DNA of 64,000 nt from Meandrina meandrites. Taxonomy: Eukaryota > Cnidaria > Anthozoa > Scleractinia > Meandrinidae. The DNA is taken from assembly GCA_963693305.1 (NCBI GenBank), contig OY855909.1:1524501-1588500 (forward strand), given 5' to 3'. The notes under the pieces were generated by a model. It was not told where the DNA came from, made no database searches, and saw only the letters and a program-made list of their open reading frames with translations. How positions within the stretch are numbered: position 1 is the stretch's first letter; each line of letters starts with the position of its first letter. The position numbers were made by a program, and so were the translations under genes. Positions 1 through 64,000 of this stretch are shown here, one piece after another.

Positions 1-429
1 TTGCGTGTTTCACAGTTGGCTAAACACAAAACATGGCAATTGACGTCTATGTTTTGTTATAGTAACAGAGCCGGAAGACGTGCAAGTTGTTATTTTATGG
101 CTTCAGTGCAAGGGAAGTGTAAAAAGTGTAAATGATAAGTTAACAATTTGTGAAACTCTTTCTTTTTTCTTGCAGTGTCAGATACCCCCTTTGATTGGTA
201 ACTACAATTTTAGTCCTTGGTTTAGAGCGGTTTTACTTAACCTTTGAAATAGCAATAAACTTTTAGATAATATTACACACCAATTCCATTGTTTTCTTTT
301 GTTTAGTTTTGACTATTACGCACTAATTGTTACATGTTGTTTCACAGGTCGAGTAAAACCACTCTTATTATAAATATGCTCAATATCTACAAAGGAAGTC
401 CGTGGCAATTAGCGGGTGAATCGTTATTT
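1..429. other. Upstream flank of the spondin array (duplicated block)
   Basis: No gene is seen here. The first 120 bases closely match about 27290-27410, upstream of the spondin gene at 27752. The upstream flank therefore travelled with the gene when the family was duplicated. Confidence 0.6.
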
Positions 430-590
430 ATTTGCATAAGTTTACGCCCGAGGGTCGGTTTCTAGCAAATACGGAATTTGCAAATTTGCCTAGTCATCCA
501 GGGCAGACCCTTAATATATACAAAGGGTTGTTGATCGAATTGTAAATTCCTCACGGCGTATAACACAAGCAGCAAGCGCCGGATTTGTGA
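430..590 (+). promoter_or_regulatory. Promoter of the spondin array: octamer plus TATA box
   Basis: An ATTTGCAT octamer (the classical POU/Oct site) lies at 430-437 and a TATATA box at about 515-520. The ATG follows at 593. The same pair, 85-88 bases apart, stands before the other single or leading family members (21917/22002 and 31083/31171; at 27591/27678 the octamer is changed to ATTTACAT). Internal units at 3.8, 5.6 and 7.3 kb have nothing like it within their roughly 50-base spacers. Function is inferred from conservation and spacing. Confidence 0.6.
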
Positions 591-592
591 AA

Positions 593-3500
593 ATGGCTCA
601 ACGCATAACAGCACTCGCGGCCTTTTTGACCTTTGTTGCTTTCGTTTCTTCAGCTGGTGTAAAGTGCCCAGGAACAGCAAACTACACGCTGACGTTTCGC
701 GCTCTTTGGAAATTAGACAGACATCCGAATACACCTCTTCCTAATAACGCACATTTTTCGCCTCTGGTCGGTTGTACTCATGGAGCTGACTATGTCATGT
801 GGCGTGCGGGGACAAAAGCTTCTCCTGGTGTGGAATCAGTAGCAGAAACAGGTTAGAACATCACGAACCTTTTAATCTAAAGAACATACACCCCATATGG
901 AAGGAGCCGGATTGATGCTTATATCTTAATCTTAAAATAGCGTCCCCCCCTCACCACCACCAAACCATATAAACTCTAAAACTTGTTTATCAGTTTTGTG
1001 ACAACTGTAAAATCCTGATCAAGGACCAACTATTTAGAAGAAGCTGAGATGAAAATTACTATTCTTTCCCATTCTTAGAGTATCACAGAAAACAGAGTTT
1101 AGATGGTTTTGGGGGACGCTGTCTCAAAATTAGAGACGTTTGTATGGATTTTGACCATGTTTCAAGGTCCATAACTTGGTCTCTGTTCATGACACTAAAA
1201 ACATCAAACTTGGTCAAATAATCAATTTCACCGTGATCTCTCATGCGGTGGATTCAGTGTATTGTTTGGTTAAAATTTTAATCTCGCTCTAATTCCTTAC
1301 GCAACTCCGAAATGCCAATTATTAGTATCCATCTAGTATAATTATCAACTCTTAATTTAGTTTCTCTGTGTTTTCTTATATGGTCTTATAAGGTTTTGTT
1401 ACAGACATTCTTGTTTATTTTTGATCGCTTCAATCTGTTACAAGCTTCACAGGCAACAAAAACAGAAGTGAATTTGGATTTTGGGGTTGCTTTGGCAGTT
1501 TCTTTTGTCGAAGGGCATCTTTAAAAAGCGTACAATTTATATAAGTTGAAAGTGTACTGAATGCAACTTAATTCCAGTTATTAACCGCGCGGCCATGGGC
1601 CGAGCGCGGTTCTTGCTTTGCACGGGATTTATTATTAACCGCGCGGCCATGGGCCGAGCGCGGTTCTTGCTCTGCACGGGATTTAATATTTTTTTTGTCG
1701 GTGACCAGACCCAAACCTCCACTCGGCCAAATCGGGATTGGGGCTTTGAAATCACGCAACCTGTGATGTTTATTCGCCAAAAGCTGTTGAAACATTAATG
1801 TACCGAAAATGTTGCAGACATTGTTTTCTTTATTGTGTATAAAGTATATTTTATTTTGGTTTTATCGAAACGTTGGATTCAAAGCGAATGTTGAATACAC
1901 TGAAAAAAGGTATTACGTCAGCCATGGAATGCGCTGATGTTGCAGGTTTCACTTTCGTTACGTGACAAATAACATTGTATTTTATTTGCATGTTTATGTC
2001 GGCAGAAGCGACGGTCATTAATTCAATTTGTTTCCTCTTCTGCGAGTATCTCTTGTGGGTTTAGGCAATTGAAGTGAATTCTTTGGCTATTTCATCGAAG
2101 CGAGTTCAGGGATTTGAAGGGAAATGAAATATTTGGTAAAGTAAACAATTGAGCGTGCCCGAACGTGCAGGGGTTGCGTCATCAGAAAGGAAAAATCCCC
2201 AAGCTTAAGACAGCCGGGGATAACATAAGCCTTGGATTGTGTGACTCGCGTGACTACTTTGCTAGTCCTTTACTCATAGTGCAAATAGATTAAATTTAAC
2301 CGTGGCTTTTGAGAAATAAAGCTGTTAATTGGCCAAAAATATAAGCGCGGTTTTAAGTTGCTAGCAACGTCTTGTTTTTATTATTATTTTTTTTTATGTC
2401 GGTGACCAGACGCAAACCTCCACTCGGCCAAATCGTGATCGGGACTGAATCACGCAACCTGTGATGTTTATTCGCCAAAAGCTGTTGAAACATGAATGTA
2501 CGGAAAATGTTGCGGATATTGTTTTCTTTATTGTGTATAAAGTATCTTTTCTTTTGGTTTTATCGAAGCGTTCGATTCAAAGCGAATGTTGAATACACTG
2601 AAAAAGGTATTACGTCAGCCATGGAATGCGCTGATGTTGCAGGTTTCACTTTCGTTACGTGACAAATAACATTGTGTTTCATTTGCATGTTTATGTCGGC
2701 AGAAGCGACGGTCATTAATTTAATTTGTTTCCTCTTCTGCGAGTATTTCTTGTCGGTTTAGGCAATCGAAGTGAATTCTTTGGCTATTTCCTTGAAGTGA
2801 GTTCAAATATTTGAAAGGAAATAAAATATTTGCTTAAGTAAACAATTGAGCGTGCCCGAACGTGCAGGGGTTACGTCATTACAAGGGAAAAACCCCCAAG
2901 CTAACTGAAGCTTTCCGGGGACAACATCACCCTCGGATTGTGTGACTAACGTGACTACTTTGCTAGTCCTTTACTCATAATGCAAACAGATTAAACTTAA
3001 CCGTGACTTTTGGGAAAGAAGGCTGTTAATTAGCCAAAAATATAAGCGCGGTTTTAAGTTGCTATAGCGACTTCTTGTTGTATTTTCAGGTGCAACTGCC
3101 ACTCTTAAAAATGAGATTAACGCCCAGATCGCCGCACAAAAGGTCTGGCAGCTAATTCTTCAGGGTGGAACAGGCGCTGAGGGAGAGATAACCGAAATTC
3201 ATGTCCAGGTCACATCAAACTTTTCTAAAGTGTCTTTCATCACGATGCTGGCGCCATCACCTGATTGGTACATTGGAATTGACAGCTTTGATCTTTGTGA
3301 TAATGGAAAGTGGCGTGAGAGCTGGAATGACATCATGTCGCCCCCATACGATGCCGGGACAGAGGAAGGAGAGGGATTTTCGACCAGCAATTCACCCACA
3401 AATCCACATGTTGACATTTTCCGAATCACAAACGACATGCAAGGTGCATTTAAGAACACCGAACCGATCAAAAGCTTGGGGGAGTTTCTGTTCAAAGGGA

Positions 3501-3763
3501 TAGGCTTACCAGTATTGCCAGAAGCCAGCTCTTCTACATTGACACCTCAGAGTACAGCTTCAATGTCAATGGATAAATCTTCCACAACTGCAATGCCTCA
3601 GAGTACAGCTGGAATGCCAACACAGGAGAGCTCAGTCAGTAAGTCCTCTGTTAGTTTTGCTGTTCGTGTAAGCGCTACTTTGATATTGGCTTTGTTGTTT
3701 TGTAGTCATCTGACTACTGTATATTTAAACCATTATTTTTTGTGGCCAATAAGGCAAGAATGA
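593..3763 (+). CDS. Spondin-N unit 1 (signal peptide exon 593-851, exon 2 from 3090)
   Basis: Exon 593-851 encodes the signal peptide and the first third of the Spondin-N domain and ends ACAG|GTTAG. Exon 2 starts at 3090 after TATTTTCAG. If exon 2 is read through, it continues to a stop at 3761-3763. The family's usual TGA after the hydrophobic tail is TGT here, which adds about 18 residues (CSHLTTVY...) that would spoil a GPI signal. A perfect GTAAGT donor at 3639 lets the exon stop at 3638 and join unit 2. The start is the ATG in the AAAATGGCT context shared by all copies. Intron 1 is 2.2 kb, enlarged by an insertion. Confidence 0.75.
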
Positions 3764-6700
3764 GTGTTTTGTTTTCCTGAAGTTTTTTGGACAGAAAATT
3801 CCATCCATACTGTGAAAATGGCTCAACGCATAACAGCACTCGCGGCCTTTTTGAGCATTGTTGATTTGAATTCTTTTCTACAGCTGATGTAAAATGCCCA
3901 GGAACAGCAAACTACACATTGACGTTTCGAGCTCTTTGGAAATTAGACAGACATCCGAATACACCTCTTCCTAATAACGCACATTTTTCGCCTCTGGTCG
4001 GTTGTACTCATGGAGCTGACTATGTCATGTGGCGTGCGGGGACAAAAGCTTCTCCTGGTGTGGAATCAGTAGCAGAAACAGGTTAGAACATTTTATTATG
4101 AAACCCCGACATCACGAACCTTTTAACCTTAAGAACATCCATCCATATAGAAGAAGCCGGATTGATGCTTATTTAATCTTAAACTAGCGTCCCCAGAATC
4201 ATATAAACTCTTAAAGTTGTTTATCAGTTTTGCGACAACTGTAAAATTCTGTCATGGACAACCTATTTGGAAGAAGCTGAGATGAAAATCACTATTCTTA
4301 CCCATTCTTAGAGTATTACAGTAAACAGAGTCTAGATGTATGGTTTAAGGGGACGGTCTCTCAAAATTTGAGACGTCTGTATGGATTTTGACGATGGTTT
4401 CCAGGTCCAAAATCCTTGGGCTCTGTTCATGATACTAAACACACCAAACTTGGACAAATGACCAATTTCCTCGTGGACTTTGATGCGGTGGATTCAGTTG
4501 ATTGTTTGGTTAAAATTTTCATCTCGCTCTACTTCCTTACGTTACTCCGAAATACCATGTGAAAATAATGATTATGTTGCATAATGATTGATATCCATTT
4601 AGTACACTAACTCGTAATTTAGTTCCTCTGTGTTCTTTTTATATGGTCTTATAAGGTTTTCTTGCAAACATTCTTGTATTTTCTCGATCGTTTCAATCTC
4701 TCACAAGCTTCACAGGCAACAAAAACAGAAATGGATTTGAATTTTCCGTTTGCTTTGGCAGTTTTTTTTGTCGAAGGGCATCTTTAACAAGCGTACAATT
4801 TATATAAGTTGAAAGTGTACTGAATGCAACTTAATTCCAGTTGTATTGTATTTTCAGGTGCAACTGCCACTCTTAAAAATGAGATTAACGCCCAGATCGC
4901 CGCGAAAAAGGTCTGGCAGCTAATTCTTCCGGGTGGAACAGGCGCTGAGGGAGTGATAACCGAAATTCATGTCCAGGTCACCTCAAACTTTTCTAAAGTG
5001 TCATTCATCACGATGCTGGCGCCATCACCTGATTGGTACATTGGAATTGACAGCTTTGATCTTTGTGACAATGGAAAGTGGCGTGAGAGTTGGAATGACA
5101 CCATGTCACCCCCATACGATGCCGGAACGGCGGAAGGAGAGGGATTTTCGACCAGTAATCCGGCCAGTAATCCACATGTTGACATTTTCCGAATCACAAA
5201 CGACATGCAAGGTGCATTTAAGAACACCGAACCGATCAAAAGCTTGGGGGAGTTTCTGTTCAAAGGGATAGGCTTACCAGTATTGCCAGAAGCCAGCTCT
5301 CCTACAATGACACCTCAGAGTACAGCTTCAATGTCAATGGATAAATCTTCCACAACTGCAATGCCTCAGAGTACAGCTGCAATGCCAACACAGGGGAGCT
5401 CAGTCAGTAAGTCCTCTGCTAGTTTTGCTGTTCGTGTAAGCGCTACTTTGACATTGGCTTTGTTGTTTTGAAGTCATCTGACTACTGTATATTTTAACCA
5501 TTTTTTTGTGGCCAATAAGGCAAGAATGAGTGTTTTGTTTTACTGAAGTTTTTTGGACAAAAAATTCCATCCACACTGTGAAAATGGCTCAACGCATAAC
5601 AGCACTCGCGGCCTTTTTGAGCATTGTTGATTTGAATTCTTTTCTACAGCTGATGTAAAATGCCCAGGAACAGCAAACTACACGCTGACGTTTCGTGCTC
5701 TTTGGAAATTAGACAGACATCCGAATACAGCTCTTCCTAATAACGCACATTTTTCGCCTGTGGTCGGTTGTACTCATGGAGCTGACTATGTCATGTGGCG
5801 TGCGGGGACAAAAGCTTCTCCTGGTGTGGAATCAGTAGCAGAAACAGGTTAGAACATTTTATTATGAAACCCCGACATCACGAACCTTTTAACCTTAAGA
5901 ACATCCATCCATATAGAAGAAGCCGGATTGATGCTTATTTAATCTTAAACTAGCGTCCCCAGAATCATATAAACTCTTAAAGTTGTTTATCAGTTTTGCG
6001 ACAACTGTAAAATTCTGTCATGGACAACCTATTTGGAAGAAGCTGAGATGAAAATCACTATTCTTACCCATTCTTAGAGTATTACAGTAAACAGAGTCTA
6101 GATGTATGGTTTAAGGGGACGGTCTCTCAAAATTTGAGACGTCTGTATGGATTTTGACGATGGTTTCCAGGTCCAAAATCCTTGGGCTCTGTTCATGATA
6201 CTAAACACACCAAACTTGGACAAATGACCAATTTCCTCGTGGACTTTGATGCGGTGGATTCAGTTGATTGTTTGGTTAAAATTTTCATCTCGCTCTACTT
6301 CCTTACGTTACTCCGAAATACCACGTGAAAATAATGATTATGTTGCATAATGATTGATATCCATTTAGTACACTAACTCGTAATTTAGTTCCTCTGTGTT
6401 CTTTTTATATGGTCTTATAAGGTTTTCTTGCAAACATTCTTGTATTTTCTCGATCGCTTCAATCTCTCACAAGCTTCACAGGCAACAAAAACAGAAATGG
6501 ATTTGAATTTTGCGTTTGCTTTGGCAGTTTTTTTTTGTCGAAGGGCATCTTTAAAAAGCGTACAATTTATATAAGTTGAAAGTGTACTGAATGGAACTTA
6601 ATTCCAGTTGTATTGTATTTTCAGGTGCAACTGCCACTCTTAAAAATGAGATTAACGCCCAGATCGCCGCGAAAAAGGCCTGGCAGCTAATTCTTCCGGG

Positions 6701-9397
6701 TGGAACAGGCGCTGAGGGAGAGATAACCGAAATTCATGTCCAGGTCACCTCAAACTTTTCTAAAGTGTCATTCATCACGATGCTGGCGCCATCACCTGAT
6801 TGGTACATTGGAATTGACAGCTTTGATCTTTGTGACAATGGAAAGTGGCGTGAGAGCTGGAATGACACCATGTCGCCCCCATACGACGCCGGGACAGAGG
6901 AAGGAGAGGGATTTTCGACCAGTAATCCGGCCAGTAATCCACATGTTGACATTTTCCGAATCACAAACGACATGCAAGGTGCATTTAAGAACACCGAACC
7001 GATCAAAAGCTTGGGGGAGTTTCTGTTCAAAGGGATAGGCTTACCAGTATTGCCAGAAGCCAGCTCTCCTACAATGACACCTCAGAGTACAGCTTCAATG
7101 TCAATGGATAAATCTTCCACAACTGCAATGCCTCAGAGTACAGCTGGAATGCCAACACAGGAGAGCTCAGTCAGTAAGTCCTCTGCTAGTTTTGCTGTTC
7201 GTGTAAGCGCTACTTTGATATTGGTTTTGTTCTTTTGTAGTCATCTTACTACTGTATATTTTAACCATTTTTTGTGGCCAATAAGGCAAGAATGAGTGTT
7301 TTGTTTTACTGAAGGTTTTTGGACAGAAAATTCCAGAAAAAAATGGCTCAACGCATAACAGCACTCGCGGCATTTTTGAGCTTTGTTGCTTTCTTTTCTT
7401 CAGCTGATTTAAAATGCCCAGGAACAGCAGACTACACATTGACGTTTCGCGCTCTTTGGAAATCAGACAGACATCCGAATACACCTCTTCCTAGTAACGC
7501 ACATTTTTCGCCTCTGGTCGGTTGTTCTCATGGAGCTGACTATGTCATGTGGCGTGCGGGGACAAAAGCTTCTCCTGGTGTGGAATCAGTAGCAGAAACA
7601 GGTTAGAACATTTTATTATGAAACCCCGACATCGCGAACCTTTTAACCTAAAGAACATCCATCCATATAGAAGAAGCCGGATTGATGCTCGTTTAATCTT
7701 AAACTAGCGTCCCCCAGAATCATATAAACTCTTAAAGTTGTTTATCAGTTTTGCGACAACTGTAAAATTCTGTCATGGACAACCTATTTGGAAGAAGCTG
7801 AGATGAAAATCACTATTCTTACCCATTCTTAGAGTATTACAGTAAACAGAGTCTAGATGTATGGTTTAAGGAGACGCTCTCTCAAAATTTGAGACGTCTG
7901 TATGGATTTTGACGATGGTTTCCAGGTCCAAAATCCTTGGGCTCTGTTCATGATACTAAAGACATCAAACTTGGACAAATGACCAATTTCCTCGTGATGT
8001 TTGATGCGGTGGATTCAGTTGATTGTTTTGTTAAAATTTTCATCTCGCTCTACTTCCTTACGTTACTCCGAAATGCCACGTGAAAATAATGATTATGTTG
8101 CATAATGATTGATATCCATTTAGTACACTAACTCGTAATTTAGTTCCTCTGTGTTCTTTTTATATGGTCTTATAAGGTTTTCTTACGAACATTCTTGTAT
8201 TTTTTCGATCGCTTCAATCTCTCACAAGCATCACAGACAACGAAAAACAAAAGTGTATTTGAATTTTGCGTTTGCTTTGGCAGTTTTTTTTTTGTCGAAG
8301 GGCATCTTTAAAAAGCGTACAATTTATATAAGTTGAAAGTGTACTGAATGCAACTTAATTCCAGTTGTATTGTATTTTCAGGTGCAACTGCCACTCTTAA
8401 AAATGAGATTAACGCCCAGATCGCCGCGAAAAAGGCCTGGCAGCTAATTCTTCCGGGTGGAACAGGCGCTGAGGGAGTGATAACCGAAATTCATGTCCAG
8501 GTCACCTCAAACTTTTCTAAAGTGTCATTCATCACGATGCTGGCGCCATCACCTGATTGGTACATTGGAATTGACAGCTTTGATCTTTGTGACAATGGAA
8601 AGTGGCGAGAGAGCTGGAATGACACCATGTCGCCCCCATACGATGCCGGGACAGAGGAAGGAGATGGATTTTCGTCCGCTAATGCGGCCAGTAATCCACA
8701 TGTTGACATTTTCCGAATCACAAACGACATGCAAAGTGCATTTAAGAACACGGAACCCATCAAAAGCTTGGGGGAGTTTCTGTTCAAAGGGATAGGCTTA
8801 CCAGTGTTACCACAAGCCAGCTCTTCTACATTGACACCTCGGAGTACAGCTTCAATGTCAATGGATGAATCTTCCACAACTGCAATGCCTCAGAGTACAG
8901 CTTCAATGTCAATGGATAAATCTTCCTCAATTGCAATGCCTGAGGGTACAGCTTCAATGCCAATGGATAAATCTTCCTCATTTGTAATGCCTCAGGGTAC
9001 AGCTTCAATGCCAATGGATAAATCTTCCTCAGTTGCAATGCCCCAGAGTACAGCTTCAATGTCAATGGATAAATCTTCCTCATTTGCAATGCCTCAGAGT
9101 ACAGCTTCAATGTCAATGGATAAATCTTCCTCAATTGCAATGCCTCAGGGTACAGCTTCAATGTCAATGGATAAATCTTCCTCAATTGCAATGCCTCAGG
9201 GTACAGCTTCAATGTCAATGGATAAATCTTCCTCAATTGCAATGCCTCAGAGTACAGCTTCAATGTCAATGGATAAATCTTCCTCAATTGCAATGCCAAC
9301 AACAGAGAGCTCAGTCAAAAAGAGCTCAGTCAGAAAGTTCTCTGCAAGTTTTGCCGTTCTTGTAAGCGCTACTTTGATACTGGCCTTGTTGTATTGA
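593..9397 (+). CDS. Predicted four-domain Spondin-N protein, GPI-anchored (fused tandem units)
   Basis: Proposed exons: 593-851, 3090-3638, 3884-4081, 4858-5406, 5650-5847, 6625-7173, 7404-7601, 8382-9397. They total 3516 nt, or 1171 residues. Every intron is phase 1. Internal exons are exactly 198 and 549 nt, so one repeat is 249 residues. Residues 1-22 form a signal peptide. The Spondin-N domains resemble F-spondin in pattern (CPGTANYTLTFRALW, FSPLVG, YVMW, PSPDWYIGIDSFDLC, PPYDAGT). They carry N-glycosylation sequons, for example at NYT and NFS. The tail is Ser/Thr/Met-rich and ends in a hydrophobic stretch after small residues, as for GPI anchoring. Support for fusion: only unit 1 has a promoter; units 1-3 have a GTAAGT donor upstream of the anchor; units 2-4 have a pyrimidine-rich acceptor at the signal-peptide end; the anchor stop codon is lost in units 1 and 3; the signal-peptide frame is lost in units 2 and 3. 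Alternative: separate genes and pseudogenes, or isoforms with one to four domains. Spondin-N identity is near certain; the fusion is inference. Confidence 0.65.
1578..3079. repeat. 1.5-kb insertion in intron 1 of spondin unit 1, with internal duplications
   Basis: In units 2-4 the sequence AATTCCAGTTGTATTGTATT is followed directly by TTCAG. In unit 1 about 1.5 kb separates AATTCCAGTT from TTGTATTTTCAG. The insert starts with two tandem copies, about 54 bp apart, of a hairpin (AACCGCGC...GCGCGGTT around GGCCATGGGCC, near 1581-1670). It then holds two direct copies of a roughly 701-bp sequence, starting GTCGGTGACC at 1697 and 2398. No coding capacity is seen. It is probably a non-autonomous mobile or satellite-like element; its class is unknown. 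Confidence 0.7.
3764..3883 (+). pseudogene. Unit 1/2 junction with dead signal-peptide sequence, predicted intronic
   Basis: Only 54 bases separate the unit 1 stop from ATG 3818. From that ATG the frame runs MAQRITALAAFLSIVDLNSF and hits a stop at the point where intact copies read Ala-Asp-Val. Relative to intact copies there is a 5-base length change. The segment ends TTCTTTTCTACAG|CT, a strong 3' splice site in the phase matching the donor at 3639. It is best read as part of a 245-base intron. An equivalent segment with the same frameshift lies at about 5584-5649. Confidence 0.65.
3884..5471 (+). CDS. Spondin-N unit 2 (exons 3884-4081 and 4858-5406)
   Basis: The first exon lacks a usable signal peptide and begins at CTGATGTAAAATGC after an acceptor. 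The second exon begins at 4858. Without the donor at 5407 it reads to a TGA at 5469-5471, ending in an intact hydrophobic tail, so a two-domain GPI-anchored isoform is possible. The unit is nearly identical to unit 3 across exons and intron (for example 4090-4800 against 5856-6565). This indicates recent duplication or gene conversion. Confidence 0.7.
5650..7295 (+). CDS. Spondin-N unit 3 (exons 5650-5847 and 6625-7173)
   Basis: Same layout as unit 2. The relic ATG at 5584 is frameshifted before the mature sequence, and the acceptor is at 5649. The donor GTAAGT is at 7174. Read-through continues to a stop at 7293-7295, past the anchor, because the usual stop is TGT instead of TGA. As in unit 1, this suggests the anchor-coding tail is no longer under selection. 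The domain residues are intact. Confidence 0.7.
7343..9397 (+). CDS. Spondin-N unit 4, terminal unit with long repeat stalk and GPI signal
   Basis: Exons are 7343-7601 (or 7404-7601 if spliced from unit 3) and 8382-9397. The signal-peptide frame from ATG 7343 is intact, so an independent 349-plus-residue product cannot be excluded, although no promoter motif is visible in the short spacer. This unit lacks the internal donor (CAGAAAGT instead of CAGTAAGT) and keeps its stop codon, as expected for the last unit of a fused gene. Between domain and anchor it has nine 17-residue repeats. Confidence 0.75.
8845..9303 (+). repeat. Coding 51-bp minisatellite, nine 17-residue repeats
   Basis: Nine in-frame units of the type TASMSMDKSSSIAMPQS stand between the Spondin-N domain and the GPI signal of unit 4. 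Units 1-3 and the gene at 27752 have only one to two. Repeats near the 3' end are nearly identical, indicating recent expansion. Rich in Ser, Thr and Met, it is probably an extended, O-glycosylated stalk (inference). Confidence 0.85.
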
Positions 9398-10009
9398 ACT
9401 TATTGACGCAATCTAATTAATAATACCATTTATTGTTTTGAACGTCATAAATTTATTTTCTCGGATAGGGATTGACCTATCTGAGTACTGTATAGTTTAA
9501 CCATTGGTTTTGTGGCCAATAAGGAAAGAATGACGCATTTTAACTCGAGTCAACGAGTCGTGGTGAACACTTTGGAAAGATGAGCAGTTCTAGGCTTGGA
9601 CTGTCCTTTGAAAACTACCAATGCTTTCTTGTGAATTACGTTAGACAAACTAAGCATATGGCATCCATTTTCAACATTTTACTAGGTCAGTTACATAGTT
9701 TGTAGTGTTAACTAGATCGATGCGTTGTTGTTACGCTTATATCCTGGTAAAAAGAGGAGCACAATTTTAAAAAATAAACCTATGTGCAGATAGTTTGTCT
9801 TGACGTATAATCCATCTTATGCCTGTCTTTATATTGAGACCAGTAACAAGGCCCACTGAGAAAATTGGTCAAGCTCATTCAGACGGATTATGCGCCCAGC
9901 CAATGACGAGTAAAAGTAAAAGGAAAAAAAGTTTAAAAACAACTTCTGTACCAAAGGTCTTTCTCTGTACCAGGATCTCTGAGGGACGCATGCTCAATTA
10001 TAATATATA
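9398..10009. other. 3' flank of the four-unit spondin gene
   Basis: No gene is seen. It aligns along most of its length with 30097-30670, downstream of the spondin gene ending at 30096 (shared TGGCCAATAAGG, CATATGGCATCCATTTTCAA, TGCCTGTCTTTATATTGAGA). The match ends at about 10004, where the nested insertion begins. Confidence 0.6.
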
Positions 10010-10904
10010 GATTTAGGCAGGCCTAAAAGCGGAGCTCCCATTTATTATTTTTTTGCTCAATTTAATTACAGTGTTACCAAATAAGTAGCCACACTATTTC
10101 TAAGCTTGTACAGTGGCCCATAAGGGTTCAAAATAAATTAATTTTCAATCGCTCATGGTTAAACTTAATATCTTACATGTAAAAACCTCTCATGGTTTTG
10201 TTGACGAAGGCGATGTCAATATATTTCGATGTTAATCCTCCTAAATTTTTGCCTGTGACAAGGTTCTAAAATTAAAATTGACGAGTGCACTTTATTGGGT
10301 TCCTCACGTACGCACGTAGGCGCAACAACAAATCTTAGTAAAACTTTATACAACGTTTACTGTACACTATGTTAATAAACCTTTATGACTTATTCAATGT
10401 AAAAAGGGCCTTGGTCTTGCTTTGATTTACTCCAAAGCAGTTAGGGCATAAAAAAAACAACTCAAGGCAAAAACAAAAATACAGAAAAACAAACTAAGTA
10501 AACTCGCTGCTAACTAAACACAGTAAACAAAATGAACTCACGCTACGGCAAAGAAAACTCACGGCGGAAAACAAACTCTGCAAATTGATGGTGCCTGTTT
10601 TGTAAGTCATTTTAAAGCAGATTTTGTGTAAGAATTGTGGCAGTTTGTGATTTGGAAAGTGGTGCACGCTAACTTAGAATAAGCTTACAATGTTGTTTTG
10701 ACTGTTTTGAACCGTGTTCTTTTCGTTGCAGTTTGGTTGCATGATTAACTAATTCTGTTTTACCGTACGCCTTGCTAAAAACCTTAGAGAATGTTATGCA
10801 GAGAACTGATTCAATTTTCTTCATTTCTGGTAAGCAAATATGCGGAAGGTTAAGTCTGAACTTGCTCAGCCAAGCATAGGTAACTCGCAACGGGCGTTGG
10901 TAAA

Positions 10905-11025
10905 ACCCGTGACGGTCAAAAACCCGTGACGGTCAAATTTGGTAAAACACGTGACGGCTATTTCCGTGATGGATCCGTGACATATCCGTGACGGATACTC
11001 GATACTAGAAGTTCCGTGACGATTT
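10905..11025 (+). repeat. Cluster of CCGTGACGG-type motifs, left
   Basis: About seven copies or variants (CCGTGACGG, CGTGACGGCT, CCGTGATGG, CCGTGACAT) occur in about 120 bases, all in one orientation. A matching cluster of three is at 20485-20541, on the other side of the P-like transposon and in the same orientation. Both belong to the outer element and may be transposase-binding or subterminal repeats (inference). Confidence 0.65.
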
Positions 11026-11110
11026 TAGCAGGGTCTTATGGCATATTATAGATTCTTATAGACCGATCTCAGAGGAGTAATAGCTAGTTATGGCCCTAGA
11101 TTGAATCAAT

Positions 11111-11457
11111 TCAGTCAAGATTGCATATGGATTCTTGGGTGTCGAAGCTGACACTCAGGTAGGCCGAGTCGTAAATTTTCACTTCTTTGCCTGGTTTACA
11201 GTCCAGGGTACTTAGCGTGAGCCAGTGTGAGCCGGTGCCTGATCTAGATGTTCTGTTCACAATTTGAATAAAAGGCCGAGTGGGGCATGGATCATAGGAC
11301 AGATTAGCTGCTTTTAAGACCGTGTCAAAACCCGAAATATACGGGAACTGACGCCGCATCAATATTTGAGCAGCATCCATTATTTTGTCATTTAACCAGT
11401 CAGTCCGATGTTGAAGAATTTCCTTTTCCTCCAGTCGTAACTCAATGCCACTGATGT
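11111..11457 (-). pseudogene. Exon of a Ulp1-like (C48-type) cysteine protease, truncated
   Basis: The minus strand reads ISGIELRLEEKEIL, then TDWLNDKIMDAAQILM, and later GSHWLTLSTLDCKPG and KIYDSAY. The WLND/N-terminal pattern, the catalytic-type His in SHW and the following IYDS are typical of Ulp1-like proteases carried by many cnidarian repeats. The frame stops at 11111 before any Gln and Cys of the active site, and no continuation was found. The upstream end is cut close to the point where the P-like transposon inserted (11502). Best read as a dead fragment, or one exon of a gene belonging to the outer element. Confidence 0.55.
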
Positions 11458-11501
11458 TAAGTTATAAAAAAAACTCTATTATGAAAATCTGTCTCTGACC
11501 G

Positions 11502-11600
11502 CAGGAGCACATTACCCTGGAGCCTCCATCTAGTAATGGTATGGGTCAACAGCGTAGTTTCACCTTGAGCTATTTTTAGAATCATTCTCCCGCGAAAAGA
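11502..11600. repeat. Left terminal inverted repeat of the P-like transposon
   Basis: The outermost 24 bases are identical to the reverse complement of the right end. The homology resumes at CACCTTGAGCTATTTTTAG (about 11561-11579) and CCCGCGAAA. It lies about 250 bases upstream of the transposase ATG and probably includes its promoter. Confidence 0.85.
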
Positions 11601-11855
11601 TGTTTCCGTGAACGTCCGCGTGTGATTGGTCAGTGCCGAATAAAAAAAAATGGCGGATGTTACCTGATTGAAAAAAAATCGGTAGCAACGTTCCACCGTT
11701 CAGTTTTTCTTTGCAGGTTCCAGGATTCCAGATTTTTTTATCACGAAAGTTTTCCCATGATACAGTTCTTTAAAGCTGATCATGAGAGCGAATGCAGTTG
11801 AGGCATAAATTACAAACCCGCGCAAAATTTACACCCGTTTGTGAACGCACTAGTC

Positions 11856-14800
11856 ATGAAACGGACAGAAGAAACTATAAATTTATCAACCAGTAAACAG
11901 GGGAAAGTTTCGAAGCCATCCGACGATACTTGTGTTAGCTCAAAGGATGAAAATGCACCTGAAGGTAAATCAGTCAAAGATGTGTTAAAGGAAAAACTGC
12001 TAGCGAAACGGCATTGTGCTTCACTCAACCTGAAAGAACGAACACAACTTAAAGAATGGTGCATATACTTGAAGAATTTGAGATATGCTTGTGATATTAT
12101 TTCACTTACGGAAAAACACTCGCCACTGTTATACGAGAGAAATGAACGTTGCCCAGATTCAGCTCTTGTTGTATACCCGTGCCAAGAACACACATACAGC
12201 GAAAAAACAGGACCATTTCAGCCTGTCAGACTGCTGATTTTTGCTGACGGTTCTTGGCGTTTCCAGTGTACCATCTACGGATTTCAGGAGTTAGCGAAAG
12301 GGCAGTTAAATTCAACAGATTCTGCAGACTTGATTGCACTAGCTTCACGTTGGTTCTCTAGTTCTCATACGTTATGTCCTGAACTGATTGGTTACGAAGA
12401 TGTAGAAACCAAGCTGGGTTACGCTCCAAAAACAGTGAAATACATGGCAGATCCCATCAAAAGCGTTCATTCAGTTAATTGCAAAGTGTGGCACCCTCCA
12501 AGCTCTCAGGCGCGGAAGGATGATTCGGACCCCAGATGGTCTCGTGTTTGTGGGGAATGCCTCAAGGCACGTTCTTACATTCAACGAAAACTCGATCACA
12601 AATTGAACTTAGATGAAGCAACGAGAGCCCAGCGTCAAATGCCATCAAGTAATTATCCTGTCAAGTTTCTTTCCCCGGGCAGCGCACAGAAGCGGCGTTC
12701 CAAACTTAGAAACGAACGATTACTCCTGAAAAAAGCAGTTCGCAAATACTACAAGAAAACCAAAATCGAGCTACCAGAGGACCAGTCTACTGAGCTCTGT
12801 AAGCTTATTGAAGCCATCGAAGATTCAAAACAGGGAAAGGAAGAATTGAAAAACATCACGATAGAGGGAAATGAGTTCAAAAGCGAGAAAGGAAATAGCT
12901 CAAGCGGGCTTATCTTGGAAGAAGTATGGAAGAAGGACCGGGCAAGTTTCTTCAAAGACCAACAGAGAAATGGTTTGTGCATTTCATTGTATAGTTTCTT
13001 AAGCTTAAGCTTAGCGTAGAAAGCATGATGCATTTATAAACATGTACATGATTTGAATTAAGGAAAGTCATATTTTCATGTTAACGTCTTGCTTTTAATT
13101 AATTGCAGCAACTGGAAAAAAGGGAAACAGGTGGTCATTGGCTACTATAAGAGTTGGTAGGAATTGTTTTGTATCACTTACATTTATAGTAGTAGTAGAG
13201 AGGGGGTGCATCTTTACTTGGGCCAGGTCTTGAAGTGACCCTACAGTGCTTTTGATTATAGAATGGGAAGTCTTATATATTGGTTGCAGTGATTTCAGTA
13301 CAGTATTCAATAGTCATAATTAATAAGAAATTAACTAAAAGCAGTTCAATTTTTTTGCGTGTTTTGGACCTTGACTTTCAGTCGTCTCAGTCCATAAACA
13401 TGCACGCAGAGCACCATCTCGACCTCACACTTGGTCAATAACTCATATTTACAAACACTTAATATTTGACTGTTGTTAGTTATTTCTTTAGCACTTGCAG
13501 TTTACACCCGCAGCCCTTCTGCTTTTCATGCTCTTCGTGATCTCAAGATATTACAGCTTCCTTGCTCAAAGGTGATTTCCAAGATTCTTAAAGATGGTGC
13601 AGAAAAGGCTGGTATAGATGACGAGTATCTTAAAGCACAGCATGACCAGTTTAAGAGTTACCAAGATCAAAGGGAGAAGGATGGTCACCCGAGACCTCTT
13701 GGCCTGGGAGTCATGATGTGGGATGAAGTTAAAGTACAGATTATTTAAAATAGTTTTTACATTAAATTAACTTTAAATGAGGTGTGATACTATATTCACA
13801 ATCTATGTAAACATATTTACATCATGGGAAATATTTATCTGTTCCATTGCCATATATGAGAAATTAACAGGAAACATGTGTGACACTGCAATGTACTCTT
13901 TCATGTAGACTGAGCAAGACCCATTGCAAACTGTTTGCTGTGGGTACTTTAATTTACACCTGATATGCAAATTGTAAACACTGGCAAAATATATTGCATA
14001 ATTTTGTACATACCTCTAAAATGAGACATTATGCCCCTAAATTTTCATGGCAAAAATATCATTGCAGGTACAGATGAAGGTTGCTTGGAATTTGAAAGGT
14101 GGGGGGATAACTGGATTCACCATTCCAGAGGATGAATTGAAAGTGCTTCATGATGTTTATAGCTCCACAGTGCAATTTGGTGCACAAAAAACTAGCCATG
14201 TTATGCAGTTTCTGTGGAGAGACATAACTTCTGGCTATGATCTTATTGGACCCTACTTCCCCATTGAGAAGTCCAAAGCTTCTAGTACTCTTCAGGAGTT
14301 TGTCATGCTTTGTCTTAAAGCATTCACATCATATGGATTTAAGGTGGCAATCATCCTGTGTGATGGAGCATCCTCTAACCTGACCGTGTTAAAGATGCTA
14401 ACTGGATATGAAAGATCTCAGTTTCCAGTGAATGAGGCAGCTGATACTTTGCATGGCAAATATTACCTAGATGTCTCCTTTTCTAATCCAGAGGATCCCT
14501 TAGGCAGACCCATTTTTGCCATGATATGCCCAAGTCATCAGGTTCTCCAATTTAAACAATAATTGCTTGAATATCTTGTTTACCCTTTAGTTAGCATTTG
14601 ACCCCAAGAGTGATGATCATGAACTTTTACCTCCAAATATTTTTGTTATTGGTATATTTATTCACGATATAAGAATTGAGCAAGAGAATCAACAGAGAAA
14701 AAATAATGACTTGATTTTATGATTTTTAGCTAAATTCTCAAAGAAATGTGGGGGTCGACCATACTGGGAGAATTTGAGTACATGCATGCATGTAGAAAAC

Positions 14801-17800
14801 ATTCTGCTATCATATGCAATAAATGTTTGCTACTGAACAAAACAATATATATATTTTTTAATTTGAAAAATGTGGATTTAACTCAATTTTAGTTAAAGAA
14901 CATGGTTGCAGCATTTTACAACTCCAGGCCCAGTGGCTCCAAGTCATTCACTCTGGATGGAACAAAATTTGGCTGGGAAACCATTGAAAAGGTGTTCACT
15001 GAAGAAATGGAAAGAGCAGAAATGGGAATGAGTCGAAAAGTGCCTGGACTGAAATATGCTTTTGTCTATAGGGATAATTGGACTCGTCTTAATGTCAGGC
15101 CTGCTAAGATTATGCAGGTAGATATGCCAGCTTGCTTCTCCTTTCATTAAAAACAACAACAACAACAACAACAACAACAAAAAAAGAATTTAAAACTGTT
15201 AGTAAACAGTACAACAAAATTTATTTGTTAATATTAAATTAATTAGTATTTTTGCATGTGTACATTTCCCAAGCTCATGGAGTACCAAATAAAGACAAAA
15301 AATAAATTATTAAATGTTAGAAAGATGTGTTGCCTTAATTACTTAACTCATTGTTATTGACAATTTTAATTCAGATGCACTAATACAAGCTGACCAAATA
15401 CACTTAAGGTTCATATGCTAAATTCCATTCACTACTTTTCTAGCAAAGATTTATGATTGCTGCAATCAAGGACCTTGAAGGACCATCAGAAGAAGCAGCA
15501 GCCAAATATTTAGAAGCTTGCAATCTCATTTTTGAAAAAGGATTGTTAGATCATCGTAGAGTGAACAATCTGCAGAGCCCTATCCTAGCTAATATCAGAA
15601 ATGGAATGAAGTACTTTGAGGAATGGTGCAATAGCCATTCCCAGACAGGTATCTAGATGTGTTAGCAAGCTAAATAGTGCTAAAATATCTACATAATTTT
15701 GAAAAGATAATTGCATAAAGGTGAATGATATCCAGTCTCATTTGTTCATGCCAACACAAGAAAGGCCTCCAGCAGTAACCGACAGAAAACTTATAAAACA
15801 ATTTACGGACCAGCTAGGTTGTTAAAAAATGTACATACTTAATAATAGATTTTACATACCATAAAATTCCGGTTATAAGCCCAGGGCTTATAACCGCATA
15901 TGGAAACAAGAACATGTATTAAACTTGACAGTAGATTCATTGACTTGTAATTGTTACGTTGCCATTGTACAAAGAAGAATAAGTTACATACTGATTTATA
16001 CACTCCTTATTTTGTTGATTGTGTTAACAGTGTACCCTGATAACTCAATGAAGTCCAGACAAAAGAAATTCCTTGCCTGGCAGGTCAGTATATTGTACCT
16101 GGGTTAGGACAAAACACGGCATGGATAAAGGGTTTGTGCCTCACTCCCTCCTTTTTGACAAATTTCATGAACCACTTAACATTCTGCTGTCTGGACCTCG
16201 TGCACAGACCTTCTACCCCCTCCCCCCTGCACCCACACACACACATACAAAACAGAATTCAGTAAAATAAATGATGGTTCTTAACAAACAATAAAGCTGA
16301 GTGATATAGTACCCAAACATGAAAAATAGTACTGGATTTATCAAGAACAATAAATGTCACACCATTACAGTGCATGAAATGAGGGCTTATTATCCCTTGT
16401 TGCTCTCTATTTACTACATGTAACACATACTTCTTAATTTTTGGGGGGGAGTGGTAAGCAAATTAGGGAGTAAAAAAAGACTGGGTCTTTAGACCAATAC
16501 CATACAGTGTAAACCTGGTCAATGGATGCCACCAAAAATGGGGTTCAAGCCCGGGGGGACTTCCATATAAAAGGGACGGGGATGCTCGTCAAATCGCTTA
16601 GGGGTGTAAATTTCGGATTTTGGCCTCACTTAGGGTGTTCTGGTCAAAATGTCATTATTTTTAGCCGTCAAGGTCTCATTTAGGGTTGCACGTGAAGAAA
16701 TAACATACAAGAAAGAAATTATTTTGATTTGTTATATTTACTTGATTCATATAAACAAAGTCTCTTTTAGGGGTCTGCATAAGCTTTGGCCACGCCCAGA
16801 TTGGTCTCTTTTAGGGGTTAAATTCAAAATTTCCAACGAGCATCCCTGTCCCTTCCATATGGGAGTCTCCCCCCCCGGGGGGGGGGGGGGGGTTCAAGCT
16901 TTGTTCTCACCCACTGCCATTTAATTTTACAACCTTGATAGACAAGTTAATATTATTAAAATAGCTATAATTATATATTTGCCCTTTTACTTAGTTAGGA
17001 TGCAGAAGCATTCATTATCACAACAGGAATATCCACAAAATTATCGTTAAAACTGCAGTTGAAACTGTTTTTTTTTTTTTTTCAGTTTTCAACCTGTTTA
17101 TATAAATATATAATTGTACTTATTGGGTAATATTTTGATTTGCAGACTTGGGACCTTCTGAGAATTGTTGTCTATGGTTTCCTTGCATTTTGTGAATGGT
17201 TTTTTGGTAATGTGTCCCCTGATGGGAAATATTTTATAAGCCCATTAAGGATCAATGGAAGTGCCCTAGAATCCGTCTTTAGCGTTCTCAAGCATGCAAG
17301 TGGGGGCAACCTTTCAGCTTTAAGCTATGGACCTGCTCTTGGGAGATTCATTTACAGGAAGGGAGAGGTGGTTGTCAACCAATATTCAGAACTTGGTTAC
17401 CGTGATGTAACTTTAGGTTTAGATGGAGGGCTTTCACATGTTGTACAGGTAAAAGCCAACCATGTCAGTGCAAACATCACCCAGTTTAAATTTCCACCAG
17501 AGATTAGCCAATCAACAATAGGGGGAAGGGAAGGCAGTAATGCATGTACCTTAATAGCAGTTCAGTTTGGAGCATACTGTCTGAGAAACAACCTTGATAT
17601 CTCACTCTTTTGGGACAAACTTCCTCAAATTTGGTCTGAATCCTTCATAAATGCTATTTGTCATGGAAATAGCCTCTATGATGAGCTGTATGCTGACACT
17701 GCCGTCTATCTTGACATAGAAGATGTTGTTAATGCTGTTGGTACTGAATGTGGCATTCAATCCACTTCCCTTGAGTTTGGGTTTACAAATGCAGATGACT

Positions 17801-18069
17801 ATAGTGATTTGATTGGCCATGTTCAACAGTCTTTAACCAAAGATAGGTATGGAGTGCTCATTGGTTGTGACCGATCTGTAGGAATCTTTGTAAAACAAAA
17901 TGGCATTTGTGCACTTATTGACAGCCATCAAACCACTGGACACAACAATGGTGCAGTCATAGCAATGTCAAGTTCTTTCAGATTTTTAATAGCTGAGTAT
18001 GTAAAAATGTTAAACAATGTGAATTGTGTACTTCATCTAGGAACACTGACATGGATAGAATATGTTTAA
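11856..18069 (+). CDS. P-element-like transposase fused to a cysteine-protease-like domain
   Basis: Eight exons: 11856-12972, 13109-13156, 13492-13733, 14068-14541, 14893-15117, 15444-15648, 16031-16083, 17146-18069. They give 1095 residues with no internal stop; all borders are GT-AG and phases agree. The N-terminus has a possible zinc-binding set (C209, H213, C232, C235) and a basic helix region. The core follows the P/THAP9 RNase-H pattern: [13 protein letters not shown], then WDEVK (D466), [13 protein letters not shown] (D568), ICPSHQ and [10 protein letters not shown] (E830), a plausible DDE triad. After about residue 910, [10 protein letters not shown] (C922) and CALIDSH (H1049) form a Cys/His pattern like papain-fold deubiquitinase-type proteases. 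That second assignment is inference. The ATG at 11856 is the first in frame; no THAP zinc finger is visible. Confidence 0.8.
16551..16890. mobile_element. MITE nested in the transposase's last intron
   Basis: Inverted ends CCCGGGGGGACTTCCATAT...GATGCTCGT (left) and ACGAGCATCCCTGTCCCTTC...CCCCCCGGG (right) span about 40 bases each. GGTTCAAGC occurs directly at both outer edges (16542-16550 and 16891-16899), a 9-base duplication (or 8). It inserted into the P-like element after that element was formed. The right end is expanded into a 20-base G run. Confidence 0.75.
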
Positions 18070-18668
18070 GAAATACTTAACAAAGTTTACCAAAGAAATG
18101 CAGTTTATGCAAAAACATTATTGTAATATGTACATTTCTTCTTGCCTGCTTTTCAATGAGAAATATTTACATGAATTTGTTTGCCAAACATTATTTATGT
18201 GTAACGGGTAATTTGAATGGTAATTAATTCATTAAAAGACTTGATCAATAAGCCTGTCTGTGTGTCACAGATACTCAGTTCTTAGGATTTCAACAATAAA
18301 CATGATTAAAAATGCAGTGTAAACAATACTGTCTTCTTAGTCTTACAGCTGTACTTATAGTCAAATACTGCAATTAAAAATCTCCTTATTACAAATAAGT
18401 CTAAGGGAGTGAGGGTGAGGGCTGGTCAATGTACCAATCAAATTGAAACTTCAACATGACAGGGGCCATGGACAAAACCGTGAAACCATGAGCAATAATG
18501 GACACAACATAAAGCAAACTGTTCAAATCTCCCGCACCCCTCTCGTGTGGTTTTAAATTCCTCACCCAATAACAACTACGCTGCCCCTGGGCACATTGAT
18601 GAGTCAAATGCTTTGAGTAACTACGCCGGGGGCAGGGGGGATGTTGAAGTTTCAATTTGATTGTATAC

Positions 18669-18669
<1 letters not shown>

Positions 18670-18708
<39 letters not shown>
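18670..18708. repeat. (AAT)n microsatellite
   Basis: About 13 uninterrupted AAT units lie in the spacer between the two convergent genes of the P-like transposon. Confidence 0.95.
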
Positions 18709-18950
18709 AGATGACTGCTCCTGCAGACAAATGCCGATGGGAAAGTAATTTGATATTTTACTGATAAATTAGGTATTTTACTGTCTGTGATGTAAAACAC
18801 TAAAAAAACAACTAAAGAAATTTCAAAATAAATGCAGATTTACCAGCTTTTTTGAAGACCATACATTTTTAAATAATAAACAAAATATTATTGATTGAAA
18901 TGACCTTTGCAAATCAGCCTCAGCATCTGCAGTGTTAATTCCACTGTGTT

Positions 18951-20276
18951 CTAGGAGCTTCTCTTTCGTTTGGACACCACTGCGTATGATTTAAGCTGAG
19001 GTCGCAGCATTTCGTCTGCATCTACTACTTTTCCCTGCTTTTTCAAATCTCGTTCACTTTTAGCATTCATGAATTCATTAATTCTTGTATTGGCCATTTT
19101 TGATACAATTTCTTTAAAGATACCACAAACAACTGTTTCTTCGTTAACACATTCGATGTTCAACAATGATCCAACAAGAAGACTGAAGTCGTTTTCCAAA
19201 CTTTGATTGTTAGTAACGCAGTTTTGACACATACGCAGAAAATTGGACTGATACTTACTTAGATTCTTGTCATTGGTGAACTCTCGTACCTCTCCGTCGA
19301 CTGACCGTAAGAAAGGTAATAGTTCCTCCCTCGGAAAAGTTAAATTTCCTTCGTCGAGATTTTGAAGGCTCTGGGATAAACCGGACTTGTCTTTCATTAC
19401 CAAACCCTCCAGGAGTTGAAGCTCTTTCACCATTAATGGCCTTCTTTTGGAAGCCAGCTGGACTCGGTTTTTTTTCGCAGCCAATGTTTCCCTCCGCAGT
19501 TTGATCATTCTGTGCATTGCCGCACCACAGTATCTATAGAGAGTGTCGTCAGATTCCTGGTTAAGTTGTACTTCATTGTCCTCAGCTGTCGAATCGCTTT
19601 TCCGTTTTCGAATGTGGTCGTGAATGATTTTGTATATCAGCTCGTGAATAGTGCTTAAAACGCAATGAATTTCTTCGGGAGGAAATGACTGACTAGAAGA
19701 CTGCACCAAGCGCTGCAAGATCATTCGCTCCTGCGTCGTTTTGTTGTTTTGGAAGTTGCATAAAACTTTCATCCACACAACCGCAAAGGCAGCTTTTCTT
19801 TCTTTCGGAACATTATTTTTATAACACTCGTTTGCCAGGGTGGCAAATGTTCTGCAGAAACCAATGTTTAACAGACTGAAATTGCCTTCTTGTTCTGAAC
19901 TAGTAAAATGCGAAGCGATTTTCAATCGCTCTTCAAAAGCCCTAATTCTGGGCGATATTAGGAGTTGTTCACGCAGTTCACGTTCAACTATTTTAGCTTG
20001 TGATACAGAAAAAACCCATGATGACAACTGTTCCATTTCGTCCCTGGTAAGCGCTTTCACCGTGGTGCGTTTATCTGTTGTCTTCTTACGCAGCTTCGGA
20101 TTCTTCGCAGACTTGCTCTGCGGCCGCCTACTCGCACTCACTCGCTGAGATCTGACTTCAGCGACCTCTTCGTCGCTGTCATCAGCTTCACTACTAGAAG
20201 AAATCTCGGAAAGTTCCGAACTTGACAAAGAAGTCAAAGAACCCTCCTCACTGGAGTCACCGCTGTACTCCGCCAT
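18951..20276 (-). CDS. Accessory protein of the P-like transposon (unknown function)
   Basis: A single exon of 441 residues that starts at ATG 20276, just inside the right TIR. Residues 1-45 are Ser/Glu/Asp-rich. Residues 46-72 are basic, consistent with nuclear location. The rest is predicted helical, with a marked motif LYRYCGAAMHRMIKLRR at 246-262. Proteins with this motif accompany transposases in cnidarian genomes as far as I recall, but I know no function. It lies opposite to the transposase and converges with it, the layout of a two-gene transposon. Intact over its whole length. Confidence 0.75.
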   Translation of the reverse strand: MAEYSGDSSEEGSLTSLSSSELSEISSSSEADDSDEEVAEVRSQRVSASRRPQSKSAKNPKLRKKTTDKRTTVKALTRDEMEQLSSWVFSVSQAKIVERELREQLLISPRIRAFEERLKIASHFTSSEQEGNFSLLNIGFCRTFATLANECYKNNVPKERKAAFAVVWMKVLCNFQNNKTTQERMILQRLVQSSSQSFPPEEIHCVLSTIHELIYKIIHDHIRKRKSDSTAEDNEVQLNQESDDTLYRYCGAAMHRMIKLRRETLAAKKNRVQLASKRRPLMVKELQLLEGLVMKDKSGLSQSLQNLDEGNLTFPREELLPFLRSVDGEVREFTNDKNLSKYQSNFLRMCQNCVTNNQSLENDFSLLVGSLLNIECVNEETVVCGIFKEIVSKMANTRINEFMNAKSERDLKKQGKVVDADEMLRPQLKSYAVVSKRKRSS

Positions 20277-20367
20277 CTTGAATTAAATTGTGTTTTCAGT
20301 GAGCTGGTTGAATGCAATCTCATTGGTTAAAATTGGGGGCGGGCTGAGGGCGTACTAATGACATCAC

Positions 20368-20467
20368 AATTTCGCGGGAAAAGCATTGCTAAAAATAGCT
20401 CAAGGTGCATTTTCGCCATGCCCCAGACCCATTAAGGAGATGAAGGCTCCAGGGTAATGTGCTCCTG
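20368..20467. repeat. Right terminal inverted repeat of the P-like transposon
   Basis: The reverse complement begins CAGGAGCACATTACCCTGGA and also shares CACCTTGAGCTATTTTTAG and CCCGCGAAA with the left TIR. It lies about 90 bases upstream of the accessory gene's ATG. Confidence 0.85.
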
Positions 20468-20475
20468 CTGACCGC

Positions 20476-21280
20476 TAATCTACAATCCGTGACGGTTGAG
20501 CCCACTCCGTGACGGCCGTCGTAGCATTAGCCGTGACGTACGTACCTTGTGTCAGCTGCAAGATGTTTGAGAGTGAATAAATCATCCCAATTATGCTGTC
20601 CTAAATATACCACATAATGGTTAATTGATAATTAATTGATAATTGCTGTAACGCCCCGTGAGGGGGTTAGCCCGGGGGGGGGGGGGGGGGGGGGATGGGC
20701 CCTGCTGGAATTGACTGATGCATAAGCAGCATTATATTTACGGGAAGATCTGAAAACCGACACTACTTCAAATTCGTTCATTTTTTTCTCACAATAAAAT
20801 CAAACTTATACTTAGTGCATATATACATTTACGTTTGTTACCTCAAGTTTGGAGAAGACTTGTAAATTCTGTATAGCATGTTGAAGTCGGCAATTATTTC
20901 GGATCTTCCCGTTAAGAGGTTGTCCTAAATCATTTGGCATGAGTTTTCACGATGTATATGAGTAAATAGAGTGAGAAATATTCACGAAGAACTATGTTTT
21001 CCAGCATGCTTTGACTTTTCTTCGCGTCTTTCATTCAGGTTAAAAAGTGAACAACGTACCAACTATTTGCCGCCTTTTCATACAACCGCTTCGTTTAAGT
21101 TGAAATGAAATGTCCAGATCATGAGAAAACACGAGAAAAAAAACGCTGAAGTAATAAAGTGTTCTTACAAGTTTCTATGACATTTAAGTTGACCCTCAAC
21201 AAACCAAAAAATGTTTTTGTGTTACTTTTGCGTAAGAAGGACTCCAAATCAAGGACAAAGATAAACTCGTCCCAGGCCTA
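20476..21280. other. Right part of the outer insertion, no gene
   Basis: It begins with three CCGTGACGG-type motifs (20485-20541), has a run of about 21 Gs at 20674-20694, and otherwise shows no coding potential or recognised element. Confidence 0.6.
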
Positions 21281-21285
21281 ATCCG

Positions 21286-21343
21286 TGCGTACGTACGTAC
21301 GTACGTACGTACGTACGGACGTACGTACGTACGTACGGACGGA
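21286..21343. repeat. Self-complementary (ACGT)n microsatellite
   Basis: About 14 ACGT/ACGG units. The run is its own reverse complement and can form a cruciform. Open frames across it in several phases are artefacts of the repeat. Confidence 0.9.
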
Positions 21344-21400
21344 CGCGGGCGACCACCAAATTTTCTTGGCTTGATGGATTTTCCATTTTCTATGGGTATG

Positions 21401-21440
21401 GAGCTCCGCCCGCGGGCGCCTTCGGCGCCCGCGGGAGCTC
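21401..21440. repeat. GC-rich palindrome at the right edge of the outer insertion
   Basis: GAGCTCCGCCCGCGGGCGCC faces GGCGCCCGCGGGAGCTC across a TTC loop. It ends at the point where similarity to the spondin flank resumes. Probably the terminus of the inserted element. Confidence 0.7.
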
Positions 21441-21916
21441 TGCTAATATTCAGAACGCGGCCTTGTCCCTTGGCCAACCTCGTCCCCATTGCCATCCTCG
21501 CCTGCTTGATAGCGGGCGTTGGAAGTGGAGATGGCCCTGTTTCGCTTTGCTTTTTTCTTTTCCTTGCCAGGTGACCGCACAAAGCGTGTGACGGGAGCGG
21601 ACACTCTTTGGTGACGTCACCGCTCTCGATTGACCTCAATCTCGTTCCTATGCAAACTCTCCTTTTCCTCCCATGTCGTCCAGGAGAGACAAGAGAGGAT
21701 AAGGAGAGAGAGCCTGGAAACTAGGTTGGATGGAGCCCAGATTCCCTTGAGCCGAGCACGCCTGAACGCTGGAAAACAAAATTTCGGCCATTTCTCGGCG
21801 ATAAGTGTACATATAAGATATCTACTCAAAATTTCACATTACAATCTTTCAATAGTTGACCTTTTATCTAACAGCTATTTTTTCGTTTCACGGCCATCTC
21901 AATCGAAGCGATATTT

Positions 21917-22012
21917 ATTTGCATAAGTTTACGCCCGAGGGCTTGTTTCTAGCAAATACGAATTTTACAAATTTGCCTAGTCATCCCGGGCGGACACGAA
22001 CTATACATAAAA
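21917..22012 (+). promoter_or_regulatory. Promoter of spondin gene at 22082
   Basis: Octamer ATTTGCAT at 21917-21924, the shared block AAATTTGCCTAGTCATCC, and a TATACATAAA box at 22002, all at the family spacing. The ATG is 80 bases beyond the TATA box. Confidence 0.6.
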
Positions 22013-22081
22013 CGCTGTTGATCGAATTCTGTCTAGATCGATTCTCGCGGCGTATAACACACACAACAGCATTTAATGAAA

Positions 22082-25000
22082 ATGGCTCAACTCATAACAG
22101 CATTCGCGGCCTTTTTGAGCCTTGTTTTCGTTTCTACAGCTGATGTAAAATGCCCAGGAACAGCAAACTACACGCTGACATTTCGCGCTCTTTGGAAATC
22201 AGACAGACATCCGAATACAGATCTTCCTAATAACGCACATTTTTCGCCTCTGGTCGGTTGTTCTCATGGAGCTGACTATGTCATGTGGCGTGAGGGGACA
22301 AAAGCTTCTCCTGGTGTGGAATCAGTAGCAGAAACAGGTTAGAACATTTTATTATGAAACCCCGACATCACGAACCTTTTAACCTAAAGAACATCCATCA
22401 ATATGAAGCCATTTTCAATCCCAGAGTCTGCAAGTGCGAAACTTCGTTTTTGCCGCTTTAAAGCTGAAACAGGTTAGAACATTTCATTATGAAACCCTGA
22501 CATCGCGAACCCTCAACATAACAACATACGGAATGAGCCATTTTCAAACGCAGCGACTGTAAAAAATATCGTTTTTGCTGCTTTTAATGCACAAAATTAA
22601 AACTGCGCGCACCAGCTGCATTGTTTGATATATTGCATTTTAGAGGGTTTATTCCGAAATACTTTTATTGTAAAACATCGATAGAGAGCGGAATTCCAGG
22701 TTTTTATGAACCCTCGCTATATCGAACCTACGATAACTCGAATCAAACGTGTTTCCCTGCCTCCGGTGAGTACTGCAATTTTATCCCTGATTTATGCTCT
22801 AAGTTATTGACAAATGAAAGCAAGGGACCGCAGACGAAAATGCTGCTGGTGTACGTAGGAGCTACTGACGAGACCCAATCAGGTCGAAACAGCTGTCGAG
22901 AGTTTGCATTTTTGACTTTCAGTTTGGACTCTATCATGTCGTTGTCCCGTTAAGGTTTTTCATTTCTACGTAGTGTCTGCCTTGCAGTTTATTGTCTCTA
23001 TGTTATTTCATATACTTGTAACTCATTTCTCGAACTAACCCTCAAACCATGTTCGTTTCTCTTGGCGGGTTTTTGGAATTTTACCGTACCCCGAACGTTT
23101 TAAGCGAGTGTATGAATCGTGCCTTGTGATGTCTGTTTTGATATGTAAACTTGTTCGATTGTATTTTCACTCATTGTCTTCCTTTCAGTTCACATCCATT
23201 GTTTGAGTCATCTTTACATCCATTGTTTGAGTCATCTTTATGGCGGCATTTATTTTCATGAACAGGCGAGAAAGGGCATTTTGATTGGTTCCTTGAGTGT
23301 TCCGAATTTAGTAAATTGCTGAGTTGATCCACTCACGAATTCGGTAAATTGTTATGCACCTATTTTAACGTGGTAAATGCAACCATAGTTAATAGAGGGG
23401 AATGGTTAGGAAGCCCTATTATAGCAAACAAACAAAGGGGCAAACAAAGAGGCCAAGATTCATATCGGAAGGTCCATGACAGTGCACATCTTTTGTTTTG
23501 CACTCATACACTATGCATGAATTACGTAATCGCAATGTTTTTATTGGTAAGTTGCATGAACACACGTAACCACCTATTGTATTTAGTCAGGTTTTGTGCA
23601 CGGTCAGCCCCCAAAATAGCGAAACAAAAACCTATCACAAAGAACATTGCCGGGCTTCATAACCATTTCTCTCTATTAACTATGATTCAACAGTAAGTCG
23701 TTAAATGCACTTAAGGTTATGTTAAAATCCGTTTCGATAACTTCGGCACACGCTCTTACCCTATTATATTTTAATATGAAATACTTTATTCAGCTAGCTC
23801 GTTCGGGAATATTGGTCTCGTTTTTTCTTTTATTAATTTTTGTGAAATACTTCCCCACTATGGACCTATCAGTCATGGGATCCCATTAATTTTTTTAAAA
23901 GTTTTTATATCACTTTATTGAAGCACCGCAGGTGAAAAGCATTTTTAGTAAACACGTTAGGAAAGACAGGAAAGGCAGGGGTTGTCTAGGGCGAGGGTGC
24001 AGGGGTGCGCATCTCTCTCTCCCTCCCCCCGAGATGACCGGGCGGCTTTCTAATACAACTGGTTTTCAACAAAAAAAAACTATGTGCACCCCCCCCCCCC
24101 CCCTCCCCAAAGAAAAATCCTGGATCTGCCCCTGAAAGGTACGTTGTAATGGGGGAGGGGGGGGGAACATGGAGTTTCAGAGGGGAGGGTCACACAAAAA
24201 TTAGGAACCTTGGAAATGATGCGAGTCATGAATGGTCCCAAGACATTTTGCAGTGCTCGCAAAATTAGGCTTTTGCTCGAAATACTCGCATAATTTTACT
24301 GGAACCTCGTTCTCTCCTGCTCGCACAAGTTTCAAAAGTGCTCGTATGTTCAAAATTAAAAGTGCTCGTTGCTCGCAGGGTAACGTTTGTCAAGGCTCGT
24401 GCTCATAGGAAAAACGATAAGGTCGCATGCTCGCAAAGACCATTCGATACACCTAATGGTAAAGCCTCAATGATTATTGTTTTAAAGGGAAGGGAGTGTT
24501 TATTATTGTAGTGGAATCATGCGGTTTCACTTTATTTTAAGAAGTGAATTCTAGTTTATTTCTTTTTTAAGATGAAAGTTTTCTGAATGTAATTTAATTC
24601 TAGTTATTTTATTTTCAGGTAAAACTGATACTCTGAAAAATGAGATTAACGCCCAGATCGCCGCGAAAAAGGCCTGGCAGCTAATTCTTTCGGGTGGTAC
24701 AGGCGCTGAGGGAGTGATAACCGGAATTCGTGTCCAGGTCACCTCGACCTTTTCCAAAGTGTCAGTCATCACGATGGTGGCACCATCACCTGATTGGTTC
24801 ATTGGAATTGACAGTCTTGACATGTGTGTCAATGGCACTTGGCGAGAGAGCTGGAACGTCACCATGTCACCCCCATGGGATGCCGGGACGGAGGAAGGAA
24901 ACGGATTTTCGACTGGTAATTCAGCCAGTAATCCACATGTTGACATTTTCCAAATCACAAACAACACAGAAGGTGCATTTAAGAACGACAAACCAATCAA

Positions 25001-25160
25001 AAGCTTGGGGGAGTTTCTGTTTAAGCCTGATGATGGGACGAGTGCAGGACCCGCATCTCCAGGGATGCCAACAGAGAGCTCTGTCGCCAAGTCCTCCGTT
25101 AGTTTCGCACTTCTCGTGAGTTCCGTTGGCGCTACTTTCACGTTGGTTTTGTTTTTCTGA
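22082..25160 (+). CDS. Spondin-N domain protein, GPI-anchored, divergent copy
   Basis: Exons are 22082-22337 and 24619-25160 (phase 1), 265 residues. A signal peptide is followed by one Spondin-N domain (VKCPG..., APSPDWFIGIDSLDMC, PPWDAGT). There is a short linker without the TASMSMD repeats and a C-terminal hydrophobic segment. It differs from the 593-9397 units at many sites (SLDMCVNGTW for SFDLCDNGKW), so it is an older branch. The internal GTAAGT donor is absent (GTCGCCAAGT). The 2.3-kb intron holds a tandem copy of the donor region (second GTTAG at about 22473), unidentified sequence and a MITE. Confidence 0.85.
22340..24220. other. Intron of the spondin gene: duplicated donor region and unassigned sequence
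   Basis: GAAACAGGTTAGAACATTT and about 130 following bases occur twice (22331 and 22466). A short tandem repeat, CATCCATTGTTTGAGTCATCTTTA, is at 23191-23240. A poly-C run lies near 24091. Open frames here (for example 22621-22953) show no recognised domain. Confidence 0.5.
24221..24454. repeat. MITE of the GAATGGTC-ended family, rich in GCTCGC words
   Basis: It starts TCATGAATGGTCC, ends GACCATTCGATACACCT, and is filled with variants of GCTCGCA. A homologous copy at 31610-31845 sits in the intron of the broken spondin copy. Related elements with other internal words are at 41424-41806 and 43171-43386. Confidence 0.6.
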
Positions 25161-25304
25161 AATCATAAGAACACCTTTCTCAGATATGGATCGTCTTTTA
25201 ATTTTGGCCCTGTCAGCTTAGCAAGAGTTTTTTTTTTTTTTGTGGTAACTAAGGCAAAAGTACTGTACTGGTGCTGACCTCTTCGTGTTACGGATACCGC
25301 CCGG

Positions 25305-25505
25305 CGCTAGCTACGCGGCAGTGATAGGTGTATCCGATCGTAAAGCCGGAGAGCTACCGAAAGCTTTCGTGGTTCGTCGAAGAGACGTTACATCCGACGA
25401 GATCATTGAATTCGAGTCGCTCCCCGAGTGGTGTGGAGTTCATTGACCAGATTCCAACGTCACCAGCTTGAAAATCATACGTCGCCATCCTCGAAACAGT
25501 CAAAT
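25305..25505 (+). pseudogene. Relic of the last exon of a 4CL-like acyl-CoA synthetase
   Basis: In frame the DNA reads [20 protein letters not shown], then RRDVTSDEIIEFES. After a length change it reads EFIDQIPTSPA and, after another, KIIRR. This matches the C-terminal domain of the intact gene at 41097-41360 ([35 protein letters not shown]). The catalytic-Lys glycine context is damaged and frames are broken, so it is dead. It lies 150 bases after the spondin gene and shares no other exon. Confidence 0.75.
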
Positions 25506-27290
25506 GCGATCCAAGTTATTATCTACAGAACTTGTTGTCTTCTTTTAGAGGAGATGAGACTAGCAGAAACACTTTTTTTAGTTATAGTTATAGTTTATAC
25601 TGAGTTTCGTCATTTGTCACTGTAGTTCCCCAATTTTGATTCGTTTATATTCGAGAAACTCTTAACAGGCAGGGTAATCCGCCTATAGTATAACATAAAT
25701 TTGAGTTACCCGGGGATGTAAACAGATTTTAATGTATAAACTAATTTTGATAAAAAGATTACTTGATTTTCTCATTTGTTACCGGTTTGACTACAATTAT
25801 AAGGAATTTGGCCGACCACATCGATATAAGAACTAAATTTATATATTACCTATGAATTTCGCAATAATCTAGATTCATTCAGTTTGTCTATCCATTCAGA
25901 GCCATTCCAGAACTAAATATGTACGAAAAAGAAACATAAAACAAATGATTTCGCTGTTGTGATTCAGTTTAAGTTCTCGCGTAACGTTCTCACACCTAAC
26001 CCAGAATTTTGACATTTCTATTTGCTCCTTTGGAAAGGACGACGTTCTCGTTGCCTTTCCCGTTGCGCAGAATGGAAATTTCATAACTGCATTCGTATAG
26101 CTGTTTATCACCGAGGAAAGAAAATGGTAGGAATTTCCTTTTTGACTACAAATTGATGAACTTAAGTTTTCGATAAGTTTTCTTTCTTAGATGTATTCTT
26201 GGTTTTCATGTTACGTCATAAAATTCTGAAATCAAAATTCAATAGGCCTGCTAAACTTTCGATGTCTCTAGGTGTAAGATAAACTAAAAATATATCTTTC
26301 TGCAAATTTCCAGCTTGGCTGTGCCCCTCGTTTTAAAAACAGAGCATTTTGAATATTCGAGTTCTCCGCCGTATGTGATATCAAGCTGAGTGCCGTGACA
26401 AAGTAGTTTTGATTCAAAAAAGGCCTTTCCTTTCCATTTTGGCAGATTGAACATTCCCAACGTACTAAGTGTTGTTTATGTAAAAGTACAATAGATCTTG
26501 AGCCAAAAGTAGTCACTATTAATAGCAATATTAAGTTACAGATGGTTTCTCTGACATCACGGCGGCCATATTTGTGCCCCTCGGAAGGACACAAATATGG
26601 CGTCTCCATACTGAACCTTATAAATTTGCGTGGAAAGTTTCGGCAAATAACTCGCAAACGGTGCACCGCACAGACCTGAGATTTGGACAAATTGTTTATC
26701 TATTTATCTTCTATAATATCTGAAATTCATAGCTTCTGTCGTTGAATGGTTTCGATTTTATTTTTTTATTGCGTGACAGTGAAAACCACCAATATCATAA
26801 TAACGCGAAAATCTCGTTCCAGGTCCCCACATATACGATAACGTCGGTAAACTTGTTATTCCACACGAGCTCGGCTATCGTTTACGCCTCACAGAATATA
26901 GGTTAAAGAAATTGGCCCTTTTTTGGGCCTGGATTCATTGTTGTAACGTCAGCGCTTACAAATGCATGTATTGATGTTGTCCTCACAAGCATTCCTAAAC
27001 GGAAAAAGTTGTCCGTTTACCAATTTAGCCTGGCTGAGCGTATACGAAAAAAACTCGTTTATAAATTACAATGATTGCTTTGTGTGGACGAAAGGCCCAA
27101 ATGTATTTCTTTACAGAATTTAAAGCATACGTGTGACGCGCAAGCTTTTTTTGCTGACTATATTTTCTCTATTAAAAATTCCACAACAACAACAACGGAC
27201 TTGTTCTTTGGCCTGTAACTTTACAACTATCGTCACGTCATCTTTTGTTTGAAGTATTGGCTGCAGGGTTTGTATGACAACGGTGTTCGC
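25506..27290. other. Intergenic, no recognised gene
   Basis: AT-rich. A short hairpin (CATATTTGTG...CACAAATATG) is at about 26563-26600. The 140-residue minus-strand frame at 26268-26690 has no recognisable motif and is left uncalled. Confidence 0.5.
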
Positions 27291-27750
27291 GTGTTTCACA
27301 GTTGGCTAAATACAAAACATCACAATTGACGTCTATGTTTTGTTATAGTAACAGCAGGAATGCGTGCTCATGTTGTTATCTAATGGCTTCTGTGCAAGGG
27401 AAGAAAAATGTAAATGATTTTAATCGTTGTTAACATTTTCTTGACTACGTAAAGGAAACTTTTCTTTTTACATGCGTGTCAGATCCCACCTTTGATGTCG
27501 GTAACGATGTTTTTAGTCCTAGGTTTAATAATAAATATGCTCAATATCTACAAAGGAAGTCCGTTGCAATTAGCGGGTGAATCGTTATTTATTTACATAA
27601 GTTTACGCCCCAGGGCTTGTATCTAGCAAACACGAAATTTGCAAATTTGCCTAGTCATCCCGGGCGGACACGAAATGTATATAAAGCATTGTTGATTGAA
27701 CTCTGCCTAAATTTCTCGCGGCGTAGAACACACGCAGTTATATTTGTGAA
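27291..27750 (+). promoter_or_regulatory. Upstream region and promoter of spondin gene at 27752
   Basis: 27291-27590 matches 1-420. The octamer position reads ATTTACAT (27591-27598), one base off. A clean TATATAAA box is at 27678-27685, 74 bases before the ATG. The octamer change may alter its expression (inference). Confidence 0.6.
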
Positions 27751-27751
27751 A

Positions 27752-30096
27752 ATGGCTCAACGCATAACAGCATTCGCGGCCTTTTTGGGCTTTATTGCTT
27801 TCGTTTCTTCAGCTGGTGTAAAGTGCCCAGGAACAGCAAACTACACGCTGACGTTTCGCGCTCTTTGGAAATTAGACAGACATCCGAATACAGCTCTTCC
27901 TAATAACGCACATTTTTCGCCTCTGGTCGGTTGTTCTCATGGAGCTGACTATGTCATGTGGCGTGCGGGGACAAAAGCTTCTCCTGGTGTGGAATCAGTA
28001 GCAGAAACAGGTTAGAACATTTTTTTATGAAACCCCGACATCGCGAACCTTTTAACCTAAAGAACATCCATCCATATGGAAGAAGCCATTTTCAATCGCA
28101 GAATCTGCAAGTGCGAAACTTCGTTTTTGCCGCTTTAAAGCACAAATTAAAGCAGAAACAGGTTAGAACATTTTTTTATGAAACCCCGACATCTCGAACC
28201 TTTTAACCTAAAGAACATACATCCATATACATGGCGTTAAATACAGGAATGGCTCCGGACACTTAGATTTTTTTTATTAAAGTGAAAAAAGAAAATATTC
28301 AATATAAAGTGCGCCGAGGTTGAATCGAACCCATAGCGCCGTATTAAGGTCATGTTAAGAAATCATTGAAAGATTCCTCTCTGTTGAGTTTGTTAAAAGT
28401 TTTAAAGTCACCGCATACTTAGTAAAGCACCACGGACGGAAAAGAATTTTCGGTAAATATGTTGCACACATTCGCAGTTAAAAAAAAATTGAAAAATTCG
28501 TTATAGCAAGCTCTGCGGGATTTCCGAAGGCACCCGAAGATAATCGAAAAGATCACTCATTTTTTCACGAAGATTGTTGAAGGTCAACCAAGGATTACGT
28601 ACATTTTTTCCGAAGAGTTTCTAACTTAAATTACGCGGCGCGAGTCACATTACACAATAATACAGAATGATCAACATGACTGATCAACATGACGAATACT
28701 ATAAGGTAGTTTGAAAAGGTTTTTTGCAAGCATCATTCTATTCTTTTTGTGGCCTCGGCTGTTCTTAGCTATAGCACTTTCGTTTGATGCTTTTAGGTTG
28801 AAAAGAAACCACGTTTTGACTTTCGAAAAAGGTTTAAAATCCACAGAATATCTCAAGGTAATCTTGAAATAGAGTCCCAAAAAAAACCATATACACTCTT
28901 AAAATTGTTTATCAGTTCTGAAAGAATTGTTTAATCCTGTCATGGACTTACTATCTGGAAGAAGCTGAGATGAAAATCACTACGTTTGCCCGTTTTTGAG
29001 AGTTTCTATGATTTTGGAGGAAGCTGTCTCAAAAATAGAGACGTTCGTATGAATTTTGAACCATGTGTCAAGGTCCATAACTTAACAGTCTCTAGCTGTG
29101 CATCCTAAAAGCATCAAACTTGGCCAAATGACTAACATCACTGTGATCTTTCATGCGGTGATCTCAATTTATCGATTAGTGAAAATTTTAAGCTTGCCCC
29201 AGTTGCGCAACTCCGAAATGCCAGTTCAAAATAATTATTATGTTGCATAACGATTAATATCCGTGTAGTATATCAACTCATAATTTAGTTCTTCTGTGTT
29301 TTTTTTATATGGTCTTATAAGGTTTTCCGTTACAAACTTCTTGTAAATTTTCGATCTCGTCCCCAAGAAGTGGCGTTGAGTTTTGTTTTTGCTTTGGCAG
29401 TTTTGTTTTTTTTGTCAAAGAGCAGTTTTAAAAAGCGCACAATTATTTAAGGTGAAAGTAGTGTACTGAATGCAACTTAATTCCAGTTGTATTTTATTTT
29501 CAGGTGCAACTACCACTCTTAAAAATGAGATTAACGCCCAGATCGCCGCCGAAAAGGTCTGGCAGCTAATTCTTCCGGGTGGTACAGGCGCTGAGGGAGA
29601 GATAACCGGAATTCGTGTCCAGGTCACCTCAAACTTTTCTAAAGTGTCATTCATCACGATGCTGGCGCCATCACCTGATTGGTTCATTGGAATTGACAGC
29701 TTTGATCTTTGTGACAATGGAAAGTGGCGAGAAACCTGGAATGACACCATGTCGCCCCCATACGATGCCGGGACAGATGAAGGAGACGGATTTTCGTCCG
29801 CTAATGCGGCCAGTAATCCACATGTTGACATTTTCCGAATCACAAACGACATGCAAGGTGCGTTTAAAAACACCGAACCGATCAAAAGCTTGGGGGAGTT
29901 TCTGTTCAAAGGGATAGGCTTACCAGTGTTACCACAAGCCAGCTATTCTACAATGAAACCTCAGAGTACAGCTTCAATGCCAATGGATAAATCTTCCACA
30001 ACTGCAATGCCAACAACAGAGAGCTCAGTCAGAAAGTCGTCTGCTAGTTTTGCCGTTCTCGTAAGCGCTACTTTAATATTGGCTTTGTTGTTTTGA
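27752..30096 (+). CDS. Spondin-N domain protein, GPI-anchored, single-domain copy
   Basis: Exons are 27752-28010 and 29504-30096 (phase 1), 283 residues. Signal peptide, complete Spondin-N domain, about two stalk repeats (TASMPMDKSSTTAMP) and hydrophobic anchor signal with TGA at 30094-30096. Very close to the units at 593-9397. The base that would create GTAAGT is A here (CAGAAAGT), so it ends normally. It serves as the ancestral-type single gene for comparison. A second copy of the donor (GTTAG at about 28162) lies 151 bases into the intron. Confidence 0.9.
28011..29503. other. Intron of the spondin gene at 27752
   Basis: Contains a tandem duplication of about 150 bases including the donor, then unassigned sequence. 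From about 28880 it aligns with the introns of units 1-4 (GAAGAAGCTGAGATGAAAAT, TATATGGTCTTATAAGGTTT). No coding content. Confidence 0.6.
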
Positions 30097-31075
30097 AGTC
30101 ATAAATCCATTTTCTCGGATAGAGATTGGCCTATCTGGCTGCTGTATTTTTTAACCATTTTTTGTGGCCAATAAGGAATGAATGAGCATTTAATTTTACT
30201 GAAGTTTTTTTGGAGAGAAAATTCCACACTGACACACTTTAACTCGAGTGGCCGAGTGATGGTGAAGATTTTGAGCGGTTTTAGGCTTGAACTGTAAACC
30301 GAAAACGGTCATTGCCTTCTTGTGAACTAATCATATGGCATCCATTTTCAACGCTTTACTAGGACAGTTACATGTTTTTCATTGTTAACTAGTTCAATGC
30401 GTCGTTGTTACCCTGATATTCTGTTAAACACAGGAGCAATATTTTAAGAAATAAACGCATACGTAGATAGTTTGTCTTGATGCATGATTCAACTTGTGCC
30501 TGTCTTTATATTGAGACGAGTAACAAGGCGCACCGAGAAAATTGTTCAAGTTCATCCAGACGGATAATGCGCCCGGACAATGACGGGTAAAGGTAGAAGG
30601 AAAAAATAAAATCAAAAAACACTCAAAGGCCTTTCTCTGTAATAGGATCTGGGAGGGACCCATGCTCAATAATACTCTGAACGCAGCCTTGTCCCTTGGC
30701 CAGCATCGTCCCCATAGCCATCTCCGCCTGCTAGATAGCGGACTTTGAAAGCGGAGATGGCCCTATCTCGATCCCTGGGACGTAGGACTGGAGCGAACGC
30801 TCTTTGGTGACGTCACCGCTCTCGATTGACCCCAATCTCGTTCCCATGCCCTCTCTCCTTTTCCTTCCATGTAGTCGGTTGTCGTCGAGGAGAGACAAGG
30901 GAGGAAAAGGAGGAAAGCCTGGAAACGCCTCAACACTGATTAAAATTTCAGCCACTTCTCGGCGGGAAGTTTACATATAAGAGATCTACTCAAATTTTTT
31001 CAGCGCAATCTTAGCTGACCTTTATTATTATCTGCCACCTTTTTTCTCGTTTTACGGTTAGCAGGTGGTCGAAGC
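30097..31075. other. Spacer between spondin gene and broken copy
   Basis: First half matches 9400-10004. Second half, from ACGCAGCCTTGTCCC at about 30680, matches 21450-21900. It is the undisturbed version of the junction that the nested insertion interrupts. No gene is seen. Confidence 0.65.
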
Positions 31076-31082
31076 GATATTT

Positions 31083-31254
31083 ATTTGCATAACTTTACGT
31101 CCGAGGACCTGTTTCGAGCAAATATAAAATTTACAAATTTGCCTAGTCATCCATGGCAGACTCGAAAATATATAAATAAAGCGTAGTTGATAGAATTCTG
31201 TCCAAACTCCTCGCGGCGTATAACACATGTACACACAACCATATTTTTGGAAAT
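31083..31254 (+). promoter_or_regulatory. Relic promoter of the broken spondin copy
   Basis: ATTTGCAT at 31083-31090 and TATAAATA at 31171 keep the family arrangement although the gene behind them is dead. Confidence 0.5.
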
Positions 31255-31274
31255 ATGTCAAGGCATAAAGGTAT

Positions 31275-31452
31275 TGTAAGGTAAGAAAACTTTATTTTAC
31301 CAGGGTGGCCCATTCAGCAACTAGGCTGGTATCCATTGGGGCCCTGGAACAATAAAATTATGTACAATATAAAGATGGTAAAAATATAAAAATTTGAACA
31401 AATATTTATAAAACTTTAAAAACATGAAGACTATAGCAAGCATTAATTGAAA
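31275..31452. repeat. Short interspersed repeat inside the broken spondin signal peptide
   Basis: It contains TTTATTTTACCAGGGTGGCC, related to TTATTTTACCAGGGTGACC at about 40788 in an intron of the acyl-CoA synthetase gene. Two copies of one unidentified SINE- or MITE-like family. Confidence 0.5.
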
Positions 31453-31609
31453 CTCCAAACTCCAGCACTCGCGGCCCTTTTGAGCCTTGTTGCTTTCGTT
31501 TCTTCAGCTGTTATTAAGACAGGAAAGGAACAATTGGGGGGAGGGGGCAGGGGGAAGCGGGATTTTCAGAGGGGAGGGTCACACAAAAAAATAGGAACCT
31601 TGGCAATGG

Positions 31610-31845
31610 TAGGGGTCATGAATGATCCCTTAAAATTTTGCAATGCTCGCAAAATTAGACTTCTGCTCGTAATACTCGCAACATTTTTAGTGGGTGCTCG
31701 TCCAATCCTGCTCGCATATTTTTACAAGTGCTCGGAAGCTCGAAAAGTGCTCGTTGCTCTCAGGGTACATAACTTTTATCAATGCTCGTGCTCGCAAAGA
31801 AAAACGCTGTGTTCGCATGCTCGCAAAGACCATTCGATGCCCCCA
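31610..31845. repeat. MITE of the GAATGGTC-ended family (second copy with GCTCGC words)
   Basis: Starts AGGGGTCATGAATGATCC, ends GACCATTCGATGCCCCC. The inside is repeated GCTCGC words. It shares position with the copy at 24221 within homologous introns, so it was copied with the gene. Confidence 0.6.
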
Positions 31846-32201
31846 ATGGTCGAGCCTCAATGATTATTTTTTTTAAAGGGAAGGGAGTGTCTAGCCTTGG
31901 TATCAAGCGGGCGAATATGTATACTGCATATCAGAATCAAGCTACGTTGTTTATGATTGTAATCGAGTCATGCGGTTTCACTTTATTTTGACGTAAAAAA
32001 AGACGTGACCTCCAGTTTATTTCTATTTTAGGTGCAACTGCCACTCTTAAAAATGAAATTAACGCCCAGATCGCCGCGAAAAGGTCTGACTGGCAGCTAA
32101 TTCTCTCGGGTGGTTACGACCGCTGAGGCCAAGGCCTCTGTTAGTTTTGAACTTCTCGTGAAGTCCGTAAGCGCAACTTTGAGGTTGATTTTGTTGTTGT
32201 G

Positions 32202-33030
32202 AAATCATAAGAACACCTTTCTCAGATATGGATCGACTTTTTTACACTTTGTGGAAAGTAAGGCAAAAGTACTGTACTGGTGCTGATCTGTCCGCGCTAT
32301 GGATACCGCCCGGCGCTAGTTATTTGCCTTGGAAAATAAAACTGGACATCCGAAGTACGGTAAACGGCGAGTAAGCTAGATCCAAGATCGCAAAAGTTTA
32401 GCGCAGCTATCTATCTATTTAAGCTCATTTGTTTCCATTTAGCTATCTTAGCTATGTTGTACAGTTAACCTGCGTAGCAAGCGTTCCCTTACAGCGCGAA
32501 CGATACGATCCCATTCTAGTTTCGACCCGAAACTGGAGTAACATAGCTCAGAGCTAATTAACTTCCCTAAGAAGCCCCTTTCGCATTTGCGGGAATCTTT
32601 TCTCACCAAACTAACACAAACGAACCCGAACATAAACTGAACCCAATCTAACGCAATCCAACTATCCCTTGTTTAAGAGTTGTAGAGTGAGAATAACCTG
32701 TTTCAGGTATTTGGTTGGTTGGGTAGCGGCAGAGCGAGGAACAGCGAGCGATTGAGAAAAAAGGCGAGGGCTAGTTAACCTGTTGCGATTTTGCACTCGC
32801 TGTTCGGAACTTCGCGCTAAATTCTGTTTCTGTGCTGCTTCCTAACTAATCGATCGCCTGCTGGAACAAGAGGGTTTGAATGGGGGGGGGGGGGGGGTCC
32901 ACATGACGGTCGGTCGGTTAAAATTATCGACCTTTGTCGGTTGTCGGTAAAATCTCATTTAAGTTTTTTTGTTGCTAGTCGGTAATTTTTTTCTCGTTTC
33001 GTAAGTCAGTAATATTTTTATTTTCCCTAG
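32202..33030. other. Intergenic, repeat-like
   Basis: The first part matches the 3' flank of the gene ending at 25160 (GGATACCGCCCGGCGCTAG at 25296 and 32301). A G run is at about 32882-32898, followed by short words GTCGGT/CGGTAA. No gene. Confidence 0.5.
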
Positions 33031-33039
33031 TCAGATAAC

Positions 33040-33767
33040 CCCACTCAGACCCTCGAACTAGATCCCTGGGAATCCACATTGACCAACATTTGTCATGGAC
33101 TAAACATGTCAATGAGATTGCTAGGGTAGTTTCCTCTGGTATAGGTGCTCTTAAAAGGCTGAGGCCATTCATTTGCGAAGATTCAGCTATTTTGCTATAT
33201 AGTGCTCTCATTGAACCGTATTACGATTATTGCTGTCCTGTGTGGGATGGTCTCAGCAATGAACTGACTGATAAATTACAAAAGTTACAGAATCGCGCCA
33301 TTAGGATCATTACGAAGTCGGATTTCTATTCTAGTGCTACCGTCCTTCGATTAAAGTTAGGATGGGATTCCCTCTATATCAGAAGGAAAAAGCATAAAGC
33401 GAAACTAATGTTTAAAACCATAAATAAACAAGCTCCGGAGTACTTACAAGACCTATTTAAACCATTCAGCACAGGATATAATCTTAGAGACAAGGCAAAT
33501 AAGTTAGCTCTACCTAAGCCCCGTACTGATTTTTTAAAACGAAGTTTCTGTTACAGTTGGGCACAGTTGTGGAATAGCCTTCCCCACGATGCCAGAGCTG
33601 CTAGATCCTTTAGCCACTTTAAAAGACTTATCAATTGCCTGATGTCTCCCTCGTGCTCCCACACGCAAACATGTAAGTAAGTTTTTTTTTTTTTTTTTTT
33701 TTTAATGTGATGTAAACATTCTTAACGTAATTGTAACTGATGTTTTTACCGTGTTTAAATAAAGTAT

Positions 33768-33829
<62 letters not shown>

Positions 33830-33830
33830 A
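33040..33830 (+). mobile_element. 5'-truncated non-LTR retrotransposon (reverse transcriptase C-terminus)
   Basis: Codes LGIHIDQHLSWTKHVNEIAR, then SSGIGALKRLRPFI, YSALIEPYYDYCCPVWDGLS and LQKLQNRAIRIITKS, ending near 33680. This is the region after the RT catalytic core in Jockey/CR1/L2-type elements. No catalytic YADD remains. The 3' end has a T run and a (GAT)n tail at about 33769-33824, as expected for insertion by target-primed reverse transcription. Confidence 0.85.
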
Positions 33831-34245
33831 CAAGGATCTAAGACCTGCACGAGGGTACTCCTGTTTACTTCGCTGAGAACGTGGTTCAAACGATAGAAAC
33901 TTTCGACGACTCTCAATAACAATTTGAACAGGTTCAAACCATAACCATGTACATGTTTGAATTAATTTGGGGAAAATAAACCTTTTAAAATTCCTACCCT
34001 GTGTAGGACAACCCTCTCTATTCTAATTCAGGGCAAAGGACAACATTCAGACCCTGATTAAGACAGACTCGCTAGCCAAATTATATACCCTGTTCCGGGT
34101 GGAGGGGCCAAAAGGTCCCAAAAATATCCCATCCGTGGCACACTTCACTTCCCCCTTCAATCCTTCACAGCGTCGTCCAGTCCTACTCCTTCAAGGTTTC
34201 CTCCCCCCTGCCCACCCGGCTCAGTCTCCGGTTTGTGGCGGAAGC
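33831..34245. other. Upstream region of the acyl-CoA synthetase gene
   Basis: No gene. It should hold the promoter; no clear TATA box is seen. Confidence 0.4.
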
Positions 34246-37200
34246 ATGGCGAGCTCATTTGTTTGTACGCGTTCTTTGATTTCTGCGAAACGATTGCTAA
34301 ACTTCAATGGGATAAGAAGGTTTAATTTACCGCGAAGCTTCGTCACATTGGAGAAACGATCTTGTTCGCAGTTTATACGACAGGCACCTCCTCTGCCGCT
34401 TTCTCGGTTGAGTGGTCGATCTCGACAAACACTTCTTTGCAGGTTCTACTCGAGTGCGGGCATTGTGAAGAGCGAGTATTCTATTGAAATACCAGAGATT
34501 TCCCTCACTGATTTTGTGCTGAGTAAGTTTAGTGAATATGGGAATGATACAGCAATGGTGAGTTTAATATCAGGTAGCTGACGGGCAAATATATTAGTTG
34601 AATAAGCTACTAAGCTAATAGGTTAACAAGTTGATTTGTTTGTACGAGCTTCTGTTGTTTCTCCCTGCTGAAATGAATTTGTGTAAACAAAAGATAGTGA
34701 ATATTTAAATCTTGCTTTCTTTGAAGCAATGGGACAGTTAAAGTAGCATTTTTAATGCATAGTGGTTTGTTAAGTGGGCAGGAAATAGCATCTATGATTC
34801 TTGAAAAAGGCTCATGAATATACAAAGTTCTGTGGTCCCTGTGTAATGTCTCTCATTTCCCTGCAACAATTCGATTACAATCATGACTAATTTTGCTCGA
34901 TTCTTAGCTAAATTGCTGAATAAACAGACAGAGCAATGACTTGATTGGGAATAAATTATATAGATTTCCGCGGGTATAGAAAAAGAAGACCTAGAAAACG
35001 AAAACCTTTAAAAAAAAAATGACGATCTAGCTGGTAGTAGTATAAAGTAATTTATTTCATGACTTTTAGACCAATAACGCATTGTAAAGTGATTAAAAAA
35101 ATTGAAGGGAGACTGATGATTGAAAGAACAAAGAGATTGCCCTTGGATGTGAACCACTTTTTGTCACACAACATCCACTTGCCTCTATCAAGCACATTTT
35201 GCGGCTAAACTTTACAATACCGGGCCACTTCAAAAGCGTAAGATTCGGGGCAACACGGTCCGCGGTCCCGCAGTCGGCCAGAATGTTAAATCGAGTGCCA
35301 CCGCGGTCCGCGGTCCCGTAGTCACTAATAGTTCAATAAAACAAGTAACACCGTGGTCCGCGGTTTTCCAGTGTATGAGAGTAAGAAAACATGTGCCACC
35401 GCGGTCTGCGGTCACAGTTACAAGAGTAGGGGTTGTCGTAGTGATATTTAGGTAAAAAAATATAGGGATACGGGATATATTGGGGAAAATTAACGGTATA
35501 CGGGGATGCAAACATCAAAGTTGGGGATGCAAACCATAAAACTTAACAGGATACAGAATATTTAGGCCAAAAATTAATAGGATACGGGATACGCGCTGAT
35601 CTGTATCAACAAGCGTTAAGTACTAGGATATAGACGTTAACGCCAAGCCAGCTGTTAGCCTTCACGCGGTTTTCTTTTCACTCCAGTCTGCTTGCGGTTA
35701 GCTCTTTGTTGTTGTTTGGGTCAACACTATTGTAATAAGTTTGCTCGATCCCAAGCCAGCGGTTAGCCTTTTGCAAGTTTTTTATTCACTCCGGTTTGCT
35801 TGCGGTTAGCTTTCACTCCAGTCTGCTTGCGGTTAGCTCTTTGTTGTTGTTTGGGTCAACACTATTGTAATGAGTTTGCTCGATCCCAAGCCAGCGGTTA
35901 GCCTTTTGCGGGTTTTTTATTCACTCCGGTTTGCTTGCGGTTAGCTTTCACTCCAGTCTGCTTGTGGTTAGCTCTTTGTTGTTGTTTGGGTCAACACTAT
36001 TTTAATAAGTTTGCTCGATCCCAAGCCAGCGGTTAGCCTTTTGCGGGTTTTTTATTCACTCCGGTTTGCTTGCGGTTAGCTTTCACTCCAGTCTGCTTGC
36101 GGTTAGTTCTTTGTTGTTGTTTGGGTCAACACTATTGTAATAAGTTTGCTCGATCCCAAGCCAGCGGTTAGCCCTTCGCGGGTTTTTTATTCATTCCGGT
36201 TTGCTTGCGGTTAGCTTTCAGACCAGATTCCGCTTTATTCCTAAGTGCATTATTTTTTTTTGCCCCATTATTCATATGTTCAAAGCAACTGCGGCACCAC
36301 GGATCACAGTGGCCCTCCAAAATACATTTCTATCTTATTTATTTTTTAATATATGCAAATCAACTGCGGCACCGCGGACCATGGACCACGGTGGCATTAT
36401 TGCAAATATTTAAATCAAGTACAGCACCGCGGACCGCGGACCATGGTGGCATTATTGCAAATATTTAAATCAACTGCGGCACCGCGGACCACGGTGGCAT
36501 TATTTCAAATATTTAAATCAACTGCGGCACCGCGGACCACGGTGGCATTATTTCAAATATTTAAATCAACTGCGGCACCGCGGACCACGGTGGCATTATT
36601 TCAAATATTTAAATCAAGTACGGCACCACGCACCGCGGACCACGGTGGCATTATTTCAAATATTTAAATCAACTGCGGCACCGAGGACCGCGGACCACGG
36701 TGGCATTATTGCAAATATTTAAATCAAGTCCGGCACCGCGGACTGCGGACCGCAAAATGAAATTTAAAATTCACCGTGGCACCGCGGACCGTGTTGCCGC
36801 AAACCTTACGCTTTCAGAGTGGCCCGGTATTGTAAATATTGCTCCCATTTTGCATAATCCACACTCTTCTAGACCAGAAAGAAATATGCCATAAAAAAGT
36901 CTGAAACTTTGCAGTGAAACCACTTGCTTAACGGCTTGTGGTTCCCCTAAGTTTTGACCATTTTATGCCATCATTTGTCTTCATGCTGTGCACAAGGCCA
37001 GTGCAAGGTGAAAAGTGCAGGGAGAAGGGGGTGATCATCTGGTCAATTCGTTAAGTGGAAGTTCTTTTTTGTATGGAAGCATTAACCACTGATGCCTGCA
37101 CAGACTGCCTGCAATAATTATAATAAAATGATTTCTTGTTTTTATCACCTAATCAATCTAATCTAATTTTGCTACAACTGTATTTTACAATCTTCTGTTA

Positions 37201-40200
37201 GGTTGATGGTGGCTCAGATAAATCCTATACCTACAACGAGCTCAGTACATCAATAAAAAAGTTTGCGTCAGCGTTAGCAAAGAGGGGTTTCAAGAAAGGT
37301 GATGTGTTTGCTCTCTACCTTCCAAATGTCCCTGAGTACCCTATTTTATTCTTTGGCGTCATTACCCTCGGAGGTGTTGCAACAACTTTAAATCCAGCTT
37401 TCACGGAAAAAGAGATTGCTTACCAGCTAAAGAACTCAGGTGCTAAGTACATTATTACGGTGCCTGCCATCGCCGACAAAGCCAAACAGGCAGCAGCAGA
37501 AGTTGGAATAAAGCAGGTCTTTGTGATTGGTGAAGCGGAAGGGTGTGAGCCACTTACATCACTCCTCAATGACGATGGCATGGCCTTTCCGGAGAATGTG
37601 TCAATCAGTCCCAAAGAGGATGTGTGTGTTATGCCGTACTCTAGTGGTACAACCGGATTCCCTAAAGGCGTCATGCTGACACATCATAACATAGTGTCAC
37701 AGTTGTGTATGATCACGCATGACCGTTTCAGGTCTCATCCATTACGTGGTACGACACTCGGGCTTCTGCCATTTTTCCACATCTTTGGTATGGTGGTCTT
37801 GATGGTGCAGTATCTCCAGCGTGGAGGGAAGATTGTCTGTATGCAGCAGTTTGATGGTGAACACATGTTGAAGCTTGTACAGGACTTCAAGGTTTGTTTA
37901 ATTCGTATTTATCATCATCGCCATCTTGATTACAGTTACTGACAGTATTATGGTCATCATTGTTAAATATATTGCAATTCAATCATCATGTTGTCATCAT
38001 CTTCTTCATCATCAATGCCATCTTCAGCAGCTAGTCGTAGCAATGTTATCATCACATCATCATCATCACTGTTGTCTTCACCATCATGATTTTGTCATCA
38101 TCATGATATCAACCCACAAGCTGCCAGAAGACAATTCCGTTATCGGTTCTTCCAAACATTGCTGTACTGTAATTAAAATTCATCCAAATTCTGTTTTATT
38201 CTTTTTTTATTTCATGTCAAAACTTATTAATAACAGCACACCCACACTGATGGCCAACTCTCTATAATGGCAGTAACTTTCTTTCTGACCATGCTACCCT
38301 GATCCATACATACACATTTCTCTACACTCATTGGAAGCTCTATTTTGGCCACATATCTCTACAACTTAGCAAATTAATTCTACTCCAGGCTGGCTGGTGT
38401 AGAGAGTTTCAATTGCAATTTATCCTGCAATGGACATAATACTCACCACCCTAAAACAGGTTCGTTAATTATACTTGTATTGCAGATACACTGTTTATAT
38501 CTTGTGCCACCAATCATCACGTTTTTAGCCAAGCATCCATCCGTGAAGAATTATGACCTAACGAGCATTGACACCATCATCAGTGGTGCGGCACCTCTTG
38601 GTGAAGAACTTACCCATGCAGTGAGGAAAAATCTTCCCTTTGTTGTAGCTCTTGGACAAGGTTAGCATTGGCTGAACTAGATAAGGCATACTTAGTTAAA
38701 ACGTTCTCTCCCCTTATTAATCAAGCTATTTTATGTACTACTGTGCAGTGCCTCTGATTAGGTATAATTATGTTCAGTTTTCATGTGCAAGTTGCAGCCA
38801 TTTTGTTTTGATCTCTGTTAAGCTGTGCCATTTGTGTAGAACTTTGTTTGTTCAATCTTGGCATTCCTCAAGTAGCTAGGGAAAGAATTGAATATGCAAA
38901 GAGAGAATAAGTCTTGGTTAGGCAGGCCAGGAAGTTAAATCTTGACATAATTTCCTCTATCCTCTTGCAGGGAATGGGTCTGAACATGATCAGTGTACCT
39001 TTTATTTTATTTGATATATTGAGGTCCATTTTGTAGTAATTATAAAATGGCATAGGTGGATGTAGGGGCAGAGTTGCATTAAGGGGATTGTGCTGGCTCC
39101 TTCTAAAGGTCAGCTGATAATGAACTGATTTCAATCATTGGAGATATAAAAAATTGTATAAATAATTAAATTATTATTTTACTTATAATTTTAATATTAT
39201 TTCTCTGGTCTGAATTTAAGGATATGGTCTAACTGAGACAAGCCCAGCAGCAATGCTTTGTCCTCGGAATAGCTGCAAGCCTGGTGCTGTGGGAGTTATG
39301 TTGCCAAATCTTGAAGGAAAAGTAAGTACCGGTAATTAATGGGTGGGAGGAGGGGGGGAAGGAAGGTGGAAGCCTGGGATAATAGGGGGTGGGGGGGGGG
39401 GTATTGGCTACAGTGAGAAGAGAGTGCAAGAAGCGCGATTCCCAAGGTGGCAGCGCGATTCCCAAGGTGGCAGGAACTGGGAAAAATTGGGAGAAATGTT
39501 GCAACAGTGAACAAAGACGCAGGAACCACTGAGGAAAGGATGGCAACTCAGCTGTGAATGAGACAGGAAGCCAGGAAGCCAGGATGCCAGAGAAGTGGGG
39601 GGGGGGGGGGGGGGGGGGGGTCAGACACCACTTTCCCTCCACTGATTATACACATGACCCATACTAAGTCTAACTCACACCTAGTCAACTAAAGCTATTG
39701 CAAGGGGACTTTTAATAATCAGTTTCAGCTGACTGCCCAAGCGATGAGAAATCAACTCTCTGTCATTTTTTTCAGGTGATTGATGTTCAGACTGGTGAAT
39801 TACTTGGCCCAAACCAAGATGGAGAGGTGTGCATGAGAGGACCTACTATTATGAAAGGTTCGTGGATAACATGTTGCTTTCAAATGCAGTACAGCTTTCT
39901 CTCAAATAAATATAGTGCACACTTTATTTGAGAGGAGAACTGCTGAAACAAATGAATAACAAAATAAACATGAGTGGGGTATGATGGATGCACCACTCGA
40001 CCTCACCTGCTCCCCTTGCTCCCTTGTAAACCACCATTTGTTCTAAACTCAGGAATGCCAAGAACAAATCCAGTCAATTGCAAAGTGTAGGATTTATTCT
40101 GACTAGTACCTAGATCTCCCACAGCCAGTGCACTTAAGCTAACAAGCCGCACAAGCCATGCAAATCAGCAAGAAACTTATAATAGAACATAAATATATAC

Positions 40201-41360
40201 ATGTATAGTCAGTATTACCTTTACCAAGAAGTGAATATCAACCATTCTCAGACTAACCAGAGTGCTAATTCGACCAACCAGATTGCTGTTAAGGCCAACC
40301 TAGAAGAGCCAGAAATCCCTTAACCCAATATATAAAGGCTCTGCAAGCTACCAAAGCTAATTGTATGTTATCCAGTATGTTATGTATGTTATGTAAGCTG
40401 GCCAGCATTTAATTCAAGCTTATCAGAAATGGTTGTCAAGACCCATTTGAATAGATAATTTTCCTTCTTTCAGGTCGATGCCCTGACTTGATTAACTGTA
40501 AGTTATTCTCTGTTTTATTGCACTGATAGGTTATTTGAATGATGCAAAAGCTACAGCGGAGTGTATCACTCCTGATGGATGGTTCCACAGCGGAGACACT
40601 GGTCACTACGATGAAGAAGGACATTTTTATATTGTAGACAGACTTAAAGAGCTCATAAAATACAAAGGATTTCAGGTAAACTTCTTTAAAATTTTAAATT
40701 CAAGGGACTCGATGTCTAATTAGGGAAACCAGGATGAATTTGTGTGATTATTTCAAGATACTAATAAGATACTAATGATGATGATGTTATTTTACCAGGG
40801 TGACCTCATTAGCATAAAAAAACTATACACTAAAAACTCTGATCTAAATTACAGCTAAAAGGATTAAAAAAGCTGAGTTAAACGGGTAAAAAAATAATTC
40901 ATTAAAAATACAGTCAACCTATAAAACCCCAAGACAGTCTATCCATAGTTACACTCTGTTGAAAAAGAAACCAAAGGAAAATAATCACTTTAAAATGTCA
41001 AGGTATTGAGTATTAAATTGAGAACACTAAATAAACAAAATAATGTTGTTTACTTGTAAAATGAAAATGACATAATTTGTAACTTTCTGTGTGCAGGTTC
41101 CTCCAGCAGAACTTGAACATCTTCTTCACACCCATCCAAATGTCGCGGATGTTGCGGTGGTTGGTATTCCTGATGACGAGGCTGGAGAACTTCCTAAAGC
41201 GTTCATTGTCCCAAAAGGAGAAGTCACTGAGAAAGAGATCATTGATTTTGTTGCTGAGAAGGTTTCACCACATAAAAAGCTTCGAGGTGGTGTGGAGTTT
41301 GTTGAACAAATCCCGAAGACAGCCAGTGGAAAGATTTTGAAAAGAGAGCTCCGGAAATAA
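34246..41360 (+). CDS. 4CL-like acyl-CoA synthetase, probably mitochondrial
   Basis: Seven exons: 34246-34557, 37202-37891, 38486-38660, 39221-39321, 39776-39857, 40530-40675, 41097-41360. Total 589 residues. ANL superfamily: activates a carboxylic acid with ATP to an acyl-AMP, then forms the CoA thioester. Residues 1-70 are rich in Arg, Ser and Leu with no acids early, like a mitochondrial presequence. Core motifs: phosphate loop [11 protein letters not shown] (about 250-260), FFHIFG, SGAAPLG, YGLTE (394-398), GWFHSGDTG, hinge [11 protein letters not shown] (490-500) and catalytic Lys in [11 protein letters not shown] (K581). The nearest relatives are plant 4-coumarate-CoA ligase and insect luciferase types; the animal substrate is probably a fatty or aromatic acid, not determined here. 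All introns are GT-AG and all phases agree. Intron 1 carries a 1.6-kb transposon. Confidence 0.92.
35650..36225. repeat. 135-bp tandem repeat
   Basis: Four-plus units with exact 135-base spacing (GCTCTTTGTTGTTG at 35701, 35836, 35971 and 36106 with one base changed), containing GGGTCAACACTATT and CCAAGCCAGCGGTTAGCC. Inside the transposon at 35211-36836. Confidence 0.85.
36280..36805. repeat. About 50-bp tandem repeat with GC-rich palindromes
   Basis: Nine or so units of the type GCGGCACCGCGGACCACGG followed by TGGCATTATTTCAAATATTT. Each contains CCGCGG and CCACGGTGG palindromes. Frames through it give repeated [16 protein letters not shown] and are not genes. Confidence 0.85.
37905..38110. 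repeat. Imperfect CAT/ATC trinucleotide tract in ACS intron 2
   Basis: Interrupted runs of CATCAT over about 200 bases directly after the exon 2 donor. The His-rich frame across it is spurious. Confidence 0.7.
39597..39620. repeat. Long G run in ACS intron 4
   Basis: About 24 consecutive Gs. A shorter G-rich stretch is at about 39386-39400. Length is likely unstable and may be uncertain in the assembly. Confidence 0.8.
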
Positions 41361-41423
41361 GAGAATGTGCACTTTATACAAGTTATACAACACAGTTTAT
41401 TTACAAATATTGCTAATTGAGCA

Positions 41424-41806
41424 TTAATAGGGGTATAGAATGGCCCTTGAAAAATCTTGGGTCTTGAAATCTTAGCGTCTCGCTCTACAGTCTCAGAATC
41501 TGACTGAGCTCACAAAAAATAAAGCTTCAGGTCTTGGAATCTCAAATTTTGAAATTTGAGTCTTTGAGTCTTGCAGACGTAGCGAAAGTTTAATCAGTAT
41601 AAACTGTCACAAACCAGTGGCAACAAGTTCAGCACGAAAACAGATCGGAGCTACAGAGTGTCAGACTAGCGTCGTAATAGTCTCAAGCTGGGATTTCTAG
41701 ATCATGGCATCCCATGCTCTGATTTTTGAATTGCGGTGTCTCGGGCACGGATTTGACATGAGGGTCTCGGCGTCTCTCAGATCGTGCCATTCTATACCCC
41801 TATTAA
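41424..41806. repeat. MITE just after the acyl-CoA synthetase gene
   Basis: Perfect 21-base inverted ends, TTAATAGGGGTATAGAATGG... and ...CCATTCTATACCCCTATTAA. The inside is filled with GTCTTG/GTCTCG words. It belongs with the elements at 24221, 31610 and 43171 by its AGGGGT...GAATGG ends. Confidence 0.8.
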
Positions 41807-42831
41807 TTAGCATGAATTGCACTGAGCACTGGTGACTAGTGGTAATCTTTTATTAATTCATTGCTTTTCTGACAACTTACAATATATTTAATTTTAATTA
41901 GTTAAAAGAATGTAATCTACACATCAGAACTTTGTGCAAAATGATTCTGATTAATGGTACACAACATTGGTATTTAGAATTGTTAGCAAGGGTTCTGTCT
42001 TTAGCCACATATTTCACTCTCAATAGTATAAGCTAATAATTACTGGCCCTCCTAAAATCCTATTGTTCTCTCTCTCCAATATATCGATGATTGCAGCCAT
42101 GTACCAAAACATCAATGTGTAAGCGGTTGAAATCGTCAATATAATGCAGAGAGGGAAAGATAGGGTTTACCTGCACTCTCAGCTGCGTGCATTATACCCA
42201 ACAATGCTGTGAAACTTTAGTAATCATCTATTAAAAATTACGTCCTGACCTCTTTTCCCAAGGTTAAGTTTGTATAATATCAGGCTTGTGTGAAAAGGAA
42301 TGCTTTTCTCTTATTGGTGTTAATAGCAAAATTATATAATCAGTACATATACAGTGTACCAACAGTAGCAATTTGGAATTTAACCAAGACTGTATTTTAG
42401 TAGTTTTAATTATTGTTAATTTATTAGGCACTATAAGGACGTATATCGTGAAAAATTTAACCCCCCCCCCCCCAAAAAAAAAAAAGAATTGAAAACATTT
42501 CTTTTAAGATGAATGTTAGTACATGCAAAGTACATGTAACTTATGATTTATTTCACATAATTTAATTTGACTGGAAATCAAAAATGTTTTAATTTATTGC
42601 ATTGTTGTGTAAAAAATCATTACCAGACAGTTCACATTTTTTAATAAAATAATATTGTGAATGGTACAGCTTAAGTCTGCATCAAACCCAGTGCAGTGCT
42701 CTGGACCTGACTGGCACATACTGCTTGAGATTATCCTGTGTTTTGGTAGCAGTTAGAAGTATTTCCCCCTGTATGGGATGCTAGTCCATCACAGGGTCAC
42801 CCACAAGGCTTGTAGTTTGCAGGAACTTATT

Positions 42832-43437
42832 TACAGCTATTTCAATTAATATTGTCGGATTGAAGCTCAAAACTTAAAGACAAGACCGAAAGTTAGTATG
42901 GGCGAAGGTAGAGTGTTCCACACGTGCCAAATACTAATGACATATAGCGATATAGCAAACGACATTTTGCATTTCCTTTCTCTTCAAATGTGAAAAAAAG
43001 ATCCTTTTTCGTCGCATTTACATTTAAAAGAATAATCCAAACCACATAACACCAAAAGAAAAGATACAAGAAAGGTTTCACGGAAAGAAAAACAAATACT
43101 CCATGTGCAAAAATACAAACTTGTAGATTTCCTCAATGCTTGTATGAAAATTCCAGTAAATACCCATGCCACCATTTGAGGGGTGTCGAATGGTAAATGC
43201 GAGACTTTGCGAGACGGCGAGACTGATAAATTTTCTGCGAGCCCGAGACTTCCTTAGCATTGAAAAAGAAATCGAGACTCCGAGAAGGCCCTCCATAAAA
43301 ATACGAGATGACGAGACCCTTGGAATTGGCTTAATTTTTGCGAGACGCGCATTTTTTGAAGGACCATTCACCACCCCTCATTTGGTCTTGACTCTGAGGC
43401 TTAAAGCTTTGAACCGACAACGTTAATTGAAAAAGCT
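42832..43437. repeat. Inverted-repeat element containing a second MITE
   Basis: TTACAGCTATTTCAATTAAT... at 42832 faces ...TTAATTGAAAAAGCTGTA at 43437; arms also share TTGTCGG and CAAGACC. Between them a MITE (43171-43386) has ends ACCATTTGAGGGGTGTCGAA and CACCACCCCTCATTTGGT and GCGAGAC words inside. Confidence 0.6.
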
Positions 43438-44222
43438 GTATACACCTGGGTAAAGGGAGACACTGTGAAAGTAAAGTGTCTTGTCCAGAGACACAACACA
43501 GTTACCCAGGTATACCTTTAAAGTAGTGTTCCGATTAATGCCTAAAAGCTATGCTAAGTTGACTTGAGGCCACAGGCCCAATCAAACTGCTAAAACTTAT
43601 CCAGGGAAAGTAAGAAGCTAATTAAAACTGGAATTTTGGAAGGGGTGGGAGGGGAGTTGTATAAAACAGAAAAAATCACATCAGGGAGGTATGGATATTT
43701 TCTGCAACACAAATATGTTTGCCAGGTTTCTCTAAGGTCTGGTTCACATTTAGCTTTAAATTCCTGTAGTTTTGCCTTGACCAGTGCATCTTGTTTTTTG
43801 ACCACTATGTTTTGACACAACTTCCATGAAAAATTGCCCGACATAGTAAAAAATGTCTTTAAAAAATCTAGATAGTACGTACTGCACTGCAAAACTGCAA
43901 CAATATTGCTAAAGAAATGCTAGACTAAGCAAAAAAATATTGTGTGTTCTCTCACTGTTATGGTGAGAGAAGTTGCAGGAAATATTGCTTAGTACAACAC
44001 CCTTCAACCTGGGAGCAGGCTCACTTCTGGGTGACATGTACAAGCAGTGAAGTGGCAATTCCCCACCAACTCCTATCGCATTCACAGCTTCACTGCTTGT
44101 GCCTGTGACCCAAAGATCCATGAGACTGCGAGCAGGCTAAATAGCACTAAGAAAATTTACTGATCCTTTCAAATTAAATTAAGTTTAACTCAAACATATA
44201 TTATTATTACATACTTATGAAG

Positions 44223-45092
44223 TTAGTCTTGTGAATAGTCCTTTAGGGTGCTGTCATCCAAATGCGTGTTCAGTTTCTTGAAATTTCGTTTTCTGTTTGG
44301 TTTCCTTCGCTGTTGGGTTTGCTGTGGTTTTCTAATGCCAGAGTCTTGCATTGTTGTGATCCCAGCATTTACCAAATACTTTTCAATGTCGTTTTCACCG
44401 ATCCCATCAACGGACACCCCTCGCCAGTGCTTCTGGAACTCTTCATCTACTTCAAGCTGGTACTGTTCGTTCTTAAAGAACAGGATAACTTTCTTGTCTG
44501 TAGTGCGAGTTATAAACGTGATTCGTCGTCCCACTGATTTTATAACTTCGTCGGCATCAGGTAAACTTTCCCGAATGTCATCGAGAAGAATTCCACCTAG
44601 ACCGGTGTCTTCGTGTCGTTCAAGTAGCTTCAACAACTGTTTCTTGTCCTTAATGTGATACTTTGGTTTGAAGACAAATTTACCCTCTCTGTGAACGAGT
44701 TTAGAGTTTTCTTTCAAAGCTTCATTCCCCAGCCAAGCTTTGTCGCTTTGATTGATGTCGGTGTACTTAATTTGATCGAGAATTTCGTCCAGGCTCAAAG
44801 GATCGAACTTGCGCTGAAGATGGCGCTTCTTCATGAAGTCTACAATAGCAGCGAGCACGGCAAACTTATGCTTGTTTCTAAACGTGTGAGTTTTATAGTC
44901 CATAGCAGGACTGGCTGGTTTCTTTGGCTGCAAAAGTTCCTTAGGTAGATAGCTACTCTTTGGTACTTTTGGCCTTGGTTTTGACCTATTTGGCTCGCTG
45001 CTTGTCGGTTTTGACTTTTTTGATTCGACAGTTGGTTGTTTGATACTCCTTGCCTTGAAGTCCTTCAAGTCCTTGAGTAGGGAAGGATCCAT
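44223..45092 (-). CDS. GTF2E2: Transcription initiation factor IIE subunit beta
   Basis: A single exon of 289 residues, close to the 291 of the human protein. TFIIE-beta pairs with TFIIE-alpha and recruits and stimulates TFIIH at RNA polymerase II promoters. It begins MDPSLLKDLKDFK like vertebrate orthologues. A basic, Ser/Pro/Lys-rich linker (about 15-65) leads to the first winged helix (KFAVLAAIVDFMKKRH ... LTLDEILD-type region), then FKPKYHIKDKKQLLKLL and GLGGILLDDIRESLPDA, and VDEEFQKHWRGVSVD. The C-terminus is basic and ends LKDYSQD. No intron is present, whereas vertebrate genes are interrupted. The gene sits head-to-head with claspin, 300 bases apart. Confidence 0.95.
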   Translation of the reverse strand: MDPSLLKDLKDFKARSIKQPTVESKKSKPTSSEPNRSKPRPKVPKSSYLPKELLQPKKPASPAMDYKTHTFRNKHKFAVLAAIVDFMKKRHLQRKFDPLSLDEILDQIKYTDINQSDKAWLGNEALKENSKLVHREGKFVFKPKYHIKDKKQLLKLLERHEDTGLGGILLDDIRESLPDADEVIKSVGRRITFITRTTDKKVILFFKNEQYQLEVDEEFQKHWRGVSVDGIGENDIEKYLVNAGITTMQDSGIRKPQQTQQRRKPNRKRNFKKLNTHLDDSTLKDYSQD

Positions 45093-45392
45093 GTTACCTT
45101 GTTGATTGTCCCTGTTAATTTAAGCCTTGAAAACGTTCCTTTTATAGCTTATGACACCGAATTTTCTCTTTCAGCTTCAAGGGGATTTCAAGGGGGCCTT
45201 CAAGGGAAGTTGAACACAAAAGCTGGGTAACCATGCCTCACTCCGAAATACTCCGAAGTTGTCCCGACAGTTTCCGAAGTTATATCGACGTGCCAACGAT
45301 GTTTCGAAGTTTGGCGCGAAATTTGCTTTTGTGTGTTTTGCGTCCTTTTGCGTCTTTCCCTCGCAGATTCCACGACAAATTCATGAATCAAA
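45093..45392. promoter_or_regulatory. Shared promoter region between TFIIE-beta and claspin
   Basis: Exactly 300 bases separate the two start codons, pointing away from each other. The segment is more GC-rich near claspin and has no TATA box, as usual for bidirectional promoters of housekeeping and cell-cycle genes. Shared use is inferred from layout only. Confidence 0.5.
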
Positions 45393-48300
45393 ATGCCCGG
45401 AGCTGTGGATGTACTTCAGGTGAGTTTGTTTCAAGTGTTTTTTCTTGACTTTAAAATACGAAATTAATCATTTTGTATTTGAAAACGGCACAGCAATTCG
45501 CAAATGATGACTTATTCGACGCGGAGCTCGGCGAAGACAGTGATGGCGGGCAAAATGGCGACTGTTCAGATGAAAATGCTTCTAATTCTCCAGCGCGCGA
45601 TTGGATTGACAAGGAAAACGAAGATAATTCAAACGAAGAAGCTGCAAACAGTGGTTCTGACGAAGAAACCGTACTTGAAAAGAAGAAGAAACAGAAAAAA
45701 CCAGAATCGAGAAAAAAGGTGAGCTTTCAGCTTCAATCATAAATTTGATTTACTGCATAATGCAAAATTTTTGATCTTTTGTATTTATCGATCGACTGAA
45801 CTGTTGAGTTCTGTACGCAGTTTTATGTAATATTTTAAATGAAATGCCTCTTTAAAAGAACTAAACTGTTCTGAAGAAAACAGTGTGGCTTCAAAAAATA
45901 TCCATACCTACCAGAGAGAGGGTCATTCGAAAGTCCTATGGGGGGATGTTCCATTTTTATCCGCACCCCCCGAAGGATGACAAGAATCTGAACCCTTAAT
46001 TTTGTGTCGGTGCCCTTACAAAATTGAAATCCGAAGGGTTGATTGTTTGTCGGCACCTTTGAAAAAATTTCTGAATGGTGCAAAATTTGTTGGCTTCTTT
46101 GAAGACAAAATTTGAACCCCTCTTTGCAAAAACCCGCCATCCTGAGGAAGGGGGGTGTGGATAAAAAAGAATTTCCTGGGAGGGGATCTAAACAGAAACT
46201 TCTTGAGAAGTTTTTTTTTTTGGGGGGGGGGGGGTCCCTCGCAAGTATGGTTATTCCTGACATGTGGTTCACAAATGTGTACTTGAGGAGGTTTCATCTT
46301 GGTACTTGGGACAAGTAATCCCTTGGGAAAGAATTGTATATCCTACATGCCAAAATTCCCATCCCACCTGTTGCAATGTGCAGCTAAGATGTCATCAGCT
46401 GGGTCTGTCTGTTTTCTCATATGAATACATGTACAGCAATGTACATGTAACAAGGGAAGTATGAATTAGGTGAGTTCTCGGCTGGGACCTCCTCTGACTT
46501 ACTTCATCAAAATGTGCAAAACTGGGATACAAATCCCTCTTTCTAAATACACATTCAAAAGTAGGGAGCAGGGGATGTCGCAGTGGTGAGTGCGCTCACC
46601 TCCCACCAATGTGTCCCGGGTTCAATTTCGGCCAGGTGCCATGATATGTGGGTCGAGTTTGTTGTTAGTTCTCGTCCTTGCTCTGAGGGTTTTTCTCCAG
46701 GTTCTCCGGTTTTCCTCCCTCCACAAAAACCAATACTCTAAATTCAAATTCAGTCTTGGTGCATGTACAGGTGTAAAGGGCTTAATGAGTTCCTGAGCTC
46801 TTCTGTGTAACATGGTTAAAAACACATTTTGCTGAAAAGTAAGCAATGTTACTTTTTGACAGAGACGAGCATTAGCAATGTCTGCATTTGCAAGCTACTG
46901 TTTTAGTAACATGCCTGTAAACTAGCTATCTTGAAGCTAAGTGCATGACCACTATAAACATTCAATTTAACATGATTAAGTTTAATTATAGGATATAATT
47001 ATTATGTGATGTGTTTGTATTTTAGTCTCCCAAGCCTCGCAAGGCAAAGAAGGCAGAACTCATGTCACTGTACAGTGAGACGCAAAGAATTGTCAGAGGT
47101 TTGTAAAACCGTTTAAAATTAGTTGCCTTTGTTGTATAGCTCTGGATAGAGTACATCAATTCAGCTTACATGTGGCTTGCTATTAGCTTTATTTTGCTTT
47201 TTACAGTTCTTTTTATTAAAACAAAAAATTATTGTGAAATCTGCTACAAGGCTTTTAGTTAGGTTCAGAGTACACAACAAGCAAATTGAATGTAAAGTAC
47301 AGTGGAATCTCAAAACTCAAACGGAAAGAAAATATTGATGGCTGAATTGGAAGTCACTTTTGGTTCAAGTAATCAGTAGGTTCAAGAAATTTGTATGCAG
47401 TTGTTACTGATTGTACAGGAAGCAAGTATCAAACTCGGGAAAGAAAAAGTGACACCAAGAATATGCCTACTGCATGTAGTCTATCTCCAAAACATGACAA
47501 ATTTATTGCTTTGTTTTATTTCAGAATCGATAGTCAGATTACCATATCACCAGCCAACAGCTCTTCCCATATCACATTTTCTGAAAAGAGTGCCACTCGC
47601 AGATCAGAAGAAAACAGAAAGGTAATTGATCAACATGTTATTTCACCTACTGTAACCTTGCTACAACTCATTGTCAAGCAGACAAATGATAACACATCTT
47701 TACATGCACAATGCATTTATAACAATACTTTTAAGAGCAAATGACGTTTGACAAGAGGCATTTCAACTTGTAAGGGAAGTCCCCACAATATCCGGTATAG
47801 GCATGTCCATGTAGCGTGAAGCAATTACATGTACATGTAGGAATATTGCTACACCCCTGCATGGGAATGGGATGCTAGTGCATTGCAGATTACTGTATCC
47901 CCTAACATTTTCTCAGTTTCCCTAACACTTTACTAGTACTTATTTATACTCCTGGATGGAAGGGGGCACACTTACAGCAAGAAGAGTCTCAAAGCTGCAA
48001 AACAGTATGACCCCCAAGGTTCAAAGATTCAACCTGAGTCAAACATACTGACAACTAAGCCATGACATCTCCTACTGTGATGGTAAAGTCTGCATGGATA
48101 AGCCTTGTTGTCTATCAGGCCAGAGCTTATTTCAGTATCCTTAGCATGAAGCGAATAGGATGGGATGCTAGTCCACTCCATTGCAGGGTTACCCCGCTAA
48201 GTTAAATTTGCCAGTACCCATTTGGGTGGAGAGGGGGTATGGGAGTAAAGTGTGTTGTCCAAGAACACAATGCAGTGACCCTGGCCAGGGCTCAAACCCA

Positions 48301-51300
48301 GAATGCTCAATCCAGGGTGCAGCACATTAACCAGTAGGCCACCACGCCTCCCATATCATCTCCTACTATGACACAAGACTATTAGTTTTTTTATCATTTT
48401 TATTTTGAAATAATACAATGGCATACGCATTCTTCTACTCAGGAGACCACAAGTCGAAATTTCAGCAAGTCCACCTGAGAGCCAAATCTCACCACCCAGT
48501 GATGATAAGCCTGACGATCACAAGCTTACCAGTCCTGTGCCAGGGGATACTGCCAGTCCCACAGGGACTGTTAATGGAGTTAAGGTGCCCATCAAAGCAG
48601 CCACACCCAAACTGAGTGCCGCAACAGATCCTTTCTTCCTGGATATGGATGACACCCCATCTTTATCAAAACCTGCAAATAAAGGAGTTCAGAGTTTAAT
48701 GGACAGGTAATAGTTCCAGGATAGTGTATTTTTTGTAATTTTTTGTAATAATTTTTGGTGTGATATCTGTAGATTTTTACCGACCAAATTAAATGTAGCT
48801 ACTACAATGGGTAGTTGTCAATCACATCTCTTTTCTTGTGACACATCTTGCTTCTGATGTCTTGAACATGTAGAAATTATCACTACATTGGTAGCACATT
48901 CATGCACCATACAAAAAAAAAATCATAAACCTTTGCTGTCCTCCTTAGATTACTAATTTATTTATTGCATTGTTTTTCCAGGTTTTCAAAACACACTTCA
49001 AAGCCTCGAGATAAATCTGTGACCCCAGTAAGATCTACCGAGACAAAAGATAATCAAGCAGATCCTGTTAATGAGGAGGGTACACCCAAACTCAGAGCAG
49101 TGACACCTGTAGTATCTGATGATAAATTAAAGGCTGCTACACCTGGTAAGACTCTTTGTTGACCTTCATTTTTTCAGATTTTAATAAATACCATCCTTTG
49201 ACATCCTGGAAATTTCTAGACATCATTTACATGCAGAAAAAACAAATCAAGCTTCCTTCAGACATTATAACTAGTACAAGGCTGTGCTCTAAGAAAAATG
49301 ACAAGGAGCCCAAAGGTTCCAAACTATGAGATCCAGGGTGCCCAGCATAAAGCCTATACAAAAGAAATAAGATTATCTGGTCACCTAAAGGCAAAAGTTG
49401 GCCACCTGAGGCATCCAGGCGCCCTTAGAGCACAGCCCTGTAGTATGCACTGGTTTTCTCGAACTCTGCAAGTCCAGATACACCATTGTTTTCTTTGCGA
49501 TGATACAATAACATGCAGGTTACTAATAATGGGACAGCCTGACAGACAAGTTGAAAATTGCAGTATTTCAATTTTTGCTTCACTGCTGACTACAATGTAT
49601 ACTCAAGCATAAAAATTTGTGAGGTATTGGTCAAGCCACTCATGTATGTTTGTTTTTTGCTTTTTTTTTGCAGGCTCTAGGCTTCAACTTCTTAAGGAGC
49701 AGTTGCAGAAACAAATGAAAGTGAAGCGCGCTGAAGTTAGGAAAATACAAGAATCCCAGCGCAAGTTAGATAATGAAGAAATGAGTGAAGAGGAAGAGGA
49801 GGAAATGACAGATGAAGAAGGCATGACATTAAGAATAATTTAATGCATCATTACATTAGTTATTGGCATTTTGTAACTTACTGGAAAACTTTCACTGTGG
49901 TTAAAGCAGAAGTTAGTGATTTTAGCAAGGGTGCCCTTAGGCTTAAAAGATGACTGCTGTGTCCACAGCCTTAAACCCATTACCGGTAATTGTTTTGTAA
50001 TGAAGTATAACAGCCAGGTATCTGAAAACAGAAAACATCAGTAACTGCTACATGTACAGTTAAGGTAGCAATTTGTAAAGCTTACTAGTGGAGGGGGACA
50101 GGGGGGGGGGGGGGGGGTGCAAACCCAGGAGAATAAAGGGTAGGGGGGGTGTGGGAGGTGGAAAAAGAGAGGGTGGCAAGTGAGATCCCAAGGTGACAGG
50201 AACCAGGAGAAATTGAAAAAAATGTTTCAATCTTTTGTAATATTTTGCAATAAAGAAAGCAAGTGGAAATTCAGTAGAGGTTCCCCCTTACTTTTTTAGG
50301 AAAAACATTATAATTAGCAGGACTGTCATTAAGTGTTTAGGCAGCCCTTTCATTGAAGTTGACACCCATAGCATTTCCCTCTGTATGCAAGTGTAACGTA
50401 ACACCAATCAATGTCTTCACCCATAACATCAAGTTAACTCAGTCGTAACTGGTGTTGTGGGTTATAGCCCTTGATGACAGTCCTGATTATTATAATATTA
50501 TTTTTGGTTTCTGTAGATGATTCTGATTATGAACTTGACAAATGGAATGCAGATGATGAAAGAAAACAAGAGGAAGGTGAAAGTGATCTTGAAAAAGAAG
50601 AAGCAAAGGACAAAAATGCCTTTATCGAAGACGAGGCTGATGAAAGTGATAATGGTGATGATGATAACGGAAGATATGATGTTGATTCAGGATCTGAGGG
50701 TGACATAAGCGATGGAGGTGAAAGTGACAACAGTGCAGATGGAGACTCAGTATTTAGTGATGACGGATTGACTGCAACAACCTCCAACCGTAAATCAAAA
50801 AGGAAACAAAAGAAATCCAAACAAACAGCAGTGAATCTAGAGGAAACAACGATGGATCTTTTTGTTGACAGCCGCTCCAAAGAAGGAGTAACTGATGATG
50901 AACCTTTACCGATGAACAGCAACTCAGAAAAAGATAGTGGTGAGAGTGTGGCAAGTCTTTGCCTTCGTCTTGACAGTGTTGAGGATGGTGATGACACAAA
51001 TTTTAATTTCCCAAGCTTGCCAGTATCAACAAAGTTCAAAACAAAAATGAGTTCTAAAGGAGAAAGAAATTTGACGAACATTTCTGAAGTATCACAGGAG
51101 TCCAGCCAGTCTAGCTTTGGAGCAGGGTTAGGATCAGAGTTTGGTGAAAGTGCTAATAGTCTTGATGCAAGTAGTGACAGCAGCAGGATCCCCCCAGGAC
51201 AGGGGGATAATAATGCCCAGGGGAATGAAGACAGGAGTCTTGATGCTAGTAGCGACAGCAGCAGGATCCCCCCACGACAGGGGGATAATAATGCCCAGGT

Positions 51301-54300
51301 GATTGAAGACAGGAGCTCCGGCAAAAAAACACCAGAAATTTTCTCTTCATTCTCAAAGCTTAGGAATCTGATTGGCATGACGAGTGATGGAGATACGCAG
51401 TCTATAAGAAAGGTAATACACTGAGTGTTTGACTCGTGTGCAGGAGTTAAAAATGGTTATGCAGAGCATTTATAGTTGATGGATATAATTTTACCGGTAA
51501 TTAAAATACATGCTACATTCAATCTATTTGTTGAACAATACAAAATAACTCATTCTTGTTTGGTTTGCTTCTTAGCCTGGTAAATTATCTCAACTAACTC
51601 TTCCAATTGAGGATTCTCAGGTATGCATTTTTGTCTTGTTATCTTTTTTTCCCGTTGCAAGCTCAGGGTTCAAAATAAAATCACAGCTTTTAGCTTGAAT
51701 TTGTAGACTTTTGTTTATTTTGTCAAGGCTCTTTTTTCCAGGGCTGCTTTATTGTCTGATATGAAATGCTTACTATAACATTACAGTGACTTTGACTTCA
51801 GTTGGCTAAATCAAAGCATGACATTTTCTATTTCTTTGGTTGCTGGCAGTTAGTGTGATCAAAGTGCTGACTACTATTTTGAACCCTGCAAGCTAGTTCC
51901 AGTTCAATACCTAGAATTTAATTATGATCTGTTTAAATTGCATGTATTGCTCCTTTTATACCTCTCTGACTACTACTAATACTTCATTTCACTTTTTTTT
52001 AATACTTCATTTCACCATTTCCTGTCTTGTTTTCTGTAGGATTTGTTTGACCATGAGAGTGACCGAAATGCAGAAGACAACTCTGAGCAGGATAGAAGCC
52101 GACCAGAAACCATGTCTAATGATTTTCGCTTCTCTCTTGATGAAGATACACAGTTCACGCAAATACTCAACACTCAGGGGTAAGGCTGTCATAGCACAAC
52201 ACTGTGCCATTTCCAACTCCTTCTCTTAAATTGTAAACCGTTTGCCAAATAGATTTCAATATATTAAAATTCAGCCTAAAACAATAGACCTCAGTACGAG
52301 GCTCCGGGGAATGAACTAGAGAGCTTGTGGGGTTTAATTCCCCGGAGCCTCATAGTGTTGTCTATTGTTTTAGGCTGAATATTAAAATATCGAAATTGGG
52401 CTATTGAAACCAAGTAGACTACATGTATGGGGGTGGGAAGTGTAACAGTAGCCAAATGCTGATCAAATTGCATTTGGCGGAGAAGGGAAGGGGAAAATTT
52501 GTAAATTTAATGGGAGCTTGCAACACAAGAACCACAAACCATTATTTTTTTTGCAGGGGGGGTTGGGGAGAAGAAAAGTCCTGAACAAATGTTTGCAAGA
52601 GCAAAAAACCCAAATAAATCATTTGCAGACACGAAAAAAAATGTGTGCAACCCTCCAAGTTAAGACCATTTTAGTCGCCATGGCGACTAAAATTTTTGAG
52701 CTGGCGACTAAATTAAAACAGAAGTCGCCAGCCTGGCGACTAAAATTGAGAAGAAAGATTAAAAGCTTGAGCTTAATTTAGCGACTAAAATTTTTCCCTG
52801 GCGACCAGATTTGAGCAGTCGGTGGCCAAATGGCCACTAAGGAAAAAAATAAACTTGGAGGGTTGGTGTGCATGAAAATGCCACCGGAAAAAAATTATTT
52901 GCCCAGGCAATGGCATAGCAAAAAATGGCTTGTCTCGGAAAAATTTTCATTCCTCTCCAAAAAAATAATGGTCTGTCCTTCAGGGTTCTCATTAGAAGGC
53001 AGGACCCGCATACCAGGTAGTACTAGTTACTTTCAAACTGAACAAAAAGAAATTCACTTCAAGTGTCATTTTCTGCCCACATGCTTTCTTATAGGTGTCC
53101 CCCTACGATAACGTCAAAACTTAATGAAATCCCTGGTCCTTATAATGTCATCATTTTAAGCATCAGATTTCCAAATATCTAACAAACTTATTTCTGATAT
53201 AATTTTTTTCTTGCAGTTTCCTAAACTCCAGTAAAAAGAGCAAACCAAAAACAAAGAAACTCTTTGATGACGATCATGTGGTTGGCAACACCCAGCCACA
53301 CATGAAAGAGCTGCTTGGGTTATGCTCAGGAAGATTCAGCGACAGCGAAGACAGTAGGACTGCTAAAAATAATGAAACTCAAGATGATGTAAACGGCCAT
53401 CAGAAAGATTCAATGTTTGAAACACAAATCAAGCAATTTAACATGAATGAACTGTTGGGACTGTGCTCGGGAAAGTTTGCGGATGATGATAATGAGACTG
53501 AAGATGACGACGGTACAAAAAATAGAGAAAGAGATTCTGAAAAAAGTGACTCAGAGTTGGGTGATCAAGAAGACAAAAGCGATGATGAAAATGATGACAT
53601 AAAACTGGATGAGAAAAGTGACGATGAGGAGGAAAGGAAAAAGGAGGAGGAGGAAAGTGATCTGGAAGAAATGATAATAAAAAGAAAATATGACAAGAAA
53701 TACGAGGCAAAGAAAAGGTGCGCTTCTATATTCCAACATTCATTGTGAGAGTTGTTGTACATCTAAATTAATTTACTTCATGTTGATTTTTACTTCATGT
53801 TGACATGCAACTGTATGTTACATGTAGTTAAATTAACCATTATTCCTAGAGCACTGTTTTGACAAAGAACCCACTGGACCCCCTTGCAATAAAGTGTGAA
53901 CAATTTTGTTACTTAATTTTGTCCAATAAATACCGTACTCAAAAGTCCTGGCAGATTCCATCTTAATCACTCTAGCCAATCACAAAGCCCAATGCAAACT
54001 TTTGATATTCTTGAAAGTGAAAGCCACTTCATTACCAACTCCTTTCTAGTTCTTCTTTTTGCGCATTGTGTTAATCAATTTGAAAATAAAAGGAGTAGTG
54101 CTTTTGTGGGTTAAATATCGCAAATTACTAGTCTATCTGTTTTGATTTACAGCAATGTTTTTGATAAGAGAAATTTCTTGGAGGAAGAAGCTGAGCTGTC
54201 AGGCAGCGACGTGGGCTCTGATGAAGATGAAGATGTTGCTACAGATGATGATGTGTTGGAGGAAGATTCTGGTGGGGAAGAATTGCCATCTGATGAGGAA

Positions 54301-57300
54301 CTCCAAAAACAAATCAACAAAGTCCACATGTAAGTGCCTGCACCACTGAATAAAATAATGTTCATGTACTATTTAATGCTGTTGCCTGCAGGCAAACCTT
54401 TGTTTCCCATCTGATCATCAATAAGAAACTTTGGTTGCCAGTTTGTTTCAAAAATTGTTTTTATTCTGTAGCAGCGCCCAACAAAAGTTTACTGCATAAT
54501 TATATTTTTTGTTTACTAGATTAACCTACATCTACTTACTCACTTAGTGACCAACTGACCCTCTCACCAACCAGTTAACCAACCAACCAAATGGCCAGCT
54601 GGCTGGCTGACTCACTCACTCCCTCACTTAAATATTCATTTGTTAATTTCTAAAAATACTATTGGTTGTACACTGTACCAGGAAATCAATTCATGACCAG
54701 GATAATGCCGACCTGAGAGCTGTCAAGGAAATGTTTCTGCCTGATGGTGACCTGTATACCGATGGTCAGGGTCGTACAAGGCATTTCCGATGGAGAGGGA
54801 TTGATGAGAATTCACAGTTTGATCTGTTTGGTAACAAAGAGCTATGGGGTGATGAAGAAGGTGAGGCTGTGGAATTAAGTACTGAAGAGGAAATACAGCG
54901 ACGGAAAGAAAGATATGAAAGAGAAGCTTTTCTGCGGGAAGAAATGGTTAGTATAATTATGATCTACTTCATCCTTTTATGGTGCCTTAATTTCTGCAAC
55001 ACTTTTTTCTGTTGAATGCAAGCAGTCTCTAAAATCCAAGGAAATGAAAGTGAATAGCAAGTGAGTGTGTTTGCCCCCACAGATTTTAGAGCAAAAGAGA
55101 GGCTTCTTGCAGTCCATAATAATTTCTTATTGTTATTAATAATAATAATAAAAATAATAATAATAATAATTAATCTGACTCCATAGTCTAAAATCTCTCC
55201 AGACATATCAAATTTCTCTTTTTCATTGTCTAATCTTAAATTTGTTTGTTAACAAGATTTCAAATTCCTCCTCAGTGTTTTCAGATGCTGTTTGCTCCAT
55301 TATAATTTAAATTCTGATTGTTTTGAATCTAGTCAGTGAAGTACTTCCACTCTGATTGTTTGTGTTTTCAACAGGACAAGCAAGAGACCGACATCTTGGA
55401 TATTGATGAAAATAGTCAAATTATCCTTAACAAAATCAAGGATACAAGCAGTCAACTAACAGAAGGTGAAGTACACATTCATCCATTTTCCAAACCCATT
55501 TAGTCTATTAGTCATTTGTACAATCTTTATATCTCTCCTTTCTATAATTTGTAATTTAAGTATCAAGTTTTCTCTTTTTCTGTCCTTTTGTTATTTAATT
55601 TTCTTACCCTTATGTATGGCCTTGATCTGTGCCAATCACTCTTCCTTCCTCCATATTGCTTGCCACACTGTACTGCATCCCTCCTCTCTGCTATTTCCGC
55701 TACTCTAGATCCTTGTGCCCCATCCCCTCTGATCCACATGGTTTTTCAAACCATCTTTCTTTTTGCTGTGCCATTTTTTCTGACCCTCTTCCTTCCTGGA
55801 CAGCTTGCCACACCTCTTAGCTCTAATCTGCTTTGCTCTTAGTGTCCACTCTTGTCCTGCCACAAATCTCTTCCATGTCTCCAGGGGATGCACGACTATG
55901 CCCCACCTCTCTTTCTTGCCAAACAGTTTCCTTGCTTTGACATTGGCATATCACAACCATTTTCTCTTCTTCTGTCCACCCATCCGTTCGTTCATTTCTA
56001 ATCACTTCCTGTTCCCTTGTACACGCCCTCGCTTCCTAAAAGCTACTGGTTTACCGTCCCCCATTATACTTCTCACGTCCTCACGTCTCTTGTCTTGCTT
56101 TTACAGCTCCAGTGAAGCCACAAGCAATCGTAAACGCCAAGAGGGCTGTACATGTAGCACCAGTCATGAAGAAAAAGACTGTAAGTGATCTGGGCAGCCT
56201 TGCAGTGGTACAATTGTACCGAGGGGAGGAGGGTGGGTTAGGTACTGGTTATGTTTCTGAACATTTTTTTTTTCACCTTTACTTTTGACATTAACCTTTT
56301 CCACCTAAGTTTGAGTTGATTCCGTGCTAGGAGTTGCATGGTTTTTTCCTATTCAACAGAACAGAGTTTTTTTCTTCCCCCTTCCTATACAAAATGAATA
56401 ATATTGATTGGGTATATTGTAACAAATGAACACCCCCACCCCACTGCCCACCCCTAATAATAATTTTATTATTGATATGATTTACATCATGGTTCTTTAT
56501 GTTGCATCTCAGATTTATTTTGACATAAGATCCAATATAAATTATGCACTTGGGCATTTAATCAATTGTGATTTATTCCTCCTTTTTCCAGTCTTTTAAA
56601 GGATCATTCTTAAAGCACAGCAAGACCACTCTTTCTCGGCTTTCAACTCTCACATCCAATACACCAAATGCCTCGGCCACAACAAGAGGATTTGTGTTTC
56701 AAACTGTTTCACCATCAAGCAAAAACAACGTGACCACAAAGGTACATAGAATAAGTGAAAATTAATAGGGATTGCACACTGCAGTCATTGATAGATGCAT
56801 TGTATCTATCAGGACTGCAGTGCGAGTTTTATTATCTTCAGTGAATATAACAGTTCTGTGCGCAGTCTTCCCAGGTGGCTAAACAGTGAAAGTTAATTCT
56901 CTGTTATATTACATTATAGAGTTAAAAGAAGTAAGACTGAGTATCTCAGTAAATTTATCCTTGATCATTCCTTGACTAACAGATCCAATAATAAAACAAA
57001 ATACAAATTAGCTTCACACTTCCTTTTAAAGACCCCCTCCCCCTCTCCCCCTCCTTTCTGAAGGAGGTGGGTATGGATGTTTTCTAGAATTGCACATTCA
57101 GGGCTGCAAATAACCGTCGGACATCGGACGACGGTCGACCAAAATTTGCAAATGTCGGATGAAATCCTAACTGTGGTCGCACAGAATGTCCGGACCAATG
57201 TTCTGCGTTGACAAAGCATTAGATAAGCAGGTTCGCATATTGAGCCGTGCCGACCTCACTTTTGTTTTGTCCGATCAAAATGGTGACTTTTTTTAGCGAA

Positions 57301-57516
57301 AAATATTATTTGCAGCCCTGCACATTCAGTGATACTTTCCGAAAACACCTAATACACAGTTACTAAAACATAATTGCAAGATAAAAGTGATGACATTAAT
57401 CCTTTCTCTTTCAGAGGATGCAGCGTACGCATTCTGTAATAGAACAACCAGCTTCCAAGAAACCAAGATTGGACAGAAGTCTAAGCGATTCCAATAGTTT
57501 GTTTTCTCTGTTATGA
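45393..57516 (+). CDS. CLSPN: Claspin, replication-checkpoint mediator
   Basis: Seventeen exons: 45393-45419, 45494-45718, 47026-47098, 47525-47621, 48443-48706, 48982-49145, 49674-49820, 50517-51412, 51576-51620, 52040-52179, 53217-53717, 54153-54329, 54682-54946, 55375-55465, 56107-56180, 56592-56741, 57415-57516. They give 1145 residues (human about 1339) in one consistent frame. Claspin/Mrc1 travels with the fork and lets ATR activate Chk1. Markers: a Ser/Asp-rich N-terminus, [21 protein letters not shown], a very acidic middle, two [10 protein letters not shown] motifs (724-733 and about 771-780) like those of animal claspins, [18 protein letters not shown], and INKVHMK...[20 protein letters not shown]. 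Exon 7 ends AAGAAG|GCATGA, a GC donor. Several introns carry MITEs and SINEs. Confidence 0.93.
46562..46780 (+). repeat. tRNA-derived SINE in claspin intron 2
   Basis: GTCGCAGTGGTGAGTGCGC looks like a tRNA A-box region, and GGGTTCAATTTC about 35 bases later like a B box. A non-tRNA body follows (TTCTCCAGGTTCTCCGGTTT). Confidence 0.65.
48125..48356 (-). repeat. tRNA-derived SINE in claspin intron 4
   Basis: On the minus strand: GGAGGCGTGGTGGCCTACTG, then GGGTTTGAGCCC (B box), then TGTGTTCTTGGACAACACAC and CTCTCCACCCAAATGGGTAC. The last blocks resemble a conserved SINE central domain. Related pieces are near 42764 and 43460. Confidence 0.65.
49276..49442. repeat. hAT-like MITE in claspin intron 6
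   Basis: Inverted ends CAAGGCTGTGCTCTAAG and CTTAGAGCACAGCCCTG. CA(A/G)GG...CCCTG ends are typical of hAT elements. Confidence 0.6.
50100..50118. repeat. G run in claspin intron 7
   Basis: About 18 Gs; the intron around it is G-rich on the coding strand. Confidence 0.75.
52264..52389. repeat. Foldback MITE in claspin intron 10
   Basis: TATTAAAATTCAGCCTAAAACAATAGAC...GAGGCTCCGGGGAAT and its reverse complement ATTCCCCGGAGCCTC...GTCTATTGTTTTAGGCTGAA lie about 25 bases apart. Confidence 0.85.
52660..52835. repeat. GGCGACTAAA word repeat in claspin intron 10
   Basis: Includes the palindrome TTTAGTCGCCATGGCGACTAAA and three further GGCGACTAAA or AGCGACTAAA words. Class unknown. Confidence 0.6.
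56771..56826. repeat. Perfect-stem hairpin in claspin intron 16
   Basis: ACTGCAGTC...TGATAGAT and ATCTATCA...GACTGCAGT flank GCATTGT. Either a tiny MITE or a structured intronic RNA. Confidence 0.6.
57101..57318. mobile_element. hAT-like MITE with target duplication, claspin intron 16
   Basis: Ends GGGCTGCAAATAA and TTATTTGCAGCCC are inverted. TGCACATTCA flanks both sides directly (57091-57100 and 57319-57328), fitting an 8-bp hAT duplication with a shared edge. Confidence 0.8.
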
Positions 57517-57580
57517 AACTTCACTATCAATACTTGAACGAATGAATGAATTAATTAAATGAGCACAGAAACGTAACTTG

Positions 57581-57793
57581 TACCCTATTCACACCAACAA
57601 AACATGTTTCAGTTTAACCAGATTTAACAAAATGAAAATCAGCAACAAGGAAACTGAGAGACTGAATTTTTCATAGGGTTAAAGTAAGCTCTAACATGTG
57701 TTTTCATTGTGTTAAGAATCTTTAGCGAAGAAAACGATTTCAAACCATGCTGAACTAAATTAAACATGTTTTATCTTTGGTGTGAATAGGGTG
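57581..57793. repeat. MITE downstream of claspin
   Basis: TACCCTATTCACACCAACAA and its inverted partner TTGGTGTGAATAGGGTGTTA, both next to AAACATGTTT, bound about 210 bases. It may lie in the 3' UTR. Confidence 0.8.
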
Positions 57794-59100
57794 TTACTTT
57801 GACTCAGGGCCGGGCTGAAGATTGAATCATTATCAACGGGAAAGGGAGGGAGGTCTGCAAAAAAAAAAGAACTTTCTGTACAGGAAAAGTGGAGCGGTTT
57901 GCAGAGAGGGAAAATACGTACAAATACAAGCCCCCTTGGATCCTGTTTGAGTGAAAAAAAAATCTTGGAAAGATAGATAAAATTATTAAAATTAGGAAAA
58001 TTATCCACTGCCATCTCCGCCCCCGCAGAAATAAACGTTCATCCCTTACACGTGTCATGCAGACATTCTTTAGCTCACCAAAAATTGGAAGTAGTTCTCA
58101 AATTGTACAACGAAGCAAGCGAAGAGATGCGTCTAATTTCTCCTTACAACAACAGTACATTTTCGTACAGACAGGTGATGAGAATTGAGAAAGTCGTCAT
58201 TTATGGTCTTGATGTACATCCAAATTCTCACAGCTAACATTGAAAGAATTGTATGGTAATAAGTTAGTGGAATTAAAATTTCTATTTTGAGACTATGGGT
58301 TTTGTCAGGGATCTCAATGTAGCTCCCCTTCCACGCTCCCATCGTCCTTTCGCGATCAGAAAAAAAGAGCGCCTGGTCACAGTTAGTTTCATCATAAAGT
58401 TAAGTTGATAAAATTATCGTAAAATCATACTGTTGTGTAACAAAAGTGACTACAACTCAAATTTTTGATAGCTGTTCATTATTATTTTTCATTATTATTT
58501 GTCAGTAACAGTGTAGTTACAAGTATTTCAGATGAGATCCCCTTTTGCAAGTTCAGCGATTAACAATGAACATCTTAATCAAACCTCAGTTTCCCATGAA
58601 ATTCGCTCACTAAAAACTTGCTAGGGATTTTAAATCAAGAGAGAATTCCTATATGACCAAATTTTGTAAAATAAGACTTTAATTATTTATGGGGGGATTT
58701 AACAAAAACGCTGTTTCCATCGACTGACTTCATTTTAGTAACAATTCGTGAACTTTGATTTCCTTTAATTTGCTTTATGCACAAGATACATGTTAGAGAC
58801 TACGTTTAATAGTGTACATAAATAACCCATATTCAGTATTTGAAATAAAAATAATTACGCCTTTTCAAATGAGTGTTTTGCTATATTCTATCCTGAAAAG
58901 TAGTAGCAAAGATTATGCTAGAGCTCGCGTTTTAACTTGCGGTACACCCATCAAGCGTGCTTGAAGAATATTCAGTCCCATGAAATATGAATTAATTCTT
59001 ATCAGTATTCTGTTTACCCGAAAACACGTTGTAAACGAGGATGATTCACTAACGCTTCTATTAGCTTCCTCTCCCTTTTACTGAAACGAGTATCTGGGTA
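57794..59100. other. Intergenic, no gene seen
   Basis: AT-rich. The short frames have no recognisable domains. Confidence 0.5.
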
Positions 59101-59760
59101 TTAATTTCTCCCGTGGTCAAAATGATTTTCCGCTTGGTTAAATCTCGGTGGATGCCTGTGTTCGAGTGAGCTTGTAGAATCTCGAGTGTGAACAAATTCC
59201 AGGATATTGTGCGAGAAGACTTGAGGAGTATTTTCTTCCTCGAATTCCATCATAGGGCTGTAACTTCGCTGGATTTCAATATATGTCGCGCTGGAAACAT
59301 CACTGCCACTTCTCGTAACAAAAGGATCTCCTGACGGGTGGAAAAATACTGTACTCCTTTCGCCTCTCGCGAAGTAATCGGAGGCAATGTCGTTCTCGGC
59401 GGTTTCGTTAGGGATGCAGTCGTCCTCGAATTCTATAGTCGGACTGTAGCCCCTTTGCACTTCCATGTATCCAGTGCGATGAACTGGCAAGGAGTCGTGA
59501 ATATTGAAAACAAATTCTTGTGTACCAAGTGTATGGTGTGTAGCTGTGGGCACGTTTCGCCTCGCAGTTTCACTCTTCTTTTGACATTCTCGTTGATGTT
59601 CCATCAGCTTGTCGGAAGGGCACAGTTCGTCGCATATTTCGCAAGGCAATGCTACAATAATCTTGCTTTCATTTGATGAGTCTCGGCTTTGCTGACTTTC
59701 TCTGGCCGCCTTATCGTCCCCTCCACTTGACTCAACGAGCGCTTGTTTTTCTTTATTCAT
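59101..59760 (-). CDS. Zinc-finger-like protein with duplicated motif, function unknown
   Basis: A single-exon frame of 219 residues from ATG 59760 to a stop at 59101. The N-terminus is polar. Residues 39-60 (PCEICDELCPSDKLMEHQREC) give C40, C43, H55 and C59, a C2HC finger like TRAF-type/XAF1-type or UBZ fingers. A motif occurs twice: GYMEVQRGYSPTIEFEDD (97-114) and TYIEIQRSYSPMMEFEEE (159-176), 62 residues apart. The repeated YSPxxEFE could be a phosphorylation or docking motif (inference). No membrane segment or signal peptide. Conservation of the duplicated motif argues that the frame is real; it could also be one exon of a larger gene. Confidence 0.6.
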   Translation of the reverse strand: MNKEKQALVESSGGDDKAARESQQSRDSSNESKIIVALPCEICDELCPSDKLMEHQRECQKKSETARRNVPTATHHTLGTQEFVFNIHDSLPVHRTGYMEVQRGYSPTIEFEDDCIPNETAENDIASDYFARGERSTVFFHPSGDPFVTRSGSDVSSATYIEIQRSYSPMMEFEEENTPQVFSHNILEFVHTRDSTSSLEHRHPPRFNQAENHFDHGRN

Positions 59761-61476
59761 TTTCTGACTTCCTCTGACGGATTTGTTAACGTGACTGTTT
59801 TAACCTTCATCTATCTTTGCGGTTGGTCGAAATACTCCATCAATATCTTTTAGAATAAGTCTAATAACTACCCTTTTCCCCAGTCAGACATTTGCGCTGA
59901 TTAGTTGGATGGATAGTATCTCACAGAATTCGCACGGAAAGCTGGGGTTCTGCTTTTCGTACGAGTTAATAAAAATGCATGTATGTTGAATTAAGTCTCA
60001 ACGGATAACACACACTTTGCATATCAGTCTTAAAGATCCAATATTCTTTTAGATAAAAAATTATCTTAATAATATAAAGTGAAATTACTAGCCGTTTGTT
60101 AGCTTCATTTAATAAACGAATGCCATCCAATTGCAAAGATCGAGAGCGTCATGATTTTTTCTTTCTTTTTTTCCCAACCACCCAATTTAAGCACGATCTT
60201 CTTTGATTTTCTATTGTTCCATAAAATTAAGCTAATTGCGCTTTGTGCTTGCTTTTTCACGTTTACCAGTGAGAGGCAATATTAATATCATTGACGTTTT
60301 GACGGTGGTGTCTTCTACCGCTCAGTAATTAACTATCAGGAAATGCTTCACTGCGCGACCAATACAGAATTTAATTATAGGCTCCGTGCTGAAACCAATA
60401 TCCGATTTAAAAAAAAAAAAGCAAATTGAAAATGTGATGTTAAACGCGTCATGAACAAATACGCTCATTGTGCATTCAACAAGTGAATTGGAGTACCTGG
60501 AGTATCATACAGTGAACTATCTCTAAGACGGACACCCTCTGGACCGGCCCCAACTGTCCAGTAAGGCACTACCTCTCTAGAACCTCTATTTTCATTCGCC
60601 CGCTGTAAACACTACCTCTATTGTTATTCAGGGATAGGGGCATTGTTATGACCTGTTATCTATTGTTCTAAGAACCAATGAAGTAACTCGTTCCGAGAGG
60701 TAGTGGGCGACCCCAACTGTCCGTCTTAGAGAGGTGTCCGGCTTATAGAGAGTCGGCGTAACGTGACACCAGAAAGGCTAAGATAGGTTCTACGTTTGTT
60801 TAAGCAGAATTCCATATGGACTTCTGGTGTTAGATATCTTTACGAATCAGTATTTTAGACAGGTAGATGAGCGTGCGTCCACGACGGCGAACAACTCTAC
60901 TCTACATTAAAAAATTAAAATTAAGAACAAAGTTCCTCTTTCCTTCGTCTGAGTGATTATCTGGCTGTATTTCTGGAATTTTCAGATGACCTATCAAGGC
61001 GAGAAAATAAAATAAAAATTAGACCTTACTTATGAAAGGAAATTAAACTAAACAAAGAAGTACGTACTAAGTATGTGAGGCGAATTTGTTGTGAAACGAC
61101 CATGAAACGATCAGGGAAGCGGAAACGTGAGAGTTCACCCTGGGTTAGGAAAAAACGAGTGGCGTTCCAACTTTTGGCTCTAGTAGTTCCTGATGCAGCG
61201 ATAACATCATGTTCTATAGCCTATTATCTCTATAATTATATAGCTGTCAGGAAATCCTATATTGCCGGCACAACTATTATCTTGTAATTTCTGAGAGCTG
61301 TCCAATTTAGGATAAATTTGAAAAGTTTCACTAAGGGCTTATGCAAAAGCTGTCCAAGCTGTCCTCGGAATTTTTTTCATCCAATTATTTCCAAATTGGA
61401 CAGCATGTTGTCCTATTAGTATTACATATACCAACATCATGGATGAAATACTGGTGATCATAGTTTGCAGTGTTAA
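59761..61476. other. Intergenic, repeat remnants
   Basis: Between about 60512 and 60757 CTCTAAGACGGACA and CTGTCCGTCTTAGAGAGG face each other across about 200 bases, a foldback repeat. The 70-residue frame at 61075-61287 is not convincing. Confidence 0.5.
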
Positions 61477-62313
61477 GGTGGCTTACTACAGTTTTGAGGG
61501 ATAAAATTGCCCAACTTTGAACTTTTTTTGTTAAATGCTCAAAAATGTTTTTCCCTGTCTCTAATTACTGTTTGTTACAGTATACAACCATCATAAGCGA
61601 CATTCCAACCATATAGGTGCTAAAGATAGCCAAAATAAGCAACCGAGTGCTTAAGAGGGGACTGGGCACTAGCAGTTTCCATAGCGTTTTACTCAAAATC
61701 TACCCGTATGACCCTACCTCAAAATTTCATAAATTAAAAATTACCTTTGATTGAACACTCATGCAAAAATAAACAAAAATCTGTAAGATGGATTTTTCGC
61801 AAAATAGGAAAATGTCGTATTTTCGCTATTTTAAAAATAGCTCGAAATCGGTCTTACAGATTTTTCTTAAATTTTGGCCGCGGACGTGTTTCAACCCTAT
61901 GAATAATTTGTGAAAATTTCATTATGGGTCGTACGGCAGGTTTTTGAGTAATTTGATGTCAAAAAAAAAGTTTGCACAACCTCCGACAGGATCCGAATTG
62001 CGTATGCCTTTTCATTTAGCACGCGCTCGTGCGACGCAATGCATCGCGTGCGATAAAGAAAGACAAAATTAGAACTCCTCTACCGGGCTATTTATCAACC
62101 TTCCTGCTCTTAACTCTTTTCAGTCCTAGGTAATAAAACATTTCTGAAAGTATTTGGAAATTTCAATTTGGTTTAACGCGATTTAAGTGCTGAAACTTAT
62201 TTGTGCTGTTTTAGAGTTGCTCGCGCAATTTTTATCCGCGCGAGCAATATTGACGACAGGCAGAAAATCGTAGCGCGCGCTCTTGAGTCTCTTAAATACT
62301 GTAGTAAGCCACC
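61477..62313. mobile_element. TTAA-flanked MITE
   Basis: Ends GGTGGCTTACTACAGT and ACTGTAGTAAGCCACC are perfect inverted repeats, each bordered by TTAA (61473-61476 and 62314-62317). TTAA duplication is used by piggyBac and Kolobok elements. 837 bases without coding capacity. Confidence 0.85.
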
Positions 62314-62317
62314 TTAA

Positions 62318-64000
62318 GTGCTGGGAGTAGTTAACCCTCGCTCTAAAGTTTTGAAAGTCGCTGTCACTAGAAGCTGTTGTTATTCTTCATCCACGTGTGT
62401 TTCGTCTAAGAGGGAAGCTGCATCGGATGCTGAAGGTTGGTCTTTATTTTTTCTGCCTTTTCTTTCCCATTGTTGTTTTCAGGAAGATTAAAAACATATG
62501 CACTTAGGTTTAGAGTAATCAGTTGCCTTTTTTGTTCGTCATTGTGAACTATTTAACGACTTCATAATCATGCAGATCATAAGTTAATAAATGTGCACAC
62601 ATTACCATCGGCCTCTCCTGGATTTATTCAGAAATTTGAAGCCATCCATATGATCTTCTCCAGCAAAAGGAGGCCTGATATACATTGCTCTAGCTCACAC
62701 TCTTTCCTCCTTAACTGATCTAGTGATCCTCAACTTACTTCCCCTACATACCCATGCAAAGATTTTTTTGACCAGAATTCAGTGATGGGTGTGTGACTAT
62801 CTGAGAAGTTGAAAGTTGTGTAACCATGGGAAGGTATTTTGTGCAGGCTGCAGGTTGAAACTTCGACCTGCCTAATTTATTTTGTACAATCATACCATTT
62901 TCAATGACCTTCCATGACCCACGGTTACATGCCAATTCCATGATTTTCCAGGCCTGGAAAATAAAAATCGTAAAATCCCATTTCCAGATTTTCCATGGAC
63001 CCATCCATATGAAACCTGCTTGCGGTTGGCCTTTCAAGTGGGTTTTTAAGTAACTTCAACTTGAATAAAATGTTTTTTTTTTAACCTGCGAAAGCTACCT
63101 GTCATAAATCCACACAACTTCTTATCGGTCATTTTTTTCTTAAAACTTGGAAATATTCCCTGTATGTTCTTTTATTTTGCCAAACTCTGTTTTCTGTCAA
63201 TTTCTGCAAAAAGAAATCTTTAAGAAATGAAACATTTGTTTCCATATTTGCCTTAAATTTTTCACACAAAAATATAAAACTGGACTTTCCCGAAAAGGCC
63301 TCTTCAGTAAAACCCAATCAGCGAAGTAAAATAGCCAACTTAATGAATAAATGTTTATTTTACATGAAGATACAACTACATTCTATAAAGTATACCAATA
63401 CAATAACTCAGTTTGGAGGAAGAATATTCAGTTTCGATTCAGGTCAACACACATAACAAATGTAAGACAACCCTATGGTTTTCATGATCAACAAAGTGGT
63501 TTGTCATGCTCCATAGGACACGGCCGAGATATTTCGTCCTCTGCCACTGCACCGTGACATTGACGGTGACGTTCGTCAGGTACGTTGATGCAGCTTTGTA
63601 TTTATGACAGCTCTCAGCTCAATGATCCGCTCTCGGCTGCGTATTCATCAACAGTTGATCTTGATTACGCAAAACATGGCAATGGACATCAAGCTAAGAT
63701 AATAGAGGCTACACTGTCCAACACGACAGTCATGATGATCATATTTTTCCCTTTCTGTGGAACGGGTAAAACAATAACCTCCGACGCGACGCAGACGTCC
63801 TTTTGTCTCGTCTCGTCACGCATGACGAGCCAAAAGAACGTGGCTAAGGCTATTGTAGTAAAACAATGAAATGATGGGAAACTGATTGGAAATATTGATA
63901 AAACTGTTGATAATTCGTATGTAGTATAGTACCTTTTACTTCTTGGGGTTGTCCTTCGATATTGGAGCTAGAATTGACCAGCAGTGGCACTTACAAATTT
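62318..64000. other. Right end of window, no supported gene
   Basis: A repeat-like tract at about 62880-63030 contains TTTCCAGGCCTGGAAAAT. AATAAA-type signals are on both strands near 63340. Frames at 63351-63557 and 63585-63869 lack recognisable motifs. A gene extending beyond 64000 cannot be excluded. Confidence 0.4.

Follow-up and report, generated by a model that had tools for sequence, protein, structure and literature searches.

A tandem spondin array in the coral Meandrina meandrites may form one four-domain gene with bridge introns made of targeting signals

Do four tandem copies of a secreted, anchored spondin gene act as four genes, or as one? The question is raised by the array at 593-9397 of the 64-kb stretch of DNA analyzed here (the window; G000:C7:1524501-1588500 of a 551-Mb assembly). 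On its sequence anatomy, we consider it likely that the array is one transcription unit in which four spondin units are fused.

Layout of the array and its predicted product

Joining the eight predicted exons of 593-9397 (Table 1) gives 3,516 nt, or 1,171 codons, with a sole, terminal stop. The initial annotation had placed bridge donors and acceptors in phase 1, and the junctions are indeed in frame; the internal exons have the sizes it gave, 198 and 549 nt. The four Spondin-N domains it predicted were recovered in a Pfam scan of the joined product, which matched PF06468 (Spond_N) in four stretches at 569 bits, against a curated cut-off of 24. All internal boundaries of the predicted exons are phase 1, the arrangement of Class 1-1 modules if splicing is as predicted, so exon skipping would keep the frame, and alternative splicing could change how many domains the product carries. 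The stalk of the predicted product consists of nine 17-residue repeats, and the hydrophobic tail, judged by eye, runs up to the stop in unit 4. We infer transcription, splicing and anchoring of a four-unit gene from this anatomy.

Full Spondin-2 and Spondin-1 (mindin and F-spondin) carry thrombospondin repeats. The coral domain resembles both by sequence, the single gene at 27752 as query matching their solved structures (Spondin-2, PDB 3d34, E 9e-31; Spondin-1, PDB 3q13, E 1e-23). Unlike F-spondin and mindin, the joined four-unit product has no thrombospondin type 1 repeat after Spond_N, the Pfam scan finding no thrombospondin repeat or family in it.

Intron 1 of unit 1 contains an inserted element in two diverged copies (1575-3075; 90% identity over 700 nt) and a 54-nt tandem repeat; the corresponding introns of units 2-4 are just 776-780 nt.

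Table 1. Features of the predicted four-unit spondin gene (window positions; a slash marks the splice point)
Feature	Position	Strand	Remark
Unit 1 5' flank, promoter-like; TATA-like TATATA at 515-520	418..592	+	Similar to flanks of genes at 22082 and 27752
Exon 1, unit 1: signal peptide and front of Spondin domain 1; donor CAG/GTTAGA	593..851	+	
Exon 2, unit 1: remainder of Spondin domain 1 and Ser/Thr linker; 3' end is the new donor	3090..3638	+	
Bridge intron 1: anchor-signal relict, spacer, unit 2 signal-peptide relict; GTAAGT...CTACAG	3639..3883	+	
Exon 3, 198 nt: front of Spondin domain 2	3884..4081	+	
Exon 4, 549 nt: remainder of Spondin domain 2 and linker	4858..5406	+	
Bridge intron 2	5407..5649	+	0/12 poly(A) hexamers in its spacer, 5470-5583
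Exon 5, 198 nt: front of Spondin domain 3	5650..5847	+	
Exon 6, 549 nt: remainder of Spondin domain 3 and linker	6625..7173	+	
Bridge intron 3: 3' end is intact signal-peptide code	7174..7403	+	0/12 poly(A) hexamers, 7237-7342
Exon 7, 198 nt: front of Spondin domain 4	7404..7601	+	
Exon 8: Spondin domain 4, then mucin-like stalk and a hydrophobic, anchor-like tail up to the stop	8382..9397	+	
Tandem repeat, 51 nt x 9 copies, coding for Ser/Thr-rich stalk	8837..9297	+	
AATAAA, probable poly(A) signal for all four units	9773..9778	+	Aligns with AATAAA at 30450

Promoter and poly(A) signals

Unit 1 shares a 5' flank of at least 175 nt before the ATG, with a TATA-like box, with genes 22082 and 27752; its flank is 84% and 87% identical to theirs, respectively, in blast matches that extend into exon 1. 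Neither blast nor alignment found a promoter-like flank of this type upstream of units 2-4. Similarity of units 2, 3 and 4 to unit 1 begins at window positions 586, 586 and 590, only 7, 7 and 3 nt before the ATG, and is preceded by the gene's own 3' flank, which can be aligned to the sequence 3' of unit 4 and of 27752. Thus the repeated unit begins immediately upstream of the ATG and ends ∼130 nt beyond the stop, whether from birth or through later deletion.

None of 12 poly(A) hexamers is present in the three inter-unit spacers (3700-3817, 5470-5583 and 7237-7342). AATAAA and ATTAAA are absent throughout 2991-9772, an absence that the repetition of the units makes less than it looks; 0 of 1,890 overlapping segments of the same length, taken from both strands of 10001-64000, lack both hexamers. 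The AATAAA at 9773 behind unit 4 aligns with one at 30450 behind 27752, both lying outside the repeated unit. CATAAA also follows these two copies (9446 and 30100) and is deleted by a 32-nt gap in units 1-3. Gene 22082 has no AATAAA or ATTAAA for ∼2 kb downstream, with variants only at 25162-25800, so absence between units is no proof of fusion. That both promoter and poly(A) signals are missing from the inter-unit stretches does strengthen the reading of the array as one gene.

Splice sites at the bridges

Splice sites were scored with a weight matrix of human base frequencies, which may not fit coral. The donors proposed earlier at 3639, 5407 and 7174 are present, and we read them as TCA/GTAAGT; the acceptors lie before 3884, 5650 and 7404. 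At the homologous donor position unit 4 and gene 27752 have TCA/GAAAGT, the one-base difference that had been claimed for them, and gene 22082 has CCAAGT. GTAAGT is therefore found in 3/3 upstream units versus 0/3 terminal or single copies; its base rate in the 64-kb window is 14 on the + strand, bridge donors included, and 14 on the - strand.

The new donor scores 0.8 bits on the human matrix (top 7.2% of 3,583 GTs), the exon-1 donor CAG/GTTAGA 2.9 bits. In all three junction regions the new donor ranks second behind CGT/GTAAGC, located 29 nt downstream and scoring 2.0 bits. Predicted U1 pairing prefers the new donor to this neighbor (-5.1 vs -4.4 kcal/mol, with -7.1 for the exon-1 donor). 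The neighboring donor underlies an alternative that we hold to be unlikely, namely that there is one transcript in which GTAAGC (3668, 5436, 7203) is mostly used, or the spacer kept, so that unit 1 yields a one-domain protein and the remainder goes untranslated or the message is degraded. Matrix scores favor it, and its phase-0 donor joins to an early stop; U1 pairing does not favor it, nor do the exons of units 2 and 3, which are open and whose differences lean synonymous, neither being needed in an untranslated stretch.

On the acceptor side, no AG in any of the three junction regions outscores the predicted site, which reaches 3.7 bits for units 2 and 3 (top 3.3% of AGs) and 7.6 bits for unit 4 (top 0.2%). 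Intact signal-peptide ends score 6.2 (unit 1), 6.2 (27752) and 6.1 bits (22082), within the top 0.6% of AGs, so that the acceptor of units 2 and 3 is weaker than the ancestral signal-peptide acceptor (3.7 vs 6.1-6.2 bits). Because the intact signal peptides score equal to or better than units 2 and 3, the acceptor predates the fusion, and the donor alone looks new. The proposal of newly made splice sites thus survives for the donor; for the acceptor it is rejected, an equal or better acceptor-like sequence being already latent in the intact signal-peptide codes.

At junction 1, 7 of 136 GT-AG pairs leave the frame open. The three bridge junctions are copies of each other, and do not amount to three independent coincidences.

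History of the units and possible constraint upon them

Sites informative between unit 1 and unit 4 were compared along an alignment that omits the unit 1 intron insert (1576-3060), the unit 4 repeats (8837-9297), part of the 27752 intron and gap columns. Units 2 and 3 are mosaic. In the intron each is unit-4-like at 71/83 informative sites, and in the first part of exon 2 both follow unit 4 at 13/20. The last part of exon 2 is unit-1-like at 19/20 (unit 2) and 20/20 (unit 3) sites, from a breakpoint at 5168 that was picked after a first view of the site pattern. The anchor relict and spacer follow unit 1 at 17/20 sites in unit 2 and 18/20 in unit 3; exon 1 is of mixed affinity (6:6 and 8:4, respectively). 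Units 2 and 3 are thus hybrids with a unit-4-like front and a unit-1-like back, as unequal crossing over predicts; gene conversion could yield part of the same pattern. Given such hybrid internal units, the array probably arose when an already fused two-unit gene was multiplied, and not when four separate genes were joined. The initial annotation's fusion of four genes into one is in this respect revised, and its single gene remains the best reading, given the missing inter-unit signals.

Units 2 and 3, of 1766 and 1759 nt, differ from each other at 5/776 intron and 15/745 exon sites (Fisher P 0.023). Exons in this region (3818-7342) are more divergent than introns, the opposite of what is expected; conversion from other copies is a guess at the source of the exon excess. 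Units 1-3 have no exon indels among themselves and no internal stop. Of the exon differences between units 2 and 3, 7/15 are nonsynonymous where ∼11 are expected (P 0.019), a count more cautious than the earlier ratio of 0.19, which excludes the linker. Hand-counted changes private to these units are 4/9 nonsynonymous (P 0.052), including two in the linker, where unit 1 is the sole comparison. On these counts constraint on units 2 and 3 is suggested at most, with gene conversion blurring the signal. Clear proof of selection we reject: the units are mosaic, and their exons differ more than their introns.

The segments predicted to be skipped had been described as having lost constraint, with frameshifted signal peptides in units 2 and 3 and lost anchor stops in units 1 and 3. 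The lesions are there: a 5-nt frameshift lies in the signal peptide of units 2 and 3, within the predicted skipped segment, and the anchor stop has changed from TGA to TGT in units 1 and 3 and is kept as TGA in unit 2. Clearly faster evolution is not, the anchor relicts of units 1-3 differing at 3-4/70 sites, near the 1.8-4.2% of exon 2.

The frameshifted signal peptides could also mean that units 2 and 3 are young pseudogenes, with unit 1 and perhaps unit 4 expressed singly. With intron differences at only 5/776 sites, their open frames could reflect little time. We nonetheless give this reading a small chance, slightly below that of the downstream donor, as unit 4 lacks a promoter-like flank, the first canonical poly(A) hexamer past exon 2 of unit 1 is at 9773, and all four domains and phases are intact. 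An assembly artefact, in which collapsed or duplicated haplotypes supplied the extra units, would account for the high similarity of units 2 and 3; it is quite improbable, as the two differ in length and at scattered sites, and a protein on another contig, one of 253,988 bases, P0123, departs from the exon-2 frame of unit 2 at 2/215 residues, with equal length to the stop. P0123 differs at 9 residues from unit 3 and 38 from unit 4; the cluster to which it belongs numbers 3, all on 1 contig. Four independent genes are rejected, units 2-4 being without a promoter-like flank and units 2 and 3 without a usable signal peptide.

Proposed route to a four-unit gene

The single-gene reading suggests the following route. 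A gene for signal peptide, Spond_N and anchor would have undergone tandem duplication, or deletion between tandem copies, such that ∼130 nt of 3' flank past the stop came to end within a few bases of the next copy's ATG. Because the 3' flank was joined directly before that ATG, no promoter or poly(A) signal would be left between copies; transcription would start before unit 1, and the message would be cut downstream of the AATAAA at 9773. Mutation of a single base, turning GAAAGT into GTAAGT in the pre-anchor linker, would have supplied a phase-1 donor, and the pyrimidine-rich stretch that closes the following signal peptide, TTCTTCAG or TTCTACAG with CT after it, could serve as phase-1 acceptor. 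Anchor signal, spacer and signal peptide would then be spliced out together as a bridge intron of 230-245 nt. Unequal crossing over, copying the bridge, may have grown the array from two units to four. The product would be secreted by means of the unit 1 signal peptide, would carry four Spond_N domains on Ser/Thr linkers, and would be anchored by the tail of unit 4; perhaps, to judge by other spondins, its role is multivalent binding to matrix or microbes.

Barbatia has a two-domain globin gene for which a bridge intron is described (Naito et al. 1991, in passages of PMC4732748), with unequal crossing over invoked. As those passages present it, the globin gene, like the coral array, has tandem domains in one gene and an inter-domain intron whose 3' end resembles the 5' end of the gene. 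The match in Barbatia is to a pre-coding intron, and in coral to signal-peptide code, the bridge 3' ends aligning with the signal-peptide codes of unit 1, 22082 and 27752. Unlike Barbatia as there described, the coral array has its donor within the pre-anchor linker and three copies of the bridge. Class 1-1 modules, as treated in parts of PMC8001218, likewise have an extracellular domain between phase-1 introns, one at the signal-peptide boundary and the other in a linker. Under the modularization hypothesis, as set out in the same parts, introns are inserted at AG/G sites; in the coral case the boundary sequences themselves would turn into intron, none being inserted.

A route via an intron made of anchor signal, spacer and signal peptide would be a novel variation on these. 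The available portions of PMC1626468, PMC4503718, PMC4732748, PMC10236652, PMC8001218 and PMC13172734 describe neither this locus nor this fusion route.

In animal proteins, the excess of Class 1-1 modules, and of phase-1 introns at the signal-peptide boundary, is credited in parts of PMC1626468 and PMC8001218 to proto-splice-site insertion or exon shuffling. A young array beside single-copy relatives offers a further testable route, in which spacer and targeting signals become intron, and it may be one way in which animals build multi-domain surface proteins. As a tentative generalization, which we doubt more than we believe, secreted, anchored single-domain genes may be primed for fusion: the end of the signal peptide would be a latent phase-1 acceptor, and the common V-(G/S)-K motif ahead of the anchor would be, or nearly be, a phase-1 donor, so that bare tandem duplication could yield multi-domain surface proteins and Class 1-1 modules with no need for intron insertion. 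Back-translations of signal peptides exceeded the acceptor threshold in 38/800 cases versus 12/800 for mature windows, in 8 proteins picked by pattern from 239 among the matches listed; this gives only modest support for signal-peptide code being generally acceptor-like. A V-(G/S)-K-like motif precedes the tail in 44 of 62 relatives scanned (including SVGK in 31, SVSK in 4 and AVGK in 3), a count from proteins alone that says nothing on GTAAG in the codons.

For genome annotation, parts of a Porites/Pocillopora genome paper (PMC10236652) report splitting multi-tandem-copy alignments at introns >5 kb as a guard against gene fusions. Genome annotation may remove real fused genes; the coral bridge introns are far below 5 kb.

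Relatives and other copies

At least 18 Spond_N matches were found in the genome, distributed over this cluster, a unit pair 0.4 Mb away and two places on contig C3. The C3 loci (L010 and L011) gave one short tblastn match apiece, of 44% across 45 residues and 39% across 61, and a motif scan of them gave no match. Protein matches in Oculina and Desmophyllum have 60-72% identity, in keeping with a stony coral.

The pair 0.4 Mb away is a two-Spondin gene (G000:C7:1930325-1933403, in locus L009, G000:C7:1926500-1936400, - strand), with exons of 256, 627 and 515 nt and both introns in phase 1; it is 63% identical to Oculina P0005. Like the four-unit gene, it and P0005 have tandem Spond_N domains, here two, and a hydrophobic tail, and the gene in this genome also has a signal peptide. 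Unlike the four-unit gene, it has its units joined within one 627-nt exon, in which the back half of the first unit is continuous with the front half of the second, without a bridge intron; P0005 is alike. In P0129, an exon-2/exon-1 frame on a 103,338-base contig, the linker continues into the KCPG start of the next unit; as judged from the protein, the join is a single frame apparently without the bridge intron of the four-unit gene. Because the two-domain paralogue, P0005 and P0129 are also joined, fusion of tandem Spondin units looks recurrent; the bridge-intron form was seen only at this locus among the relatives examined.

Of 239 proteins among the matches listed, 37 contain at least two matches to a single Spondin query, some of these proteins being bacterial; P0023 has four Spondin matches, and its entry also names thrombospondin repeats. 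Multi-Spondin proteins are no rarity, and both they and bridge introns are already known. The spliced junction VTDVKC/VTDLKC was present in 0/317 proteins among the matches listed of three database searches, which speaks against the fusion. The nearest of these entries, P0123, is an exon-2 frame in unspliced form, and the database may therefore simply lack expressed sequence of this species.

Elsewhere in the window, a degenerate Spondin copy at 31264-32201 retains a signal-peptide-like stretch (31463-31510), a truncated exon 2 and an anchor-like tail. Open frames resembling, as judged by eye, TFIIE beta (44223-45092), acyl-CoA ligase (37304-37942) and claspin (50471-53748) were also noted.
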